DNA of 64,000 bases, from contig JAHBTE010000001.1 of the NCBI GenBank assembly GCA_019638675.1, positions 2,636,605-2,700,604 of the forward strand, read 5' to 3'. The stretch comes from Fimbriimonadaceae bacterium (GTDB taxonomy: Bacteria; Armatimonadota; Fimbriimonadia; Fimbriimonadales; Fimbriimonadaceae). This document shows, piece after piece, positions 1-64,000 of this stretch. Both the position numbers and the translations under genes were made by a program. Positions within the stretch are counted from its first letter, which is position 1. The number at the start of each line of letters is the position of its first letter. A model generated the notes under the pieces. That model was not told the origin of the DNA, made no database searches, and saw only the letters and a program-made list of their open reading frames with translations.

Positions 1-300
1 GATCTGAGATTTGCGCTTATCCGATTTCCACTCCGTGATCGTATCGCTGACTTTATCGGTGAGTTTGAGAAGACCATCTTCTTCGGCGGCAATCGCCACA
101 ACACCCGCAAAGCTTTTGGTTCCGCTCGCTAATTCGCTTGCGCGTTGACCGCCCCTGGTTTCGGCGTATTTTTCAAAGATTATCTTGCCGTTCTGCATAA
201 CCAGCAACGCGTTCCCTTGCATCTTCTCGTGGTAAGCAACGGTTTTGGCGAACGTCTTCGGTTGGGCAATTAATGTTGCGGCAATCAGGGAAGTCAACAT
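1..300 (-). CDS. Serine hydrolase, beta-lactamase/PBP class C family (3' part cut by window edge)
   Basis: The frame is open from ATG at 298-300 to the left edge, so only the first 100 residues are present. The N-terminus is a short hydrophobic stretch suggesting export. Residues 59-62 read SGTK, which fits the SxxK catalytic motif of the beta-lactamase/class C penicillin-binding protein family, and it is preceded by typical strands (LLVMQNGKIIFEKYAE). It lies 53 bp downstream of the lipoprotein gene on the same strand and may share its transcript. The YxN and HxG motifs would lie outside the window. A second, full-length member of the family is at 36783-37940. Confidence 0.7.
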   Translation of the reverse strand, partial: MLTSLIAATLIAQPKTFAKTVAYHEKMQGNALLVMQNGKIIFEKYAETRGGQRASELASGTKSFAGVVAIAAEEDGLLKLTDKVSDTITEWKSDKRKSQI

Positions 301-353
301 CTTGCCTGGTGAGACGTGAGGCTACCGATAGAGTTCACTGAGGACTAAGCAGG

Positions 354-947
354 CTATTCAAATCGCAAGGATTCCATGATCTGCTCATCTGGTGTGAGTT
401 GAATATCGCCCGACCCAACTTCGAAGAACATGACTTGATAGTAATGCCCGTCGTGCTCACCAGCATAGAGGATTGTTGCAACCGACTGGCCTCCTTCGCT
501 TCCAGCAATGACCCCACGAAACGCTTTTCCTATCGGGAGCTCGACTTGACTCTTGCTCACTTCCCCGCCCGTCATGCCGAATCCGCTCATCATATCAACC
601 ATTTCGTTCACGGAACCTTCTGGATTGCCGCCGGAGCCTCGCACCGTGAACGCAGTCATCATAATCATGCAGTCCTTGCCATTGATATCCGGCCCTTCGT
701 AGAACCGGAAAAGCGAACCGGACTCATTAGCCATTAGTTGGGAATAAAGCTGACCCATAAAGTTATTTGAGCCACCCATTTCCTGCTTCAAGTAGTCCGG
801 AAGAACAAAGGACATCTTGGTTCCAGGCACCTTTTGAACAGAGTGAAGTTCAGGCACCTCTGGGGCGGGGATTGCCGTTGCTATCGGGCTATTTGTGCAA
901 CCACAAATCAAAACTGAAAGGAATATCAAACACGAAAGTCGCGCCAT
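354..947 (-). CDS. Lipoprotein of unknown function
   Basis: 197 residues. The N-terminus has a charged start, a hydrophobic core and a lipobox ending in CGC (Cys17), so a lipid-anchored envelope protein is likely. The mature part begins with a Pro-rich linker and continues into a globular domain containing repeated Gly/Met segments around residues 100-125. I do not recognise the family. The ATG at 945-947 is the only reasonable start, because the signal sequence begins there. It precedes the truncated serine hydrolase and follows the sugar ABC ATPase with a 37 bp gap. Confidence 0.6.
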   Translation of the reverse strand: MARLSCLIFLSVLICGCTNSPIATAIPAPEVPELHSVQKVPGTKMSFVLPDYLKQEMGGSNNFMGQLYSQLMANESGSLFRFYEGPDINGKDCMIMMTAFTVRGSGGNPEGSVNEMVDMMSGFGMTGGEVSKSQVELPIGKAFRGVIAGSEGGQSVATILYAGEHDGHYYQVMFFEVGSGDIQLTPDEQIMESLRFE

Positions 948-984
948 TCACGGAGAATAGCGCGACTTGATTAGAAATATCAAT

Positions 985-2118
985 CTATCTGATTGCGTCG
1001 CCGGAATCTCCGTCAAAAATGTGCACTTTGTCCAAATCCATCACAAATTTGGCACTGCTTCCCATTTCTAAACGGTTGGCGGGATCAAGGGTGGCTGTCA
1101 TCGAAAGGTTGCCCATTTTTAGGTAGGCCGTATCTTCCGCACCAAGTTTTTCCAAAACGTCTACGGTTGCTTCAAATGTGTTGTTGTCGTTGCTTTTCAC
1201 CGTGCTGGTACTGCAATCGTAGATGTCTTCCGGGCGGATTCCAAAAGTAACCTTCTTGCCTTCCATTCCCGCCGCTGGGTGATTGGCGGGCAATCCAAAA
1301 TTCACGCCTTCAGAAACAAAGGCTCCACCGCTGATTGATCCTTCGACAAAGTTCATCGGCGGAGCTCCTACGAATCCAGCGACGAATTTATTGGCAGGCT
1401 GGTTGTAAACCGTTTCTGGCTCGTCACATTGCTGGAGAATTCCATCTGACATGACCGCAATCCGCTGACCCATGGTCATTGCTTCCACTTGGTCGTGGGT
1501 GACGTAAATCGTGGTGATTCCCAGATCACGGTGCAGACGAATAAGCTCGGCGCGGGTTTGAATACGTAATTTCGCGTCCAAGTTAGAAAGCGGTTCGTCC
1601 ATCAAAAAGACTTTTGGTTTGCGAACAATCGCACGTCCAAGGGCAACCCTTTGACGCTGGCCGCCGGAGAGTTCTTTCGGCTTGCGATGAAGCAGGTGAT
1701 CAATATCCAGCATTTTCGCTGCTTCTTTCACGCGGTTATCAATATCAGCTTTGATTCGTTTCGCTTCACCAGCATTAGCGAGTTGCCAGAAGAATCCTTT
1801 GAGTTCACGGAGACGCAGTCCAAATGCGATGTTATCGTAAACCGACATATGAGGGTACAGCGCGTAGTTTTGGAAAACCATAGCAATGTCGCGATCTTTG
1901 GGTGGCACATCATTGACCCGTTTATCGCCGATGTTCAAATCACCAGCGGTTGCTTCCTCTAGCCCAGCGATCATCCGTAACGCGGTAGTTTTCCCGCATC
2001 CAGACGGGCCGACCAAGACCATAAATTCTTTGTCTTGAATTTCGAGGTTGAGATTGTTGACGGCTTTGACGTCTTTGCCGAAAATCTTTGTGATGCCCTT
2101 AAAACTGACTCCTGCCAA
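985..2118 (-). CDS. ABC transporter ATP-binding protein, MalK/UgpC sugar-importer type
   Basis: About 377 residues from the chosen TTG start at 2116-2118. That start has a GGAG ribosome-binding site at 2127-2130, eight bases upstream. The longer frame opening at 2175 adds 19 residues absent from the family. Walker A is GPSGCGKTT (residues 37-45); the signature LSGGQRQR, Walker B (FLMDEP) and the switch His (VTHDQVEAM) are intact. The C-terminal third carries the MalK-type regulatory/OB domain with the GIRPEDI motif. Such ATPases energise binding-protein-dependent import of di- or oligosaccharides or glycerol-3-phosphate, and often serve several permeases. No permease or binding protein is adjacent, so it probably works with partners elsewhere. 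An extra segment of about 15 residues (near FFWQLANAGEA) follows the Q-loop region. Confidence 0.85.
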   Translation of the reverse strand: MAGVSFKGITKIFGKDVKAVNNLNLEIQDKEFMVLVGPSGCGKTTALRMIAGLEEATAGDLNIGDKRVNDVPPKDRDIAMVFQNYALYPHMSVYDNIAFGLRLRELKGFFWQLANAGEAKRIKADIDNRVKEAAKMLDIDHLLHRKPKELSGGQRQRVALGRAIVRKPKVFLMDEPLSNLDAKLRIQTRAELIRLHRDLGITTIYVTHDQVEAMTMGQRIAVMSDGILQQCDEPETVYNQPANKFVAGFVGAPPMNFVEGSISGGAFVSEGVNFGLPANHPAAGMEGKKVTFGIRPEDIYDCSTSTVKSNDNNTFEATVDVLEKLGAEDTAYLKMGNLSMTATLDPANRLEMGSSAKFVMDLDKVHIFDGDSGDAIR

Positions 2119-2271
2119 TGAGGTTTCTCCGTTGCTGATGGGCCACGCTGCCCTGCGCTGAGTTAGTATAGCCAATCAGCCTGCCTTGATCGTATATTCT
2201 GATAAATCATTCACCTGGCAATCAGTCAACTAAAGTTCCGAGAATTTAGGGAACTTTCACCAAAACCCTCG

Positions 2272-2312
2272 TATAATACTGGTGGATTTCCTCCGACACT
2301 GGTGTCAAGGAA
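2272..2312 (+). promoter_or_regulatory. Promoter -10 and leader hairpin over the RBS of the first pseudopilin
   Basis: TATAAT at 2272-2277 is a perfect -10; no convincing -35 is seen. Ten bases downstream a foldable leader begins. TTCCT (2288-2292) can pair with AGGAA (2308-2312), which contains the ribosome-binding site, around an inner GACAC/GTGTC pair (2295-2299 with 2302-2306). Similar arrangements precede the genes at 3634 and 20893. Confidence 0.5.
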
Positions 2313-2320
2313 TTTGCCTT

Positions 2321-3262
2321 ATGAAAAAGAGTGCATTTACATTGATCGAACTGCTGGTGGTTATTGCGATTATCGCAATCCTCGCTGCGATTCTGTTCCC
2401 TGTTTTCGCGCAGGCGAAAGTCGCAGCTAAGAAAACACAAGCTATTTCAAACGTTAAGAATCTGAGCACAGCCACACAGATTTATCTGTCTGACTTCGAC
2501 GATCAGTTCCCAATCGCAAATATTTGGAACCCGCAAAACGATAGAACCGCTTACAACCGATTTGTTCCAACACCGGCTGAACAAGCAGCCACGTTCACAG
2601 ACGTTCGGGGAATCAACGCGTTCAACACGTTCTACACAAACTCATTGCGAGCTTATATTAAGAATGAGGGCATCTATGATGATCCTGTAGCAACGTCAAC
2701 GACTTCAATCTATACCTTAAGCATTGCAAACGGTATGCCTTACCAAAACATCAAGAGCAACTACGGATATGCTTACAACGGTCTGTTGAACTCATATAGT
2801 TCAACCGCTGTCAACGCTCCGGCCAGCTTGATTCTTTTCTCGCAGGATGGTAACCGCAAAGCTCCTGGTGCCTGGTTTGCTAACCCTTACATGGGCTGTG
2901 AAAACGCAGTACGTGATGCAGCTTGTGTTTATAAGCCAGGCCACGCCGCTTGTGCTAGTACCGACAACGGTTCAACTTCATTCGTCTCCCGCTCTACCGG
3001 TGGTGCAGGCTGGAATATGTACAGTGGACACTGGGTTGTCTCCTTTGCTGATGGTCACGCAAAAACTCGAAAGATTGGCGCTGGCTCAACTGGCCCAACC
3101 GATCCTCGAGTCGATCCATTCACCGATTGGCAAGGTACCAATGGCGGCGCACTTCAAATGAAGCGCTGGTGGTCAGCTGAAAACGCTGGAGGTTGCCATG
3201 CATATCTGTTCCGACCTGACCTCGACTTTTCAACCTGGGATGCTGCTGTAGCACTGCCATGA
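2321..3262 (+). CDS. Type II/IV pseudopilin-like protein with N-terminal methylation motif (DUF1559-like)
   Basis: 313 residues from ATG 2321, which has AAGGA nine bases upstream; the frame also opens at 2282, but that would bury the leader. The short basic leader MKKSA is followed by FTLIELLVV and a long hydrophobic helix, the class III signal of type IV pilins and type II secretion pseudopilins. The residue before the cleavage site is Ala instead of the usual Gly. The C-terminal part contains HWVVSFADGHAK, matching the H-x9-DG style motif of the large pseudopilin families in Planctomycetes and Armatimonadota. The stop overlaps the start of the next gene (ATGA), indicating coupling. The exact role (pilus, secretion or surface fibre) cannot be told. 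Confidence 0.85.
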   Translation: MKKSAFTLIELLVVIAIIAILAAILFPVFAQAKVAAKKTQAISNVKNLSTATQIYLSDFDDQFPIANIWNPQNDRTAYNRFVPTPAEQAATFTDVRGINAFNTFYTNSLRAYIKNEGIYDDPVATSTTSIYTLSIANGMPYQNIKSNYGYAYNGLLNSYSSTAVNAPASLILFSQDGNRKAPGAWFANPYMGCENAVRDAACVYKPGHAACASTDNGSTSFVSRSTGGAGWNMYSGHWVVSFADGHAKTRKIGAGSTGPTDPRVDPFTDWQGTNGGALQMKRWWSAENAGGCHAYLFRPDLDFSTWDAAVALP

Positions 3263-3474
3263 GAAAGCTTGTTGTATCCAGTCTAATCATTGCTTCCTTG
3301 GCTCTTACAATTGTGGGCTGTGGTAGCGACTCGGCTTCTTCCGATGTTGCGCCTAAAGGTAATGCACCCGAGGTAGTGGAAGCACCACCTGGTGCAAAGA
3401 GCCCTGAAGCTCGGGCAGCTGAAGAGCAGCGAGCGCAAGGGGTTGACCCTGGCGCACAAGATGGCGGCAATTAG
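3259..3474 (+). CDS. Small lipoprotein, Pro/Glu/Ala-rich, coupled to the pseudopilin
   Basis: 71 residues. The signal peptide ends in a lipobox (LTIVGC, Cys21), and the mature part is about 50 residues, low in complexity and rich in Ala, Pro, Glu, Asp and Gly. The ATG at 3259 overlaps the TGA of the pseudopilin by four bases, so the two proteins should be made together. The mature tail has no recognisable fold and may be a flexible anchor or periplasmic partner. Comparable small anchored proteins sit beside the pseudopilins at 3634 and 49645. Confidence 0.7.
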   Translation: MRKLVVSSLIIASLALTIVGCGSDSASSDVAPKGNAPEVVEAPPGAKSPEARAAEEQRAQGVDPGAQDGGN

Positions 3475-3500
3475 GACGCTCAGTTAATCTCCGCACAGCT

Positions 3501-3532
3501 ATCCCCTGGTCTCTGAACCAGGGGATTTTTTT
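3501..3532 (+). terminator. Rho-independent terminator
   Basis: Perfect 10-bp stem ATCCCCTGGT / ACCAGGGGAT (3501-3510 with 3517-3526), six-base loop, then a run of seven T. It closes the pseudopilin-lipoprotein transcript. Confidence 0.9.
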
Positions 3533-3577
3533 GTAAAAAAACACTTGCAATCTAACCACATCAAAGTACTTTCAACT

Positions 3578-3623
3578 TATAATGAAGCCTGGTTTCCTTG
3601 ATTCAGGTGTCGAGCCAAGGGAG
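3578..3623 (+). promoter_or_regulatory. Promoter -10 and leader hairpin over the RBS of the second pseudopilin
   Basis: TATAAT at 3578-3583. TTCCTTG (3594-3600) can pair with CAAGGGA (3616-3622) around a 15-base loop; AAGGGAG (3617-3623) is the ribosome-binding site of the gene at 3634. The loop contains GGTGTC, also present in the leaders at 2272 and 20853. Confidence 0.5.
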
Positions 3624-3633
3624 ATTTGAAATT

Positions 3634-4509
3634 ATGAGAAAGAGTGCATTTACCCTCATCGAGCTGCTGGTGGTTATTGCGATTATCGCAATTCTTGCGG
3701 CCATCCTGTTCCCCGTTTTTGCCCAGGCAAAAGTTGCGGCAAAGAAAACAGCCACCCTATCACAGTTCAAGCAAATTGGAACTGCCTTGCATATCTACAG
3801 TTCTGACTACGACGACGGATACCCGACGTGGTCCGAGTACTGGTACATGTACTACGTAGATTTCGCAAACCGAGGCAGTGATACGGTGGATCGCTATTGG
3901 GATGCAAAGCTATGGCCATACGTTAAGACCGGAAACCCTGGTCAGGCAAGTGGAACAGGAAGCCCTAACAACTACGGCGGACTATGGCAATCCCTTGGCA
4001 ACGAGCATGGCCCTAACCGAAGAAGCATCGGTATCAGCATGGGATTCATATACGATACGATTCGCACAAGTCCAAACTACTACCGCTATGTAAATGGTAG
4101 TCAGGTGGAAGCTAGCGCAGAAACCGTATTTGCAGGTGATAGCGGACGGGATGGACGACTTGGTCGAACTTACGACCAACAAGGATATTACGAACGCTGG
4201 GTTTGCCGAGGCAGCACCACTCCTCCAGCGTCCTGTTCAACATCCATTCTGTACACACGAGATGCTCCTTGGCGTTTCCAAGATGCTGCTGTCTATTCAT
4301 TCTTGGATTCACATGCCAAGGTTATGAAGGGTGACATCATGTTCCCACGACCGCCTAAGGATACAAATGGAAACTATCCGTTCCCCATTAGTGGTGCACC
4401 ACGTGCGGCTCTTGAATGTGCTCATGCACAGTGGTTTGCTACTACCGCTGAACAGCGTCAGTATCACAGAGACTACGCGGCCAATACACTTGGCTACGCA
4501 TGTAACTAA
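3634..4509 (+). CDS. Type II/IV pseudopilin-like protein (second copy)
   Basis: 291 residues from ATG 3634, with AAGGGAG ten bases upstream. The N-terminal 35 residues are almost identical to the protein at 2321 (MRKSA then FTLIELLVV), again with Ala before the predicted cleavage site. The remainder diverges and is rich in Tyr, Gly, Ser and Asn. Near the C-terminus, SFLDSHAK corresponds to SFADGHAK of the first copy. The DNA encoding the N-terminal helix is also highly similar between the two genes, so they look like a tandem duplication with divergence of the exposed domain. It has its own promoter-like element and a terminator directly after the stop. Confidence 0.85.
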
Positions 4510-4529
4510 TTGAACCAGAAAGAATAAAA

Positions 4530-4558
4530 AAGCTCGGCTATATGCCGAGCTTTTTTTC
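4530..4558. terminator. Bidirectional terminator between convergent genes
   Basis: AAGCTCGGC (4530-4538) pairs with GCCGAGCTT (4544-4552) around TATAT. It is flanked by T7 on the plus side and an A-run giving T on the minus side. It serves the pseudopilin at 3634 and the lipoprotein at 4559-4798. Confidence 0.85.
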
Positions 4559-4798
4559 TTACCTAGCTCCCTCACCGGGTGATTCGTTGCCAGGTGAGTT
4601 TGGTTCTGTAAGAGCCGTTGGTGTGTCTTCTTTACCTGGAGCAGTCGGTGTGGTTGGTGCAGCAGCCGATGGTTCACCGTTACCAGTCGGGGTAACCATG
4701 TTCTCGGCTGCATTTGGTGCCGGATCATCTTTTGAGCCGCAGCCAACGCAAAAGGCTCCGACCACAAGGATGAGAATCATTAGAAGATGCTTTTTCAT
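4559..4798 (-). CDS. Small lipoprotein, Pro/Thr/Glu-rich
   Basis: 79 residues from ATG 4796-4798; the frame opens further upstream, but the signal peptide starts here (MKKHLLMILILVVGAFCVGC). The lipobox Cys is residue 20. The mature tail is 59 residues of low complexity rich in Pro, Thr, Gly, Glu and Ala, much like the lipoprotein at 3259-3474. It converges on the second pseudopilin across a shared terminator. No fold is recognisable, and a role as an anchor or spacer is inference only. Confidence 0.6.
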   Translation of the reverse strand: MKKHLLMILILVVGAFCVGCGSKDDPAPNAAENMVTPTGNGEPSAAAPTTPTAPGKEDTPTALTEPNSPGNESPGEGAR

Positions 4799-4958
4799 CT
4801 GCCCCCAATTTACATCATTTTTTGAGCTAGAAACTTTAAGGCGAGCATAGCGCAACCTCAATTCCCTTATCGAGGGAACCATCGGCTCGCCAATTCCACG
4901 TCCCTCTTAGCCGAAATTTGTGGCACTCCGAACCTACTTTTAAGCATAATAAATCGTA

Positions 4959-6803
4959 ATGTCCAAAGACATCTTGCGAATCGTTGCCACAGACTGCGGC
5001 TCTACTACAACCAAGGCCATCATGATCGAGCGGAATGCCGAAGGCCAGTACCGTTTGGTCGCCCGTGGCGAAGCGCCAACCACCGTTGAAAAGCCGTTTG
5101 AAGACGTTACAATTGGCGTCACCAACGCCATGAATGAACTTGAAGAAGTGAGTGAAGGCAAGGTTCCAGAAGGCTACACCGCTGCAAAGCGCAAACTGAT
5201 TCGCGATGGTCAAGTCTGGCGCATGATTAAGGAAGGCAACCGATCAGAAGAACGATCTGGCGAATTTGATGGCGCAGACATGTACGTCTCCACTTCATCA
5301 GCTGGTGGTGGACTTCAGATGATGGTTGCAGGAGTTGTCAAATCCATGTCTGCTGAATCGGCAGAACGCGCCGCATTAGGTGCAGGGGCAATCCTTATGG
5401 ATACGCTCGCAGTTGATGACGGTCGAAAAGACTTCCAAAAAGTAGAACGACTTCGCAAACTCCGCCCTGACATCATTCTTATGTCTGGGGGTACCGACGG
5501 TGGAACCAAAACTCACCTTGTCGACATGGCGGAAGTCATCCTGCGTGCCGACCCAAAACCTCGATTTGGCGACATGAAGCTTCCGGTTATCTTTGCCGGA
5601 AATAAGGAAGTCCGCGACGAAGTTAAGGAAGTTCTTGGGGATTCTATCGAACTGAACGTAGTTGATAATCTTCGTCCAACCCTCGACAGCGAAAATCTTG
5701 ACCCAGCTCGCGAAGAAATCCACGAGTTGTTCCTTGAGCACGTTATGCAACAGGCTCCCGGCTACAACAAATTGCTGGAATGGGCGAGCTACGAGGTCAT
5801 GGCAACACCGAATGCAGTTGGAAAGCTTCTGAAAGCCTACGCTGACCAAGAAGGCATCAATATTCTTGGGGTCGATATCGGCGGAGCGACAACCGACGTG
5901 TTTTCCGTTTTTGACGGTGTTTACAACCGAACCGTATCGGCCAACCTCGGCATGAGCTATAGCATCTGTAACGTACTCAAAGAAGCGGGAACCGAAAATA
6001 TCGCTCGCTGGTTGCCGTTCGAAATTGATCCGTTTGAAGTGCGCAACCGCTTGCGGAACAAGATGATTCGTCCGACGACGATTCCGCAAGCTTATGAAGA
6101 CCTGCTGATTGAACAAGCAGTCTCACGAGAAGCTTTGCGACTAGCCTTCTTACACCACAAGTCACTTGCACGGAACCTCAAAGGTGTTCAGCAACAACGC
6201 GACGTTGGACAAATCTTCGACCAAGCTGAATCCGGTTCAACGCTCATCAAGATGCTCAAGCTCGACATGATCATCGGTTCGGGTGGGGTTCTCTCCCACG
6301 CTCCATTGCGGGCTCAATCTGCGCTGATGATGATGGACGCTTACCAACCCGAAGGCGTGACTATGCTCACCGTTGACAGTATCTTTATGATGCCTCACCT
6401 CGGAGTTCTCAGCGAGCACTTCTTTGAAGCGGCAAAGCAAGTTTTCGACTATGACTGTATCGTCAAATGCGGTCACTGTGTTTCGCCAATCGGAACCGGC
6501 AAAGAAGGTGACCCGATGGTCACCATCAGCGGCGACGGAATCAACGAAAGCATCACCGTCGGGCAAATCAAGGTCATTCCGCTTGGTCGGCACGAATACA
6601 AAAACGTCACGATCACTCCCGCCAAAACATTCGATGTCGGTGCTGGAAAAGGTAAGGAAATCCAAGCGAAACTTGAAGGTGGAACGGTTGGCATCGTGAT
6701 TGATGGTCGCGGACGCCCGCTCGTCTTGCCACAAGATACGCCAACTCGGGTTGCAAAACTGCGGGAATGGCTTGAAGCAATGGGCTTGCCACTTCCAAAG
6801 TAA
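4959..6803 (+). CDS. glmL: GlmL/MutL-type accessory ATPase (glutamate mutase L family)
   Basis: 614 residues. The N-terminus has the actin/ASKHA-fold phosphate loop TDCGSTTTKAI (about residues 11-21), and a second adenosine-binding segment lies at GVDIGGATTDVFSVFDG. This is the GlmL family, accessory proteins encoded beside B12-dependent glutamate mutase and related aminomutases, where a chaperone or reactivase role is assumed. It is not the DNA mismatch-repair MutL. No mutase subunit is in the window, so the partner is unknown. The ATG at 4959 begins the conserved N-terminus. An untranslated stretch with possible RNA structure follows the stop. Confidence 0.85.
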   Translation: MSKDILRIVATDCGSTTTKAIMIERNAEGQYRLVARGEAPTTVEKPFEDVTIGVTNAMNELEEVSEGKVPEGYTAAKRKLIRDGQVWRMIKEGNRSEERSGEFDGADMYVSTSSAGGGLQMMVAGVVKSMSAESAERAALGAGAILMDTLAVDDGRKDFQKVERLRKLRPDIILMSGGTDGGTKTHLVDMAEVILRADPKPRFGDMKLPVIFAGNKEVRDEVKEVLGDSIELNVVDNLRPTLDSENLDPAREEIHELFLEHVMQQAPGYNKLLEWASYEVMATPNAVGKLLKAYADQEGINILGVDIGGATTDVFSVFDGVYNRTVSANLGMSYSICNVLKEAGTENIARWLPFEIDPFEVRNRLRNKMIRPTTIPQAYEDLLIEQAVSREALRLAFLHHKSLARNLKGVQQQRDVGQIFDQAESGSTLIKMLKLDMIIGSGGVLSHAPLRAQSALMMMDAYQPEGVTMLTVDSIFMMPHLGVLSEHFFEAAKQVFDYDCIVKCGHCVSPIGTGKEGDPMVTISGDGINESITVGQIKVIPLGRHEYKNVTITPAKTFDVGAGKGKEIQAKLEGGTVGIVIDGRGRPLVLPQDTPTRVAKLREWLEAMGLPLPK

Positions 6804-6830
6804 GCAGTTCAGTTGTATATTAAAAAATAA

Positions 6831-6907
6831 GCTCCAAGGGAGGGCGGGTTAAGGATAGTTGGAGACAGCCTTTTTTGACCTTTCGGTCACCCGACTCCCC
6901 TCGGAGT
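6831..6907 (+). other. Possible structured RNA element in the glmL-torF intergenic region
   Basis: The 254-bp gap between 6803 and 7058 has no gene. Several helices can form here and compete. CTCCAA (6832-6837) pairs with TTGGAG (6859-6864) and is followed by T6 (6871-6876), like a terminator. Alternatively, 6837-6849 (AGGGAGGGCGGGT) pairs with 6889-6901 (ACCCGACTCCCCT), 11 of 13 pairs including one G-U, enclosing a TGACC/GGTCA hairpin (6876-6889). A third choice is ACTCC (6894-6898) with GGAGT (6903-6907). I do not match it to a known riboswitch. It could equally be an imperfect terminator of glmL. Confidence 0.35.
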
Positions 6908-7057
6908 TCAATAATATTTACATTCAAATCTGCGAAAATAGTTCCCTAATTTTTGCAGACCCACCCTCAAAACCAAATGTGTAAGATTTCAAAAAAATAC
7001 TAGAGATTTGATTCTGGGAAACCTAAATATTTCTAGAGCCATGCTCAGGACTCATCC

Positions 7058-7801
7058 ATGAAACTCAATCTTATTGCCGGTGCGATCCTAACAGTGCCAG
7101 TTATTGCAAGCGCGGCTTCAGAACTTCCGTTCGACGTTTCGCTTGACAGCGCGATCTACTCTAAATATGTTTGGCGCGGGGTCAACCTTTCCAATGGCGG
7201 GGTTTTCCAGCCAAGTCTAACCGTCGGATTTCAGGGCTTAGAACTGAACGTTTGGGGGAGCTATGAGTTTACAAACAACGTACTCTACCCAAGCGGATCT
7301 AACGGAAAGAACCGCTTCACCGAGTGGGACACAACTTTAAGCTACAGCGGCGAATCTGCCCTTGGCTCTTGGACAGTTGGCGCGGTGCAATATGCTTATC
7401 CGACAACGGGACTTGCAAACACCACTGAAGTCTTTGCTCAAATCGGATTCAACCATCAACTGAATCCCTATATCGCCGGATACTTCGATGTAGATGAATC
7501 CAAGGGCACCTATTTAAGGCTAGGTGGTTCAACAAATCTGAGCCCATTAAGCCAACTACCTGTTGAACTCAACTTCTGGGTGGGCTACGGTGACAAGAAA
7601 AACAACGACTTCACCTATGGTAACGCTCGAGCAGGTCTAGCTGATTACGGACTAGAAGCTAAGGTATCAACTCCGCTCGGCAAAAACGGCACTCTCTGGA
7701 CAAGCGTTGGATTCACAAGCCTTTTTGATTCTAAACATTTGGAAGGCAGTAGCAATCGCTCAAATGTGACAGTTGGTTTTGGCTACGGATTGAAATTCTA
7801 A
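7058..7801 (+). CDS. TorF-like putative outer-membrane porin
   Basis: 247 residues. A signal peptide (MKLNLIAGAILTVPVIASA) is followed by alternating amphipathic beta-strands ending in an aromatic C-terminal residue (YGLKF), as expected for an outer-membrane barrel. The segment SAIYSKYVWRGVNLSNGG resembles the conserved start of the TorF family, uncharacterised porin-like proteins of Gram-negative bacteria. It is a single-gene unit: an AT-rich leader lies upstream and a strong terminator downstream. Substrate unknown. Confidence 0.7.
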   Translation: MKLNLIAGAILTVPVIASAASELPFDVSLDSAIYSKYVWRGVNLSNGGVFQPSLTVGFQGLELNVWGSYEFTNNVLYPSGSNGKNRFTEWDTTLSYSGESALGSWTVGAVQYAYPTTGLANTTEVFAQIGFNHQLNPYIAGYFDVDESKGTYLRLGGSTNLSPLSQLPVELNFWVGYGDKKNNDFTYGNARAGLADYGLEAKVSTPLGKNGTLWTSVGFTSLFDSKHLEGSSNRSNVTVGFGYGLKF

Positions 7802-7820
7802 CTTTCGCTCATCTTACTGA

Positions 7821-7848
7821 AAAGCGGAGTTCAATTGAACTCCGCTTT
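7821..7848. terminator. Rho-independent terminator (near-perfect palindrome)
   Basis: AAAGCGGAGTTCAA at 7821-7834 is followed directly by its reverse complement at 7835-7848, and the T-run continues to 7852. It ends the TorF-like gene. The 140 bp between it and flgB would hold the flagellar promoter, but no clear -35/-10 pair was found there. Confidence 0.85.
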
Positions 7849-7992
7849 TTTTGTCAAAAAATTTCAGCGATTTCACCCTAAACACCCCAGTAAATCTACC
7901 GAAGATGATGATGAGCCGGAATAGAAGCCGCTCAAATCGCCTTTAACGCGAGGTTCAAACCAAGCGAAAAGGCAACGGAAAAGGAACACACC

Positions 7993-8370
7993 GTGCAAAT
8001 CTTGAACAAACTCTTCGGCGCACACTCAAGGAACCTTGAACGTGCGATGGATGCCACCAGTCAACGGGCTGGCACCCTCACGAAAAACCTGGCGAACGTC
8101 AACGTTCCGGGTTACAAGCGCGAGGATCAAGAATTTGCAATTGAGATCGAAGGCGAAACCCAAGAACCAGGCAGCCGCCTGCGAGCCATGCAGAACAAAT
8201 TTGGCACCTCTAACCGCTCAAGCAGTTCCATTCGATATGACGGCAACAGTGTTGACCTAGAAACCGAAGTCATGGCGATTGCCGAAATGGAAATGCGCTA
8301 CCAAATGATGGCTGAGGTGACTGGTCGGTATTTTAGTGGATTGCAAAGCGTAATCCGGGAAGGTAGATAA
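7993..8370 (+). CDS. flgB: Flagellar basal-body rod protein FlgB
   Basis: 125 residues from GTG 7993, with AAGGA seven bases upstream. The N-terminus carries the rod/hook family signature (NLANVNVPGYKRED, residues 32-45), and the C-terminus has the conserved MRYQMMAEV helix that packs in the rod. FlgB forms the proximal rod joining the MS ring with FliE and FlgC. This is the first gene of the flagellar operon; its TAA overlaps the ATG of flgC by one base. Confidence 0.95.
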   Translation: MQILNKLFGAHSRNLERAMDATSQRAGTLTKNLANVNVPGYKREDQEFAIEIEGETQEPGSRLRAMQNKFGTSNRSSSSIRYDGNSVDLETEVMAIAEMEMRYQMMAEVTGRYFSGLQSVIREGR

Positions 8371-8759
8371 TGACAATTAACTCCGCCCTCCGAGCAAGCG
8401 CATCTGGTCTCCATGCCGAACGCATGCGCCTCGACACGATTTCTTCAAACATCGCTAACGCAAACAGCATCTCGACTCCTAGCCAAGAGGCGTACCGCAG
8501 AAAGATTATCGTTCTGGAGGCAACTGACGATGGAGTCAAGATCAGCAAGATCATGGATGACCAATCCGATTTGCGTGAAGTCCCCGAACCAGATAACCCA
8601 ATGGCGGACGAGCGCGGCAACGTTTACTATTCCAACGTTAACCCGATTTACGAAATGATCGACATGATGTCGGCAACCAGAGCTTATGAAGCCAACGTTG
8701 CGGCATTCAATTCTTCCAAGGGCATGCTGCAAGCAGCTCTTTCTATCGGAAGGGTTTAA
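8370..8759 (+). CDS. flgC: Flagellar basal-body rod protein FlgC
   Basis: 129 residues. The N-terminal ALRASASGLHAERMRLDTISSNIANANS is typical of FlgC, as is the C-terminal helix with MMSATRAYEANVAAFN. It forms part of the proximal rod. It overlaps flgB (TAATG) and lies 33 bp before fliE. The central domain is short, as usual for this subunit. Confidence 0.95.
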   Translation: MTINSALRASASGLHAERMRLDTISSNIANANSISTPSQEAYRRKIIVLEATDDGVKISKIMDDQSDLREVPEPDNPMADERGNVYYSNVNPIYEMIDMMSATRAYEANVAAFNSSKGMLQAALSIGRV

Positions 8760-8792
8760 CCACCGCTAAATCACTAAGAGGCACAAACCACG

Positions 8793-9089
8793 ATGAGAAT
8801 TAACGGCAACCCTAATCCACTCAATCAACTCGCACAACCACCGCTGACCAAACCTGCCAACGGGCAGGGTGAGGATTTTGGTCAGATGCTGATGGACGTC
8901 ATCAAGGAAGTCAACGGAACTCAGGCTGATGCCAAGAACCTACAAAACGACTTGATGGCGAATCGACCGGTGGAATATCACGACCTCATGATAGCTATGG
9001 AACGTGCAAGTACCGCAATGCAACTCACAATGCAAGTGCGAAACAAAGTGCTCGAAGCATATCAAGAAGTTGCCCGAATGCAGGTTTAG
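8793..9089 (+). CDS. fliE: Flagellar hook-basal body protein FliE
   Basis: 98 residues. After a low-complexity N-terminus comes the conserved pattern FGQMLMDVIKEVN and the C-terminal helix AMQLTMQVRNKVLEAYQEV, both diagnostic for FliE. FliE links the MS ring (FliF) to the rod and is exported early. Gene order flgB-flgC-fliE-fliF is the common one. Confidence 0.95.
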   Translation: MRINGNPNPLNQLAQPPLTKPANGQGEDFGQMLMDVIKEVNGTQADAKNLQNDLMANRPVEYHDLMIAMERASTAMQLTMQVRNKVLEAYQEVARMQV

Positions 9090-9148
9090 CATCCGCTAAT
9101 CTCCGCTTTGGGTAGTGAAAAACCCACCCGTCATTGGACTAAACAAAG

Positions 9149-10873
9149 ATGGGTGCGATCATAGATCGTTTAAGACAGTGGTGGGATACGTCCGACCGCA
9201 CGCAAAAGTTGGTGACCGTTTTCGGGGCTGCCTTTTTGGTGCTGATGCTGGGGGGAACAGTGTTCTTTGCCAGCCGGCCAAAAATGCAACCCGTTATCCC
9301 GGGCATGAACAGCCAAGATAGCGCAGCTGTTTACGAAGAACTGACCAAGGGCGGATTTTCAGTTGAAATCACTCCGCAATCTGAGGTCGTTGTTCCAAGC
9401 GGCGACGTTGCTCGGGCCAAGATGTACCTGGCGACCAAAAACAAGATGCCGAAATCCGGCGGCGGAGGCTTGGCACTCATCGATTCCATCGGTATTGGTG
9501 ATAGCCAGCGCAAAGAGAACGAAAAGATCATTGCCGCCAAAGAACGCGAGCTTGCCGATTCCATCAATACAATGGCTGGCGTTGAATCGGCTCAAGTCCA
9601 CTTAACACTTGGCAAGGATTCCCCATTCGGTGACCAAACCACCCCTCCAACTGCAGCAATCCGTATCACCGAATCTAACGAAGGCGGCGTCACTATGGAA
9701 GCGGGTAAAGCCATCGCCCGACTAGTCCAAAACTCCACAACTGGCATGACCGCGAAAGGCGTTACTGTTGTCTCCAACTCCGGCCGAATGATTTTTGATG
9801 GTGAAGAACAAAACTCCACCACCACAATGGCGAATCGTAAAATGGAAGCGGAAGCGGCAGAAAGCAAGCGCCGAACTACCGAGCTTCAACGCGAACTCGA
9901 TATGGTTTTTGGCAAGGGTAATACGATTGTCCAGATTGATGTTCAGCTGAACATGGACGCCACCAAAATCAACAAGAACGAAACCCTACGAACTGGCGAA
10001 GCTATTTCTGAAGAAACCGCTGAAGAAAAAATGAAAGGAACCGGCACGATCGCCACGCCTGGCTCCGGATCAATTTCAAATATGCCTGGTCAACCAGCGA
10101 CAACAGATCCAAATCAGCCTGCCGGTTCAAATGGATACGAATCAACTTCAAAGAGCAAGCAGTATCCAACGAGCACAACGCTCACAAATATTGAAAAAGC
10201 CGCTGGCGAGATTGTTGCGATGAACGTGACCGTCATGGCAAATAAGTCGGTGATTGATACTCTCAAGCCACTGGAAGAACGAGTTGCGAGCTACGTTGCT
10301 CCTTGGCAAGGCGACCCGAAGTTCACCCAAAAAGTTACTGGCGTTGAATTCAACACATCTGCCAAAGATGCTCAGGCAAAAGCGGCTGCATCTGCAGCGA
10401 GTGCTGCCCAAATGCAGCAGATCATTTCCCTGCTCCCGGTTGCGGCTCTGATTTTAGTTGCCGTATTCCTGATGAAGTCTCTTTCATCCACCATCAAGAA
10501 ATCTCAGCACCAAACGCTAGTTCTTTCTAACGGCGAACGGCTGACGGTTCCAGCAAACTCCGATCCTAAGCTGTTGGCTCTCATCGAAGAAGCGAGCCGC
10601 CCAATCACGATGTCGCTCCCAGGAAACATTGAACCAGAGTACGAAGACGAAGAATTTGAAGAGGTTGATCCGGAAACAGGAGAAACCGTTGTTGTAACTC
10701 GGCAGAAGCCGAAGAAAAAGAAATTTGACGATGAGGAAGATGAAGACCTTGACGTTGAATCGATCAAAAAGCGAGTTGACGTTCCTCTGGAACAAATCCG
10801 CAAGATGAGCCGACGAAATCCTGAAGCGGTTGCCATGCTCCTCAAGAGCTGGATGATGGAGGAAGCACGATAA
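9149..10873 (+). CDS. fliF: Flagellar MS-ring protein FliF
   Basis: 574 residues. The first membrane helix is at about residues 21-41. The ring-building periplasmic domains include FFASRPKMQPVIPGMNSQD and the YscJ-like core (ELADSINTMAGVESAQVHLTL). The second helix is at about 423-443 (LLPVAALILVAVFLMKSL). The cytoplasmic C-terminus is very acidic and ends in the FliG-binding segment (NPEAVAMLLKSWMMEE). FliF forms the MS ring in the inner membrane and houses the export gate. The stop overlaps fliG's ATG by one base. Confidence 0.95.
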   Translation: MGAIIDRLRQWWDTSDRTQKLVTVFGAAFLVLMLGGTVFFASRPKMQPVIPGMNSQDSAAVYEELTKGGFSVEITPQSEVVVPSGDVARAKMYLATKNKMPKSGGGGLALIDSIGIGDSQRKENEKIIAAKERELADSINTMAGVESAQVHLTLGKDSPFGDQTTPPTAAIRITESNEGGVTMEAGKAIARLVQNSTTGMTAKGVTVVSNSGRMIFDGEEQNSTTTMANRKMEAEAAESKRRTTELQRELDMVFGKGNTIVQIDVQLNMDATKINKNETLRTGEAISEETAEEKMKGTGTIATPGSGSISNMPGQPATTDPNQPAGSNGYESTSKSKQYPTSTTLTNIEKAAGEIVAMNVTVMANKSVIDTLKPLEERVASYVAPWQGDPKFTQKVTGVEFNTSAKDAQAKAAASAASAAQMQQIISLLPVAALILVAVFLMKSLSSTIKKSQHQTLVLSNGERLTVPANSDPKLLALIEEASRPITMSLPGNIEPEYEDEEFEEVDPETGETVVVTRQKPKKKKFDDEEDEDLDVESIKKRVDVPLEQIRKMSRRNPEAVAMLLKSWMMEEAR

Positions 10874-11883
10874 TGCGAAAGAAGGCTATCGAACTCACTC
10901 CTCGCCGCAAAGCGGCAATTATCCTCGCCGTACTCGGAGCTGAATACGCCGGTGAAATCATGAAGAATTTCACCGACGAACAGATCGAAGCGATTTCGCT
11001 AGAGATCGCTCGGCTAGAAAAGGTTTCGCCTGAACTTAAAGCCAAGATCGTGGATGAATTCCACGAAATGGCGCAGGCGCAAGATTTTATCGCGGAAGGC
11101 GGTGTGGACAACGCACGACGCACTTTGATTGCCGCGTTCGGTGAAGAAAGAGCGAACGAGCTCACTGGCCGAATTGTGAACGCCATGCAGGTGGTGCCGT
11201 TTGAATTCCTCAAACGCGCTGACCCACAACAGTTGTTCAGCTTTATCCAAGATGAGCACCCGCAGACGATCGCCGTGATCTTGGCTTATATGTCCACCAC
11301 TCAGGCGGCAACAATCATCAGCAAGCTTCCGCCCGATCTACGTGGTGAAGTTGCAGAACGAATCGCGGCGATGGATCAAACCCCGCCAGAAGTCATCCGC
11401 AACGTCGAGCGGGTTCTAGAAAAGAAAGTTTCTAATGTGATCAACACCGAAATGAGCAAAGCCGGCGGGCCAAAGGCTTTGGTTGACTTGCTCGGGCGAG
11501 TTGACCGTCAAACCGAACGATTGATTTTGGACTCGCTGACCGAAAACAATCCAGAACTCGCTGACGAAGTGAAGAATATGATGTTCGTGTTCGAAGATAT
11601 TGTTCAACTCGACGACCGAGCGGTTCAATCCATTCTCAAGGAAATCGATACCAAGGATCTTGCCACTGCGCTCAAGGGAGTGAAGATGGAAGTCCAAGAA
11701 AAGATTTACCGAAATATGTCGGAACGGGCCGTAAACATGCTCAAAGAAGACATGGAATTCATGGGTCCGGTAAAGATGCGAACAGTAGAAGAAGGCCAAC
11801 AAAAGATTGTTGCTGCCATCCGACGGCTCGAAGAATCCGGCGAAATCGAAATCAGCCGCGACGAAGAGGACATTCTCGTTTAA
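10873..11883 (+). CDS. fliG: Flagellar motor switch protein FliG
   Basis: 336 residues. It shows the N-terminal FliF-binding domain, the middle-domain EHPQ motif (about residue 127) and the C-terminal torque helix region (MFVFEDIVQLDDRAVQ, about 235-250) with the charged residues that face the stator. FliG is part of the C ring and converts stator force into rotation. It overlaps fliF by one base and ends six bases before fliH. Confidence 0.95.
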   Translation: MRKKAIELTPRRKAAIILAVLGAEYAGEIMKNFTDEQIEAISLEIARLEKVSPELKAKIVDEFHEMAQAQDFIAEGGVDNARRTLIAAFGEERANELTGRIVNAMQVVPFEFLKRADPQQLFSFIQDEHPQTIAVILAYMSTTQAATIISKLPPDLRGEVAERIAAMDQTPPEVIRNVERVLEKKVSNVINTEMSKAGGPKALVDLLGRVDRQTERLILDSLTENNPELADEVKNMMFVFEDIVQLDDRAVQSILKEIDTKDLATALKGVKMEVQEKIYRNMSERAVNMLKEDMEFMGPVKMRTVEEGQQKIVAAIRRLEESGEIEISRDEEDILV

Positions 11884-11889
11884 CCGCTT

Positions 11890-12579
11890 ATGTCTAAGAA
11901 CATTGTTCGCGATTTGCAGACTTCCGGCAGTTTTCTGGATCAGCTCCAGACAACCCGTGCAGTTGCCGAATCTTCTCCAGCCGCGCAGGTCACCCGAACC
12001 GAGCTGAAGCAGAAATTTAACAAAGCATACGAAGATGGCCATCTCGCGGGCTATGCCGAGGGGCACGCCCAGGGCGAAGCGAAAGGAATGGAAGCTGGCT
12101 ACGCGGTTGGTGTTGCCCAGGCGCATGCTGAACTAGATGCGACCCATGCGGAAATGATTGCGGCGTTCGCTCAGGATATGCAGGCGATGGTCACCAAAAC
12201 CCAGGCTGACATCGCCGCTTGGTATGTTGAAGCTGAATCAAGGCTTGCGAAGTTAGGAATTGAGATCGCTCAGCGCGCAATTTCACATGAGCTTCTTATC
12301 CACCCAGAAGCGGTTGTCGAAATTGCCAAAGATGTTCTCCGCGAAGTCACCAACGGCACTAGCGTGCGATTACGAGTCAACCCCGTTCAAACCGCCGTAC
12401 TTGATTCCCGAAAAGATGACATCATTGCCGCGATTTCCCATATTCGCGACCTTGAAATAGTAGGCGATCCGAGCATTCACAACGGATGTGTTGCCGAAGG
12501 CGAATCAGGAGTTGTTGACGGGCGGATCGAGACTTACTTCGGGCGACTCGCTGAAACAATTGATGGGGAGGCGGCATGA
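11890..12579 (+). CDS. fliH: Flagellar assembly protein FliH
   Basis: 229 residues between fliG and fliI, the usual place for fliH. The middle has the glycine-repeat helix of FliH (YEDGHLAGYAEGHAQGEAKG), followed by a coiled segment and a C-terminal domain resembling the V/A-ATPase peripheral stalk subunit E. FliH binds and regulates the ATPase FliI and docks it at the export apparatus. The stop overlaps the ATG of fliI (ATGA). Sequence similarity in this family is low, so the call relies on context plus the glycine repeat. Confidence 0.85.
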   Translation: MSKNIVRDLQTSGSFLDQLQTTRAVAESSPAAQVTRTELKQKFNKAYEDGHLAGYAEGHAQGEAKGMEAGYAVGVAQAHAELDATHAEMIAAFAQDMQAMVTKTQADIAAWYVEAESRLAKLGIEIAQRAISHELLIHPEAVVEIAKDVLREVTNGTSVRLRVNPVQTAVLDSRKDDIIAAISHIRDLEIVGDPSIHNGCVAEGESGVVDGRIETYFGRLAETIDGEAA

Positions 12580-13898
12580 TCCTTCCTGAGTTCAAAAATG
12601 CCTTCCGTGCGGCGGAAACAGTTCAACGATTTGAAGTGATGGGGCGTGTGACTCAAGTTGTCGGCTTGGTCATTGAATCCGCTGGGCCATCGGCCCGAAT
12701 TGGCGATATGTGCCTCGTCGAAACTGAGCCGGGCGAACCTGATCTGCGATGCGAGGTCGTTGGTTTCCGCGGCGACAAAGTTTTAATGATGCCTCTGGGC
12801 GAACTGGCGGGAGTGAAATCAGGGAGCCTCGTCAAGGGCACCAATCACTGTCTGCGAATCCCCGTGGGGGATCAACTCCTCGGGCGTACACTTGATGCCT
12901 TAGGGCGACCAATGGATAACCTAGGCGCACTAGACATACACGAATTCTATCCTTCGCTGGCTGCCCCACCGAACGCAATGGAACGGCAAATGATTCAGCA
13001 TCCGTTCGAAACCGGGGTGCGCGCGATTGATTCTGTTCTCACTATGGGAGTTGGGCAGCGGGTCGGTATCTTCGCCGGCTCGGGGGTCGGAAAATCCACC
13101 CTACTGGGAATGCTCGCTAGGAACGCACAGGCCGATGTAAACGTGATCGCACTCGTCGGTGAACGGGGCCGTGAGGTTAAGGAGTTCATTGAAAACGACC
13201 TGGGGCCAGAAGGTTTAGCGCGAAGCGTGATTATCTGCGCAACATCGGATGAACCAGCTCTGCTTCGTATCAAAGCGGCTTTGAGCGCGACCGCAGTTGC
13301 CGAGTACTTCCGCGACCAAGGCAAAAACGTGATGCTGATGATGGATTCAGTCACCCGTTTTGCCATGGCTCAACGGGAAATTGGGCTCGCTATCGGAGAA
13401 CCCCCAAGTACCAAGGGCTATACACCGTCGGTGTTCGCACTTTTGCCTAAGCTAATGGAACGCGCCGGCTGTGGCCCGAAGGGTGCGATCACTGCGATTT
13501 ATACAGTTTTGGTAGATGGTGATGATACAAATGAGCCGATTGCGGATGCGGCCCGCTCGATTTTAGATGGTCACGTTGTACTCGACCGAAAGCTCACAAC
13601 CAAGGGGCATTACCCCCCAATTTCGATTATGCAAAGCCTCAGCCGGGTGATGCCGATGGTCACGACAGACGACCATGTGAAGCAGGCTAATGAACTGCGC
13701 GAACTCATAGCGGCTTACTACGACGTGGAAGACCTCGTTTCGGTAGGAGCATACAAACCGGGAACGAAACCCATCGCCGATGAGGCGATTGATAAATGGG
13801 ATCGCATCAACGCCATGCTCCGCCAAAACAAATCTGAAAAAACCAGCATCCAAGAAACAATTGATGCGCTGGGATATGTGGTGAACAACAATGTTTAA
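12576..13898 (+). CDS. fliI: Flagellum-specific ATPase FliI
   Basis: 440 residues, the usual family length. Walker A is GSGVGKST (168-175), Walker B is VMLMMDSVTRFA, and the type III export ATPase signature EIGLAIGEPPSTKGYTPSVF is present. FliI energises unfolding and delivery of flagellar export substrates and forms a hexamer related to F1-ATPase beta. It overlaps fliH by four and fliJ by eight bases, so translation of the three is probably coupled. Confidence 0.95.
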   Translation: MILPEFKNAFRAAETVQRFEVMGRVTQVVGLVIESAGPSARIGDMCLVETEPGEPDLRCEVVGFRGDKVLMMPLGELAGVKSGSLVKGTNHCLRIPVGDQLLGRTLDALGRPMDNLGALDIHEFYPSLAAPPNAMERQMIQHPFETGVRAIDSVLTMGVGQRVGIFAGSGVGKSTLLGMLARNAQADVNVIALVGERGREVKEFIENDLGPEGLARSVIICATSDEPALLRIKAALSATAVAEYFRDQGKNVMLMMDSVTRFAMAQREIGLAIGEPPSTKGYTPSVFALLPKLMERAGCGPKGAITAIYTVLVDGDDTNEPIADAARSILDGHVVLDRKLTTKGHYPPISIMQSLSRVMPMVTTDDHVKQANELRELIAAYYDVEDLVSVGAYKPGTKPIADEAIDKWDRINAMLRQNKSEKTSIQETIDALGYVVNNNV

Positions 13899-14304
13899 GT
13901 TCCGATTGCAAACTGTACTAGAACTTCGATTAGAAGCTCTTGACGAATCAGAAAGAGCCTACTTACTGGCGAAGTCCAAACGAGACAGCGCCGAAGCCGA
14001 TTTGCTGGCAATTCAACAGCTTCGGAGCGATCAAATCAAAAAGCCGGTCGGAGATATCCAGTCGCGGCTCAGTTCGCAGGCGTACCAAGCACGATTAGAA
14101 GATGAATACCGCGCAATGCAGTCGGCGATAGCTGTGCTTCAAGACGAAGAATCCAAGCTAATGGAAGCTTGGATCGAAGCCCGAAAAGAAGTGAAAGCAG
14201 TCGAGAAACTGCGCGAAAACGCTTTAGCCGCCTACCAAAAAGAACAAGATCGACTTGAACAACTTGCACTTGACGAGTGGGCAACGATGAGGAGAACCGC
14301 ATGA
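13891..14304 (+). CDS. fliJ: Flagellar export protein FliJ
   Basis: 137 residues predicted to be nearly all helix with heptad character, starting MFKFRLQTVLELR, the standard FliJ opening. FliJ is the coiled-coil central stalk of the FliI hexamer and cycles export chaperones. Its position directly after fliI with an eight-base overlap supports the name. The stop overlaps the next gene's ATG (14301-14304). Confidence 0.9.
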   Translation: MFKFRLQTVLELRLEALDESERAYLLAKSKRDSAEADLLAIQQLRSDQIKKPVGDIQSRLSSQAYQARLEDEYRAMQSAIAVLQDEESKLMEAWIEARKEVKAVEKLRENALAAYQKEQDRLEQLALDEWATMRRTA

Positions 14305-14927
14305 GTTTAGAACTAAGAGGATTTGAAGGCACTCAACGCCGAATTCAAGAGATTCAGGCGAAGCTCGAACAACTCAACCCCAACAAACGGAACATGAGTT
14401 CTTTGGAAAACCAGTTCGCCGCTTCCCTGCAAGGAGCGATGAAAGGGTCGTCTTCCAAGGCACCCGCGAGTCTGGGGAGCCAATTGCCCAGCGCTCCCTT
14501 TGATCCGGTAGCTACTGGATTTGTTAACCTAGGTAATGACCCTGAAATGAGCGATTTGCGAACTCTTGCGGCAACGATCGCCGAAAGGCATGGAGTTGAC
14601 CCAAAGCTGTTCCAAGCTCTCATCACCCAAGAAAGTGGTTTCAACCCGAAAGCCGTCAGCCCAGCGGGAGCGATGGGATTGAGCCAACTCATGCCGAAAA
14701 CGGCCAAATCGCTTGGAGTGACCGATCCATTTAACGCCACTCAAAACCTTGAGGGTGGAGCGAAATACCTTGCCCAAATGATGAAAGAATTCAACGGCGA
14801 CACAAAACTTGCGCTTGCCGCCTACAACGCTGGGCCGGGCGCGGTACGTCGGGCGGGCGGAATCCCACCGTTCCAAGAAACGCAGGATTACGTTAAGAAA
14901 ATATTAGGAAACTTAAACGGAGGATAA
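14301..14927 (+). CDS. Lytic transglycosylase (SLT family) in the flagellar operon
   Basis: 208 residues from ATG 14301, which has AGGAG six bases upstream and overlaps fliJ's stop; an in-frame GTG at 14277 is less likely. The N-terminal third is coiled and low in complexity. From about residue 85 an SLT fold follows with the catalytic Glu111 in ITQESGFNPKAVS, then GAMGLSQLMP and AAYNAGPGAVRR. No signal peptide is seen. By analogy with FlgJ or rod-associated muramidases it probably opens peptidoglycan for the rod and may be exported through the flagellar apparatus. That role is inferred from location. Confidence 0.88.
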   Translation: MSLELRGFEGTQRRIQEIQAKLEQLNPNKRNMSSLENQFAASLQGAMKGSSSKAPASLGSQLPSAPFDPVATGFVNLGNDPEMSDLRTLAATIAERHGVDPKLFQALITQESGFNPKAVSPAGAMGLSQLMPKTAKSLGVTDPFNATQNLEGGAKYLAQMMKEFNGDTKLALAAYNAGPGAVRRAGGIPPFQETQDYVKKILGNLNGG

Positions 14928-14930
14928 ACC

Positions 14931-15479
14931 ATGGCAGATGAAACGAACGAAGTAGTCGAAGAATCCGCCCCAAAAAAGGGCAAGAAAAAAGGCAAAGGAT
15001 TAGTCATCGCCTTGGTGCTGATTTTGCCGATTCTTATTGGAGGCGGTGCACTAGCAGCGGCGAAGATGGGTGTGATCAAAATTCCTGGATTGACTCCGGC
15101 AAAAGCAGTCGCCAAAGCGGCAGATGCTTACGGCGATAAGGATTCAAAAATTGATTTAGAGGTTCAAACGCCGACCGAAGAAGAGGTTGCGGAAGAAGAA
15201 CCGCCGAAGAAATTGGAAGCGGTCAAGCCGCCCGAACCAAAAACAGACCCAGAAGTCGGGGCGAAAAAGCTCGCGGGAATCTGGAACAACATGGAGCCTT
15301 CTCAAATTGTCACCATCGCGGCAACTTACAAAGATGAAGAATTCGCGTTTGTGCTCAGCAAAATGGAGCCAGAAATCGTCGCGGAAGTACTGGCAGCAAT
15401 GCCCGACCCCAAACGGGCGGCAAAACTGAGCCAGCAAATTCAAAACATCGCCAGCGTCATCCCAGAACCTCAGACATAA
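14931..15479 (+). CDS. motE: MotE-like flagellar protein with MgtE-N-type domain
   Basis: 182 residues. A lysine-rich cytoplasmic start is followed by one membrane helix (about 26-48) and an acidic Pro/Glu-rich linker. The C-terminal domain (about 115-180: KLAGIWNNMEPSQIV, LSKMEPEIVAEVLAAM) resembles the MgtE N-terminal repeat found in MotE chaperones of the stator/MotC system. It is the last gene of the flagellar operon, three bases after the transglycosylase. FliK or another membrane-anchored periplasmic protein are alternatives, but the MgtE-like repeat favours MotE. Confidence 0.65.
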   Translation: MADETNEVVEESAPKKGKKKGKGLVIALVLILPILIGGGALAAAKMGVIKIPGLTPAKAVAKAADAYGDKDSKIDLEVQTPTEEEVAEEEPPKKLEAVKPPEPKTDPEVGAKKLAGIWNNMEPSQIVTIAATYKDEEFAFVLSKMEPEIVAEVLAAMPDPKRAAKLSQQIQNIASVIPEPQT

Positions 15480-15486
15480 TGGGCGT

Positions 15487-16353
15487 GTGGCGTACGGTCA
15501 ACCTCCGGCTGATTTTGAAATTACAGTTGACCTTGTCCGCAGGCTGATCCAAAGCCAGTTTCCAGCACTTGCTAATCTTCCGGTTGCCGAAGCAGATTCA
15601 GGCTGGGACAACGCCATGTTTCGGATCGGTGAAGACCGCGCCGCGCGGCTCCCGCGTCACAAATCGGGGATCGAGCTACTGGGGAACGAAATCACTTTCC
15701 TTCCCCAACTTTCGCTCACGCTTCCGGCGCCTATCCCGATCCATGTCGGAGAACCGAGCGATGAATTCCCCGCTCCGTGGACGATTGTGCCTTGGCTACC
15801 CGGCGAGCCAGCCGACCTTAACCCTGCGCATCCATCCGAAGCCGCGACCCTCGTAACTTTTCTGCATACGCTCCATCAACCGGCGCCAACCAATGCGCCG
15901 ATCAACGAATATCGGGGTGTGCCGCTCGTGAACATTCAGGCGCGGCGGCATCTTTCCGATAACCCAATCGAACCGCACCTCACGCCGCATCTGCAAAAGA
16001 TGTGGCAAGTGGCATTAGAAACCCCGGTCAGCGGCGAATCGGTCTGGATTCATGGCGACCTTCACCCGCTAAACGTTCTTACCCAGGATGGAAAATTTTC
16101 GGCGGTGTTAGATTGGGGCGATTTGACTTCCGGCGACCCAGCCAGCGATTACGCCCGCTTTTACATGCTGTTTTCCGATCCGGTGGCGATTCTCGCGGCG
16201 ACTTCTGATGCCGACACCATTCGGCGGTCGCAAGGCTGGGCAATCCATTTTGGCGTCACGCATCTGCTTCATGGTTCGGCCGGGCAACCGCGCCACGGGG
16301 AAATTGGTCGAAAAACGCTGGAAACTCTAGCCCAGGCCCCAATCAATTTATAG
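15487..16353 (+). CDS. Aminoglycoside phosphotransferase (APH)-family kinase
   Basis: 288 residues from GTG 15487. The kinase-like fold is shown by the catalytic loop HGDLHPLNVL (about 188-197) and the metal-binding DWGDLTSGDPASDYA (about 208 on). The N-lobe has SGWDNAMFRIG. This family phosphorylates small molecules such as aminoglycosides, macrolides or sugar derivatives. Nothing here points to a resistance determinant, and the substrate is unknown. It sits seven bases after motE and may be cotranscribed with the flagellar genes by read-through. Confidence 0.8.
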   Translation: MAYGQPPADFEITVDLVRRLIQSQFPALANLPVAEADSGWDNAMFRIGEDRAARLPRHKSGIELLGNEITFLPQLSLTLPAPIPIHVGEPSDEFPAPWTIVPWLPGEPADLNPAHPSEAATLVTFLHTLHQPAPTNAPINEYRGVPLVNIQARRHLSDNPIEPHLTPHLQKMWQVALETPVSGESVWIHGDLHPLNVLTQDGKFSAVLDWGDLTSGDPASDYARFYMLFSDPVAILAATSDADTIRRSQGWAIHFGVTHLLHGSAGQPRHGEIGRKTLETLAQAPINL

Positions 16354-16381
16354 CGTGAGCGGTATTATCCATTTTCCAAAT

Positions 16382-16457
16382 CCGGCTGTAGCTCAGTGGA
16401 TAGAGCACTGGTCTTCGGAACCAGGTGTCGGGGGTTCGAATCCCTCCAGCCGGGCCA
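16382..16457 (+). tRNA. tRNA-Arg, anticodon UCG
   Basis: Clover-leaf visible. The acceptor CCGGCTG (16382-16388) pairs with CAGCCGG (16447-16453), the D-arm GCTC..GAGC is present, the anticodon stem CTGGT/ACCAG encloses the loop CTTCGGA with anticodon TCG, and the T-arm contains GGTTCGAATCC. CCA is encoded. It reads CGA codons. The first pair is C1-G72. Confidence 0.95.
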
Positions 16458-17238
16458 ATAGTTGTTTAGATTTCTCTAGCCACTCCCGCAAGCGACCAGG
16501 CTGATCCGTGTTCACCCAATCCACCTGCGAACCAACCATCAGCTTCCAGAAATCAGCCCGGTCGGGCACACCCCAAAACCGGAACTTGCGGCCTTCCCGA
16601 TGGGCCGCGTCGACAAAATCATTCAATAACTTCTGATTCTCCGTCGGAAGCTCGACGTTTTTGTTCCAGCCCACCGCCGTCCAACTTTCACTAATCAGCG
16701 GCATCCGCCGAACTGGGATTCCCTTCCCCACATCGCCAGGGCGACCATCCAGCGAGAGCCAACCAGTTTTGCTCGCCAGAATCAAATCAATCGGGCGGTC
16801 TCCGCTCACCACTACCCGCACGGCGCGTACTTCTTTATCCGTCGAAAAAGTGCTCGCCCGGGCCGCGATCAGGCTTTGCAGAATCGGAAAAACTTTCTCC
16901 CCATCCGCTTTTATATCCACAAGCAATTGGACTTCGGGCCATCCCTTATTAAGGCGATTCCCTACTTTCGGCAGCCGCACAAGCGGATCAAGGTACATGG
17001 CTTGCAGACTTCTCCCTTTCTCCGCCGTGGCCCGATCGTGACCGACCCGCAAAACCCCATCTATCAAGAAAATATCCGCTTCGATACTGCACATGCCGGC
17101 TTCAAGTGCTTTGTATAATGGGCGGGCTTGGAGATAGTCGTTATGTGAATGTCCGTTCACGATTGGAGTTGGCAACTCCGCAGGTTTTGTCGCCAAAATT
17201 ACCAAAATCCCCGCCAGCATGGATTTATTGTGAGTCAT
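16393..17238 (-). CDS. Glycerophosphodiester phosphodiesterase/PI-PLC-like secreted protein, 3' end antisense to tRNA-Arg
   Basis: 281 residues from ATG 17236-17238 followed by a signal-peptide-like segment; the frame also opens at 17436 but the signal starts here. NGHSHNDYLQARPLYKALE (His30, His32) and SIEADIFL (Glu53, Asp55), then GHDR (His67), fit the TIM-barrel active site of the PLC-like phosphodiesterase superfamily, though the overall sequence is diverged. No stop codon occurs before the tRNA, so the last about 21 codons are antisense to tRNA-Arg, giving the tail EGFEPPTPGSEDQ often seen in such overlaps. The functional protein probably ends near the WVNTDQPGRLREWLEK segment. Confidence 0.7.
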   Translation of the reverse strand: MTHNKSMLAGILVILATKPAELPTPIVNGHSHNDYLQARPLYKALEAGMCSIEADIFLIDGVLRVGHDRATAEKGRSLQAMYLDPLVRLPKVGNRLNKGWPEVQLLVDIKADGEKVFPILQSLIAARASTFSTDKEVRAVRVVVSGDRPIDLILASKTGWLSLDGRPGDVGKGIPVRRMPLISESWTAVGWNKNVELPTENQKLLNDFVDAAHREGRKFRFWGVPDRADFWKLMVGSQVDWVNTDQPGRLREWLEKSKQLLARLEGFEPPTPGSEDQCSIH

Positions 17239-17281
17239 TTCGAGGTTTGTAGGCGTTAAACTAACAGCAAGAAGTCTCCTT

Positions 17282-18376
17282 ATGAAACTCTCCATTTCCC
17301 CCGCACTGGCAATCGCCGCGGCTCTGATCTTGGCTCCGGTTGCACGGGCCGACGAAAAAGTGCTCCTTCCTGGCGATAAAGCTCCTGAAATCAAGGTTTC
17401 CAAGTGGATGCAAGGCGATGCGATCAAATCGTACAAAAAAGGTTCGGTTTACGTAGTCGAATTCTGGGCGACCTGGTGTGGCCCTTGCATCGAATCCATC
17501 CCTCACATCAACCAACTCAGCATTAAGTACAAAGGCAAAGCTGAGTTCCTGGGCGTAAGCATTTGGGAAGAAAAAAAAGATTTAGAAAACCGGACGGCAA
17601 AGTTCATGCGAGGCATGGGTAAGGATATGACTTACCGCGTGGCTATGGATGCAACCGACGACTTTATGGCAACCAATTGGATGGAAGCCAGCTATAGCGA
17701 CGGAATCCCGACCGCTTTCATTATCAACCAAGAAGGCAAAATCGCGTGGATCGGCCACCCGATGGAAATGGACGAGCCGCTCGCCCAAATCATAGATAAG
17801 AAGTTTGATATCGCGGCTTCCCGCGAGGAATACAAAAATTTTGTCGAAAGTCAGCAAGAGGGCCGCAGAGATTACGCAAGAATTGAGGAGGCGGAAAAAC
17901 TTTACAAAGTGGGCAAAGTTACCGAAGCCCTTGCGATTCTTAACGAGCTCGGTGCAAAGGAAACGCAGATCGCAATTGATGCGAAAATGAAAAAATTGGA
18001 ATTGTTGGCCTCTGATAATAAGGTTGCGGCGACTGAGTTTATCCAAGCTCTCGGCAAAGGCGAGTTCAGCGACCAGTTCGCTTTGGCAATTTACAGCACT
18101 AAAAATGCGACTGAAGAAGGTGGCAACCGCGAGCTAGCTTTGGTCGCGGCAAAAGCAGTTGTCGAAAACGTGAAGAACGACGACCCGTTCCTGTTTTACT
18201 ACTGCGCTCCTGCATTCAGTACAAGCAAAGATCACAAGAAGGCAATCGAAGTTCTTGAACGCGCATTGAAAGGCTTTGATAGCGGCCCTTATGCGGCAGA
18301 TTCCGATATGAAGGACTTCCGTGATGAAATCGTGAAAGCTCTCGAAAAAGAAAAGGCAGCAATCGATAAGTCGTGA
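17282..18376 (+). CDS. TlpA/ResA-like thioredoxin-fold protein with helical C-terminal extension
   Basis: 364 residues. Signal peptide (cleavage after ARA, about residue 23), then a thioredoxin domain with the redox motif WCGPC at 65-69 and a cis-Pro region GIPTAFI. From about residue 180 a long alpha-helical region with TPR-like pattern follows (EEAEKLYKVGKVTEALAILNELG). It is likely a periplasmic thiol-disulfide reductase; the helical repeats may dock a partner. It is divergent from the phosphodiesterase gene, and its stop overlaps the GTG of the next gene. Confidence 0.85.
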   Translation: MKLSISPALAIAAALILAPVARADEKVLLPGDKAPEIKVSKWMQGDAIKSYKKGSVYVVEFWATWCGPCIESIPHINQLSIKYKGKAEFLGVSIWEEKKDLENRTAKFMRGMGKDMTYRVAMDATDDFMATNWMEASYSDGIPTAFIINQEGKIAWIGHPMEMDEPLAQIIDKKFDIAASREEYKNFVESQQEGRRDYARIEEAEKLYKVGKVTEALAILNELGAKETQIAIDAKMKKLELLASDNKVAATEFIQALGKGEFSDQFALAIYSTKNATEEGGNRELALVAAKAVVENVKNDDPFLFYYCAPAFSTSKDHKKAIEVLERALKGFDSGPYAADSDMKDFRDEIVKALEKEKAAIDKS

Positions 18377-19356
18377 AGATTGGTCTGTTTACCGCACTCT
18401 TCGGGGATAAATCGCTCACCGAAGTATTAGACATCGCCCAGTCCATTGGACTGGGCGCAGTTGAGATAGGGGCAGGCGCTTATCCTGGCTCTCCCCATTT
18501 AAATGTAGATGAGTTGCTTAACAGCGAAGATGCCCGTAACCGGTTTAAGGATGAACTTGCGCGTCGAAATCTGGTTCTGAGCGCAATTTCGGTTCATGGC
18601 AACCCCTTGCATCCAATCGCGGAAATTGCCGATGATCATCACAACGCATTTATCCGCGGGGTCAAACTTGCAAGTTTGTTGGGGATCGAAGTTGTTAACG
18701 GATTCAGCGGATGCCCAGGCGATGGCCCAAATGCGGTGAATCCAAACTGGGTGACTTGCGCTTGGCCAGATGAGTTCCGTACGGTATTGGAATGGCAGTG
18801 GAACGAGCGAGTGATTCCTTACTGGACGGAGCAAGCGAATTTCTTAGCCGACCACAACGTGAAGTTCGCAATTGAAATGCACCCAGGATTCGTTGTATAC
18901 AACAATGAATCTCTGCTCCGGCTTCGCAACTCCACTGGCGCAAATGGTAAGCAGATCGGAGCAAACTTTGATCCTTCTCACCTTTGGTGGCAAGGAATTG
19001 ATCCGATCGCGGCAGTTCGAGAACTTGGAAAAGCGGGTGCCCTATTCCACGTCCACGCGAAAGATACGCTGATTGAACCGGAGACAAGCAAGCTCAATGG
19101 CAATTTGGATACCAAGTCTTACGGCGATATCATGAATCGCTCCTGGGTGTTCCGCTCGGTGGGATATGGTCACGACGTGAAGTGGTGGCGCGACTTTGTT
19201 TCAACCCTCCGAGTGGTGGGCTACGATCATGTTCTAAGCATTGAGCATGAAGACGGATTGATGTCGAGCATGGAAGGCTTGACCAAAGCGATTGCAACTT
19301 TGCAGGAAGCCGTGATCGTTGATCCGGCTGGCCCGATGTTCTGGGCGGCTGATTAA
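18373..19356 (+). CDS. Sugar phosphate isomerase/epimerase (xylose isomerase-like TIM barrel)
   Basis: 327 residues from GTG 18373, overlapping the preceding TGA by four bases (GTGA). The fold pattern of the AP-endonuclease-2/xylose isomerase superfamily is visible: MKIGLFTALFGDKSL, the metal-ligand region FAIEMHPGF, GANFDPSHLWWQGID, FHVHAKDT and LSIEHEDG, providing the usual Glu/Asp/His ligands. Members isomerise or epimerise sugars or inositol derivatives. The substrate cannot be deduced, and the coupling with the TlpA-like protein does not help. Confidence 0.85.
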   Translation: MKIGLFTALFGDKSLTEVLDIAQSIGLGAVEIGAGAYPGSPHLNVDELLNSEDARNRFKDELARRNLVLSAISVHGNPLHPIAEIADDHHNAFIRGVKLASLLGIEVVNGFSGCPGDGPNAVNPNWVTCAWPDEFRTVLEWQWNERVIPYWTEQANFLADHNVKFAIEMHPGFVVYNNESLLRLRNSTGANGKQIGANFDPSHLWWQGIDPIAAVRELGKAGALFHVHAKDTLIEPETSKLNGNLDTKSYGDIMNRSWVFRSVGYGHDVKWWRDFVSTLRVVGYDHVLSIEHEDGLMSSMEGLTKAIATLQEAVIVDPAGPMFWAAD

Positions 19357-19364
19357 TTGCCTGA

Positions 19365-19396
19365 TGTGGTTTGGTGCTTTTTAGCATCAAACCACA
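19365..19396. terminator. Stem-loop after the isomerase gene, weak terminator
   Basis: TGTGGTTTGGTGCT (19365-19378) pairs with AGCATCAAACCACA (19383-19396) with one G-U and a TTTT loop. No T-run follows on the plus strand, so termination may be inefficient. Confidence 0.5.
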
Positions 19397-19437
19397 AGCA
19401 TATCAGCCTCATTTTTGGCTATCATTAGTTCAATTCT

Positions 19438-20058
19438 GTGGTTTCTCTCATCGCCGCCTTGCTGATTTCCCCAACTAGCGATTTGCTGGAGTCGTTTTCG
19501 TATGAGTGGGCTGACCAACTTGATCAATTTGAATTGAACTGCGTGGTAATCCAGGGCAAAGATAAAGGCGAGATTCAGGTGGAGCTTCGCAAAAACGGTG
19601 AGGAGATGTGGAGACGCATCAAAACCGTTATCGAACCGCTTTCCAATCCCTCGCAGTCGGTCGTATTAAGAAGCGCCACGGCATCCGGTGACCGAGTTCT
19701 CATCATTGATATCAACCGCAAAAGTTGGTTCGATAGTTATGTTGTGCTTTGCACCCAATCAGCGGGTTATGATTTCGGATTTTCATATCGTAATTCCCGG
19801 GCGAATGTGATGGAATTCACGCGAGATTCGTTTGGAATGGTCACAGCCGTCACAACCTACGACAAGTTCATTACTGGCAAACCAAAAAGCGTCAAACAAA
19901 ACGGCGAAATACTTGATCGTTGGGAGCAAGTCAAAACTCATAAACTGACTTCAAAAGGTTTTCAGCCGTACTCGACTAAGTACAGGTTGATCAATGTTAC
20001 AGGCGGTGGAATTCCAGAAAAGAACTATATGTGGCGTAGCGATTGGGAAAAACTGTAA
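19438..20058 (+). CDS. Hypothetical protein, possibly exported
   Basis: 206 residues from GTG 19438. The first 12 residues are hydrophobic (MVSLIAALLISP) and could be a short signal peptide. The rest is soluble with many aromatic and basic residues. I recognise no family. It is 59 bp upstream of another protein with a very similar N-terminal opening (MSPLLAALIIAPT), so the two may be exported by the same route and belong to one transcript. Confidence 0.5.
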   Translation: MVSLIAALLISPTSDLLESFSYEWADQLDQFELNCVVIQGKDKGEIQVELRKNGEEMWRRIKTVIEPLSNPSQSVVLRSATASGDRVLIIDINRKSWFDSYVVLCTQSAGYDFGFSYRNSRANVMEFTRDSFGMVTAVTTYDKFITGKPKSVKQNGEILDRWEQVKTHKLTSKGFQPYSTKYRLINVTGGGIPEKNYMWRSDWEKL

Positions 20059-20117
20059 TTCCAAAGCCCGATTAGCAAAACGACCAGCCCCTCACAACCG
20101 TCTAAGCACTACACACC

Positions 20118-20810
20118 ATGTCTCCACTTTTGGCCGCCCTCATCATTGCGCCAACGCAAACGCTCACCTTCGCTCAGCTCGAAGAAAAAAAAGTTGCCGC
20201 ACTTAATTCGCTCACTGGGTTCAGGGGAACCTACGTGATGGTGAGTATTCCGTACGAAGGGGTGGGTCTTCGGCAAGAAGTAACCCTCGTTATTTCGCCA
20301 GATGGACGCCGAACCAAACTCCAAGTGAACGGGACAAACGTTGGCGAATCGGCTTACAACAAAAAAACAAAGTGGACAGCGATCCATCAAAACAAGAGCT
20401 ACCAATTGTTTGAGCCGCCAGCCGGATTCAAGTTGCCGCCGGACGTTGATCCGCTCAAGGCTCCAGCTGGTCAACTCAACCTAACCTTAGATGACTTGGG
20501 GCCGAGGTTTGCGACCAATCCCGACCCAACCCTCACTGGCCCACGAGAAGAGACGGTGGAAGGCAAAAAACTCACTCGTTACGATGCGAAGACAGTAGCA
20601 GAGGCCACAAAATCCCAAGTTCAGATTATTCAATGGTTTGACCCAAACAGTTTCATCGTGCGAAGGTTTGAAATCATCAAAACCACCGATGGCAAAGTCA
20701 GCACTGTCAAGGGCTTTTTGGTCAACGATACGATCAACACCAAAATCAACGTTTCGGAATTCGATTTACCGGCTGACATTGCCCGAACATATAAGCGGGT
20801 TGACGGGTAA
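20118..20810 (+). CDS. Exported protein of LolA-like type, function unknown
   Basis: 230 residues. Short signal-like N-terminus (MSPLLAALIIAPTQT), then beta-rich sequence. The layout (EKKVAALNSLTGFRGTYVM, KWTAIHQNKSYQLFEPP, IQWFDPNSFIVRRFEIIKTTDGKVS, FDLPADI) resembles the LolA/LolB-like half-barrel fold, in which a basis strand carries Trp/Phe-rich lipid-binding walls. Similarity is structural and weak. It ends 82 bp before secDF. Confidence 0.55.
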   Translation: MSPLLAALIIAPTQTLTFAQLEEKKVAALNSLTGFRGTYVMVSIPYEGVGLRQEVTLVISPDGRRTKLQVNGTNVGESAYNKKTKWTAIHQNKSYQLFEPPAGFKLPPDVDPLKAPAGQLNLTLDDLGPRFATNPDPTLTGPREETVEGKKLTRYDAKTVAEATKSQVQIIQWFDPNSFIVRRFEIIKTTDGKVSTVKGFLVNDTINTKINVSEFDLPADIARTYKRVDG

Positions 20811-20852
20811 TTTCGGCCCATACCCAGCCTGAGAATAGCTTCAAGCGGCTGG

Positions 20853-20884
20853 TATAATTCGCCTCCTGGCCTGGTGTCAGGAGG
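20853..20884 (+). promoter_or_regulatory. -10 element and RBS-sequestering hairpin before secDF
   Basis: TATAAT at 20853-20858. CCTCCTG (20862-20868) and CAGGAGG (20878-20884) are perfect reverse complements around the loop GCCTGGTGT. AGGAGG (20879-20884) is the ribosome-binding site of the TTG-started secDF, so the stem would hide it completely. If transcription starts about seven bases after the -10, only the inner five pairs remain. Confidence 0.5.
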
Positions 20885-20892
20885 AAATCCTT

Positions 20893-23409
20893 TTGCAGTC
20901 ACGAAACGTTTGGTTTCTCGTTCTAGTTGTCGTTTTAACGGCACTCTCCATATTCGGTTACAACAACCGTCCTCTTAAAAAAGGGCTGGATGTCGCGGGC
21001 GGAATTCGACTTACGTATCGAATGGATCTCGACAAATTAACCGCCGAGCAAAAGAAGAATCTTTCCCGCATCCAGGTTCAAGTTCAAGGCAACCTTGAAC
21101 GCCGAGCTGGCTCCGCCCTTGGCGTTGTTGAAGCTTCCGTTACAACAAAAGGCGAAGACCAATTCGTTGTCGAACTTCCAGGCGCGACCAATGTCAGAGA
21201 TGCGCGAACTGTACTTTCCTCCACCGCAAAGGTTCAGGTTTATCACGCTAAAAACGTAAGCACAACCAAGCGCTCTAAACGTTATATCGCTGGTGTTCAA
21301 GAAAAAAATGAGGACGGCTCTCCATACGTAACGTTCTCCAAAGTCGGAAGTTCTGGCAGTGATCTAAAACCCGGCGACCCTGAATATAAAAAAATGATTG
21401 AGGGCTGGGAGCTTATCCTAGAAGGAGAAGACGTCATTGATGCCAAATCGGAAATCGTTGGGACTGACTCCGCTCGCCCAAGCTTTACTTTTGGCGGCGA
21501 GGGAGCCAAGAGACTTGCCGAATGGTCTCGAAAATATTTGAATGAGGGCGAACAACTAGCCTTTGTTCTTGATGGTTCTGTTCTCCAAATTTCGCCGAAA
21601 CAAGACGGTGCGATTTTGGATGGCGGCGCGTACATCGACGGCAAATTTGATCCAGCTTACGTCCGTCAACTTACTAGCCTCATCAAAGCTGGTTCTCTGC
21701 CTGTTGACCTGATTGAAGAAGCGAGCGAAACCGTTTCTCCGACGATTGGTGAGAAGGCGTTTGATCAGATGGTGCGTGCTGGCGCAATCAGCATGGGCAT
21801 CATCATCATCTACCTGATTGCTTACTACGCGTTCCCAGGTTTGATCGCCGCGGTAGCGATGGTTTTGTACACCTTGTTCACTATCACAGTTCTTAAGTGG
21901 ATGGGTGCGACGTTCAGCCTTGCTTCAGTTGCCGCGTTCATCTTGAGTGCGGGTATGGCGGTTGACGCGAACATCTTGGTCTTCGAACGGGTGAAGGAAG
22001 AAGTTCGGGCCGGACGTAAACTAATGACTGCTGTCGAACTCGGCTTTAAGCGGGCTTTGAGCGCAATTCTCGACTCTAACGCTTGTACAGTTATCACGTC
22101 GGTCGTTCTCTATATGATGGGAACCACGGCGGTTAAAGGATTTGCTACCGCGCTCGTTGTTGGTGTTCTTGTCAGCTTCTTCACAGCGGTTACGATCACC
22201 CGGTCTCTGCTCGTTGGCTTGACTTCCATCGGAATTGGAACCGATCCAAAGTGGTACGCACTAAACCGCAACCTCTTCGGCGAAAAGCTCGAAGCTGGTG
22301 CGGATTCCAAACGGATTCAAATCATCGGTAAAGCCAAGCGATGGTTCACCCTTTCCGCAATTCTGATCCTGCCTGGTTTGATTATGATCGGTATGGGTGG
22401 AATCAAAGCGAACGTTGAATTCCAAGGCGGTTACGAAGCCAATTTCATCCTCAAGCAAGATGTTCCGATGAGCACTGTTCGGGCGAATTTGATCAAGGCT
22501 GGCTACGAAGGCTTTAACTTGAAGGAAGCGAAGGTCAACGACCTTAAATCCATCTACATTACGATTCCGAAAAGCGAAGGCAAGATTCAGCCACAAGACC
22601 CTGATGCGCTCAGTAAGATTGGAGCGGCGGCTGGATTAGATTCAGCCGATGGTGGATTGCAGGAAATCGGCCCAAGCGTGCGTGCGGAAACGACCAGCAA
22701 CGCCATCAACGGGGTTTTGATTTCGTCAGCGCTGATCGTTCTCTACATCGCTCTGCGGTTTGGATTTGCCCTCGGCGGAATGAAGAACGGTATCAAGTTC
22801 GGACTTTCTGCAGTTGCGGCACTACTGCACGACGTTGTGTTCATCGTCGGTTCGGCGGCGATCGTTGGTAAATTGCTCGGCTGGGAAATCAGCTCCCTGT
22901 TTATCACCGCGATGCTCACCGTTATCGGCTTCTCGGTTCACGATACGATCATCATCTTCGACCGGATTCGCGAAAACCTCCGCAAGTCACGAGGAGCAGA
23001 AACGTTTGAAGATTTGTGTGACAAATCGGTCACCCAAACCATCGCTCGATCAATCAATACTTCGGCAACCGCGATGCTGCCACTTGCTGTATTGCTTGCG
23101 GTTGGAACTCCAACCCCAGAACTGAAGTTCATGGTTCTGGTTATGTTATTAGGTATCGCGATTGGAACCTACTCTTCAATCTTCAACGCAAGCCCGATCC
23201 TGTGGCTTTGGAACCGAGCATCCGTGAAGCGCAAAGGGCCAGATGAAGACTTGGTTGTGGAAGCTCAACACGAATCCAAACTGCGCGCCGCTCAGGTGGT
23301 CGCGGCTCCTGCACAAGAAGGCACTGTCAGCGCAAGCGACTATGGAACGATCCGTAGAAAGCAGTCAGTGAAGGATCAAGCCAGCCACGTGCTGGATGAC
23401 GAAGACTAA
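20893..23409 (+). CDS. secDF: Protein translocase SecD-SecF fusion
   Basis: 838 residues from TTG 20893, with AGGAGG eight bases upstream. The SecD half starts with a membrane helix and the conserved KKGLDVAGGIRL, followed by the periplasmic P1 domain and a helix bundle from about 295 with the RND-like AGMAVDANILVFERVKEE. The SecF half begins at about 479, with its own FQGGYEANF and IGFSVHDTIIIFDRIREN motifs. The fused protein uses the proton gradient to help pull proteins out of the Sec channel. Separate SecD and SecF are commoner; fusions occur in several phyla. A strong terminator follows. Confidence 0.95.
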   Translation: MQSRNVWFLVLVVVLTALSIFGYNNRPLKKGLDVAGGIRLTYRMDLDKLTAEQKKNLSRIQVQVQGNLERRAGSALGVVEASVTTKGEDQFVVELPGATNVRDARTVLSSTAKVQVYHAKNVSTTKRSKRYIAGVQEKNEDGSPYVTFSKVGSSGSDLKPGDPEYKKMIEGWELILEGEDVIDAKSEIVGTDSARPSFTFGGEGAKRLAEWSRKYLNEGEQLAFVLDGSVLQISPKQDGAILDGGAYIDGKFDPAYVRQLTSLIKAGSLPVDLIEEASETVSPTIGEKAFDQMVRAGAISMGIIIIYLIAYYAFPGLIAAVAMVLYTLFTITVLKWMGATFSLASVAAFILSAGMAVDANILVFERVKEEVRAGRKLMTAVELGFKRALSAILDSNACTVITSVVLYMMGTTAVKGFATALVVGVLVSFFTAVTITRSLLVGLTSIGIGTDPKWYALNRNLFGEKLEAGADSKRIQIIGKAKRWFTLSAILILPGLIMIGMGGIKANVEFQGGYEANFILKQDVPMSTVRANLIKAGYEGFNLKEAKVNDLKSIYITIPKSEGKIQPQDPDALSKIGAAAGLDSADGGLQEIGPSVRAETTSNAINGVLISSALIVLYIALRFGFALGGMKNGIKFGLSAVAALLHDVVFIVGSAAIVGKLLGWEISSLFITAMLTVIGFSVHDTIIIFDRIRENLRKSRGAETFEDLCDKSVTQTIARSINTSATAMLPLAVLLAVGTPTPELKFMVLVMLLGIAIGTYSSIFNASPILWLWNRASVKRKGPDEDLVVEAQHESKLRAAQVVAAPAQEGTVSASDYGTIRRKQSVKDQASHVLDDED

Positions 23410-23424
23410 GTCATCGAAGACCAA

Positions 23425-23454
23425 ATCCCCTCACTACCTGTGAGGGGATTTTTT
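23425..23454 (+). terminator. Rho-independent terminator of secDF
   Basis: Perfect 10-bp stem ATCCCCTCAC / GTGAGGGGAT (23425-23434 with 23440-23449), five-base loop, six T. Confidence 0.9.
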
Positions 23455-23478
23455 ATGCCCAGGTAATCTGAAGCCTGC

Positions 23479-24213
23479 ATGAAATGCGCGATTGTCATCC
23501 CCTCCAGAATGGGCAGTACCCGGTTTCCGGGCAAGCCGCTTTGTGATCTCCTTGGCAAGCCGATGGTGCAGTGGGTTTACGAGGCAACTCAGCGCGCAGA
23601 TATCACTGACCAAATCGTAGTGGCAACCCCAGATCAAGAGATCATAGAAGCCTGTGCTAAGTTCGGAGCCCAGGCGATTTTGACTTCAGCCGACCACCCC
23701 AGTGGAACCGACCGGATCGCAGAAGTTTCTCAACACCTGAAGGCTGACTTCTACGTGAACGTTCAGGGAGATGAGCCGCTCATTCAAGTGGAAGATATCA
23801 AGGCTTGCGCCGCGCCGTTGTTTGATGATGCCACCGTTCAAATGTCTTCTGTGATGGCAGAGTGTCCAGAAAACGAAATTGAAAATCCTGCGGTAGTAAA
23901 AGTCGTTACTGACCTCAACGAATTCGCTCTGTACTTTTCACGCCACGCGCTTCCCTACCCTCGCAATCCGCGTGAAACCCCCGTTCGCAAACATATCGGC
24001 ATTTACGCTTACCGATACGAGGTTGTTCAAGCGTTTGCAGGGTGGAGCCAAACTCCGCTCGAAAAAGCGGAGTCATTAGAGCAATTACGATTCATGGAGC
24101 ATGGCATCCGTATCAAGATGGCGCACGGCTCCGGCAGTGCGCTGGCAGTCGATACTCCCGAGCAAGCTGAGGCAGTTCGCCAGTTACTTCTTCACCGGGC
24201 TAATGAAGGCTGA
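23479..24213 (+). CDS. kdsB: 3-deoxy-manno-octulosonate cytidylyltransferase KdsB
   Basis: 244 residues. The nucleotidyltransferase loop IPSRMGSTRFPGKPL is at 7-21, followed by NVQGDEPLI, FSRHALPYPR, HIGIYAYR and SLEQLRFMEHGI, the full KdsB pattern. It couples Kdo to CMP for lipopolysaccharide inner core synthesis, which implies a diderm envelope with LPS. It is a single gene after the secDF terminator, and it overlaps the end of the convergent M16-like gene by 22 bases. Confidence 0.93.
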   Translation: MKCAIVIPSRMGSTRFPGKPLCDLLGKPMVQWVYEATQRADITDQIVVATPDQEIIEACAKFGAQAILTSADHPSGTDRIAEVSQHLKADFYVNVQGDEPLIQVEDIKACAAPLFDDATVQMSSVMAECPENEIENPAVVKVVTDLNEFALYFSRHALPYPRNPRETPVRKHIGIYAYRYEVVQAFAGWSQTPLEKAESLEQLRFMEHGIRIKMAHGSGSALAVDTPEQAEAVRQLLLHRANEG

Positions 24214-25406
24214 CCACGCATCAGTCTGAACTGACACCCATCCATCAAATCTTTTGCCGCTGCTCGCAGTTGAGCCTCTGTGACCTGATTCAAGGTTTCC
24301 ACCCACTTGCTAATGGAGATTGACGGCAGACCCATAGAGTAAAGCAATCCGCGCCACCTTACGTCATCGCCAGGTTGACCGTACAGCGTGTAGTTTCCGT
24401 CTACATAAACGCAAGCAAAGGGGCTTGGTTTTGTCAAAACCTGAGTCGCCATTGCCTTCGCCCGGTCGAGCGTGATCTGATCGTAATACTCAATATCCTT
24501 GCGCAGAAGGTCGATCATAGCGCCGGTGTACTTCAGTTCCGATTCTTCGGCTCGCCGAAGCATGATCAAGCGCGGAACAAACCCTTTTTGAGTTGGCCAA
24601 AGAATGCCTTCGGTTCTATAGCAAAGACCAGAATCTTCACGAAGTGTTCGCCAAGTACTGCAGTCCTTGCCCGCTCCAAGCGCCATCAGAGCCAAGAACT
24701 TTGCCGCAGAATCACCTTCGCCAATGCGAATCGGTTTGCCAGCTAATTCAAAACTTGAAACGCCTAACATTTGCTGTGTCGGCCAAGGAGCTTCTTCGGC
24801 GTAGCGTGGCAATCGGGCGTACGGCGGAACCTGCCACATTTTGGAATACTGGTCAACAACTGCCCTTACCGCTCCACGTTCAAAGGGGCCACTAACGACA
24901 ATAGAAATTCCTGATTTATCCAAGATTCTTGCGTGAGTGCTGGAGAAATCTTGTTCAATCATATCCTTTGGGAAAGTTGGTTTGGGCCAAAGAGAGTTCT
25001 GCCAAGGATCTAGCACCCTGCCTTTTGCAACGGCTAATTCATCTTGCCAGAAGTTTGCTGACCAGCTTGGTTGCGATACGAGCGAGGTTGCCAATGCCAC
25101 TGCATTCTGCCACTTCGTCGGACTTGCAACGATTTCAACCCTGATGAATCCGGGAGCACGAACCACTCTGGGAGCTACCCCCGCGGTAGAACCAAAAAAG
25201 CTCACTTCTCTCGGCCCATATGTCACCGAAATTTCGCCAACACTGTGGCTGATCACTTCCCAAGCCGCATCTTCTCGCTCAAAGTTTCGATCACGCCATA
25301 GGTAGGCGTGGATCGTCACAACGTTTGCGTTTGGATCTGGCAGTTCCAGAACCGAAGCTTTCACCCCGACTTGAAGAGTCGCCACGGCAACGAGTGCTGA
25401 TATCAT
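24192..25406 (-). CDS. M16 peptidase-like protein, partner half lacking the zinc motif
   Basis: 404 residues from ATG 25404-25406, which overlaps the upstream TGA (ATGA); the frame opens further upstream, but this start begins a signal-like segment. The fold pattern resembles the C-terminal M16 (insulinase/pitrilysin) half, with GKDCSTWRTLREDSGLCYRTEG matching the conserved R..GL.Y region and no HxxEH motif. It is encoded directly after a zinc-motif-bearing M16 protein, suggesting a two-subunit peptidase. The C-terminal 22 bases overlap kdsB tail to tail. Confidence 0.75.
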   Translation of the reverse strand: MISALVAVATLQVGVKASVLELPDPNANVVTIHAYLWRDRNFEREDAAWEVISHSVGEISVTYGPREVSFFGSTAGVAPRVVRAPGFIRVEIVASPTKWQNAVALATSLVSQPSWSANFWQDELAVAKGRVLDPWQNSLWPKPTFPKDMIEQDFSSTHARILDKSGISIVVSGPFERGAVRAVVDQYSKMWQVPPYARLPRYAEEAPWPTQQMLGVSSFELAGKPIRIGEGDSAAKFLALMALGAGKDCSTWRTLREDSGLCYRTEGILWPTQKGFVPRLIMLRRAEESELKYTGAMIDLLRKDIEYYDQITLDRAKAMATQVLTKPSPFACVYVDGNYTLYGQPGDDVRWRGLLYSMGLPSISISKWVETLNQVTEAQLRAAAKDLMDGCQFRLMRGQPSLAR

Positions 25407-26548
25407 CGTGTTCCCTCTATGTGCATAGCTGAACCTTGCCAGTCGCGGAGCGCATCCCAAATTTCGTCATCAGTTAATCCGTAAGCCGTATCTCGCATGC
25501 CTTCTAAGTTAAAAGTGGGCTGTTGCCTCAGGAGCTTGGCTTTCATAACCGCGTAATCTGGGCCGCGTAGCAACATTCCGTTGCACCACATCACCGCCAT
25601 CCCACGGCTAAGAGGAGCAATTCGCCGCAGATCCTCTTCTCCGTAGCTTCGGAGCTTTTCCAGCGTTACCGCAGAATCTGCGTAAAGCAATATCGGCCCA
25701 CGGTCGCAACTTGCTTCGTATGTGACCACGATTCCAGGGAGCATTCGCTGCATAGCTAACGCAGTTCCAAGCCGGGCGAGCGTCATCGGACGGTCTATGC
25801 CGGCCGAAATCACAGCCCGCGCGTTACCCGCACCGTTAACTGTCGTTTTCTTCCCAATAGATTCAAGTACGTCTCTCGGCGCGAACATCACTTTGCTTTG
25901 CGGTGCAGCAGAAAGCACTTCTGTTGCCCGCAAGGCAATTACTGCCGGGTCAATATCGCCAGCGATGAAGAGCGACAATCCCCCACTCGCAAAAAATGCG
26001 GATGCCGAGCTCGCTAACTTCTCCGGCGTTAGGGTTGCCATCGCTTTGATGTCACCATGAACCGAAGGAACGGCTGGTTCAAACAAGCCTGCCCACGCGG
26101 CATCTAAGAACGGAGCAAAGTTGGCTCGAAAGGCTCCTTCTTCATCGATAATTCTGATTTCCTTATCGATTTCTTCTTGGCTGGTTTTGAGCGGCGCGAA
26201 CAGTTCCCGAATTGCTTCTACCGCAATCGCGGCTTTGTCGCTCGGCCCCATGATAACGAAACTTGCGCCGTCTCGTTCTGTGCGAGCGACAAGAGCCAAA
26301 CCCATAGATTCCAGCCGGCGATCTAACATCCCATCTGGCCCTTTTGCGATTAAGTGCTCAAGCAGGTGACGAGTTCCTGCCACGCCTCCATCACCTGGCA
26401 TAGAGGCCTGAGAAACAAACAAGCTGACGATAACTTCACCTTTATCGGCGGTTCGCTCGATACGGTACTTGGCTCCGTTCGGAAGTTCTTTTTGCAAGAT
26501 GTCATCGGATTGCCCGATGAGAAAAGCGCAAGCGAGTGAGGCAAACAT
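25403..26548 (-). CDS. M16 family zinc peptidase subunit
   Basis: 381 residues, short hydrophobic N-terminus suggesting export. The inverted zinc motif HLLEH at 61-65 and the downstream acidic helix EEIDKEIRIIDEEGAF supply the expected His, His and Glu ligands plus the catalytic Glu64. At 381 residues it is about half to three quarters of a typical dimeric M16 subunit. It starts on the TAATG overlap with the SDR gene and couples to its partner at 24192-25406. The substrate is unknown; peptide turnover in the periplasm is likely. Confidence 0.8.
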   Translation of the reverse strand: MFASLACAFLIGQSDDILQKELPNGAKYRIERTADKGEVIVSLFVSQASMPGDGGVAGTRHLLEHLIAKGPDGMLDRRLESMGLALVARTERDGASFVIMGPSDKAAIAVEAIRELFAPLKTSQEEIDKEIRIIDEEGAFRANFAPFLDAAWAGLFEPAVPSVHGDIKAMATLTPEKLASSASAFFASGGLSLFIAGDIDPAVIALRATEVLSAAPQSKVMFAPRDVLESIGKKTTVNGAGNARAVISAGIDRPMTLARLGTALAMQRMLPGIVVTYEASCDRGPILLYADSAVTLEKLRSYGEEDLRRIAPLSRGMAVMWCNGMLLRGPDYAVMKAKLLRQQPTFNLEGMRDTAYGLTDDEIWDALRDWQGSAMHIEGTR

Positions 26549-27291
26549 TAGCGTAAGTAACTGGCTCCGTTAATATCTATGACATTGCCGCTAAGATATG
26601 CAGCTTCATCGCGTAACAAGAACGAAACGACTGCCGCACAGTCTTCTGGTCGAGCCATTCGGCCAAGCGGAATCCCCGCCAAGATTTCTGGAAGTCGGTC
26701 TCCCATCCCTTCTCGGGCCATTGCGGTTTCCACCCAACCCGGCGCAATTGCAAAGTGTTGCACGTTCTTCCCTGCATGCTCGACGGCTAGAGCTTTGGTT
26801 AAGTTCAAAAGTGCCGCTTTGCTGGCAGAATAAAATGCGGCGCCAGGTTCACCCCTGTGCCCGACCCGGCTACAAACGTTAACGACTTTCCCGCCACCGC
26901 TGGCAATAAAGTGCTTAGAAGCATCGCGAACTAACCATGCGGGAGATTCAAAGTTTACGGTCATACACCGGTTGAAGGCGGTTTCAAAAACCGCATCGTT
27001 GGATTCTGCGAAATCCATAGTGAGATAGACGCCTGCATTGTTCACGAGCGCGTGGATTGGCCCATCCTTCAAAACCCGCTCCATCAGTTTTCTGGCGAGG
27101 CGTACATCGCCCAGGTTTGCTTCGTATACTCCGCTTGCGCGGTCGCCTAATAACTGGACAACTTCATCGGCATCTTTGCGTTTTTCGTTGAAATGCGTTG
27201 CCACTTGCCACCCGTCGGTAGCGAGCCTGAGAGCAATCGCTTTTCCAATTCCGCGAGAAGACCCCGTCACAAGGACTCTTTTTGATGCCAT
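26548..27291 (-). CDS. Short-chain dehydrogenase/reductase (FabG-like)
   Basis: 247 residues, classical SDR. The NAD(P)-binding loop is TGSSRGIG (9-16), followed by NNAG, the catalytic YSASK and the PGWVET segment. FabG-type 3-oxoacyl reductases and sugar dehydrogenases both fit. First gene of a three-gene operon with the two M16 proteins, which gives no clear pathway. ATG 27289-27291 begins directly before the Rossmann strand (KRVLVTGSS). Confidence 0.85.
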   Translation of the reverse strand: MASKRVLVTGSSRGIGKAIALRLATDGWQVATHFNEKRKDADEVVQLLGDRASGVYEANLGDVRLARKLMERVLKDGPIHALVNNAGVYLTMDFAESNDAVFETAFNRCMTVNFESPAWLVRDASKHFIASGGGKVVNVCSRVGHRGEPGAAFYSASKAALLNLTKALAVEHAGKNVQHFAIAPGWVETAMAREGMGDRLPEILAGIPLGRMARPEDCAAVVSFLLRDEAAYLSGNVIDINGASYLR

Positions 27292-27349
27292 GCACTAAAC
27301 TGTGACACAGATTGACGCGTATATTCCTTAGACTCAGCCGAGAGAATCA

Positions 27350-28651
27350 ATGAAATTTAACCAAAAGTGGCCCATCCTATTTACACCAGTTGTCGGAATC
27401 TTGGCATTTGGGGTGTTTTTTAGTCCAAAACCAAGCGCAAAACCGATGCCTCAGGCTTCCCCGGCTGGAGTCAAAGCCGTTACTTACGCTGAGCATGTCG
27501 CTCCGATTCTCAATAACAGTTGTGTTAAATGCCACAGGCCAGGACAGTCGGCTCCATTTTCGCTAATCGGCTACGATAACGCCAAACGATACTCAGACAT
27601 GATTGCTCTTGCGACTTCCAAGAAGCGTATGCCGCCCTGGAAGGCGGTTCCGGGCGATGTTGCTTTCTTAGATGACACCCACCTCAGCGACGAACAAATC
27701 ACGCTTCTGAGTGCATGGGCGGATGCTGGGGCACCACGCGGGGACAAATCGATAGAACCAGCAACTCCAACATTTACTGAAGGCTGGGCTCTCGGAAAGC
27801 CAGACATGCTCCTGGAAATGCCTTATGAATTTGAACTTGGTGCCGATGGAAGCGACGAATACTGGAACTTCGTCATCACCCCCAATATCACTAAGCCAAC
27901 CTATGTTTCTGCGATTGACGTAGAACCAGGTAATAAGCGAATTGTCCACCACGTTATCGCGTTTTTGGATAAGAAGCAGCAAGGCAAAAAGTTAGTTCAA
28001 TCTCGAGGGGACAAGAAGTCAGGTTACAAAACCACTGGCGGTGGCGTTGGATTCACTCCTGATGGTTCGCTGGGCGGCTGGGCGCCGGGAGCCAAGCAAT
28101 CTCGACTGCCCGATCACGCAGGAATGCTAATTGAGCCGGGCACTGATATCATTCTGCAAGTCCACTACAACAAGAGTGGAAAGCCTGAGAAGGATCAAAC
28201 CAAGGTTGCGGTCTATTTGAATCAAGGCGTGCCGAAGGAGCAGGTTGATGTCGCGTTTATTCCGAATCCGTTTATTCGCATTCTTCCAGGCAAAGCTGAA
28301 CAGAAGTTCAAGACAGAAATTCCAATTCCGGCAAAGATCAAAATCTATTCGCTGATGCCGCACATGCACTTGCTGGGCCGCGAAATGAAAGCCACGGCAA
28401 TCTATCCCGATGGTAAAGAAAAGATGCTGATCGAAGTCAAAGATTGGGATTTCAACTGGCAGCTCATCTACAACTTGAAAACGCCAGAGATTCTGCCAGC
28501 GGGAAGCAAGTTGCGTTTGGAAGCCGAATATGACAATTCGGTTGATAATCCGTTCCAGCCCCACGATCCACCCAAATTAGTGCGGTGGGGTGAAGAAACC
28601 ACAGACGAAATGATGCTGTTAGTCGCTGGGATTACGGTTCTCAAAGACTGA
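27350..28651 (+). CDS. Cytochrome c / copper type II ascorbate-dependent monooxygenase-like fusion
   Basis: 433 residues. An N-terminal membrane anchor (about 8-25) is followed by a cytochrome c-like segment with heme motif CVKCH (58-62) and a possible Met ligand in KKRMPPW. The second half has the copper ligands of the PHM/DBM family in order: HH in IVHHVIAF, His in LQVHYNKSG, His-x-His in MPHMHLLG and a late Met near DEMM. These proteins are common in Planctomycetes and relatives but uncharacterised; a copper-dependent hydroxylation with heme as electron donor is plausible. It is followed 16 bp later by an unknown membrane protein. Confidence 0.75.
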   Translation: MKFNQKWPILFTPVVGILAFGVFFSPKPSAKPMPQASPAGVKAVTYAEHVAPILNNSCVKCHRPGQSAPFSLIGYDNAKRYSDMIALATSKKRMPPWKAVPGDVAFLDDTHLSDEQITLLSAWADAGAPRGDKSIEPATPTFTEGWALGKPDMLLEMPYEFELGADGSDEYWNFVITPNITKPTYVSAIDVEPGNKRIVHHVIAFLDKKQQGKKLVQSRGDKKSGYKTTGGGVGFTPDGSLGGWAPGAKQSRLPDHAGMLIEPGTDIILQVHYNKSGKPEKDQTKVAVYLNQGVPKEQVDVAFIPNPFIRILPGKAEQKFKTEIPIPAKIKIYSLMPHMHLLGREMKATAIYPDGKEKMLIEVKDWDFNWQLIYNLKTPEILPAGSKLRLEAEYDNSVDNPFQPHDPPKLVRWGEETTDEMMLLVAGITVLKD

Positions 28652-28667
28652 CACTATTTGAGGGCCG

Positions 28668-29246
28668 ATGAAGACTAGTCAGCAAAAACATCGGCTCCGC
28701 GTTTTGACCAAAGTTGTTCTATTCATCGCCTTCATTGTAGGGATGATCGGACTTTCGTTGTTACCAATTCTCAAAATCAAACAGCCGGATATTCTCACGA
28801 CGATTCTGCTCACAAAAGATGGTGGCGGAATTCAACCGGAAATAAAAGGCGAAGAATTCAGCGAAATGGTGAGCACATATGGTCAAACAACGGGAAACGG
28901 AGACTTCAAATACGATTGGCCCCAAAACGTAAGAGAAGTTTTAGGTGACAAGTCAGAAGCACGGGTCTTAGACTATGAGCTCGCAAACTTGATTCTGGAT
29001 AAAGACTCAGAAAAGTTCATTCAGTTCAATACCTGGGATAATTTGCGCGAGGAACCTTACCAAAGAATCACCATTCTCATCCGACGCAAAACACCTGATT
29101 CCATCCAAATCAACCTGAAAGGGATACCACTACAAAAAGAAAGCAATATCTTTACTACAACTCAATATTCTTGTAACGATAAAGGGTGCACTTTGGAAAA
29201 AAGCAGCTGGGTTCAGCCCGTCGATTTATGGGCGTACTTAGATTAA
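28668..29246 (+). CDS. Hypothetical membrane-anchored protein
   Basis: 192 residues. A basic N-terminus and a single membrane helix at about 14-34 (VVLFIAFIVGMIGLSLLPIL) anchor a C-terminal soluble domain, presumably outside the cytoplasm. Two cysteines (CNDKGC) near the C-terminus could form a disulfide. No recognised family. It is 16 bp after the cytochrome c/monooxygenase fusion and probably in the same transcript, which ends at the terminator at 29269. Confidence 0.55.
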   Translation: MKTSQQKHRLRVLTKVVLFIAFIVGMIGLSLLPILKIKQPDILTTILLTKDGGGIQPEIKGEEFSEMVSTYGQTTGNGDFKYDWPQNVREVLGDKSEARVLDYELANLILDKDSEKFIQFNTWDNLREEPYQRITILIRRKTPDSIQINLKGIPLQKESNIFTTTQYSCNDKGCTLEKSSWVQPVDLWAYLD

Positions 29247-29268
29247 GCAAAATAACTAAAATAAAGAA

Positions 29269-29300
29269 CCCCGACCTGAGATGGTCGGGGATTTTTTTTA
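29269..29300. terminator. Rho-independent terminator
   Basis: CCCCGACC (29269-29276) pairs with GGTCGGGG (29283-29290) around TGAGAT, followed by A and a run of eight or more T. The minus-strand side (TTCTTTATTTT) could also stop the convergent greA operon. Confidence 0.88.
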
Positions 29301-29492
29301 TGCACCCAGGAGATCAAGTTCATGACGAAGCCCGATCAACGAGTCGTTGGGTTCGCTAAAACCCGTACTCTCCCAGGTGGTTCCGTTTATGGTTATCCAT
29401 CGTGTGGCACCACCTCCTTTGGTTTTTAGATTTATCGCCTGGCAAGCCAACCGACTATTAAACAGACGTCTTTTGGGGAAAGTCAGTTGCAA
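29298..29492 (-). CDS. Doubtful small ORF after the greA-lipoprotein operon
   Basis: 64 codons opening at TTG 29490-29492 with no ribosome-binding site. It is in the right place to be the last gene of the greA operon, between the lipoprotein stop (29502) and the terminator, but the product (mixed, basic, no signal or membrane segment) matches nothing I know. It may be non-coding. Apart from this frame, the 29301-29501 interval holds no recognisable feature. Confidence 0.2.
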   Translation of the reverse strand: MQLTFPKRRLFNSRLACQAINLKTKGGGATRWITINGTTWESTGFSEPNDSLIGLRHELDLLGA

Positions 29493-29501
29493 CGAAATGA
29501 A

Positions 29502-30164
29502 CTAATTTGTGCCGGATTCCGCAGTTGCAGTTGATAACATCTGGTCAGCCGAAGCAACGTCGCGCTGAGCAGAATCAACGTTCATTCTCAGGCGATCCAT
29601 CAAGGTGGCAAGTCCAAGAACCGTGGTGACAGTAAAAGTCTCTTTGGTTTCAGGAACCGTGCAGATCATCAATCTCACCGATCCACTATTCCAGAAAGCG
29701 TACTTCGCAGTTCGACCTTCAATTTTGGTCGTCGGCTCACCGTACACAAAGGTGTAGCGGGTGAGGATGTCATCGTGTTTTTCCTGCGAAATCGAATTCC
29801 AGGCATCGAGCGCAAGAACAAGGTCATCTTCTCTACCGACCATTGAAACTGTTCTTTCTGGGGACTCCCAACCTACAGAATTGAATCCACTGCCAAATCC
29901 CGGTGGGAGTTCTTTGAGAAGCACGGCTCGATCTGGCTTGCGGAATCCGCCAATCAACGAGGCTCCAAGTTTTTGACCAAGCCGAACCGAAGATTGCGGG
30001 GTCATCAGTGCCAGATTGCTGGTCAGTGCATCACTGTCAATAGTGATGTCGTCTGCGGTGACGGTTTCGGTTTGTACGCCGTTGACGGTGAACTGTGAAG
30101 CATCACAACCGACGATGAACATCATCGGAACCAAGAGGATTAAGTGAGCAACGCGCGGCTTCAT
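29502..30164 (-). CDS. Lipoprotein of unknown function
   Basis: 220 residues. The signal peptide ends in lipobox MFIVGC (Cys20). The mature part has no domain I recognise; the segment from about 100 to 190 looks globular, and the C-terminal 30 residues are helical and polar (DRLRMNVDSAQRDVASADQ). It starts three bases after greA stops, so it is expressed with greA. ATG 30162-30164 begins the signal sequence. Confidence 0.65.
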   Translation of the reverse strand: MKPRVAHLILLVPMMFIVGCDASQFTVNGVQTETVTADDITIDSDALTSNLALMTPQSSVRLGQKLGASLIGGFRKPDRAVLLKELPPGFGSGFNSVGWESPERTVSMVGREDDLVLALDAWNSISQEKHDDILTRYTFVYGEPTTKIEGRTAKYAFWNSGSVRLMICTVPETKETFTVTTVLGLATLMDRLRMNVDSAQRDVASADQMLSTATAESGTN

Positions 30165-30167
30165 TGT

Positions 30168-30635
30168 TTATTTTATTGACAAAATCTTGTACTTTTGCAA
30201 ACCACCGGGCGTTTCGACTTCAATCGTGTCGCCTTCTGATCTTTCGAGTAACGCCGTGCCCATCGGTGAAGCAACGGAGATCAAATCGTTTGCTGGGTCG
30301 GCTTCAAACGCCCCAACCAGAGTGATGTTCATTTTGTCGCCCCATTCCAAATCTTCTAAGGAAATCTTTGAGCCAAGGCTCGCGGTTCCATCAGTCGCTT
30401 TTGCTTCTACGATTTGTGCATGCAGAACAATCCGTTCCAACTCAGCGATGCGTGATTCGAGACGAGTTTGGTTTAACTTTGCTTCGTGATACATAGCGTT
30501 TTCACGCAAGTCACCGTGCGACTTAGCCTCGCGAATGTTATCCGCGATGCGTTGTCTTTCGTGACCTTTCAGGAATTCAAGCTCCTTTTTGAGCTTGTCA
30601 AATCCTTCTTGAGAAAGCATTGTATCGTTCGACAT
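30168..30635 (-). CDS. greA: Transcription elongation factor GreA
   Basis: 155 residues, normal length. The N-terminal coiled coil has the acidic tip region (SHGDLRENAMYHEAK) that enters the RNA polymerase secondary channel to stimulate transcript cleavage. The C-terminal FKBP-like domain ends with ISVASPMGTALLERSEGD. It is 57 bp downstream of the Kef-type antiporter and directly upstream of a lipoprotein. Confidence 0.95.
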   Translation of the reverse strand: MSNDTMLSQEGFDKLKKELEFLKGHERQRIADNIREAKSHGDLRENAMYHEAKLNQTRLESRIAELERIVLHAQIVEAKATDGTASLGSKISLEDLEWGDKMNITLVGAFEADPANDLISVASPMGTALLERSEGDTIEVETPGGLQKYKILSIK

Positions 30636-30691
30636 ATGAACTTATCATTCTACATCACGCACAGCTTGAACCCAACTCGGTCCTCATACGC

Positions 30692-32386
30692 CTAGGCATA
30701 CGGTTGATCCGAATCCCATTTGAGCTGTTCGGTTGGAGTGGCTCTTTCTTCTAGATGCAGAAGATCAACGGCCTTTTTGCCGACTCGGCGTCCAACTAGC
30801 ATTTCTTCGTCGACGACTTGATCGGCTCCCACCATATCGAGTTCTTCAGCGTAAATGTGATACCGGCTCCGACTAATCACTGGAACCTGCGGTGCGAGTT
30901 GCTTGCACATAGAAACCGCCATACGGCAGGCTGTGTGGTCGCTGATTGTGACAATCACGGCCTTGGCAGTTGGTACGCCAGCGATTTCCAAAAGCTCGAT
31001 GCTTGATGCATCGCCGATAATCGCGCGGTGTCCGCAAGATTCGGCCAGTCGAACCAGCTTCGGGTCAAGGTCAATGACTAACTTGGGCCAATCCACGGAA
31101 GCGATCACCGAGCAAGCGGCTTGTCCAGCCTCACCATAGCCAATAATCACCAAGTGTCCAGACATCACATTTGGCCTGGCTTCCCGCTCGCTACGGGCCA
31201 GCTTACGGGCGGGGAAAATTCGCTTGGCAATGCTCCGGGCGAAGGGCAAAGCATGAGCCACGGTAAACGGTGTCACGACTAAGGTCACCAAAGTTGTGGA
31301 AATAACGAGTTGGAATACGTCCTTCGTCAGTAGGCCGCCTTGCTCCCCGATGCTCATCAAAACAAATGAGAACTCTCCAATCTGGCTTAACGTGATCGCT
31401 GTCGCCATGACTTCAATAATCCCGCGTACAAATGGCCGCAAGGCAAAGTAGGTTGCTACTGCTTTGACAAGCAAAACAACAATAGTTGCGCCAAGCACCC
31501 AGTGCAAGTGCATCGCCATCCAAGTGAGATCGGCAAGCAGTCCAACACTCACAAAAAAGATCGTCACAAATAACGTTCTGAGCGGCAACATATCCGACCG
31601 CATTTGGTCGGAGAATTTAGAATCCGCAAGCAGCATCCCGGCGAAAAATGCTCCGAGCGCAGGCGAAAGTTTGAGTTCATGAGCCGCCCAAGTGGCTCCC
31701 ACACAAGTAACAACGGCGAGGATGATCGGTAGTTCTCGATTTTGTGCCACCACTTTTTCGTGCAGAAGCCGGGGCACAACTTGGCTCACAAAAATGATCA
31801 AGACAACTACTAAGAAAATCGCTCCCATGATTGCCTGAGTGACTTCTTGAGCGATTCGGTTTGAGCCAGATGCAACAAAAGTGACCGCCAATACGAGCGG
31901 TACAACCGCGATATCTTGAATGAGAAGAACTCCCAACGCGGTTTTGCCATGTACGGAATCAAGATCGTTTCGATTTCTTAGAACCCGCATAACAACTGCA
32001 GTTGAACTCAATGAACCAGCCGCCCCCAGAACAAACGCCGCCTGCAAACTTAATCCAAATGCCGCACCGACTCCTGTAAACACAATTACACAAGCAAGCA
32101 CCATGGCGGCACCGCCGAACAATATCCCCGAACCGAGCCGCTTCAAACTTCGCCAACTGAATTCCAAGCCGATAGTAAACAGGAGCAGAGCTACGCCGAT
32201 CTCGGCAATGACTTTGACCTGCTCGTTTTCTTGAACTAGCCCGAATCCGCCCTGCCCGACCGCCGCACCAGCAAGCAAATATCCAATGATCGAACTGATT
32301 TTTAGTCGCTCAAAAATAAGGCCAAGCAAGAGGGCCGCCGATAAGGCGATCAATAAATCTAGAATCATTCCCCAACCGGTGTTCAT
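30692..32386 (-). CDS. Kef/CPA2-type cation:proton antiporter with RCK (TrkA-N) domain
   Basis: 564 residues. Twelve or so membrane helices occupy about 1-385, with the conserved IGYLLAGAAVGQGGFGL, GLEFSWRSLKRLG and the ion-site region LIQDIAVVPLV. A cytoplasmic nucleotide-binding RCK-N domain follows (HLVIIGYGEAGQAACSVI at about 408 on; second strand VIDLDP). No second regulatory RCK-C domain is obvious. It probably exchanges K+ or Na+ for protons. It starts six bases after the glycosyltransferase stops. Confidence 0.88.
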   Translation of the reverse strand: MNTGWGMILDLLIALSAALLLGLIFERLKISSIIGYLLAGAAVGQGGFGLVQENEQVKVIAEIGVALLLFTIGLEFSWRSLKRLGSGILFGGAAMVLACVIVFTGVGAAFGLSLQAAFVLGAAGSLSSTAVVMRVLRNRNDLDSVHGKTALGVLLIQDIAVVPLVLAVTFVASGSNRIAQEVTQAIMGAIFLVVVLIIFVSQVVPRLLHEKVVAQNRELPIILAVVTCVGATWAAHELKLSPALGAFFAGMLLADSKFSDQMRSDMLPLRTLFVTIFFVSVGLLADLTWMAMHLHWVLGATIVVLLVKAVATYFALRPFVRGIIEVMATAITLSQIGEFSFVLMSIGEQGGLLTKDVFQLVISTTLVTLVVTPFTVAHALPFARSIAKRIFPARKLARSEREARPNVMSGHLVIIGYGEAGQAACSVIASVDWPKLVIDLDPKLVRLAESCGHRAIIGDASSIELLEIAGVPTAKAVIVTISDHTACRMAVSMCKQLAPQVPVISRSRYHIYAEELDMVGADQVVDEEMLVGRRVGKKAVDLLHLEERATPTEQLKWDSDQPYA

Positions 32387-32392
32387 GGTTGG

Positions 32393-33481
32393 TTAAGCCT
32401 TGCGGATCGCTCGGTCGTAAACTGCTTCCATCCGCTCCATCATTTGTTCGAACGTAAACCGCTCGTGAATGAGTTGAAGAGCGTTGGTGCCCATTTCCTT
32501 TCGCTCAGCTTCGTGGTTAAGCAAATAATTCATGCCGCCGCTGAATGCTTCTGCGGTCTGATCAACTAGTAACCCAGTTTTTTCGTGAATGACGAGTTCA
32601 TCCACTCCGCCGATGTTTGCCCCGACTACTGGGCGCTCGCGAGCCATGCTTTCGATAACCGCTAGCGGACACGCTTCGGCAGAACTCGGAAGGATCGAAA
32701 AATCCATTGCGTCAAGCAATCGGGCAACGTCGTCTCGATTGCCAGTAAATGTCACTCGTCTGTCTAAGTCGCGACGAGAGACTTCTTTCTTGAGAAAGTC
32801 CGAAAACTCGCCTTGGTCGCGCCCTACAAACATGATGTGGGCATCGGGCGATTCGGTCAGAACTTGCGGTAATGCGTTGACGGCTATGAGATGGCCTTTT
32901 TCTTCTGCAACCCGACCTACAAGTCCAACCAGCTTGCGTTCTTTTGGAATCCCAAATTCATCGAAGACATCAGTCGATGATGGGTAGCTCACATCGTGAA
33001 AATCTGTACCGTTGTGAACAACATCAATGTAGTTTGCTGGGACACCCGCATTGGTGAGCAAACCTTCGATGTAGTTGCTAACTGCCACCATGCGGTTTGA
33101 GCCCCGCGCCGCCATCCGATAAACAAAATAGTTCGTTTTCACGTGCACGCTGCATACCAAAGGGGTGCCAGCAAATGCGGTTGCAACAAGGCTGAGGTAG
33201 GCGGCCCGACTGAGGTGGGCGTGGACTAAATCGAACTTTTGGCGTCGAGCGAGAGACACCATGTAGCGCATGGCCGCAAATCCGCTGGCTTTACGCATAT
33301 CGAGCTGGTGAACTGGGATATCTTCGTTTTTGAGTTCGTCCCGAATCCAGTCAATGGGAGGACTGACGACCTCCACGTGGTGGCCCTCAGATCGAAGGCG
33401 ACGGGCAAGCGCAACCGTATGTCGCTCAGCCCCCGACGTGGCAGAACTAGAAACCACTTGGAGAAATCGTAAAGATCGCAC
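32393..33481 (-). CDS. Glycosyltransferase family 4
   Basis: 362 residues from GTG 33479-33481, with GGGAG upstream (33487-33491) and TATAAT on the minus strand at 33513-33508. GT-B fold: the N-terminal SSATSGAERHTVALARRL, the mid linker VHNGTD, and the nucleotide-sugar site PSSAEACPLAVIESMARERPVV (E-x7-E pattern). It is a retaining transferase acting in polysaccharide, glycolipid or LPS synthesis. It is divergent from the MFS gene at 33564 and heads the operon GT4-antiporter-greA-lipoprotein. Confidence 0.88.
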   Translation of the reverse strand: MRSLRFLQVVSSSATSGAERHTVALARRLRSEGHHVEVVSPPIDWIRDELKNEDIPVHQLDMRKASGFAAMRYMVSLARRQKFDLVHAHLSRAAYLSLVATAFAGTPLVCSVHVKTNYFVYRMAARGSNRMVAVSNYIEGLLTNAGVPANYIDVVHNGTDFHDVSYPSSTDVFDEFGIPKERKLVGLVGRVAEEKGHLIAVNALPQVLTESPDAHIMFVGRDQGEFSDFLKKEVSRRDLDRRVTFTGNRDDVARLLDAMDFSILPSSAEACPLAVIESMARERPVVGANIGGVDELVIHEKTGLLVDQTAEAFSGGMNYLLNHEAERKEMGTNALQLIHERFTFEQMMERMEAVYDRAIRKA

Positions 33482-33563
33482 GCTCGCTCCCGCTCATACC
33501 CTTTGCAATTATACCAATCTCAAGCCCCATAGAAAGTGCCATAAGTAGCGTATCCTCATTCTT

Positions 33564-34814
33564 ATGGCTAACCCTATTCGGAGTGGAATTGACTTACTCC
33601 GAAACTGGCCAGCATTTAGAGTCTTCCAACATAGAGACTTTCGTTTACTGTGGTTTGGTGCCCTCATTTCATTTACTGGCACGCAAGTTCAAATGGTCGC
33701 CCAAGGGGCTTATGTTTATCACATTACCGGAAGCAAAACCTCGTTGGGGATGGTCGCCTTTTTCAGCATGATTCCGGTGACTTTCTTGAGCCCAATCGTA
33801 GGCGTCTTAGTTGACTTGTTGGATCGCAGGAAAATCCTTATTGCGACCAGTACAATTTTGGGATTGGCTGCAGTGTTTAACGCAACGGCAGCTTCGCTCG
33901 GAGTCTTAACCTTTGTTCAAATTCTCTGCGTTGCTTTGATTGGGGGCTTGGTGCAGTGTGTTGAGCCGACCTCGCGACAAACCATTGTCCGCGAAGTTGT
34001 GGGCGAAGAGCAACTCGCTCAAGCTGTTCCGTTGCAAGCTATGACATTCAATTTGGCTCGGGCAGTTGGCCCCGCACTGGGTGGGATACTGACAGCCGCA
34101 TTCGGAATAGCTATTTGCTTTTGGGTAAATGCCGTCAGCTACATCGCGATACTTTACGCGGCGGTCGCTTTGCGAACCAGGATTCAACCCCGTACGACTC
34201 GCGCTCAGCCGATCAAGGACTTGATCTTTGAGGGGATGCTTTTTACAATGCGTGACCGCTCTCTGCGCATGCTGTTTATCATGGAAGGGGTTCTTTCTAC
34301 TTTTGGGGTTCCCTATATCTTCCAAATGCCCGCTATTGCCAAGGACTTGCTTCACCTTAACGAAGCCGGACTGGGCTTATGTTACAGTTCCGTTGGAATA
34401 GGTGCACTGATCGGTCTGATAACAACTGCAACGATTTCCAGCAAGCCACTCAAAACAAAGATCGTACTGATCGCGATGTGCGGGTTTGGGGTGAGTATGG
34501 TCGCCCTTTCATTCACCAAATCTATATACTTTGCCGCTCCAGCATTGGCGTGTTTGGGAGCAGGGGCGATTTCACAATTCAACACCACAAATACCCTTTT
34601 TCAGTTGCTCTCACCCCCGGCCCTGCGAGGGCGGGTTCTTTCGATGCATATGTGGGCGATTGCCGGTTTGGCACCGCTCGGCAACCTAGCAATGGGTTCG
34701 CTAGCTGACGGAATCGGCCTATCGCGTACTCTTTTGTTCGGCGGCACGATTGTGGGGATCGGTGGAATCGTCGCCTTTATGCTGCGTAAGAACTTGAGAG
34801 AGCCTGATCAATAA
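33564..34814 (+). CDS. MFS transporter (MFS_3/EntS-like exporter)
   Basis: 416 residues, about twelve membrane helices. The N-terminal FRLLWFGALISFTGTQVQMVAQGAYVY and the loop GVLVDLLDRRKILI after helix 2 are typical of the MFS_3 group that includes the enterobactin exporter. The second half has the usual LRGRVLSMHMWA motif between helices 10 and 11. Substrate unknown. A second member of the same group is at 56362-57726. The gene is divergent from GT4 with an 82-bp intergenic region. Confidence 0.85.
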   Translation: MANPIRSGIDLLRNWPAFRVFQHRDFRLLWFGALISFTGTQVQMVAQGAYVYHITGSKTSLGMVAFFSMIPVTFLSPIVGVLVDLLDRRKILIATSTILGLAAVFNATAASLGVLTFVQILCVALIGGLVQCVEPTSRQTIVREVVGEEQLAQAVPLQAMTFNLARAVGPALGGILTAAFGIAICFWVNAVSYIAILYAAVALRTRIQPRTTRAQPIKDLIFEGMLFTMRDRSLRMLFIMEGVLSTFGVPYIFQMPAIAKDLLHLNEAGLGLCYSSVGIGALIGLITTATISSKPLKTKIVLIAMCGFGVSMVALSFTKSIYFAAPALACLGAGAISQFNTTNTLFQLLSPPALRGRVLSMHMWAIAGLAPLGNLAMGSLADGIGLSRTLLFGGTIVGIGGIVAFMLRKNLREPDQ

Positions 34815-34817
34815 AAA

Positions 34818-34844
34818 ACGGGCCAGAAATTTCATCTGGCCCGT
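34818..34844 (-). terminator. Terminator of the DUF4382-type lipoprotein gene
   Basis: Perfect 10-bp stem ACGGGCCAGA / TCTGGCCCGT (34818-34827 with 34835-34844), seven-base loop. The A-run at 34813-34818 gives T6 on the minus strand; the plus side lacks a T-run, so it is best assigned to the minus-strand gene. Confidence 0.85.
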
Positions 34845-34864
34845 TAATGATGGTTCGCTAAGAA

Positions 34865-36568
34865 CTAATCGTCATCTAGCTTGGCTTTTACGCCAGTCAT
34901 GTTTGAACCGGACACGCTTCCATCTACTTCAACAAGTCCCCCTGCTAGCAAAGCCGCAAAGAATGTCGCCTGATTGATAGAATCACCATTGTCGTTACGG
35001 TATGTGGCATTTGAGTTCATTGTCACGTTGATTTGGGTACCGTGACCGCCGTTAAATCCGCTCCAACTCACTAAGGTAACAGTAAATGACCGTGCCTCAG
35101 GGTTAATGTTGGAGAGATAGCCGTGGATTTCATGAGGATCATTTCCACCTCCGCCGCCGCCACCGCCACCGGAGTTCCTGAATTCAACCCGCTTAGCGAG
35201 AATCGTTCCTCCGCTGTATGTGCCTTCAACTTTTACAACACGTCCGGCAGTAATTGCACCAAAGAAGGTCGCCTTAGAGACGGTTGTCCCGTTTTCATCA
35301 CGATATTGGGTGCTGCCATTAGTGGTGATATTCAAATTTCCGCCTAGGCTGCCCGCAAAGCCTTCCCATTCCGACATTGAGATGGAAATAGTTCCTGCGG
35401 ATTCATTCCATAAAGTGGCACCTCCTCTCGCTTCTTGGTAACCGTCATCGCCTGCCCCATCCTCTAACTTGGCCTTTAATGCGGTCATAGTGTTTGTATT
35501 GGAGTCGTAGGTTCCTTCGACTTCTGCTGAGCCGGAACTCAAAGCAGCAAAGAACTCTTGAGCCGTAATCACTACACCGCCGCGGTTGAAGAATCGTGTT
35601 GAACTATTGGTTTGAATCAGAACCCAAAGATCACTTGGTAAGAATCCTCTAACAAGTTCCGCCTTGACTTCAAATTGCAAACTTCCGAAATTTGCATTTC
35701 GTACGAGACCCTTGACCTTGTCTTCATCGGAATTAGCTGGCCCATCCTCAATCTTTACAACTGTTGCCAGAAACGCTCTTGTTGTCGTTGAAAATGTGCC
35801 TCTTACTTCCACTACCTTTCCGTTAGCAATGGTAGGCGATGGCGCTCCATTGCTATTGAGGATCACCGTGTTGACATCCGTTCTCACTGGAACAGCACTG
35901 CCGGATGCGGTTGTTACCGTCATTGTGAAGTTAGGGGAAGTGCCGCCTAAATTACTCACGGTGCCTTTGAAATCTTCGTTGATGTGATTCGCAGGATTGT
36001 CTAATCCTGAACCACTGAAAATCGTCACAACCGGAGTTACAAAACCACCTGATAAATTCCACTGAGAGAGATCAAAGTCAAATGTGACCGATGATCCTGC
36101 AGTAGCAGAAATTGGTGTTCCTGGCGTTACTGTGAAGCGAGATTTTCCGTTCGGAAGATCAAAAGTCGAAGCAAATGCTGCCGTCGTGCTTGTAGTAGCT
36201 CCCGTAGTGAATAGCTCTAGATTTCTACCAACCGTGAACTTGATGCTCGTTACAGGTTGAGATGGAAAACTTGACACTCCAAGGAATTGGAATAGGTTTG
36301 AGCTACCGTTGTTTAAAGCGCGCAGATCAACAACTTGACCTGCACTAGAATCAAAGACTTTGGTGCTACCACCAGAATGTTCGAGTTCAATTTCGTGAAT
36401 CCGGATCCAAACATGGTCGTAACCAGCATCCAAATTGTCTGTAACAAACATCGAGACTCCGGAGGAACTTCCGGTGGAACCCCCGCCGCCGCCGCAACCA
36501 GCGATGAGTCCCAAAAGCAAAGCTGCAAGTAGCCCAATCAGCCACTTAATCTTGTGTTTTGAAATCAT
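34865..36568 (-). CDS. DUF4382-type lipoprotein with repeated DUF5666-like domains
   Basis: 567 residues from ATG 36566-36568, with GGGAG close upstream; an upstream opening at 36604 is not needed. The lipobox ends in LIAGC, followed by a glycine run. Residues about 35-190 match the DUF4382 pattern (MFVTDNLDAGYDHVWIRI, VDLRALNNG). After that come beta-rich repeats resembling DUF5666: VEVRGTF, AEVEGTYDSNTNTMTALKAK, VKVEGTYSGGTILAKRVEF and VEVDGSVSGSNMTGVKAK, each ending in a K-a-K/R strand. Such proteins are surface or periplasmic and uncharacterised. Confidence 0.8.
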   Translation of the reverse strand: MISKHKIKWLIGLLAALLLGLIAGCGGGGGSTGSSSGVSMFVTDNLDAGYDHVWIRIHEIELEHSGGSTKVFDSSAGQVVDLRALNNGSSNLFQFLGVSSFPSQPVTSIKFTVGRNLELFTTGATTSTTAAFASTFDLPNGKSRFTVTPGTPISATAGSSVTFDFDLSQWNLSGGFVTPVVTIFSGSGLDNPANHINEDFKGTVSNLGGTSPNFTMTVTTASGSAVPVRTDVNTVILNSNGAPSPTIANGKVVEVRGTFSTTTRAFLATVVKIEDGPANSDEDKVKGLVRNANFGSLQFEVKAELVRGFLPSDLWVLIQTNSSTRFFNRGGVVITAQEFFAALSSGSAEVEGTYDSNTNTMTALKAKLEDGAGDDGYQEARGGATLWNESAGTISISMSEWEGFAGSLGGNLNITTNGSTQYRDENGTTVSKATFFGAITAGRVVKVEGTYSGGTILAKRVEFRNSGGGGGGGGGNDPHEIHGYLSNINPEARSFTVTLVSWSGFNGGHGTQINVTMNSNATYRNDNGDSINQATFFAALLAGGLVEVDGSVSGSNMTGVKAKLDDD

Positions 36569-36598
36569 TTTTCTCCCAGGGCATTGCCCCAAATCGCA

Positions 36599-36617
36599 AT
36601 GCATACATCGTATGCAT
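36599..36617. repeat. Inverted repeat in the leader of the DUF4382-type gene
   Basis: ATGCATAC (36599-36606) and GTATGCAT (36610-36617) are perfect reverse complements with a three-base spacer. They lie in the 214-bp AT-rich gap between the serine hydrolase stop (36783) and the lipoprotein start (36568), next to TATAAA on the minus strand (36627-36622). An operator or a leader hairpin are both possible. Confidence 0.45.
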
Positions 36618-36782
36618 CACTTTTTATACAGCGATAGTGCTGAAAAAATTGCTAGGATCAAAAAAACCGCAAGAAACTGATTGTTAAGAAAATCTGCACA
36701 CTTTTGTATAGTTTTGAACTTATTTACTGAACAAATTGCAATAGCAACTGTTCAGCGATTGATCCTACTTCATGACTTATCT

Positions 36783-37940
36783 TTATTCTCTAAGGCTCGC
36801 GTTGACCATCGTCGAGTAATGCTTTCTGGCTTCTTCTGAGATAAAGAAAGTCTGCGCCATAAACACAACGGTTAACCCCGTATCTCGATCGTGCCAATAT
36901 TCCGTTCCGAACGCGCCTGTGTGCCCAAACGAACCAAGATTCCGAAGTGTTCCCTGCGCCATTGGGCTACGAATGATTGACCAACTCAAGCCGTAACCCC
37001 GAGAATTATTGCCATCCGTCATCAAATCGCCAGTATTCAGGCTCGTCATCAGACGAACGGAATTCGGAGACAAAACTGACTTCTGAGAACCGAACCGGAA
37101 TGAATCAATAAATTTCCCCATATCTGCCGCGGTTGAATAAAGCCCGCCTGCTCCGTTTGCAAACTTTGCCCCGGCACGGAAGCGATCATTTTGGAATGGA
37201 ACCAATGCTCCTTTATCCTTTGTATAAACCTGAGCTAAACGAGGGCGTAATTTCTCGGGCAGGAAGAACGATGTCTCAGCCATACCAAGCGGCTTGAAAA
37301 TTTCGGTGGTCACGAATTCATCGAACAAACGACCGGAAGCGATTTCAACAATCACCGCAATAGTTGAAAAACCAACTCCTGAATATCGCACGACGGTTCC
37401 GGGCTCCGTGCGAAGTGGTTCAGTTCCCAACAACTTGGCGTACTCTTTCAGCGGCAGTTTTGCCTTATCCTCGTCTGAAATCCCACCGGGATCATCTGAA
37501 GCTAATCCGCTTGTGTGAGTGAGTAGGTGGCGAATAGTGGGCTTACTGGCGGCCTTTTTTAGAGTGCCGTCCTCGCCTTTGACTTCAATTCCTTTGAACT
37601 GCGGCAAGTAGTTTTCAATAGGATCATCGAGATTGATTAAGCCCCGCTCTATGCAGATCATTGCGGCTGTGGCGGTTACTGGTTTAGTCATCGACATCAC
37701 CTGAAAAATCGTGTCGGTTTTCATGAGCTTTTTTTGCTCTAAATCCGACCAGCCGAAGGCATTCAGCGCAACTACTCGACCATCAAGCATGACTAATCCG
37801 ACGGCACCAGCGAGATCGCCCGAATGAATGTGCGCCCTTAAGCGATTATTAGCAAGCTCCATTTTTTGGGGGTCGATTTTGTAAGTTGGATAATTTTGAG
37901 TAGCTAGGATCAGGTTCGTTGCAATTAGGGTCGTCATCAT
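36783..37940 (-). CDS. Serine hydrolase, beta-lactamase/PBP class C family
   Basis: 385 residues. The active-site SMTK (about 82-85) is the SxxK motif; the YxN-like tyrosine is in VRYSGVGF; the third motif is HTG in FGHTGAFG. This matches the beta-lactamase-related serine hydrolases (esterases, carboxypeptidases or transpeptidase-like). A short signal-like N-terminus suggests export. It is the last gene of the long operon, and its ATG overlaps citF's stop (ATGA). The family is too broad to name a substrate. Confidence 0.85.
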   Translation of the reverse strand: MMTTLIATNLILATQNYPTYKIDPQKMELANNRLRAHIHSGDLAGAVGLVMLDGRVVALNAFGWSDLEQKKLMKTDTIFQVMSMTKPVTATAAMICIERGLINLDDPIENYLPQFKGIEVKGEDGTLKKAASKPTIRHLLTHTSGLASDDPGGISDEDKAKLPLKEYAKLLGTEPLRTEPGTVVRYSGVGFSTIAVIVEIASGRLFDEFVTTEIFKPLGMAETSFFLPEKLRPRLAQVYTKDKGALVPFQNDRFRAGAKFANGAGGLYSTAADMGKFIDSFRFGSQKSVLSPNSVRLMTSLNTGDLMTDGNNSRGYGLSWSIIRSPMAQGTLRNLGSFGHTGAFGTEYWHDRDTGLTVVFMAQTFFISEEARKHYSTMVNASLRE

Positions 37941-39487
37941 AGTTTTTTGCTCACTTTGCGAATCGTATCGATGACCGTGCCATCCACCCAGGTGACAAGT
38001 CCAATCGTCGTTTCGTCCGGTTCGAATTGTTCTGGTTTGCCACCTGCGAGAATCTCCGATTCTCTTTGAATTTCTTGAATACTTTTGAGCGGTAGTCCAG
38101 AGCCTTTCGCCGAATCAATCAAGTCTTGCCGCATCGGATTGATAGCGATTCCGCGTTCAGTGACGATTACGTCGATCAGTTCGCCCGGGCCGCAAAGAGT
38201 AGTCAACTCATCCCGGATAATGGGGATGCGGTTGCGGATTGACGGCACGGCCAGAATCGTGCATTGGCTAAATAAAGCGTCCTGCCAACCACCGATGCCA
38301 TGTAGAAGTCTTCCATCTGAATGGGTGACCACATTAGCATTGAAGTTGATGTCAACTTCAGTCGCTCCTAAAACAGCACAATCTAGAATCGAAGCAAAAT
38401 TTCCTTTTGTGTGATAACAATAACTGTTTAGTGGTGTGGTCATCACGTGGTTCGGATTCTCCCGAATACTGCGAACGCCTTCAAGATCAAAGGTTTGACC
38501 ATCCAAAATGGCTCCCACCTGCCCGTTCTCTAGCATCTCAACCAAGTATTTTGTGCTTCCACCGCGGGCAAACGAAGCTTTGATTCCACTGGTCGCCATC
38601 ATTTGCTGAACGTACACAACAAAGCTCAAAGATATGCCGCCAGCTCCGGCCTGGAATGACCAGCCCTCTCGTAGAATCCCCGCTGCTTTTACGAATTCAG
38701 CTGCTAGCCGCGCGATTCGTTGACGTTCTGGGGAACTGGTCAGAACGGTGGTTCCCGCAACAATTTGATTCGGGTCGCCGATCGTATCGAGTTCCACCAC
38801 TTGATCAACTTTATTGCCAGCTATTTGCCACGGAACGCAGGGAAATTCCACCAAATTATCCGTGACGACTATGGTGTGATCGGCATATTCTGAATCTGCC
38901 ACCGCAAACCCTAGACCGCCGCAAGCAGATTTACCAATCGCACCGGTGCAGTTTCCAAAATAATCGCTGGATGGTGCCGCAATAACGGCAATGTCAACGT
39001 GGACGTCACCATCTTGAATTGAGCGGTATCGGTTCCCGTGTGATCTCAGCACCGCAAGGCCGCGCATTCTGCCTTCGGTAGCATAGTCGCCGAGCGGGCC
39101 GTTTAAACTCCCTTCAATGTGATGGATGGTGCCATCTTCGAGGTATGGGATGAGAGCTTCGTGACATGGGAAAACTGCGCTCGGAAACCATACGATATCC
39201 TTGACTCCCAACGAGCGAATCGCTTCAAATAGCTGGAGGGCCACTTCATCGCCATTCCTTAGGTGGTGATGAGTAGAAACCACCATCCCGTCGCGCAATC
39301 CAGCCTTTTTTAGAGCCTCAAGTATTGTCGGTGTGCGTTTATCACCATTTGGTGGATAGTCAGCACTGGACTTTACTTTTGGCGCAACTCGATTCGACCG
39401 CAAAGGTTCCTGGGCTATTCCGCGATAGCCAGCCATATCGAAGCCGGATAAATCTGGGATCATTCGACCAGCGGCGTTTTTTATCAA
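37937..39487 (-). CDS. citF: Citrate lyase alpha subunit (citrate:acetyl-ACP transferase) CitF
   Basis: 516 residues, the usual length. Conserved segments include VVSTHHHLRNGDEV, the acyl-transfer region GNCTGAIGKSACGGLGFA, EGWSFQAGAGGISLSF, FARGGSTKYLVEML and IPIIRDELTTLCGPGELIDVIVTERGIAINP. CitF exchanges the acetyl on the carrier-protein prosthetic group for citrate. It starts at a TTG that overlaps the stop of the CitD-CitE gene (TTGA); an internal ATG eight codons later is an alternative. No CitC, CitG or CitX is nearby. Confidence 0.9.
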   Translation of the reverse strand: MIKNAAGRMIPDLSGFDMAGYRGIAQEPLRSNRVAPKVKSSADYPPNGDKRTPTILEALKKAGLRDGMVVSTHHHLRNGDEVALQLFEAIRSLGVKDIVWFPSAVFPCHEALIPYLEDGTIHHIEGSLNGPLGDYATEGRMRGLAVLRSHGNRYRSIQDGDVHVDIAVIAAPSSDYFGNCTGAIGKSACGGLGFAVADSEYADHTIVVTDNLVEFPCVPWQIAGNKVDQVVELDTIGDPNQIVAGTTVLTSSPERQRIARLAAEFVKAAGILREGWSFQAGAGGISLSFVVYVQQMMATSGIKASFARGGSTKYLVEMLENGQVGAILDGQTFDLEGVRSIRENPNHVMTTPLNSYCYHTKGNFASILDCAVLGATEVDINFNANVVTHSDGRLLHGIGGWQDALFSQCTILAVPSIRNRIPIIRDELTTLCGPGELIDVIVTERGIAINPMRQDLIDSAKGSGLPLKSIQEIQRESEILAGGKPEQFEPDETTIGLVTWVDGTVIDTIRKVSKKL

Positions 39488-40626
39488 CTCAGGTTGCCTC
39501 CACCAGACTGTTCAATTAGCCGTTTGGCTCGCAGGTAAGTCGGCAAATCAGCCATGGAACCATCGACGCCAATTACTCCGCCACCGCTCACTTGAGCCGA
39601 ATTGTAAGTCTCTACTATTTGATTAGCCTTTTCTAGCTCTTGTGGCGTAGCACAAAAGCCTCGATGAACTGCGTCAATTTGGTTTGGGTGGATGCACCCG
39701 ATTCCCTCGTAACCTGCGTTTCGCGCTTGCCGGGCGTACTCTTCAACTTCATCCAGATTCTGAAATCCTGGGAAAACCGATGCTAGGGGCATGATTCCCG
39801 CCGCTCGGGCGGCATTTAATACCCTTGCCCGGGCAAAAGAGCTCTCTGATTGTTCAATGGTGCGGGTCGCCCCGATATCCGTAACGTAATCTTCCAAGCC
39901 TAGAGAAAGTGCAGTAATTCTTTCGGAGCAAGATGCGATTTCAAATGCATGCTCCACTCCTAAAGCCGATTCTATGAGCGGGATCAGCCTGACATGCGAG
40001 CCGCTATCGTCTAAAATCGCATCCACTCGCAGTACGTCATCGGCACACGTAATTTTGGGCAGAATAAACGTAGCAACCGATGACTGAGCCAAGGTCGCAA
40101 TATCAAAGTCTCCTTGAGGCCCGGAATTCACTCGAACCATGAGTTCGATCCCACTCCAATCCAGCATCTCACTGGCAAACGCCGCCATCGCCAAAGCCTC
40201 AACCTTTCGGTTAGCGTGAACAGATTCCTCTAAGTCCAAAATCACTGCATCGGGCCTGAATAGCGGCGCGTTCGGAATCAGCTTTGGAGTGTTGGCAGGA
40301 ACGTACAAACGAGATCGCCTCAGACCCGTTGGGAGATACCGTTTTTCCGAAACCATAGGCGGAATCGAAACGCCCGAAGCCAGACAAAATGCCGCGGTAA
40401 GCCGCGCGATCCAAGTCATCGGCAAGGCTCCGGAGTCTATGCATTTCAAGTGAACCTTCGGCTTACCAAACTGTTTGGCAATTGTTTCAATTTGATGCGT
40501 TATGGATTGATCGAAAAGGGGTGAGGTGCTACTAGAAAATTCAAAACTGAATTGGGCCGAGGGCGTTACGGTAATTTCGACATCAGACCGGACTTCACCG
40601 CCCGCATAGCCTACTGCAAAGCTCAC
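39484..40626 (-). CDS. citE: Citrate lyase acyl carrier (CitD) fused to beta subunit (CitE)
   Basis: 380 residues from GTG 40624-40626, which overlaps the GH127-like stop (GTGA) and follows AGGTGG. With this start, AGGEVRSDVEI places a Ser at residue 14, exactly the prosthetic-group Ser position of known CitD. Residues 1 to about 90 look like CitD, including KVHLKCIDSGALP. From about 102 the HpcH/HpaI-type CitE barrel follows: RSRLYVPANTPKLI, AVILDLEESV, MVRVNS, LIPLIESALGV and GLEDYVTDIG. CitE splits citryl-ACP to acetyl-ACP and oxaloacetate. Fusion of carrier and lyase in one chain is unusual. Confidence 0.8.
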   Translation of the reverse strand: MSFAVGYAGGEVRSDVEITVTPSAQFSFEFSSSTSPLFDQSITHQIETIAKQFGKPKVHLKCIDSGALPMTWIARLTAAFCLASGVSIPPMVSEKRYLPTGLRRSRLYVPANTPKLIPNAPLFRPDAVILDLEESVHANRKVEALAMAAFASEMLDWSGIELMVRVNSGPQGDFDIATLAQSSVATFILPKITCADDVLRVDAILDDSGSHVRLIPLIESALGVEHAFEIASCSERITALSLGLEDYVTDIGATRTIEQSESSFARARVLNAARAAGIMPLASVFPGFQNLDEVEEYARQARNAGYEGIGCIHPNQIDAVHRGFCATPQELEKANQIVETYNSAQVSGGGVIGVDGSMADLPTYLRAKRLIEQSGGGNLS

Positions 40627-42311
40627 TGCCAAGCCACCTGTAACCACGTTGTCCGCCAAGCTCCGTCATGCCGCCCCCCGCACTTCCAGTACGGCGTCAT
40701 CAGAATGGGATCGCGACCTGCTTGCCGCAACTCCGCCGACGATTCTCCAACAACTGAAAACACTGATTCTGGTGCTAACTGAGGCAGGCGGAGAGTTTCC
40801 TGAGTTCGATAGCCTGCAAATTTTCCGGTCGCCAAAACTTCTCTTCCTAGCTTGACGCTGACGTATTCTTCCCGAACGATTTCTTGCCCGTGGTGATCTA
40901 CCGAATGAACCTGCGTTATTACTTGGAACCGCTTGCTGATTCTAAACTTTACGGTTTCCGAAAGGGAGTCGAATAAAAGCCAGTCTCCATCTATGCGAAC
41001 ATCCGATGGTAAGTCAACGACCTTGAATCCCGGTGAGATAAAAATAGCTAGCGACGTAACCTTCCTTGAGGTTATCGTCACGTCCTCTCCGTCGACAGTT
41101 AGTTCTATTTCTGCACCGCTTGCCGTAGTGAATTCGCACGATGCTAAAAATAGTACGGCCGGATGATCATGCTTCTTTCCGACCAGGTTTGCCTCCGCGT
41201 AGGCGAGACCGATCGCTCCACTTGACTTACAACATGCCCAATGGTAAGTGTTATTTCGGCGTCCATTTGGGAACGTGAAATAGCACCAATCCGCGCCATT
41301 TTCATCAATCGCGCCGAGAACAGAATTGTATAAAGTCTTTTCTACTTCTTCCAAATAAGAAGATTCGCCAGTCACTTCGAACAAGCGGTGCGAAATGATC
41401 ATCCAGGTAACCGACGAGCACGTCTCCACCATTCCGCACGGATCAAAAAAGTCCGGCGGGTTAAAGACCTCTTTATGCGTTGCAATCCCTCCCCAGGGGC
41501 CACCCATCGGGGTCAAGTGGTAGTCGCGAACGTTTTCCCAAATACGCTTCACTAAGTTGATCAAATCGTTTCGATCTAAAAGTAACCCTAGTTCTAAAAC
41601 GCCTTTCAAGCACCACAGGAGTTGATAAGATTTCCCTGTTCCGATTTGCGATGCATCCTTGGCGTTCCAAAAATCTAACCCAGAATCAACCGCTTGGTTA
41701 AGTATTTTCATAGCTAGATCAGAATATCGATCGTCGTTCCACCTTTGTGCCATCAGGGCTAGAGGTTCCAAAACTACTAAGCTACTGAGCCCCTCGTGAT
41801 TACCCTGATCGGTTGGCCAGCGATGAGTTCCAAATTCAATTAGCAGTAACTCGCCAATCTTTTTTGCGGTGTCATCGGCTCGCTCACAACCAGGAATATC
41901 TGCGACTTCGAGCAATCCCAGAAGCATCCACGCGTGAACCCACACATCCCAAGTTCTTACTCCTTCTGCTTTCTGATTGGTAAACCGAGATTCGGCGGCT
42001 TCCGCGTACGTTCCCAAATAGCCAGAATCCTCTTGCTGATTGGCAAGGAAGTTAACTACTTTTGAAATCCGACCCGCCCATTCATCAGATTGGTTTGCTT
42101 GATAAGTGAGCCCCGCCGCCATGAGCCACTTTCCTGCGTGTTCGCCGTACCAATCGCCAGTTGTGCACTTATCCTTCTGGTCTGGATGGAACAACCTCAG
42201 CGGCTCAGATTCCTCATCTTGAATAAACTTTTTGAGTCGGGCATCTTCGCTTTTGCGAATCACTTCGCCTAGCTCGCCGCCTAGACGTACCTTTGATACA
42301 GTCTTGCTCAC
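40623..42311 (-). CDS. GH127-like glycosidase (beta-L-arabinofuranosidase/DUF1680 type)
   Basis: 562 residues from GTG 42309-42311, which overlaps the previous stop (GTGA) and has AAGGA ten bases upstream. An (alpha/alpha)6 barrel is expected. In GH127 a zinc site is built from Glu and Cys in an E-x-C motif plus a Cys-Cys pair that includes the nucleophile. Here Glu296 and Cys298 (VETCSS) and Cys360-Cys361 (HWACCKSSG) fit. No signal peptide, so it is probably cytoplasmic. Its sugar substrate may differ from L-arabinofuranose. Part of the tightly overlapping operon. Confidence 0.75.
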   Translation of the reverse strand: MSKTVSKVRLGGELGEVIRKSEDARLKKFIQDEESEPLRLFHPDQKDKCTTGDWYGEHAGKWLMAAGLTYQANQSDEWAGRISKVVNFLANQQEDSGYLGTYAEAAESRFTNQKAEGVRTWDVWVHAWMLLGLLEVADIPGCERADDTAKKIGELLLIEFGTHRWPTDQGNHEGLSSLVVLEPLALMAQRWNDDRYSDLAMKILNQAVDSGLDFWNAKDASQIGTGKSYQLLWCLKGVLELGLLLDRNDLINLVKRIWENVRDYHLTPMGGPWGGIATHKEVFNPPDFFDPCGMVETCSSVTWMIISHRLFEVTGESSYLEEVEKTLYNSVLGAIDENGADWCYFTFPNGRRNNTYHWACCKSSGAIGLAYAEANLVGKKHDHPAVLFLASCEFTTASGAEIELTVDGEDVTITSRKVTSLAIFISPGFKVVDLPSDVRIDGDWLLFDSLSETVKFRISKRFQVITQVHSVDHHGQEIVREEYVSVKLGREVLATGKFAGYRTQETLRLPQLAPESVFSVVGESSAELRQAGRDPILMTPYWKCGGRHDGAWRTTWLQVAWQ

Positions 42312-44422
42312 AGCGGCTCGATCCTTGGTGTGCCTGCCCCTAAGCAACCGGACGTAACCGCAAACGCAAACGCACCCGATTCGAGCGGATCGTCTTCATC
42401 GGATGCCTGCAAAATGAGTTCGCCATCAATGAAAAGTCGCAATTTATTGCCGACCACTTCCACTGAAACTTCGTAATCCTCAAATGGCTTCCATGGGAAA
42501 GAAACTCGAGCGAGCGAAGTTACGCCATCGAGTGCCTTTTCTAGTCGTACCTCGCCTGGTGCACCGAACAAAAATGCGTAATAGCGGCGGGTTCCTTGAT
42601 AACGCACGGCGATTCCACCGGATTCTGCCATTCGTGGAGTTACACGGCAACTCACGCGGTAATCCTTCCACTCTCGGTGGCCCTGCGCTAAGAATCCGGT
42701 TCCAGAATTCATTGCAAGGTACTCGTATCTATCGCGGATCGGAGCAAACCTATCCAGAGCGTTTGCCCAAGCGCGGTACCACATGGTTCCCTCAACCGGG
42801 GGCCAAGAAGTTGATGGAATGTTCTTCCAGTCCATTCGCTCAAGGAACAGCTCGCCTTCTTCCAACTCAATTCCAATGTGGTGAATCGGATAGCCTTGAG
42901 TATCTGGAATCACCCACTCAATAGTCTGGAGACTCTGGTCATCTACGGTGAACTCAGTGCCTTCAAACCGCTGAGTTTCGTCAGCGGCATCATAACATTC
43001 TATGAACAGGCGACCTTTAGCTTTTCCGATAGCTCTCAAGTCAACTTCCACCTGATGACCGCTGTAAAGGGTTGGACAAGCCACCAAAACGTAGCCCGTC
43101 ACCATGTCTTTTGTGTCAGGCGGAATAAATGTAGGAGTCGCAACTCTTAGCGGATTTAATGAATGTGCTTCTCGCCGTAACTTCAAGCCCGGTAAAGATT
43201 CATCATCGTTCCAAAAACCGTGCTCTACGGAACCACTTTCGGGGTTCTGAGCGCGGAACCCTTGTACCGAGCCAGCAAAACCAAAGTGGAACCGTGCGCC
43301 ATTCTTAGGTGAAACTCCAGGCTCTCCTTTAATCTTTAGGCCGGCATTGATGACTTCCACAGATTCTCGAACCGCATCGGTAATTGATCTGCCTGGATCA
43401 GCCGAAGGCAGATAAAGCCTGTCCGCCACTGGCCCGCGCCAATCTTGCTTGTTGAACGCCTCTAAACCGTTCCTGACACCCAAAATCGCGCCGACATTGC
43501 CTGAGTTGCAATCTGTATCCCAGCCGCTGGTGTTTACGATCATCATAGATTCATCGAAATCACCAGCGCCGTGGAGCAACGAAAGAATAATGAGGCCATG
43601 GTTAGGAATCAAGTGGCACTGACCCTTGTATTTATCGTATCCGTAGTGCGAATGTAGCAACGCCAATGAACGACGCCAGTCTTTGTCGTGGATATGCCAT
43701 TCGCGAATGTCGTCAATCAGCTTCCTTACTTCACAATCAGGAGGAATAACTGATACGCCAGTGTCTAAAAGTCGGTCGATATCTGATTCAACAAAAGCTT
43801 CGGCAACCATCGCCGCAACGACTTGCGCCCCGTAAATCGCTTCGCCATCATGGCTGACACTAGCGGCCTTCCGCGCAAATTCTGCGGCTAACCTAGGATC
43901 ACCAGGACAAATCAGTCCCCAACCATCGATAAAAATCTGGGCTCCAATTTGCTCGGAGATAATTTTTGAGTTCAGTGTCGCAGAGCCAGATTGAGGTGCT
44001 TGAATACCACTCTTCAGCCGCAGATACGCAGTATGTTCGGTTGAATTACCAAGCCCACCCCACCACAGAATCGTTTTTTCTTCGATTAAATAATTGAGCC
44101 ACGTCTGACCAATATCTTTTGGCTGGATGTTTTGGTCGTAACCGTAATCCTGCAAAGCGCGGAGGAAAATAAGGGTCCCAGAAATATCGTCATCGGTGAT
44201 GATCAGCCGACGATCTCGTTGTTCGTGAACATAGTATCGGATCTCTCCGAATTCTTGAACGATCTGCTCGTGACTCCAATTTTCTACTGGACGCCCTAAG
44301 TAGACACCGATGAGTTTGCCTAAAACGCCTGCATAAACCGTTTTGGCATACTGCGGATGAGTCGGGCTATTTATCCGCTCGCGTCTCTGTTGAGTTCTTT
44401 GTTGGCCGGAGTCAAATATCAT
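42308..44422 (-). CDS. ADP-ribosylglycohydrolase-family protein with lectin-like C-terminal domain
   Basis: 704 residues. Residues about 25-350 show the ADP-ribosylglycohydrolase fold: AGVLGKLIGVYLGRP, the metal-binding DDD at 77-79 followed by SGT, and GWDTDCNSGNVGAILG with Asp302 and Asp304, so both halves of the binuclear metal site are present. The C-terminal 200 residues form a jelly-roll of the LamG/DUF1080 kind (FLAQGHREWKDYRVSCRV, IAVRYQGTRRYYAFLF, LFIDGELIL). The family removes ADP-ribose from proteins or other acceptors, but carbohydrate-cluster members may act on other glycosides. The ATG overlaps the HlyD-like stop. Confidence 0.8.
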   Translation of the reverse strand: MIFDSGQQRTQQRRERINSPTHPQYAKTVYAGVLGKLIGVYLGRPVENWSHEQIVQEFGEIRYYVHEQRDRRLIITDDDISGTLIFLRALQDYGYDQNIQPKDIGQTWLNYLIEEKTILWWGGLGNSTEHTAYLRLKSGIQAPQSGSATLNSKIISEQIGAQIFIDGWGLICPGDPRLAAEFARKAASVSHDGEAIYGAQVVAAMVAEAFVESDIDRLLDTGVSVIPPDCEVRKLIDDIREWHIHDKDWRRSLALLHSHYGYDKYKGQCHLIPNHGLIILSLLHGAGDFDESMMIVNTSGWDTDCNSGNVGAILGVRNGLEAFNKQDWRGPVADRLYLPSADPGRSITDAVRESVEVINAGLKIKGEPGVSPKNGARFHFGFAGSVQGFRAQNPESGSVEHGFWNDDESLPGLKLRREAHSLNPLRVATPTFIPPDTKDMVTGYVLVACPTLYSGHQVEVDLRAIGKAKGRLFIECYDAADETQRFEGTEFTVDDQSLQTIEWVIPDTQGYPIHHIGIELEEGELFLERMDWKNIPSTSWPPVEGTMWYRAWANALDRFAPIRDRYEYLAMNSGTGFLAQGHREWKDYRVSCRVTPRMAESGGIAVRYQGTRRYYAFLFGAPGEVRLEKALDGVTSLARVSFPWKPFEDYEVSVEVVGNKLRLFIDGELILQASDEDDPLESGAFAFAVTSGCLGAGTPRIEPL

Positions 44423-45636
44423 GATCGTTTCAATAGTAGGGTGGCAATCGGACGATCACCGGTTTTGAGTTCAACTTTGACGGTAACCGTTTGACCTTCT
44501 TGGTCAGCATGCCGCACCGCGTTGATTAAATAGGCGGGGGGTGACTGAATTTTCAGTTTTGCCTCGAAGTTGCGGCTAATCGCTGTGCCAGGGATTTTTA
44601 GCGACTGCGATTTTCCGGTTCCTGGTGCCGCTGAGACTTGGAACACAGTGTTAAAATCGCGCACCTCAGCAATTTTTTTTGATTCTCCATTTAAGGTCTT
44701 GATCGTTTTTTGCTTGAGGGACTCTGCGAGTATTTGATTCACTGCCGACTGCACATCTGGAGCTAGCTTAGCGAACTGAATCGTGGCTGTGTGATCACCA
44801 GAAAGGACATCTGCTTTTAACACGATTGATGAGGCCGGATCGACTTGAACTCCATCTCCACCTGAGTTCGGCTGTAAGTTAAGTTCAGCGTCAATATCTA
44901 GCTTGGTGATCCCAGTTACTTCCAAAGCTATATCATCGCGAACTTCAAGTGGTGTGCCAACTAAGACCGAGGCTAGTTTATCGGTTGTCTCGCTAGTCAT
45001 CAATCTGCCGGAAACAACTGCGCCCTGATCAGTGCTTCCCCGCACTAAAACTCCACTAGCTGAACTCACACTGATCGATTTCACAGTAGCGACTCCGCCT
45101 GATTTAGCATTTGCTACGCCTTGTCCGGCTAACTTCGCCGTGAGGGTCAGCTGATTGTAATCACGAATTTGCGCGAGTTCAGTGCCAACTTCAATCCGCT
45201 TGCCCAGTTGTTCGGGATTGAATACGAATACTCCCGCCTGACTAGCACTGACGATAACGACGTCGGGTCGAACCAAACTAAATGGTTGATCGCTTTTTTC
45301 GACCGCTTCCCATGCGATGTACTGGTTTACGGCTGCCTCGCCTTCAACGATTTCAAACAAATCTTGCCCTTTGGTTACTTCATCAAAGTTTTCTGCTAAT
45401 GCCCGAACGATGAGCACAGGCTGTTCCATCTGAACCGGAGTAAAAGCGGCAACGACTTGGACTTTATCTGCGGTAATGACATCATCCACCCGGTAGTTGA
45501 AAGCGAATATAAATGCGCCAATAACGACGGCAACAACGAAGTATCCAATCCGTTCTAACCACTTCATGTAACGGGCATAGAACCGTTTTTTCCAAGGCGA
45601 TTGCGTTCGCCATTCTGGCGGGTATTTCGTTTTCAT
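44419..45636 (-). CDS. HlyD-like membrane fusion/adaptor protein
   Basis: 405 residues. A basic cytoplasmic N-terminus, one membrane helix at about 30-46, and a long beta-rich periplasmic part with lipoyl/barrel-sandwich-like features (VLIVRALAENFDEVTKGQDLFEIVEGEAAVNQYIA; VVIVSASQAGVFVFNPEQLGKRIEVGTELAQI). This is the layout of membrane fusion proteins that work with ABC exporters. It is directly downstream of two ABC half-transporters, with ATGA overlap, so it is probably their adaptor. Sequence identity to classical HlyD looks low. Confidence 0.7.
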   Translation of the reverse strand: MKTKYPPEWRTQSPWKKRFYARYMKWLERIGYFVVAVVIGAFIFAFNYRVDDVITADKVQVVAAFTPVQMEQPVLIVRALAENFDEVTKGQDLFEIVEGEAAVNQYIAWEAVEKSDQPFSLVRPDVVIVSASQAGVFVFNPEQLGKRIEVGTELAQIRDYNQLTLTAKLAGQGVANAKSGGVATVKSISVSSASGVLVRGSTDQGAVVSGRLMTSETTDKLASVLVGTPLEVRDDIALEVTGITKLDIDAELNLQPNSGGDGVQVDPASSIVLKADVLSGDHTATIQFAKLAPDVQSAVNQILAESLKQKTIKTLNGESKKIAEVRDFNTVFQVSAAPGTGKSQSLKIPGTAISRNFEAKLKIQSPPAYLINAVRHADQEGQTVTVKVELKTGDRPIATLLLKRS

Positions 45637-47447
45637 TGCGTTACCTCATTCATATAATCCACACCATCTACTGTTGAAAATGTGCGGTGCAACCTGTACA
45701 AATCAGCGTATAGGCCGCCGCTTGCCAGCAATTCGTTGTGGGTGCCTCGTTCAACTACGACCCCACGATCTAAGACTAAAATCTGATCTGCGTCCAGGAT
45801 GGTTTCCAGTCTGTGAGTGACCACAAAAGTTGTCCTATCCTGACCCACACGGCGCAGAATTTCAATTAATTGAGCTTCGGTTTCAACGTCAAGGGCGGAA
45901 GTTGGTTCATCCAAAAGTAGAATCTGTGGATTCGGCAAGATCGCCCGGGCGATTCCAATCCGTTGTTTTTGTCCAGCCGAGAGCCCGTTACCGCTTTCTA
46001 AGTCTTGATCAAGCTCGTTGTTGAGTGATTCAACCCACTCGCGCAACTCAACTGTTTCGAGAACTTGCAGGAGTTCTTCGTCCGTGGCATCGGGTTTTGT
46101 GATCCGTAAATTCTCCGCTACTGAGCCAGCGAAAACGAAGGTTTCTTGCATCACGGTTCCGACGTGACGCAAGTAACTTGTACGGTCAAGGTCGCGTAAA
46201 TCCTCACCTGAAACGACTATCCTCCCTTCGCTGGGGTCTTGGAATCTCAACATTAAGCCAAGGGCAGTTGATTTCCCCGCTCCACTCGGGCCAACAACGG
46301 CAGTCGTAGTTCCCGGCTTCATCTCAAAACTCACATCAGAAAGAACCTTGCCCACGTTTGGTCGTTCAAAACTGACGCCCTCAAAACTCACAGTTCCGAC
46401 GAGATTACTATCAACAATCTTTGCATCCGGTCGATCCTGGATGGCTGGTTCCGTTTGCAGAATGTGCATGAGCCGCTCGGCTGAGACCATGGTCTGCCAG
46501 ATCCAGCAACCAAAGTTCACGATTCGTTCGAGCGGATAAGTCACGCGAGAGAGATAAGCGATCAACGGCACAGTCATACCCAGCGTCATTTCTCCAAAAA
46601 TGACCTTACGGATGAGAAAGAGGTAGATCGTGATGGACTTAAGATAAGGCAACAGCTTTTGGGTGGTGAGTTCAAACCCAACTAAGATTAAGTAGCCTTG
46701 AATTGCCACACGTTGAACCGAGATATTGGCAATTCCGTTTCTAAAAATTTCAGACCGCACTCGGGAGAAAGCTTTGATCGTTGAGAAACTCGAAGAGGAC
46801 TGCAAAATCGCTGAATCCCGCATTTCAGTCATTCTCAAGCGGCGGCGATCAAATATCCGTCCGAAGTGCGTAACCCAGATAAACAGTATCGTCCAAGGAA
46901 TCAAGAATCCCATGACGATCATCGTTAGAACTGGCTCAATGTACGATGCGATGGAGAGGATGAGCGCGAATTCGACCAGCATGGCGGCGGTCGGCAAAAT
47001 ACGCACAAGCATATGAGCTATCCGATCTGCATCGGTGGTGATTCTGAATTGCTGTTGCCCGACCGGCACCGATTCAACGGTATCTATTGAAAGCTTTTGC
47101 AAATGCCCGTACATCGCTCTGCGGATGCCCAAACCGATAAGCATTTCCGCTGTGTTGTAGAGGTATGTTCGTAAGGCGGAAAGGCCGTAAACCATGCCAG
47201 CAAGCAACGCAATTCCAGCGGCAACTTGTAAAGTGAGATTCCAGTCACGCTGCGGAAAAGCTTCATCGATAATAAATTTTCCGAACCAGGGAATCGCCAA
47301 ATTAACGAGTGAAATAGATATATCTATAAGGCAAACTAGGATTAATCGCTTCACTTGAGGCTTCAGAAAACGCAATACAAAGCGAAACGCCTTCCAGGAA
47401 TTCTCACGGTGAGTTTCTGCTGATTGGACGGCATCTTGCTCAGTCAT
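45633..47447 (-). CDS. ABC exporter half-transporter (membrane plus ATPase), second subunit
   Basis: 604 residues. Six membrane helices in about 1-330, then the nucleotide-binding domain with Walker A GPSGAGKST, signature LSAGQKQR (Ala in place of the usual Gly), Walker B LLLDEPTSALD and switch VTHRL. It overlaps the first half-transporter by eight bases and the HlyD-like gene by four. The pair is expected to form a heterodimeric type IV exporter. The catalytic Glu is present, so this site may still hydrolyse ATP. Confidence 0.88.
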   Translation of the reverse strand: MTEQDAVQSAETHRENSWKAFRFVLRFLKPQVKRLILVCLIDISISLVNLAIPWFGKFIIDEAFPQRDWNLTLQVAAGIALLAGMVYGLSALRTYLYNTAEMLIGLGIRRAMYGHLQKLSIDTVESVPVGQQQFRITTDADRIAHMLVRILPTAAMLVEFALILSIASYIEPVLTMIVMGFLIPWTILFIWVTHFGRIFDRRRLRMTEMRDSAILQSSSSFSTIKAFSRVRSEIFRNGIANISVQRVAIQGYLILVGFELTTQKLLPYLKSITIYLFLIRKVIFGEMTLGMTVPLIAYLSRVTYPLERIVNFGCWIWQTMVSAERLMHILQTEPAIQDRPDAKIVDSNLVGTVSFEGVSFERPNVGKVLSDVSFEMKPGTTTAVVGPSGAGKSTALGLMLRFQDPSEGRIVVSGEDLRDLDRTSYLRHVGTVMQETFVFAGSVAENLRITKPDATDEELLQVLETVELREWVESLNNELDQDLESGNGLSAGQKQRIGIARAILPNPQILLLDEPTSALDVETEAQLIEILRRVGQDRTTFVVTHRLETILDADQILVLDRGVVVERGTHNELLASGGLYADLYRLHRTFSTVDGVDYMNEVTQ

Positions 47448-49371
47448 GAGTTCCTCCTTTCACCTTAGAAATTTCCCATTGTTGCTCCCACAAATCTTTA
47501 TAGAGTCCGTCCTGGGCAAGCAGTTCTTTATGGGTGCCTTGTTGCACGATTCGGCCTTGATCTAGCACGATGATTCGATCGCATTGCGTGACGGCTTTCA
47601 AACGGTGGGCAATGGTAATCACCGTTCTGCCCTTTCGTACTTCTTGAATTGTCTGCAACACTTTGTCTTCGGTCGCCGGGTCAAGACTTGCGGTTGCTTC
47701 GTCCAAAAATAGAATTCTTGGGTTTCGGATCAGGGCGCGTGCGATTCCAATGCGTTGACGTTCTCCGCCTGAGATTGGAGCCGTTTCCGAAATGACTGTG
47801 TCTGCTCCATCACTGTGGTGCGCCAAGAAAGCACTTGCTCCAGATTGTTCTAAAGCTGTTTCTAAGTCTTCTAAAGTGGCATCGGGGTTGCCAAAAAGAA
47901 CGTTTTCCGCAATCGTGCCCGCATACAAATAGGTTGACTGAGGTACGGATGCGACATTCAACAAGTAACTGTTTAAGTTGACATCCATCAAGTCATGATC
48001 ATCAACGAGAACTGAGCCACTATCTGGTTCGTATAGCCGCAGGGCAAGGCTGACAAGAGAGCTTTTTCCCGCTCCACTCGGGCCAACAATTCCCAAATAC
48101 TCTCCTGGTTCTACATCTAAGGACAGTTCGTGAATCACTGGTTCGCCGGGCCGATAGCCAAAGGTCAAATCTTTGAACTTCAAGGATCCTTTGAAATCAG
48201 TCAATACCGTAGCGCTAGGTTTATCAAGCAAGCGAGGTTTCGTGTTCAGTGTCGAGAAGATTCTGCGAACGGGCACGAGTTGCATCTTTAGCAGTTGAGT
48301 TAACTGCACAAAGTTCTGCAATGGCATTTGAGCGGCTTCGATTAGCAAGGCGGTTGCCACCCAGTCTCCAATGGTCGCCTCGCCAATAATGATTTTTCTG
48401 GCCAAATAGATATAGACAATGGTGGTGAATATCCACCGCATTAACTGCTGAAGGATGTTTTGCGCTTTGACGAGTTCGCCATACATGCGAACGCCGTTCC
48501 GACGAGCCTGCCCCGCCGCAAGGAAATACTTTCTGAGTTGGAGAGTCGTTCGGCCAAATGCCTTCATCGTGCGCAGACCAGCGATGCTATCGCGCAACAC
48601 TTTTGATTCGTTTTCGACGCCATCTTTAAAATCAAAAGCCGCTTCCCTGACTCGGTTGAAAGCGAAATATGAAATGACCGAAAATGGCACGATATAACAA
48701 ATCAAAAAGAATGAGAGCATCGGATCGATCAGATAGAGGAGCGCCGCTCCCCAACCCATTGCGTAAAGCGTTTCGACAAAAAGAGGCATTGACCTCGTGA
48801 TGATCCCCATCACACCAGGATCGTAAGGGTCAACGTCGTTTGAATAGTAATAAGAGGTCTGAACTTCCTTGCTCTCTGGTGGCATTTGACCAGCCGGCGT
48901 CGAAGTTTCGACCCTGTTTCCCACTCGGAAGAGCGAGACCATATCCGCCGTTGCCCGGTAAAGATGTGCTCCCGGCCCATATTGACCGAGAAAACTCATC
49001 GGAAGTGAGTGCAGATGTCGATAATATTTCAGTCGCAAATCCAGGGTGGAGCGCATTGACACATACCATTCCAAGACTTCTCGCCAAGTTGAAAGAAGAG
49101 TGCTTGCAAGCCAGAAGATAGCCTGCAAAATCATAATGCGAATGACTGCATCCCAACGTTCTGTAATTGTCAGACTTGCAGAATTGAGAGCTTGATTTGT
49201 TACATCTCTCGTAAGAAAAATTGCAAACTGCCCAAGCGGGACTGCGAGGAGTAAAAAACATATCCCTAAGAAAAATTTGCCTTTGTATGGTCGAACTACT
49301 GCCCAAAGCTGGCGAAAGATTTTGGCCACATCGCCTGATTTTAGTGCTGGGTGAGTAGGTGATTCGCTCAT
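47440..49371 (-). CDS. ABC exporter half-transporter, first subunit, with long loop insertion
   Basis: 643 residues. Membrane domain about 1-360, ATPase domain with Walker A GPSGAGKSS, signature ISGGERQR, Walker B LFLDEATASLD and switch IAHRL. About 35 extra residues (roughly 151-185: Ser/Thr/Pro/Glu then YYYSNDVDPYDP) interrupt the region between helices 2 and 3, absent from ordinary half-transporters. It is the first gene of the 12.6 kb operon. There is no ribosome-binding site before the ATG; instead a strong hairpin ends 11 bases upstream. Confidence 0.88.
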   Translation of the reverse strand: MSESPTHPALKSGDVAKIFRQLWAVVRPYKGKFFLGICFLLLAVPLGQFAIFLTRDVTNQALNSASLTITERWDAVIRIMILQAIFWLASTLLSTWREVLEWYVSMRSTLDLRLKYYRHLHSLPMSFLGQYGPGAHLYRATADMVSLFRVGNRVETSTPAGQMPPESKEVQTSYYYSNDVDPYDPGVMGIITRSMPLFVETLYAMGWGAALLYLIDPMLSFFLICYIVPFSVISYFAFNRVREAAFDFKDGVENESKVLRDSIAGLRTMKAFGRTTLQLRKYFLAAGQARRNGVRMYGELVKAQNILQQLMRWIFTTIVYIYLARKIIIGEATIGDWVATALLIEAAQMPLQNFVQLTQLLKMQLVPVRRIFSTLNTKPRLLDKPSATVLTDFKGSLKFKDLTFGYRPGEPVIHELSLDVEPGEYLGIVGPSGAGKSSLVSLALRLYEPDSGSVLVDDHDLMDVNLNSYLLNVASVPQSTYLYAGTIAENVLFGNPDATLEDLETALEQSGASAFLAHHSDGADTVISETAPISGGERQRIGIARALIRNPRILFLDEATASLDPATEDKVLQTIQEVRKGRTVITIAHRLKAVTQCDRIIVLDQGRIVQQGTHKELLAQDGLYKDLWEQQWEISKVKGGTHD

Positions 49372-49382
49372 GGTGGAAAAGA

Positions 49383-49404
49383 ATCCCGCGCTTTCGCGCG
49401 GGAT
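49383..49404 (-). terminator. Strong hairpin (attenuator or terminator) just before the ABC operon
   Basis: On the minus strand ATCCCGCGC-GAAA-GCGCGGGAT forms a 9-bp GC-rich stem with a GNRA tetraloop, followed by TCTTTT. It ends the LacI-pseudopilin unit, yet the ABC ATG (49371) is only 11 bases beyond the stem, leaving no room for a promoter after it. Confidence 0.8.
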
Positions 49405-49431
49405 CTAACCTCATCGAAGAAGGCAATATCG

Positions 49432-49635
49432 TTAGTCGGGGTCGGTGGTTCGTTCTTTGTAGCCCGGTTGACCTCGTTTAATAGGCTCCGGATCTTCAAG
49501 ACTCTTTGGATCAAGGGTCTTCAAATCAACTTTTTCAGTTGATGGGCTCCCACTCATCACAAAGAAGGCAATGACTCCACCAACTAGTAGAACCAGTACG
49601 GCAGCAATGACACCAGGGTGAATTTCTTTTTTCAT
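49432..49635 (-). CDS. Small membrane-anchored protein, Asp/Pro/Glu/Lys-rich tail
   Basis: 67 residues. A single helix (about 9-27: VIAAVLVLLVGGVIAFFVM) is followed by a 40-residue polar tail rich in Asp, Pro, Lys, Glu and Thr. It starts nine bases after the pseudopilin stops. It resembles in size and composition the small lipoproteins beside the other two pseudopilins, but it is anchored by a helix and has no lipobox. Function unknown. Confidence 0.6.
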   Translation of the reverse strand: MKKEIHPGVIAAVLVLLVGGVIAFFVMSGSPSTEKVDLKTLDPKSLEDPEPIKRGQPGYKERTTDPD

Positions 49636-49644
49636 GCTCTAACC

Positions 49645-50436
49645 TTAGTTAGTGCCGTCCCACCATGTGCCCCAGTATTTGTGGTTGACATTGTTTTTGA
49701 ATTGAGGATCGTTGTATCCAGCACAATCTTCAGCTTCGGCTACAGTTGCGCTCAATTTCATAACGCTTGTACCAGGAACACTCTTTGCATGGGAATCACC
49801 AAACGAAGTGATGATCCGATCTTTGTGGAACTTTGCCCCAAGATAAGCTCTCTGCAATCGCGTGTTAGCAACTGTGTTTGGACTTACAGTTACCGGGCAC
49901 GCCGCTTCATCGGACGTAAAGTCATAGCCAAGGCTAGGAGCATCAGTTCGAGAAGTGACGATGTAAGCAGCTCGATCTGCAATGTCTTCTTGTGCCGAAG
50001 CAATACGATAAGATCGAATAAATGTGTCTAGCGTTTCCCAACTTGACCAACCATTACGGTTCAGCGAAATGGAAGTTGCTTGACTCCACAAGTAATCATT
50101 ACTACTCGTGTTTGTAGCAACTCCGCGAGCAGCATCCCAAACCAATTGGCGATTCTTCATGTAAGGCTCTAGGTAGTAGTAGTAACCAGCATTGTTAATT
50201 GCTGGCGTTGCCGAAGCATTTGAGAATCGGTGTGGGTGAACAACATCATCGTAGTCAGCAAGATAAATTTGTCCAGCCGTACCTACTTGCTTGATGTTGG
50301 AAAGGGTCGCAGTGGTTTTTGCAGCAGCTTTAGCTTGAGCAAAAACAGGGAAAAGGATTGCGGCCAAAATCGCGATGATCGCAATTACAACCAGCAGTTC
50401 AATTAATGTAAATCCTGAAGATTTGAGGGTTTTCAT
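49645..50436 (-). CDS. Type II/IV pseudopilin-like protein (third copy)
   Basis: 263 residues from ATG 50434-50436 (MKTLKSSG then FTLIELLVV), with the classical Gly before the cleavage site. A longer start at 50469 overlaps the LacI stop (ATGA) and would give a 19-residue leader, also acceptable. The hydrophobic helix is the same as in the copies at 2321 and 3634, and SFGDSHAK near residue 225 matches their D-[GS]-H-A-K motif. It is cotranscribed with the LacI-family regulator, so its expression is probably ligand-controlled. Confidence 0.85.
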
Positions 50437-50465
50437 AAGCGCTTCTTTGCGGGGTGTGGGCGAAC

Positions 50466-51488
50466 TCATGAAGTTGCACCCGGACAGAACTCGACGGGCA
50501 AAACAGTGAGATCAGGAATCTCTTTTTCACCATCAAGTTGATCGACGAGAAGTTGTACAGCTTGCTGAGCAACCTTTGCCCAGTTCGCTCGTACGGTTGT
50601 TAAAACTTTTGCTGGCTCAAACGGCAATTCAATTCCGTTAAAGCCCACGACTGCCAAATCATCTGGCACAGAAATATCGCGCGATTTACAATAACTTAAT
50701 AGAGCGTGAGCACTTGGATCACCCCAACAGACTGCGGCAGTGACACCGTTAGTTTTTCGATTTTCTATCAGATCTATTTCAGATTTGTCCAACCCGCCTT
50801 TCCAGTCTGAGGTTTGAACGCTGATCGTTTGAATTCCGTGCTTAGTCGCTTCTTCGATAAAAGCACGTTCGCGGCGACTTGCCGAATCTGATTCGCCGGG
50901 ACATGACCTGTACATCACTGTTTTATGCCCGAGTTGCGCAAGGTGTTTAGCGATTTCGACGGAACCAGCCGCATCATCCGCAATCACGCTTGGCACACCG
51001 GGAATGATGTCCGTCATGGCGACAAAAGAAAGCTGAGAGCCACGGAGCCTTTCGACTAACGGATCGTGAGGCGAAGCGATAAGGACAAGGCCGTCGATTT
51101 TGCCGCCTGCTAGCTCTGCAAAAATTTCATCCATACCATAGCGGTGGAAGGAGTAATGGATCATCAAATCCTTCTCACATTTTTCGCAGCCTCGTTGAAG
51201 ACCGGTCAAAACTTCAGCGTGGAAAGGGTCGTGTGGTTCTAAGTGGCCATAACCAAAGTACAAGCCGAGGATGTTGGTTGTGCGGTTACGTAAAGCCCGA
51301 GCCAAGGCATTGGGTAAATAACCCATTTCGCGGGCTGCATCAAGGATTCTTTCGCGTGTTGCTTCCGAAACTCGAGTGTTCGACTTAGATCCATTGAGAA
51401 CAACAGAAACCGTGAAAGGACTAACATTTACCGCTTGCGCGATGTCCTTCAAAGTTACTTTTTTGTTCTGCGGAGTGATAACACCCAT
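50466..51488 (-). CDS. LacI-family transcriptional regulator
   Basis: 340 residues from ATG 51486-51488. The longer frame starting at 51524 would lie inside an operator, so the shorter start is preferred. [26 protein letters not shown] (about 11-33), hinge [15 protein letters not shown], then the periplasmic-binding-protein-like sensor domain to the end ([24 protein letters not shown]). It should bind the inverted repeats at 51506-51545 and 51631-51648 and so control itself, the pseudopilin and ribokinase. The likely inducer is a sugar or nucleoside-derived ligand. The C-terminus overlaps the ORF of the pseudopilin. Confidence 0.9.
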
Positions 51489-51505
51489 GTTTTCTTCGGT
51501 TGCCC

Positions 51506-51523
51506 TGACCAAATGTTTGGTCA
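51506..51523. promoter_or_regulatory. LacI-type operator O1
   Basis: TGACCAAATGTTTGGTCA: perfect 8-bp arms around TG. It lies between the lacI promoter and ATG 51488. Its centre is 22 bp from that of O2, about two helical turns, so two dimers could bind the same face. Confidence 0.85.
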
Positions 51524-51527
51524 TGCC

Positions 51528-51545
51528 TGACCATACGTTTGGTCA
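51528..51545. promoter_or_regulatory. LacI-type operator O2
   Basis: TGACCATACGTTTGGTCA, one arm mismatch relative to O1. It lies five bases downstream of the lacI -10 and would cover the transcription start, fitting autorepression. Confidence 0.85.
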
Positions 51546-51549
51546 TCGG

Positions 51550-51578
51550 ATTGTAACACTGACGGTATCCAAATGCAA
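51550..51578 (-). promoter_or_regulatory. Promoter of the lacI-pseudopilin unit
   Basis: Minus strand: TTGCAT (51578-51573), 17-bp spacer, TACAAT (51555-51550). This is a good sigma-70-type match, with operator O2 immediately downstream. Confidence 0.7.
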
Positions 51579-51628
51579 TAAATTCATTGTTTATCTGGTA
51601 TTTTTACTAGGTTAATAGCTAATATCGG

Positions 51629-51650
51629 CATGACCAAACATTTGGTCATG
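51629..51650. promoter_or_regulatory. LacI-type operator O3 in front of ribokinase
   Basis: TGACCAAACATTTGGTCA at 51631-51648, extended to 10-bp arms CATGACCAAA / TTTGGTCATG (51629-51650). It lies 13 bp before the ribokinase ATG and just after a possible -10 (TAATAT, 51620-51625). The distance to O2 (about 103 bp) would allow looping. Confidence 0.85.
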
Positions 51651-51663
51651 TACTCTCAGAGCG

Positions 51664-52557
51664 ATGTCAAGGGTTTTGGTTGTTGGGTCGGTAAATGCCG
51701 ATCTCGTCTACTCAGTTAAAGAATTCCCTCAGCCGGGCCAAACAATCTCTTCCCTAGATTTCAAGATATTTGCGGGCGGTAAAGGGGCTAACCAAGCCGT
51801 TGCCTGCGCGCGAGCCGGGGCAAACGTTGAATTCTGTGCATGTTTAGGAGAAGATAATTTTGGTGAGTTTCTTTCGCAGGCAATTACTAGTAACAACGTC
51901 GGAATGGGCTCAGCCACAAAGTCCACAGAACCAACCGGATCGGCCGTTATTTTTGTGAACCAAAGCGGAGAAAATCAAATTGTCCTCAATCCCGGTGCAA
52001 ATCATTCACTGTCGGCAGAGTCGGTCAATCATGCCGTTTCAACCGTTCAGCCCGTGTTCGTCCTGACTCAACTTGAAATATCTGATGAGGCAGTAATGGC
52101 CGTGCTGTCTCGGAAAGAAAGAGTGATTCTTAATCCGGCGCCCTATCGCGAGATTAGTCGATACGATCTCAGCGGGCTTTTTGCGATTACACCAAATGAA
52201 TCGGAGTGCGCTTCCCTCACTGGAATTACACCTGCGAGTGAACAAACAACGAAAGAAGCGGCAAACGTTTTATTAGGAATGGGTATTCAAAACGCAGTGA
52301 TTACACTTGGTAGCCGCGGATGTTATTGGACAAATGGTCAAGAGGATTGCTTCATCTCTCCCCCACCCGTAAAACCTGTCGACACAACGGGAGCTGGTGA
52401 CGTTTTCAATGGAGTATTAGTCGCTCGGTTGCAGGCTAACGATGATTTTCCGAATGCTCTTTCTTATGCAGTCAAGGCGGCTTCAATTAGTACAACGCGT
52501 CACGGTGCTTTAGAATCTGCGCCATTTATGTCTGAGATTGATTCACTTCTGCCTTGA
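51664..52557 (+). CDS. rbsK: Ribokinase (PfkB family)
   Basis: 297 residues. The N-terminal MSRVLVVGSVNADLVYSV and GGKGANQAVACARAG are ribokinase signatures; the anion-hole motif DTTGAGDVFNG starts at about residue 240 with the catalytic Asp246. Ribokinase makes ribose-5-phosphate from ribose, although related pentose or deoxyribose kinases share these motifs. It is divergent from the LacI-family regulator, with operator O3 over its promoter, so it belongs to that regulon. No ribose transporter is in the window. Confidence 0.9.
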   Translation: MSRVLVVGSVNADLVYSVKEFPQPGQTISSLDFKIFAGGKGANQAVACARAGANVEFCACLGEDNFGEFLSQAITSNNVGMGSATKSTEPTGSAVIFVNQSGENQIVLNPGANHSLSAESVNHAVSTVQPVFVLTQLEISDEAVMAVLSRKERVILNPAPYREISRYDLSGLFAITPNESECASLTGITPASEQTTKEAANVLLGMGIQNAVITLGSRGCYWTNGQEDCFISPPPVKPVDTTGAGDVFNGVLVARLQANDDFPNALSYAVKAASISTTRHGALESAPFMSEIDSLLP

Positions 52558-52623
52558 AATATTCTGATTTGATTTCGGCAGGCTAAGAATATGAATAATA
52601 GTCACAAACCTAATCAGAAATTC

Positions 52624-52698
52624 TGGAGCCCGATAACAGATTTGAACTGATGACCTACCGCTTACAAGGCGGTTGCTCTACCACTGAGCTAATCGGGC
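52624..52698 (-). tRNA. tRNA-Thr, anticodon UGU
   Basis: The acceptor GCCCGAT (52698-52692) pairs with ATCGGGC (52634-52628); D-arm GCTC..GAGC; anticodon stem ACCGC/GCGGT with loop CTTGTAA, anticodon TGT; T-arm has the usual TTCAAAT. CCA is encoded at 52626-52624. It reads ACA codons. Confidence 0.95.
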
Positions 52699-52709
52699 CT
52701 GAGGCGAAA

Positions 52710-52755
52710 AGTTACCCGACTGAGAACAGTTCGCACTGTGACCAGCCGGGTAACT
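52710..52755 (-). terminator. Possible terminator of the small basic protein gene
   Basis: AGTTACCCG (52710-52718) and CGGGTAACT (52747-52755) are reverse complements, enclosing a further foldable 28 bases. AAAA just before gives TTTT on the minus strand, in the right place after the stop at 52770. Confidence 0.55.
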
Positions 52756-52769
52756 ATTTTGTGAGTTGA

Positions 52770-53177
52770 TTACGCCTTCTTTGTGCGTTTGCGGGTTTTT
52801 GCCAATCGAGGTTGACCATCTGGGCCAATGACAAGTTTGTGCCCTGCAGGAATCTTTGCCAAAGCGGCTTTTAATTCATCAGGAACTTCAGCACTGGTCT
52901 TGTTAGCACCGCGTTTGCGTCGGCGAGATTTTTTGAATTCGTTGACTGCAGCTTCTGCTTCGTTAACGTCGGTTACAACAACCAGTCCATCTTTAGTGAC
53001 CTTCATGACCTCGGCAGCGGGAGGAACATGAACGAAAACATAATTATCGCTTTGAAGTAATCGAACTTCATAAGGAAGAGTGTGCTTTTTAACACCTAAT
53101 TTTAGGCTCAGGGCACCTTCTCTTGAGGCGGTCTTGAGCTTAAGACCTGCTTTGATTTTGTTCATTGATTTTGCCAT
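52770..53177 (-). CDS. Small basic protein of unknown function
   Basis: 135 residues, strongly basic at both ends (KKSRRRKRGANK; KTRKRTKKA). The middle is beta/alpha (LPYEVRLLQSDNYVFVHVPPAAEVMKVTKDGLVVVTD). The C-terminal PAGHKLVIGPDGQPRLAKTRKR suggests nucleic-acid contact. No family recognised. A role in nucleoid or ribosome binding is guesswork. It has an AT-rich upstream region and its own putative terminator, so it is a single-gene unit. Confidence 0.6.
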   Translation of the reverse strand: MAKSMNKIKAGLKLKTASREGALSLKLGVKKHTLPYEVRLLQSDNYVFVHVPPAAEVMKVTKDGLVVVTDVNEAEAAVNEFKKSRRRKRGANKTSAEVPDELKAALAKIPAGHKLVIGPDGQPRLAKTRKRTKKA

Positions 53178-53253
53178 TCTATTCTCTCTCGCACAAATTC
53201 ATTTACGTGCAATATGATAATTATATCACAACAATTTAATTTTCTTTTGGCCC

Positions 53254-54141
53254 TTAGTTAGCTAATGGATTTGGCAGTGGAACGTTGTCAATTAGGCGAA
53301 CACCGCAGAACTGAGCGGCAACAATAATTCTATAAGGATTCGACTCTTTTTCCGTTTGACCCAACTTTTGACTCAATATTTGACCAACTTTTTGGTCAGT
53401 CACTGGTTGCATGGTCAACGAATTTACTAATTCCAAATATTGCACTTCAAATTCAAGGTTTGCGAGTTCATTTATTGCGCTCTCGATGGCAGATTTCCTA
53501 TTCTCAAAATCTTCAGCAATCTCTTTTGCGCAGACAACAATAACTCTGTTTAAGTTTGATGCTCTCTCAAATTCGTCGGGAGAAAAATAATTATTCCGGC
53601 TACTCATGGCAAGGCCAGATGGCTCCCGGACTGTCTCGCAAAATTTAAGTTCGACTGGAATGCAGAGATCATCTACCATTTGGCGAATGACTGCGCACTG
53701 CTGTAAATCTTTTAATCCGAAATAAGCTACGTTGGGCTGTACTATTCCGAAAAGTTGAGCGACGATAGTTGCTACACCGGTAAAGTGTCCTGGCCTTTTT
53801 TCACCTTCAAATAAATCTGAAACTCCGGAAACAGTTACCGAAGTAGTATTGCGACCAAGCATTTCTTCTACGCTTGGGCAAAACGCCACCTTTACCCCTA
53901 CTGAGCTTGCCATTTCTAAATCTTCTGCTTCTTGGCGGGGGTATTTGCTCAAATCTTCGTTGGGGCCGAATTGGAGGGGGTTTACAAAAATACTAATTGC
54001 AGAAGTATCGTTTTCTTTTGCTGATTGCTCCATCAGGCTCAGGTGACCTTGATGGAGAGCCCCCATGGTTGGAACAAACCCTAATTTGCCAAAGCTTTCT
54101 CGGTGATTCCTAAATTCTGCAATTGTCCGAATAACCTTCAA
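53254..54141 (-). CDS. panC: Pantothenate synthetase PanC
   Basis: 295 residues. VPTMGALHQGHLSLM carries the HIGH-like motif (HQGH); IFVNPLQFGPNEDLSKYPR, RPGHFTGVATIV, FGLKDLQQ and SSRNNYFSP complete the family pattern (the usual FGEKD has Leu for Glu). It condenses pantoate with beta-alanine at ATP cost, for CoA. It overlaps panB (ATGA). A LacI-like inverted repeat lies inside its coding sequence near the 3' end (53381-53398). Confidence 0.93.
   Translation of the reverse strand: MKVIRTIAEFRNHRESFGKLGFVPTMGALHQGHLSLMEQSAKENDTSAISIFVNPLQFGPNEDLSKYPRQEAEDLEMASSVGVKVAFCPSVEEMLGRNTTSVTVSGVSDLFEGEKRPGHFTGVATIVAQLFGIVQPNVAYFGLKDLQQCAVIRQMVDDLCIPVELKFCETVREPSGLAMSSRNNYFSPDEFERASNLNRVIVVCAKEIAEDFENRKSAIESAINELANLEFEVQYLELVNSLTMQPVTDQKVGQILSQKLGQTEKESNPYRIIVAAQFCGVRLIDNVPLPNPLAN
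53381..53398. repeat. Operator-like inverted repeat inside panC
   Basis: TGACCAACTTTTTGGTCA matches the LacI operators at 51506-51648 in 15 of the 16 arm bases. It lies 1.73 kb from O3 within the panC coding region. It may be a remote auxiliary operator or chance. Confidence 0.35.
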
Positions 54142-54917
54142 AAACTATTTTCCTCCGACGGAAATGTGCGGTTTCGTACGGATTCTGAATAGTTCTTCAA
54201 AGCATTTGTGAACAGTTCTCTTCCATCCACAAATGAAGTTGCATGTTTGAACTTATGCGAACTCAATCCCAGAACATCGTGCCACACCTGAATCTCTCCG
54301 TCGCATTCAATGCCAGCCCCAATTCCGATTGTGATTGCATCAATCGCGCCCGTTATTCGCTTTGAAAGCTCCGCCGGGATCAGTTCTAAAACGATTCCAA
54401 AAGTTCCGGCATCGCTGAGCCGTTTCGCCATGGCCAGCACTTCATCGCCGTTATCACGGCCTTGAACCTTGAATCCACCAAACCCATTTACACTCTGCGG
54501 AGTAAAGCCAACGTGCCCCATCGTGGGAATTCCCGCCTTGACTAATGCGGCAACGGCTTCTGGATAATTCCCTTCCAGCTTGACTCCCTCGGCTCCAGCT
54601 TTCATCAATACGACGGCGCTATCAACCGCTTGGGCAACACTTGATTGATAACTTCCGAATGGGAGGTCAGCAATAAGCAACGCATTCTGCAATCCGTTCC
54701 GAACTGCGCGAACGTGGTGCTCTACTTCTGCCAACGTCACCTGAACCGTGGTTTGCTGTCCAAGAATTACGTTCCCGAGCGAGTCGCCAACTAATACGAG
54801 GTCAACTTCGGCAAGGTCAGCAATCTGGGCGGACATCACATCGTATGCGGTCAAACAGACCACGCGGGATTGTCCCTTTTGCGCGAGAAGACCGGGGGCA
54901 GATCGCTTTTTACCCAT
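54138..54917 (-). CDS. panB: Ketopantoate hydroxymethyltransferase PanB
   Basis: 259 residues. VCLTAYDVMSAQIADLAEVDLVLVGDSLGNVILG, the metal-binding Asp in LIADLPFGSYQ, VKLEG, MGHVGFTPQSVNGFGGFKVQGR and TIGIGAGIECDGEIQVWHDVLGL are diagnostic. It makes ketopantoate from 2-oxoisovalerate in the first step of pantothenate synthesis. Its order with panC and the four-base overlap indicate an operon, with an unknown membrane protein 20 bp upstream. Confidence 0.95.
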   Translation of the reverse strand: MGKKRSAPGLLAQKGQSRVVCLTAYDVMSAQIADLAEVDLVLVGDSLGNVILGQQTTVQVTLAEVEHHVRAVRNGLQNALLIADLPFGSYQSSVAQAVDSAVVLMKAGAEGVKLEGNYPEAVAALVKAGIPTMGHVGFTPQSVNGFGGFKVQGRDNGDEVLAMAKRLSDAGTFGIVLELIPAELSKRITGAIDAITIGIGAGIECDGEIQVWHDVLGLSSHKFKHATSFVDGRELFTNALKNYSESVRNRTFPSEENSF

Positions 54918-54937
54918 GGAAAATCGATATTACCGGT

Positions 54938-55753
54938 TCAAAACCCACCGAACTGGTTCATTAAGCCGCCGCCAAAATCAGAATTGATGCTGAACCACTT
55001 GCGGGTCTTGTATTTATCACAAATATCCTGCACCTGACCGTCGGTTTGCTTCGCCAAAGTATCGATCCGAGCACTGCTTGTGCCTTGCATCTTGGTCAGT
55101 GCAGCGACTGCGGCTTCGGGATTATCTTTCGACATTTCAATCGCATCCAGAACTTCCATCATCATCCCGCTGGTTTCACCCAAAGCCTGAGCGTAGCTTG
55201 CTTGGATAGGAATACATTCCGAAGGTGGCGGATAGCTGAGGAAGAAATCTTGCAGAGCCTGCCAATCTTTCCGTTTTTGGGCTGCGTCAGTCTGAACACT
55301 CTCCGACTTACTTTCAGGGATATCTACTGGAGCGTTTTCGCGGTCATCACCAAAGATGCCGTACAGCGCATCCATAATTCCGCCGCCCGAACGGAGTTTG
55401 GTCAACATAACGAGCAGGTCTCCCATTTGATCGCCAGACAAAGACTTGCGCTTTTCTTCCGTAATTCGCAAATGCTCTAGCCAGTTATAGATGTCATCCG
55501 GCATGGCAACATCTTTCGGTTTTTCAATGGGCAAAGCCGGAGCCACTGGCTGACCAGCTTGAGGCAACGCAGTTGGTGTATTCAGCGGAGTCTGAGAGGT
55601 TACGTTCTGCCCCTTCGGGCCAAACAATCCAAGAGCCACTAAGCCACCGCCGATCAGCAATAGCGCAACTAAAACTCCGATGCCGATTCCAAGGGCGAGA
55701 GTGTTGCGCCGTGTTTCTAAGGCGTAAGGATCAATTGGTGCCTGTGGCTTCAT
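54938..55753 (-). CDS. Hypothetical single-pass membrane protein
   Basis: 271 residues. A cytoplasmic N-terminus of about 19 residues, one membrane helix (about 20-44: LGIGIGVLVALLLIGGGLVALG), a Pro/Ala/Gln-rich linker and a helical outer domain (about 85-260). The C-terminus is glycine-rich (FGGGLMNQFGGF). No family recognised. It is 20 bp upstream of panB and so may be cotranscribed, without an obvious functional link. Confidence 0.6.
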   Translation of the reverse strand: MKPQAPIDPYALETRRNTLALGIGIGVLVALLLIGGGLVALGLFGPKGQNVTSQTPLNTPTALPQAGQPVAPALPIEKPKDVAMPDDIYNWLEHLRITEEKRKSLSGDQMGDLLVMLTKLRSGGGIMDALYGIFGDDRENAPVDIPESKSESVQTDAAQKRKDWQALQDFFLSYPPPSECIPIQASYAQALGETSGMMMEVLDAIEMSKDNPEAAVAALTKMQGTSSARIDTLAKQTDGQVQDICDKYKTRKWFSINSDFGGGLMNQFGGF

Positions 55754-55923
55754 TGCTGATATAACCTTTTAGACGCTTTTTACAACTCAAGGTTGCCTTT
55801 TATTATCGGGTGTTCCCCACCTAGCAATATTGCCAGAGTTTTCTTAACCATTTACGATCACCGCCCGATAATGCAGTTAAGCGGTTGAGAACCTGGATAT
55901 TGGCTTAATCGTCTAAGGTTTAA

Positions 55924-56436
55924 ATGAAAGAAATCAGTACAAGTCATCCGTTGTCGATGCTGCTGATTGACCTCATCAATCAAGAGGTCGAGCGGCATAT
56001 TGGCTCGGCCGTCGCTCCTTCGACCAAGAATTATCTGGGAACCTTGCTCCTAGACTTCATGCGCACGGATCGCCTTTATCAAATTCGCTCCGCCGACGGA
56101 AAACCAGTTCAGTCTATTATTGAAATGCTTGCCGAAGGTGATGTCCGTACGAAGGCAGACTCTTTTGACAGAGAGCGAGAAGTCCACAAACACATTGGCG
56201 ATTTCATCCTGTTTTGGACGGGGATTTACCCAGAGCACTTTAAGCAAGCTCCTCTTTCAGATTTGACCCTGCACTACATTCAACAAGGAAAGCAGAGCTA
56301 CCACCTGGTGAGCACGTTCAACCACAAACCGTACGATGCGGAGGCCCCAATTTTTGACCAGTTAAGTGAGGGGTTCGAGGATTTCGCGTTCATCCTCAAT
56401 CAAGTTGGTTACAAGAGCGGGCTCCAGGTCGCCTGA
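55924..56436 (+). CDS. Conserved-looking soluble protein of unknown function
   Basis: 170 residues without signal or membrane segment, largely helical (LIDLINQEVERHIG, STKNYLGTLLLDFM, EVHKHIGDFILFWTGIYPEHF). ATG 55924 is the natural start after a 170-bp divergent intergenic region in which I found no clear regulatory motif. Its last 75 bases overlap, tail to tail, the end of the MFS gene on the other strand. I do not recognise the family. Confidence 0.6.
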   Translation: MKEISTSHPLSMLLIDLINQEVERHIGSAVAPSTKNYLGTLLLDFMRTDRLYQIRSADGKPVQSIIEMLAEGDVRTKADSFDREREVHKHIGDFILFWTGIYPEHFKQAPLSDLTLHYIQQGKQSYHLVSTFNHKPYDAEAPIFDQLSEGFEDFAFILNQVGYKSGLQVA

Positions 56437-57726
56437 TTCTGGCGAGGTGTCTGGAATCCGCGCCGCGATGAACCGCGGGAAGAAGAATCCGCCTATCCCG
56501 GATGCAGCCAAACCTGCGCCCATGATGATGAAGGAGTTTTCTGCCCCGAAGAACTTGAGCATTGGGCCAGTAAGTGCCATCCCCACAGGAACCATGCCCT
56601 GAGTCACCATCGCCCAAGATGAATTTACGCGCCCGCGTACAGAATCGTGGATTGCCGTCTGCATATAAGTGCTGAGCGGCAAAATGATAAATGGCAAAAC
56701 GATGCCGCACAGTGCGTTCACGACAATGAACAGCCAGTAAGGTTTGCTCCACGCCATTGCCACAACGAGAATTCCGATCGCCGCTTGGGCAATCGCAAAA
56801 CTCAAACCCGGACGGCTAACTTTTAGCTTGCCGACTACAATGCTGAACACCATCATAGTGGCGGCAAACGAAAACTCAATCCACGCCAGTGTTCCAAATT
56901 CACCGCCGTACCACGCCTTGTTTACAGCGATATAAACCACCATAAACCCGCTGATGAAAATCGTTCCGATGACGTTTAGCGGGAGTGCAACGCTGACAAC
57001 TGCATCGCCCCGCATCACATGAAGACCTTCCTTGATTTCAGTCTTCATTTGATCCAGTGCATTAGAGATGGTTTTGCCAAACGATTGCCGCGACATTTTT
57101 TCGATCATCTCCCGATCTGCTTTCATGCTTGGAAGTCTGAGCAGGAATATCACCGAAAACGCGAAGGTCAAGCAGTTCACAGTTGCCGCAATGAAGAAGA
57201 AGTAATTTGGAGCAAGCTTGTAAATCAAGCCAAGGGCACCGGCAGATAGTCCAATTCCCGCCATCGCAACGACTTGCTGGGTTGCCATCGCCAGCCCGTT
57301 TGCCGCATAGACTTGATCTTTGGGTACCAGTCGCGGGATTGCCGCTGACCTTGCGGGTAAGAAAAATGTGTGAGCGGTTGCAAGTAAAAACGCGGCTAAA
57401 CACAGAACCCAAACTTCAGGGTTTGGATGAAAAAATGCATAAATCGAGAGTGCCAGCGTAAAAGTTACGCTACACATATCCGCGACGATGAGTTGAGTGC
57501 GACGGTCAATGCGGTCGGCAAGGATTCCGGCAACCGGGCCTAGTACAACAAACGGAATCGCCTGCAAAACTCCAACCAATCCCACCATCAGCGGATCTCC
57601 GCTGACATGTCCGGCCATAAACAACAAGACCAACGCATAGACGGCATCGCCGAATTGCGAAATGGTTTGGCCGAGCCAGAGATTGCGGAAATCGCGGAAT
57701 GAGAGTACGGAGTTACGACCGAGCAT
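56362..57726 (-). CDS. MFS transporter (MFS_3-like)
   Basis: 454 residues from ATG 57724-57726, with GGGAG eight bases upstream; the frame opens slightly further. It begins LSFRDFRNLWLGQTISQFGDAVYALVLLF, with about twelve helices, the loop GILADRIDRRTQLIVADM after helix 2, and a long cytoplasmic loop around 205-245. Same group as the protein at 33564. Substrate unknown. The C-terminal 25 codons are antisense to the gene at 55924-56436. Confidence 0.85.
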   Translation of the reverse strand: MLGRNSVLSFRDFRNLWLGQTISQFGDAVYALVLLFMAGHVSGDPLMVGLVGVLQAIPFVVLGPVAGILADRIDRRTQLIVADMCSVTFTLALSIYAFFHPNPEVWVLCLAAFLLATAHTFFLPARSAAIPRLVPKDQVYAANGLAMATQQVVAMAGIGLSAGALGLIYKLAPNYFFFIAATVNCLTFAFSVIFLLRLPSMKADREMIEKMSRQSFGKTISNALDQMKTEIKEGLHVMRGDAVVSVALPLNVIGTIFISGFMVVYIAVNKAWYGGEFGTLAWIEFSFAATMMVFSIVVGKLKVSRPGLSFAIAQAAIGILVVAMAWSKPYWLFIVVNALCGIVLPFIILPLSTYMQTAIHDSVRGRVNSSWAMVTQGMVPVGMALTGPMLKFFGAENSFIIMGAGLAASGIGGFFFPRFIAARIPDTSPESGDLEPALVTNLIEDEREILEPLT

Positions 57727-57810
57727 GAGAATTGCTCCCTCCAAGTACGTTAAATTTTACTGTCCGGGTTCCTGGTGCAAGGGCGAATCTCCCACCCCTT
57801 AAGAAGCAAA

Positions 57811-57839
57811 AATCCGCCAAACAAGACGTTTGGCGGATT
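57811..57839 (-). terminator. Terminator of gcvH
   Basis: Perfect 12-bp stem AATCCGCCAAAC / GTTTGGCGGATT with a five-base loop; the minus strand continues TTTGCTTCTT. It lies 24 bp after the gcvH stop. Confidence 0.85.
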
Positions 57840-57862
57840 ACTCTTATGCTTGAAAAAGCCGA

Positions 57863-58243
57863 TTAGTCGTTTAAACTTGCGGAATAGCCTTCTGGGCTCA
57901 GCAGTGAATCCGCCGCGCTTGGATCGCTGAGTTTGATCTTAACCAGCCAACCGCCCCCGTATGGATCGCTATTGACGAGTTCGCTCTGAGAACCAAGGCT
58001 TTCGTTGACTTCGACGACTTCCCCACTCACCGGTGAATAAATGTCGCTGACGGTTTTTACGCTTTCGACCGTGCCAAACGTTTCTTCGGCTCCAATTGCG
58101 CGACCTACGTTAGGAAGGTCAACAAATACGATGTCCCCGAGTTCGCTTTGGGCGTGGTCGGTGATTCCAACGGTGGCAACATCGCCATCTACTCGCACCC
58201 ATTCATGGGACTTGGTGTATTTCAGATCGTTTGGTACGTTCAC
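57863..58243 (-). CDS. gcvH: Glycine cleavage system H protein GcvH
   Basis: 126 residues. Lipoyl-carrier fold with the lipoylation Lys63 in GTVESVKTVSDIYSPVSGEV and the typical KYTKSHEWVRVDGD start. It carries the aminomethyl group between the P, T and L proteins. None of these is nearby, so the gene is separate from the rest of the system. No glycine riboswitch was seen in the short divergent region before trmD. Confidence 0.95.
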   Translation of the reverse strand: MNVPNDLKYTKSHEWVRVDGDVATVGITDHAQSELGDIVFVDLPNVGRAIGAEETFGTVESVKTVSDIYSPVSGEVVEVNESLGSQSELVNSDPYGGGWLVKIKLSDPSAADSLLSPEGYSASLND

Positions 58244-58325
58244 AGCAAATCCACTTTACCCGCCAAAATCCCGCAAAAACCAATGGCGTGAGTTAGGTCG
58301 CGGTAACCTTAAATTTCGGCTTGAT

Positions 58326-59036
58326 ATGCGCATTGATTTCGTCACACTTTTTCCCGAATTAGTATTGCCTGCACTTGAGCATTCGATGATGAGCCGCGCG
58401 GTTCGGGCGGGGATTGTGAAGTTTTCAGCGCAAAATCCGCGAGACTTTGCCACCGACAAACACAAAACGGTTGATGATTCTCCTTACGGCGGAGGACCAG
58501 GAATGGTGATGATGGCTCCATTAGTGGAATCGGCCCTCATCGCCTGCGAACGTACTTCGGCAACCGCTGTAGTATTAACCGATCCGGCCGCACCTTTGTT
58601 TACCCAGCACGATGCCGAAAATCTGGGCAAGTTTGAACACCTTGTTTTCGTTTGCGGACACTACGAGGGTATTGATGAGCGTGTTCGCACAAAACTCTGC
58701 ACCCACGCGTTCTCCATCGGTGATTTTGTTCTAACCGGTGGTGAGCTTCCCGCGTTGATAATGACTGATAGCATTGTCCGGCTTTTGCCTGGGGTTCTCG
58801 GGTCACAAGAATCCCACGAAGATGATTCGCACAGTAATTCCGGCCTGCTCGGATTTCCGCTCTACACTAAGCCCGCGACATTTCTTGGAGAAACAGTGCC
58901 CCAGGTGCTGATCTCAGGAAATCACCAGAAAATTGCCCAGTGGCGGCGTCAACAACAGCTGATTCGCACAAAAAAAGACCGACCGGACCTATTCTGCACC
59001 GCAGACCTGAGTCCAGACGATTTAGATTTGCTATAA
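58326..59036 (+). CDS. trmD: tRNA (guanine-N1-)-methyltransferase TrmD
   Basis: 236 residues from ATG 58326; the frame opens far upstream inside antisense gcvH, which is not real. MRIDFVTLFPELV is the normal start. The trefoil-knot SAM site includes DDSPYGGGPGMVM, CGHYEGIDERV, SIGDFVLTGGELPAL and LGFPLYTKP. It methylates G37 of tRNAs reading CNN codons. It is followed by rplS, as in many genomes; rpsP and rimM are not upstream here. Its stop overlaps the TATAAT of the rplS leader. Confidence 0.95.
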   Translation: MRIDFVTLFPELVLPALEHSMMSRAVRAGIVKFSAQNPRDFATDKHKTVDDSPYGGGPGMVMMAPLVESALIACERTSATAVVLTDPAAPLFTQHDAENLGKFEHLVFVCGHYEGIDERVRTKLCTHAFSIGDFVLTGGELPALIMTDSIVRLLPGVLGSQESHEDDSHSNSGLLGFPLYTKPATFLGETVPQVLISGNHQKIAQWRRQQQLIRTKKDRPDLFCTADLSPDDLDLL

Positions 59037-59076
59037 TCGTGAGTCCGAAACGGCTTCCCGGCCAGTATTCAGGAGA
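59032..59076 (+). promoter_or_regulatory. Possible promoter and leader of rplS
   Basis: TATAAT at 59032-59037 overlaps the trmD stop. The leader has GGCCAGTATTCAGGAG (59060-59075), similar in layout to the secDF leader, and AGGAGA (59071-59076) is the ribosome-binding site. Pairing of this site with CTTC upstream is weak. Confidence 0.4.
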
Positions 59077-59084
59077 CCAGAATT

Positions 59085-59435
59085 ATGTCAAAGCAAGCCA
59101 TTCTTGCAAGCGTTGCCGAGCCGAATATCAAAACCGATGTTCCCGATATTCGACCTGGAGATACCGTCCGTGCTCACGTCAAGGTTCGTGAAGCCGGCAA
59201 AGAACGAATTCAGATTTTTGAAGGCCTTGTCATCGCCATCAAAAACGGTGGAGTCGCTAAGAACGTTACTCTCCGAAAAATCAGCAATGGTGTAGGCGTT
59301 GAAAGAACCCTGCCACTGCACAGCCCGAACGTAGCGAAGTTTGAAGTTCTTCGGCACGGTAAAGTTCGACGAGCCAAGCTTTATTACATTCGAGATAAAG
59401 TGGGTAAGGCTGCTCGCATCGCCGAGAAGCGCTAA
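59085..59435 (+). CDS. rplS: 50S ribosomal protein L19
   Basis: 116 residues, normal length. [48 protein letters not shown] and [22 protein letters not shown] are the standard L19 sequence. It sits at the interface of the ribosomal subunits. ATG 59085 has AGGAGA eight bases upstream. It stops two bases before lepB. Confidence 0.97.
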
Positions 59436-59437
59436 TC

Positions 59438-60409
59438 ATGTTGCCTTTGGCCGGGAATCTGTGGGCCACCGCCCAACCAAACGGGATCTTCTTTATGATT
59501 GACCGCATTGCGCGGGTTCCCATCAGCACCATCGTGATTTTCTCGGTGGTGCTTACTATTTTGCGGTTCGCACTTTTCGCTTATCTGAAAAAGACTCCTA
59601 TCCATTTGAGGACGGGCGGTTACAGTTTTGCTCGAGTCATCAACGATATTTCCGACGCATTGATTTACGCGGCGGTCGTCGTTTTCATGCTCGTTCGACC
59701 GTTCGGTATTCAAACGTTTTTCATCCCAACCCCTTCGATGGTTGATACCCTGCGTGTAGGTGACTTTATTGTTGCCAACAAATTCATTTACCGAACGACC
59801 AACCCTGGGTTTGGCGACATCGTTGTATTCAAGCCGCCCAAGTATGCACTCCACGCAGATCAATCGGTCGAAGATACAGATTTCATCAAACGATGCCTTG
59901 GCGTTCCGGGCGACATTATTGAAATGAAGGATTGGCAGGTCTACCGTAATGGCAAGCCAATTGATGAAGCCTATAAGGTAATCAGCGATCCTACCAAAGG
60001 CAACTTGGTTCCGCTCGAAAAAGATTTGTGGGGCAGCTACATTGAATCGATGCCAGATTTCAAACTAATTGACTGGCCTCAGTACCAAAACAGCAATCCT
60101 GATAATCCTGGAAACCCGGCTGGTGTTATCCCTCTCATGTATCGGGCTGACGAGAATTCCGGCCTGAGCGTGAACGCTTGGGATCCAAAATTCCCGATAG
60201 AAATCACAGATTGGCAACGAGCTAAAGATGCCCCGGCGGTGAAAATCCCCGACGGCTACTACTTGATGATCGGTGACAACCGCAACGGTTCAAGCGACAG
60301 CCGATTCTGGGGGCTTGTTCCTCGCTCGGCAATTATCGGCAAGGCCGAATTTGTTTGGATGCCGATTAAGCACGCCAAGAAACTCGTGAATCCGCACGAC
60401 GGCAAGTAA
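59438..60409 (+). CDS. lepB: Signal peptidase I
   Basis: 323 residues. Membrane helices at about 29-49 and 72-88, then the catalytic Ser100 in FIPTPSMVDTLRVGDF and Lys151 in DFIKRCLGVPGD; GDNRNGSSDSRFWGLV is the C-terminal box. It cleaves signal peptides outside the inner membrane. A linker between the Ser and Lys boxes and a long insert (about 175-240) make it larger than short Gram-positive forms. It starts two bases after rplS. Confidence 0.93.
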   Translation: MLPLAGNLWATAQPNGIFFMIDRIARVPISTIVIFSVVLTILRFALFAYLKKTPIHLRTGGYSFARVINDISDALIYAAVVVFMLVRPFGIQTFFIPTPSMVDTLRVGDFIVANKFIYRTTNPGFGDIVVFKPPKYALHADQSVEDTDFIKRCLGVPGDIIEMKDWQVYRNGKPIDEAYKVISDPTKGNLVPLEKDLWGSYIESMPDFKLIDWPQYQNSNPDNPGNPAGVIPLMYRADENSGLSVNAWDPKFPIEITDWQRAKDAPAVKIPDGYYLMIGDNRNGSSDSRFWGLVPRSAIIGKAEFVWMPIKHAKKLVNPHDGK

Positions 60410-60419
60410 ACTCTCGCAT

Positions 60420-61460
60420 GTGAGAGTTGCAGTCGTCGGTGCTGGTGTAATGGGGCTATCCACGGCCCTTGCCCTTGTCCAACGAGGTCACGCCGTCACT
60501 CTTTACGACCAATTTCCGCCCGGTCATGCGATGGGTTCTTCGCATGGGAATTCACGCATTGTCAGGCGCGACTATCCCGACCCGTTCTATACGCGAATTA
60601 TGGTTGATGGCTATCCACTTTGGTCGGAGATCAACAATTTACTTGGCGGTGATATCTTTTTTGAATCTGGACTCCTGTACTTCGGCGCGGAATCTGACCC
60701 TGATCTGATCTCCCTGCAAGCTGGTTTGCGGGAGAATGAAATTGACCATCAAATCATTCAGGAAGATCAATCGGTATTCCCGGCATTAAAACTAAATGCT
60801 GGTGAGTGGGGGATTTTCAACCCAGGTGCAGGGTGGGCGCACGCAGACCGATTCAGAGCTAAAGCACTGAGTTACTGCTTAGAAAAAGGTGCAACTTTTA
60901 TTCAGGAATCAGTCAATAATCCAGGGGTTCTGAGAAGTCAGTTTGACCGTGTGATCGTAACTGCGGGAGCTTGGGCCAAAGAGATGTTCTCCCTGCCTGT
61001 CACTGTGAACTGCCAGACCTTTGCTTATCTGGAAGTTCCAAATCCCGAAGCACATAGGCCGGTGTTTATTGAGTCGGGGCCGCACGGCATTTACGGTTTC
61101 CCGCCCGAATCTCCCACTTTAAATTTGATTAAGTTCGGGGTTCATTCGCCCGGGCCAGAGATTGATCCGAAAGATGAAAAGCGACCAGTTGATGAGGAAA
61201 AAGCCGAGCTTCTTCGCGATTTTGCCATACGCAGATTTGGTATTAAGAATCCGAATTTGGTAAGTGTTCAGGCTTGCCTTTATACAAATACGTTGAATAC
61301 CGACTTTATTTGGGGCGAAACAGAGCCTGGCCTCTTCTTTGCTTCACCTTGTAGCGGTCATGGATTTAAGTTTGGGCCTTGGATCGGGGAGCGTTTAGCT
61401 GACTTTGCCGAAGGCAAAGCTCATCCAAGAGATTGGCCGCGATTCAATACGGTTTGTTAG
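60420..61460 (+). CDS. FAD-dependent oxidoreductase, sarcosine oxidase/MTOX-like
   Basis: 346 residues from GTG 60420. The FAD-binding loop GAGVMGLSTALALVQRGHAVTLYD (7-30) and GSSHGNSRIVRRDYPDPFY are characteristic of monomeric sarcosine/N-methyl amino acid oxidases. The C-terminal CLYTNTLNTDFIWGE and CSGHGFKFGPWIGERLADFA support this; the Cys of the CSGHGFK motif can hold FAD covalently. The substrate is probably a secondary amine. CTCTC/GAGAG (60411-60426) around the start could fold. Confidence 0.88.
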   Translation: MRVAVVGAGVMGLSTALALVQRGHAVTLYDQFPPGHAMGSSHGNSRIVRRDYPDPFYTRIMVDGYPLWSEINNLLGGDIFFESGLLYFGAESDPDLISLQAGLRENEIDHQIIQEDQSVFPALKLNAGEWGIFNPGAGWAHADRFRAKALSYCLEKGATFIQESVNNPGVLRSQFDRVIVTAGAWAKEMFSLPVTVNCQTFAYLEVPNPEAHRPVFIESGPHGIYGFPPESPTLNLIKFGVHSPGPEIDPKDEKRPVDEEKAELLRDFAIRRFGIKNPNLVSVQACLYTNTLNTDFIWGETEPGLFFASPCSGHGFKFGPWIGERLADFAEGKAHPRDWPRFNTVC

Positions 61461-61540
61461 AACTTTTTGCATCCTGCCTTCGTTGAAACTCGTTACTTGG
61501 TTCAGGCTTGCGGAAGCGACGATAAAGTAGGATTAAGGCG

Positions 61541-62608
61541 ATGATGATTCTTTTGCTCGTGGGAGCAGTAATTTGGTTCTATCTGTTTTTTGTTTCGCTC
61601 ACCAATTCGCTTATTCTGCCCCGCGCCAAACCTGGAGCATCCGGAAAAGTCGGCACGGTTTTGATTCCCGCTCGCAATGAGGCAGAGAACCTCAAGAGAC
61701 TCCTCCCAGCCCTGGCGGAAGAAGCTGAGCAAGTCATCGTCTTTGACGACCAATCCACCGACGGCACTGCGGAAGTCGCGCACAATTTGGGGGCGACCGT
61801 GATTCGAGGAACCGAACTGCCCGAAGGTTGGACTGGTAAAAATTTCGCTTGTTATTCCCTTGCCAAAACTGCGGCTGAAGTGAGTCCATCAGAATGGTGG
61901 ATTTTCCTGGATGCAGATACGATTCCCCAGCCTGGATTTGGTTCGGCGGTTCAGGGGTTGATAGAAACCAACGGCAGTCGTTTTCCGGTCATCACCGGAT
62001 TTCCCGAGATGCTTCCGGGCAAGTTTCCAGAGCCAATCTATCTGTTCTGGGTTCCCTGGGCATTGTTATCGGTTCTGCCAATGGGAATCACTCAATCCAC
62101 GGGCAAGGGCCACGCCAAGTTCACCAACGGTCAATTTGTTGTCTGGAAGGCTAACCGCTACTTTGAAGTAAATCCTCACGAATCTTGTAAAGGCGAAGTT
62201 CTAGAGGATATTCAGATTGGAAGACTCCTTGCACGGGAGAAAATCCCGGTTCTTGTCGCCAATTTGTCCTCAGTCCTCCATGTCGCGATGTATCACGATC
62301 TCGGCGAAGCGTGGCGCGGGATGAACAAAAACGCCTTTTGGGTCACTGGATCGCGGTTCGGTGCCCTGTTAACAGGCGTAATTTTGGTGTGCTTAACGCT
62401 TGCCCCGGTGCTGAGTATGGGAACATCTTTAGCCGCTGCTATTGGCTTTATGATGCTTGCTTCTGCCTTAGCGACCCAACTCGTTGTAAAGGCTCCGATT
62501 TATACGATTCTCACTGTTCCGCTCAGCATTCTTTCCGCCGCTATAACGCAGTTCTCAGCGGCAGTTCGCGGCGGTAAATCGGCCGAGTGGAAGGGGCGAA
62601 CCTATTAG
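61541..62608 (+). CDS. Membrane-associated glycosyltransferase family 2
   Basis: 355 residues. An N-terminal membrane helix (about 3-19), then GT2 elements: VLIPARNEAENLKRLLPAL, FDDQSTDGTAEVA, the metal-binding DAD in FLDADTIPQPGF, and LEDIQIGRLL as the ED/acceptor region. Two or more helices follow after about 270. The layout is like hopanoid/carotenoid-associated glycosyltransferases (HpnB/CrtQ type). It ends four bases into the M61 peptidase gene on the other strand (TTAG shared). Confidence 0.83.
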   Translation: MMILLLVGAVIWFYLFFVSLTNSLILPRAKPGASGKVGTVLIPARNEAENLKRLLPALAEEAEQVIVFDDQSTDGTAEVAHNLGATVIRGTELPEGWTGKNFACYSLAKTAAEVSPSEWWIFLDADTIPQPGFGSAVQGLIETNGSRFPVITGFPEMLPGKFPEPIYLFWVPWALLSVLPMGITQSTGKGHAKFTNGQFVVWKANRYFEVNPHESCKGEVLEDIQIGRLLAREKIPVLVANLSSVLHVAMYHDLGEAWRGMNKNAFWVTGSRFGALLTGVILVCLTLAPVLSMGTSLAAAIGFMMLASALATQLVVKAPIYTILTVPLSILSAAITQFSAAVRGGKSAEWKGRTY

Positions 62609-64000
62609 TTTTCTTTTTGATCTGGGTAAGAACCTCTAATAATCCTTCCCATTGCATCTGAATTTTCAGCGTCAACGATTTCGGTGAGTTGTTCGCGGAA
62701 GCCAGCTTTGAGCAGGATCTCTGTCCATGGCAATTGCCCAGGCGTGTTCACCATGAAGTCGTAGAGTGGGCCGAGTTCTTCTCCGCCGAACTCTACGCAG
62801 AGTTCTCGAATCCGACCTTCATCGTAACCAGGATTCTTAAGCCCGGTTTCTTTGTAAAGCGAAATGAACACGTCGTCAAGTCTGTGCGCGTTATCTGAAC
62901 CACGGCGAATCGCCAAATCTAACAGGAAGGAGACGACTTTGCCTTTGGTGTAATAACTCACCCCGCCGTAACCTTGGCTACCCCGCGTTTGCCAAACCTT
63001 TTCCGAGCTATCTTTTAGACTTATCGTGTTATAAGCCTGACCTCCCCGTCGAATCATTGAGTTGTAGGTGCTGGACATTTCACGGAGGAGTTCCTTTTTG
63101 CTGAGTAAGCCGGCGCGGTAGCGAAACACGTCTGCCAAGTAGTCGGTGCCGCCTTCCAGCCACCAAAGCGTTGACACCGTTGGGATATTCAAGGCGTTGA
63201 TCGGTCGCAGTTGCTTAGGTCGGATGTGCTTGACGTTATAGGCATGAATATATTCGTGAAAAATTAGCCCTGCCGCATCATTTGCGTTCTTGCCCCAGAG
63301 ACCAAGCCGGCAACCTTGCGCGTGTTCTAAACCAGCCGGGAATCCTCCGAAATGACCCCAAAACGTATAGTTTTTATACGGAAAAGTGCCAAACATCTTG
63401 AATCCTTCTTCTGCGGCTTTATTCCCGACAGCACCAAACTCATCAATATTCACACCCGCGATGTTGCCAAAGCCAAGAAACTGGTGATCGACTTTGTGCA
63501 AGGTTGATTCGTGCTTGAGCATCGAGCTAGAGAAGAAAAACGGAGTGTCTCCAATCAATTCCAAAGTATCTGATTTCAGCACCTGATTCGCAACGGGTTT
63601 TCCTGCATTCGAGATGTCAAATTCTTTTGGATCGGGAGCAACGGCTTCTAGCTCAGAGGATTGCGAGTAGGTGTCGTCAATCCACCCGAGCAGTCCGGCC
63701 CCGTTTACAAAAATGAGGTTCGGCTGAATAAGCAGGTTATCGCTAAAATTCCCCCGACTTGGGGTTACCGTGTATTCCACCGTATCAAATGATTCGTTCG
63801 CGTAAAACTCATTGACCGATCGGCCCCGATTCATCGTGACGTCTTCGTCGTACCGGGTGAACTTAACTGACTTCACGGTATTGCCGAAATTCCAAGCAAA
63901 GTAGTCGCCAGGAATCCATGCAGGCATCGTAAAGCGAGTTCCCTTTTCGCCGTCCGGCAACTTGATAGTGATGATCGCAAGCGGCGGGTCTTTTTGGAAT
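62605..64000 (-). CDS. M61-family peptidase (glycyl aminopeptidase-like), 5' end outside window
   Basis: The frame is open to the right edge, so the N-terminus is missing; 465 residues are present. The zinc motif HEYIH in LIFHEYIHAYNVKHIRPKQLRPI, with the downstream Glu in LWWLEGGTDYLADVF, is the M61 signature. Upstream sequence shows the beta-rich N-terminal domain (MPAWIPGDYFAWNFGNTV). The C-terminal PDZ domain usual in the family appears to be absent. Probably periplasmic; the signal peptide would lie beyond 64000. Confidence 0.85.
   Translation of the reverse strand, partial: FQKDPPLAIITIKLPDGEKGTRFTMPAWIPGDYFAWNFGNTVKSVKFTRYDEDVTMNRGRSVNEFYANESFDTVEYTVTPSRGNFSDNLLIQPNLIFVNGAGLLGWIDDTYSQSSELEAVAPDPKEFDISNAGKPVANQVLKSDTLELIGDTPFFFSSSMLKHESTLHKVDHQFLGFGNIAGVNIDEFGAVGNKAAEEGFKMFGTFPYKNYTFWGHFGGFPAGLEHAQGCRLGLWGKNANDAAGLIFHEYIHAYNVKHIRPKQLRPINALNIPTVSTLWWLEGGTDYLADVFRYRAGLLSKKELLREMSSTYNSMIRRGGQAYNTISLKDSSEKVWQTRGSQGYGGVSYYTKGKVVSFLLDLAIRRGSDNAHRLDDVFISLYKETGLKNPGYDEGRIRELCVEFGGEELGPLYDFMVNTPGQLPWTEILLKAGFREQLTEIVDAENSDAMGRIIRGSYPDQKEN

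Follow-up and report, generated by a model that had tools for sequence, protein, structure and literature searches.

LacI-family regulator with predicted operators at the head of a conserved gene block in Fimbriimonadaceae

Gene organization around lacI and rbsK

The window (the whole 64,000-nucleotide stretch of DNA analyzed here) carries a gene for a LacI-family repressor on the minus strand (lacI, 50466–51491) and, transcribed divergently on the plus strand, rbsK (51664–52557), which encodes a ribokinase-like PfkB kinase scoring 292.5 bits against TIGR02152, just below the cut-off of 299.65. Membership of the repressor in the LacI family was evident from its matches to PF00356 (58 bits) and PF13377 (91.9 bits), both over the cut-off. 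Its start codon is most likely the ATG near 51489; an alternative longer frame begins at an ATG overlapping operator O1 (described below), and this extension is not common to the congeners. The lacI gene overlaps by 4 bp the gene for a pseudopilin with a prepilin-type N-terminus (49645–50469, minus strand), bearing out the LacI–pseudopilin unit proposed in a preliminary description of this DNA. Such pairing is not a general rule in the genome: among its three LacI genes and the genes for 43 prepilin-type proteins, no others lie side by side. A literature search for LacI together with pilins in Armatimonadetes or Fimbriimonas found no paper.

The preliminary description had grouped LacI, the pseudopilin, and the ribokinase as one unit. 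These genes do belong together, but the unit was drawn too narrowly, as it is only the head of a conserved block of about 12 genes; wherever contigs allow, LacI orthologs head this same gene order in other genomes. Behind lacI and the pseudopilin gene, the block continues on the minus strand with an unannotated 67-aa protein that has one hydrophobic stretch and ends in GQPGYKERTTDPD (49432–49635), two ABC exporter-type half transporters (45633–49371; 47440–49371 and 45633–47447), an HlyD-like membrane protein (44419–45636; weak Pfam match, below the cut-off), an ADP-ribosylglycohydrolase-family protein with an extra C-terminal region (42308–44422; PF03747, 5e-57), a GH127-type (beta-L-arabinofuranosidase-like) protein (40623–42347; PF07944, 4e-34), a citrate lyase–like pair (37937–40659) consisting of a CitD–CitE fusion (39484–40659) and CitF (37937–39487), and finally a beta-lactamase-family (serine hydrolase) protein (36783–37940); rbsK also belongs to the block. 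The 67-aa protein, whose gene is present in a single copy in the genome and which had no accepted Pfam match, is a conserved part of the block, located between the pilin and ABC genes, with the C-terminal motif GQPGY(K/R)ERTTDP.

From the first ABC gene onward, each gene of the block overlaps the next by 4 to 40 bp, which, together with the lacI–pilin overlap, indicates coupling. The 273-bp gap between the pilin and ABC genes contains the gene for the 67-aa protein and, directly before the first ABC gene, a strong G+C-rich hairpin followed by TTTT (approximately 49379–49405, minus strand; z −2.5). A similar hairpin precedes the first ABC gene in three relatives (G078, G079, and G084). This hairpin is possibly an attenuator or partial terminator and, given that it shares the gap with the gene for the 67-aa protein, lacI, the pilin gene, and the small-protein gene may form a separately dosed unit. 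Scans for consensus promoters and terminators reported nothing at the lacI locus or in the pilin–ABC gap.

Predicted operators and their co-occurrence with LacI

Three predicted operators share the 18-bp palindrome TGACCAAA-NN-TTTGGTCA. O1 (51506–51523; TGACCAAATGTTTGGTCA) is a perfect 8-2-8 palindrome within the lacI 5′ leader; O2 (51528–51545; TGACCATACGTTTGGTCA) has one arm mismatch and a central CG; and O3 (51629–51650; core 51631–51648) is a perfect 10-2-10 palindrome. With lacI starting near 51489, both O1 and O2 fall in its promoter/leader region. The core of O3 begins 33 bp before the rbsK ATG (51664), and its arms stop 13 bp before that codon. Accordingly, the three 18-bp repeats with shared arms reported earlier are all present, although the left arm of O2 is off by one base; the 22-bp centre spacing of O1 and O2 was correct; and O3 has the 10-bp arms ascribed to it but does not overlap the ribokinase start codon. 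The lengths of these sites (18 bp, extending to 22 bp at O3) agree with the even palindromes with conserved inverted repeats of 16–22 bp that characterize LacI-family operators. In contrast, the central CG pair usual in such operators was found at only 3 of 27 sites, the others having CA/TG (18) or CC/GG (6). A RegPrecise survey of 1303 LacI-family motifs (Ravcheev et al. 2014, PMC4052901) lists, among 1251 even palindromes, 49 with a different and 29 with a degenerate central pair; because of these documented exceptions, a central CG is not a defining feature.

The motif is rare. In the whole 2.85 Mb genome, four copies with at most one mismatch were found, all inside 1.9 kb at the lacI locus, compared with 0.07 expected per genome (first-order Markov estimate) and 0.0017 per window; allowing three mismatches, the window contained four copies versus 0.34 expected from shuffles. 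Four genome-wide copies at one locus against an expectation of 0.07 mean that the motif is no common repeat, the outcome that the preliminary description had named as speaking against its reading. One of the four copies, absent from the preliminary description, lies inside panC (53381–53398).

The sites are also conserved beyond their surroundings. In the congeners G078 and G079, 51 of 54 positions in the three sites are identical (94%) versus 62–67 of 120 (52–56%) in the rest of the intergenic region; in G045 and G044, the values are 44–45 of 54 (81–83%) versus 41–43 of 120 (34–36%). O2 is identical in G078 and G079, O1 is kept in both with one arm change, and O3 occupies the same position (−33 to −35) in G078, G044, and G045. 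The spacings of 22 and 103 bp are the same in the genome under study (G000), G078, and G079, and are 23 and 102 bp in G045 and 23 and 90 bp in G044.

Orthologs of this LacI (59–89% identity; next best ≤41%) were found in 15 other genomes of the family's 85, that is, 16 including its own, and none were added when the search was extended to the order (113 genomes). Of the 16 genomes with an ortholog, 12 contain the motif with one mismatch or none, as against 5 of the 69 without (Fisher p = 6.6e-8, in a test that ignores shared ancestry), and the 16 ortholog genomes contain 34 sites where about 0.6 are expected. The ortholog genomes without the motif make sense as exceptions: in G084 the contig ends inside lacI; G007 has weaker paired sites with 2–4 mismatches at the same 22-bp spacing; and in G067 and G069 (g29), where sites are degenerate only, the recognition helix reads SSATxSSILNG in place of SPFTxSVVLNG. 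The genome encodes two other LacI-family proteins, so that the sites might in principle belong to another DNA-binding protein, with the adjacent LacI being a bystander. However, the presence of the motif tracks the LacI ortholog over the 85 genomes, nearly all orthologs have a site before lacI, and the sister genome G081, which lacks both LacI and the block, has no copy of the motif. These observations make a bystander role for LacI highly improbable.

Predicted repression and its reach

Upstream of O2 on the minus strand is a candidate lacI promoter, TTGCAT-17-TACAAT (51550–51578; TTGCAT at 51573–51578 and TACAAT at 51550–51555), with 4 bp separating TACAAT from O2. Its hexamers agree with the consensus at 3 of 6 and 5 of 6 positions (8 of 12 in all), and a standard consensus promoter scan did not report it. 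Nevertheless, TTGCAA-17-TACAAT is present in G078 and G079, likewise 4 bp from O2, and a −10-like sequence precedes the lacI-nearest site in most relatives. Hence the minus-strand promoter noted previously next to O2 is present and conserved in two congeners, while calling it “well-formed” was generous. A second palindrome, CTGGTA-TTTT-TACTAG (51595–51610), lies between O2 and O3 and is kept in all five genomes with the divergent lacI–rbsK layout (including G078, G079, G044, and G045). As a genome-wide regulatory motif it was rejected, since it has 6 copies versus 9 for a reversed-pattern control.

Very probably, LacI acts through the TGACCAAA-NN-TTTGGTCA sites as a repressor of the lacI–pseudopilin transcript and of rbsK, and is released by a sugar-type inducer. 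By analogy with the LacI family, a LacI dimer would bind each site and repress rather than activate. The lacI transcription start is predicted to fall within O2, which begins 4 bp past the −10 element, and O1 lies two helical turns further, so that the two sites would act as a tandem pair shutting off the lacI–pseudopilin transcript. O3, in the rbsK leader, would block rbsK transcription, and an inducer would lift repression at all sites. The genes from ABC to beta-lactamase have no operator of their own in this genome; repression at O1 and O2 would probably reach them by read-through, as family precedent suggests. Such an operator switch is of the textbook kind and, as a mechanism, ordinary.

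Each feature of this scheme is usual for the LacI family when set against the RegPrecise survey, in which autoregulation applies to 72% of regulators, the distances between sites have peaks at 13, 22, and 32 bp, the 22-bp peak is read as cooperative binding, even palindromes dominate, and three-site groups precede 116 operons (PMC4052901). The locus resembles the local sugar regulons described there in its even 18-bp palindrome, autoregulation, 22-bp tandem sites, divergent sugar kinase, and promoter-near sites, and differs from them in its central pair, which is mostly CA/TG rather than CG. The main text of the survey does not mention Armatimonadota (PMC4052901).

Comparison with relatives extends the predicted regulon. 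In five relatives (G072, G039, G042, G041, and G037), lacI is separated from rbsK by more than 10 kb or lies on another contig, and in all five a perfect site lies 116–163 bp upstream of the separated rbsK. Autorepression and co-control of ribokinase, both anticipated in the preliminary description, are well supported: the former by the predicted operators at lacI's own promoter, the latter by the predicted O3 in the rbsK leader and by the perfect site that usually precedes a separated rbsK. The sites upstream of separated rbsK genes are nearer to, and better placed for, a divergent gene (encoding a dockerin-like domain in G072), for which reason this gene may be the main target there. In G005, rbsK lies behind the ADP-ribosylglycohydrolase-family gene and has the same orientation; the GH127, Cit, and beta-lactamase part is missing at the block position, and a GH127-type gene on another contig is preceded by a perfect site of its own, 43 bp ahead of the aligned start. 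In six genomes, a gene encoding a protein of about 250–300 aa is preceded by a further site, located about 1 kb upstream of lacI; PEP-CTERM ends were recognized in these proteins in two of the six. Thus, the motif links genes that lie apart in different genomes (lacI, rbsK, GH127, and genes for secreted-looking proteins), and thereby marks out the members of a conserved block, present in some genomes and absent from others, in a phylum that has received little study.

As a separate observation, operators in related genera were seen beside genes for secreted-looking proteins with dockerin-like or PEP-CTERM features (L069 535–1806, L074 10406–11221, and L070 7110–7868).

The preliminary description had also predicted that O1 or O2 and O3 couple lacI and rbsK through a DNA loop on which repression depends. 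Helical phase would allow this, as O1 and O3 are 125 bp (11.9 turns) and O2 and O3 103 bp (9.8 turns) apart, and the spacing is kept in G078 and G079, is close in G045, and is shorter by 12–13 bp, about one turn, in G044. However, the alignment with E. coli LacI ends at residue 323 of 360, with only six residues of the query remaining, indicating that this LacI lacks the C-terminal tetramerization region of lac-type looping repressors, and lac-type looping is therefore not expected. Moreover, the two genes are far apart in the five genomes named above, and rbsK lies downstream in the same direction in G005. Looping was thus not borne out and seems unlikely; repression by LacI dimers at individual or tandem sites is the preferred reading.

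The E. coli lac system has several operators (O1–O3), one at the transcription start and one inside the coding gene lacZ. The present locus is similar in having several operators, one of them at the predicted transcription start, and a possible copy in a coding gene, although the LacI here, unlike that of E. coli, has no tetramerization tail. The possible coding copy is the one in panC, which has one mismatch and lies 1750 bp from O3. Could it be a functional auxiliary operator besides O1–O3, like the site in lacZ? A match of this quality would arise by chance within about 4 kb with a probability of about 1e-4, and the PanC stretch concerned is gapped in most congeners and hence free to vary. 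On the other hand, the other genomes of the genus showed no such copy, G081, without the block, has three differing codons there, and coding regions hold less than 1% of the LacI-family sites catalogued (PMC4052901). An operator function of the panC copy is consequently rather unlikely.

The present-or-absent block and its possible substrate

The whole block and rbsK make up a 15.9-kb unit (36716–52623) whose right end abuts tRNA-Thr(TGT) (52624–52698). In the sister genome G081, all of 36716–52623 is missing at a tRNA-Thr–flanked site (L089), where the counterparts of window positions 34863–36715 and 52624–54942 are adjacent with about 100 bp between them; the proteins of G081 flanking the block are mostly 90–99% identical. 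The block occupies another place in G078 and G079, tens of kb from panC. The difference reflects either a gain in G000 or a loss in G081. No integrase was recognized among the genes of the block, base composition did not mark it as foreign, and Rfam models matched the tRNA only.

The LacI protein offers some hints about the inducer. Two stretches that we take, from family knowledge, to line the sugar pocket, WGDPSA and GFNG, are invariant in all 16 orthologs, and the second reads GFDN in CcpA and another solved LacI-family protein; this difference hints at an uncommon ligand. The neighboring enzymes suggest a compound containing ribose or another furanose, from which, judging by what is known of the family, the inducer probably derives. 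The protein is like RbsR in its best NCBIfam match (NF047341, 130.7 bits) and in having a ribokinase-like target; however, this score is far below the cut-off of 382, and that for NF007743 (83.2) below 531. No ribose importer was recognized in the block, which has the ribokinase-like gene scoring just under the TIGR02152 cut-off.

CitG normally makes the precursor of the citrate lyase cofactor, and no CitG homolog was found in this 98%-complete genome. The acyl-carrier part of the CitF/CitD–CitE pair would then be charged by some other route, unless the pair serves a different function. No loose end of the analysis is more interesting than this one, which belongs to the block rather than to the operators. 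As a tentative proposal, the operators may control an undescribed, mobile, tRNA-adjacent catabolic and transport block, in which the ADP-ribosylglycohydrolase-family enzyme, the GH127-type glycosidase, the ribokinase, and the citrate lyase–like pair operating without CitG would act on an unusual furanose compound and have their own pseudopilin, small membrane protein, and ABC/HlyD transporter. Finding which compound releases LacI would offer a route to the substrate of the block. A literature search for LacI with ADP-ribosylglycohydrolase and citrate lyase found no paper. By itself, the ADP-ribosylglycohydrolase-family protein occurs widely, in Chloroflexi and other groups; among the 80 best loci, the complete block was seen only in records labelled Armatimonadetes or Fimbriimonadaceae and in one MAG.
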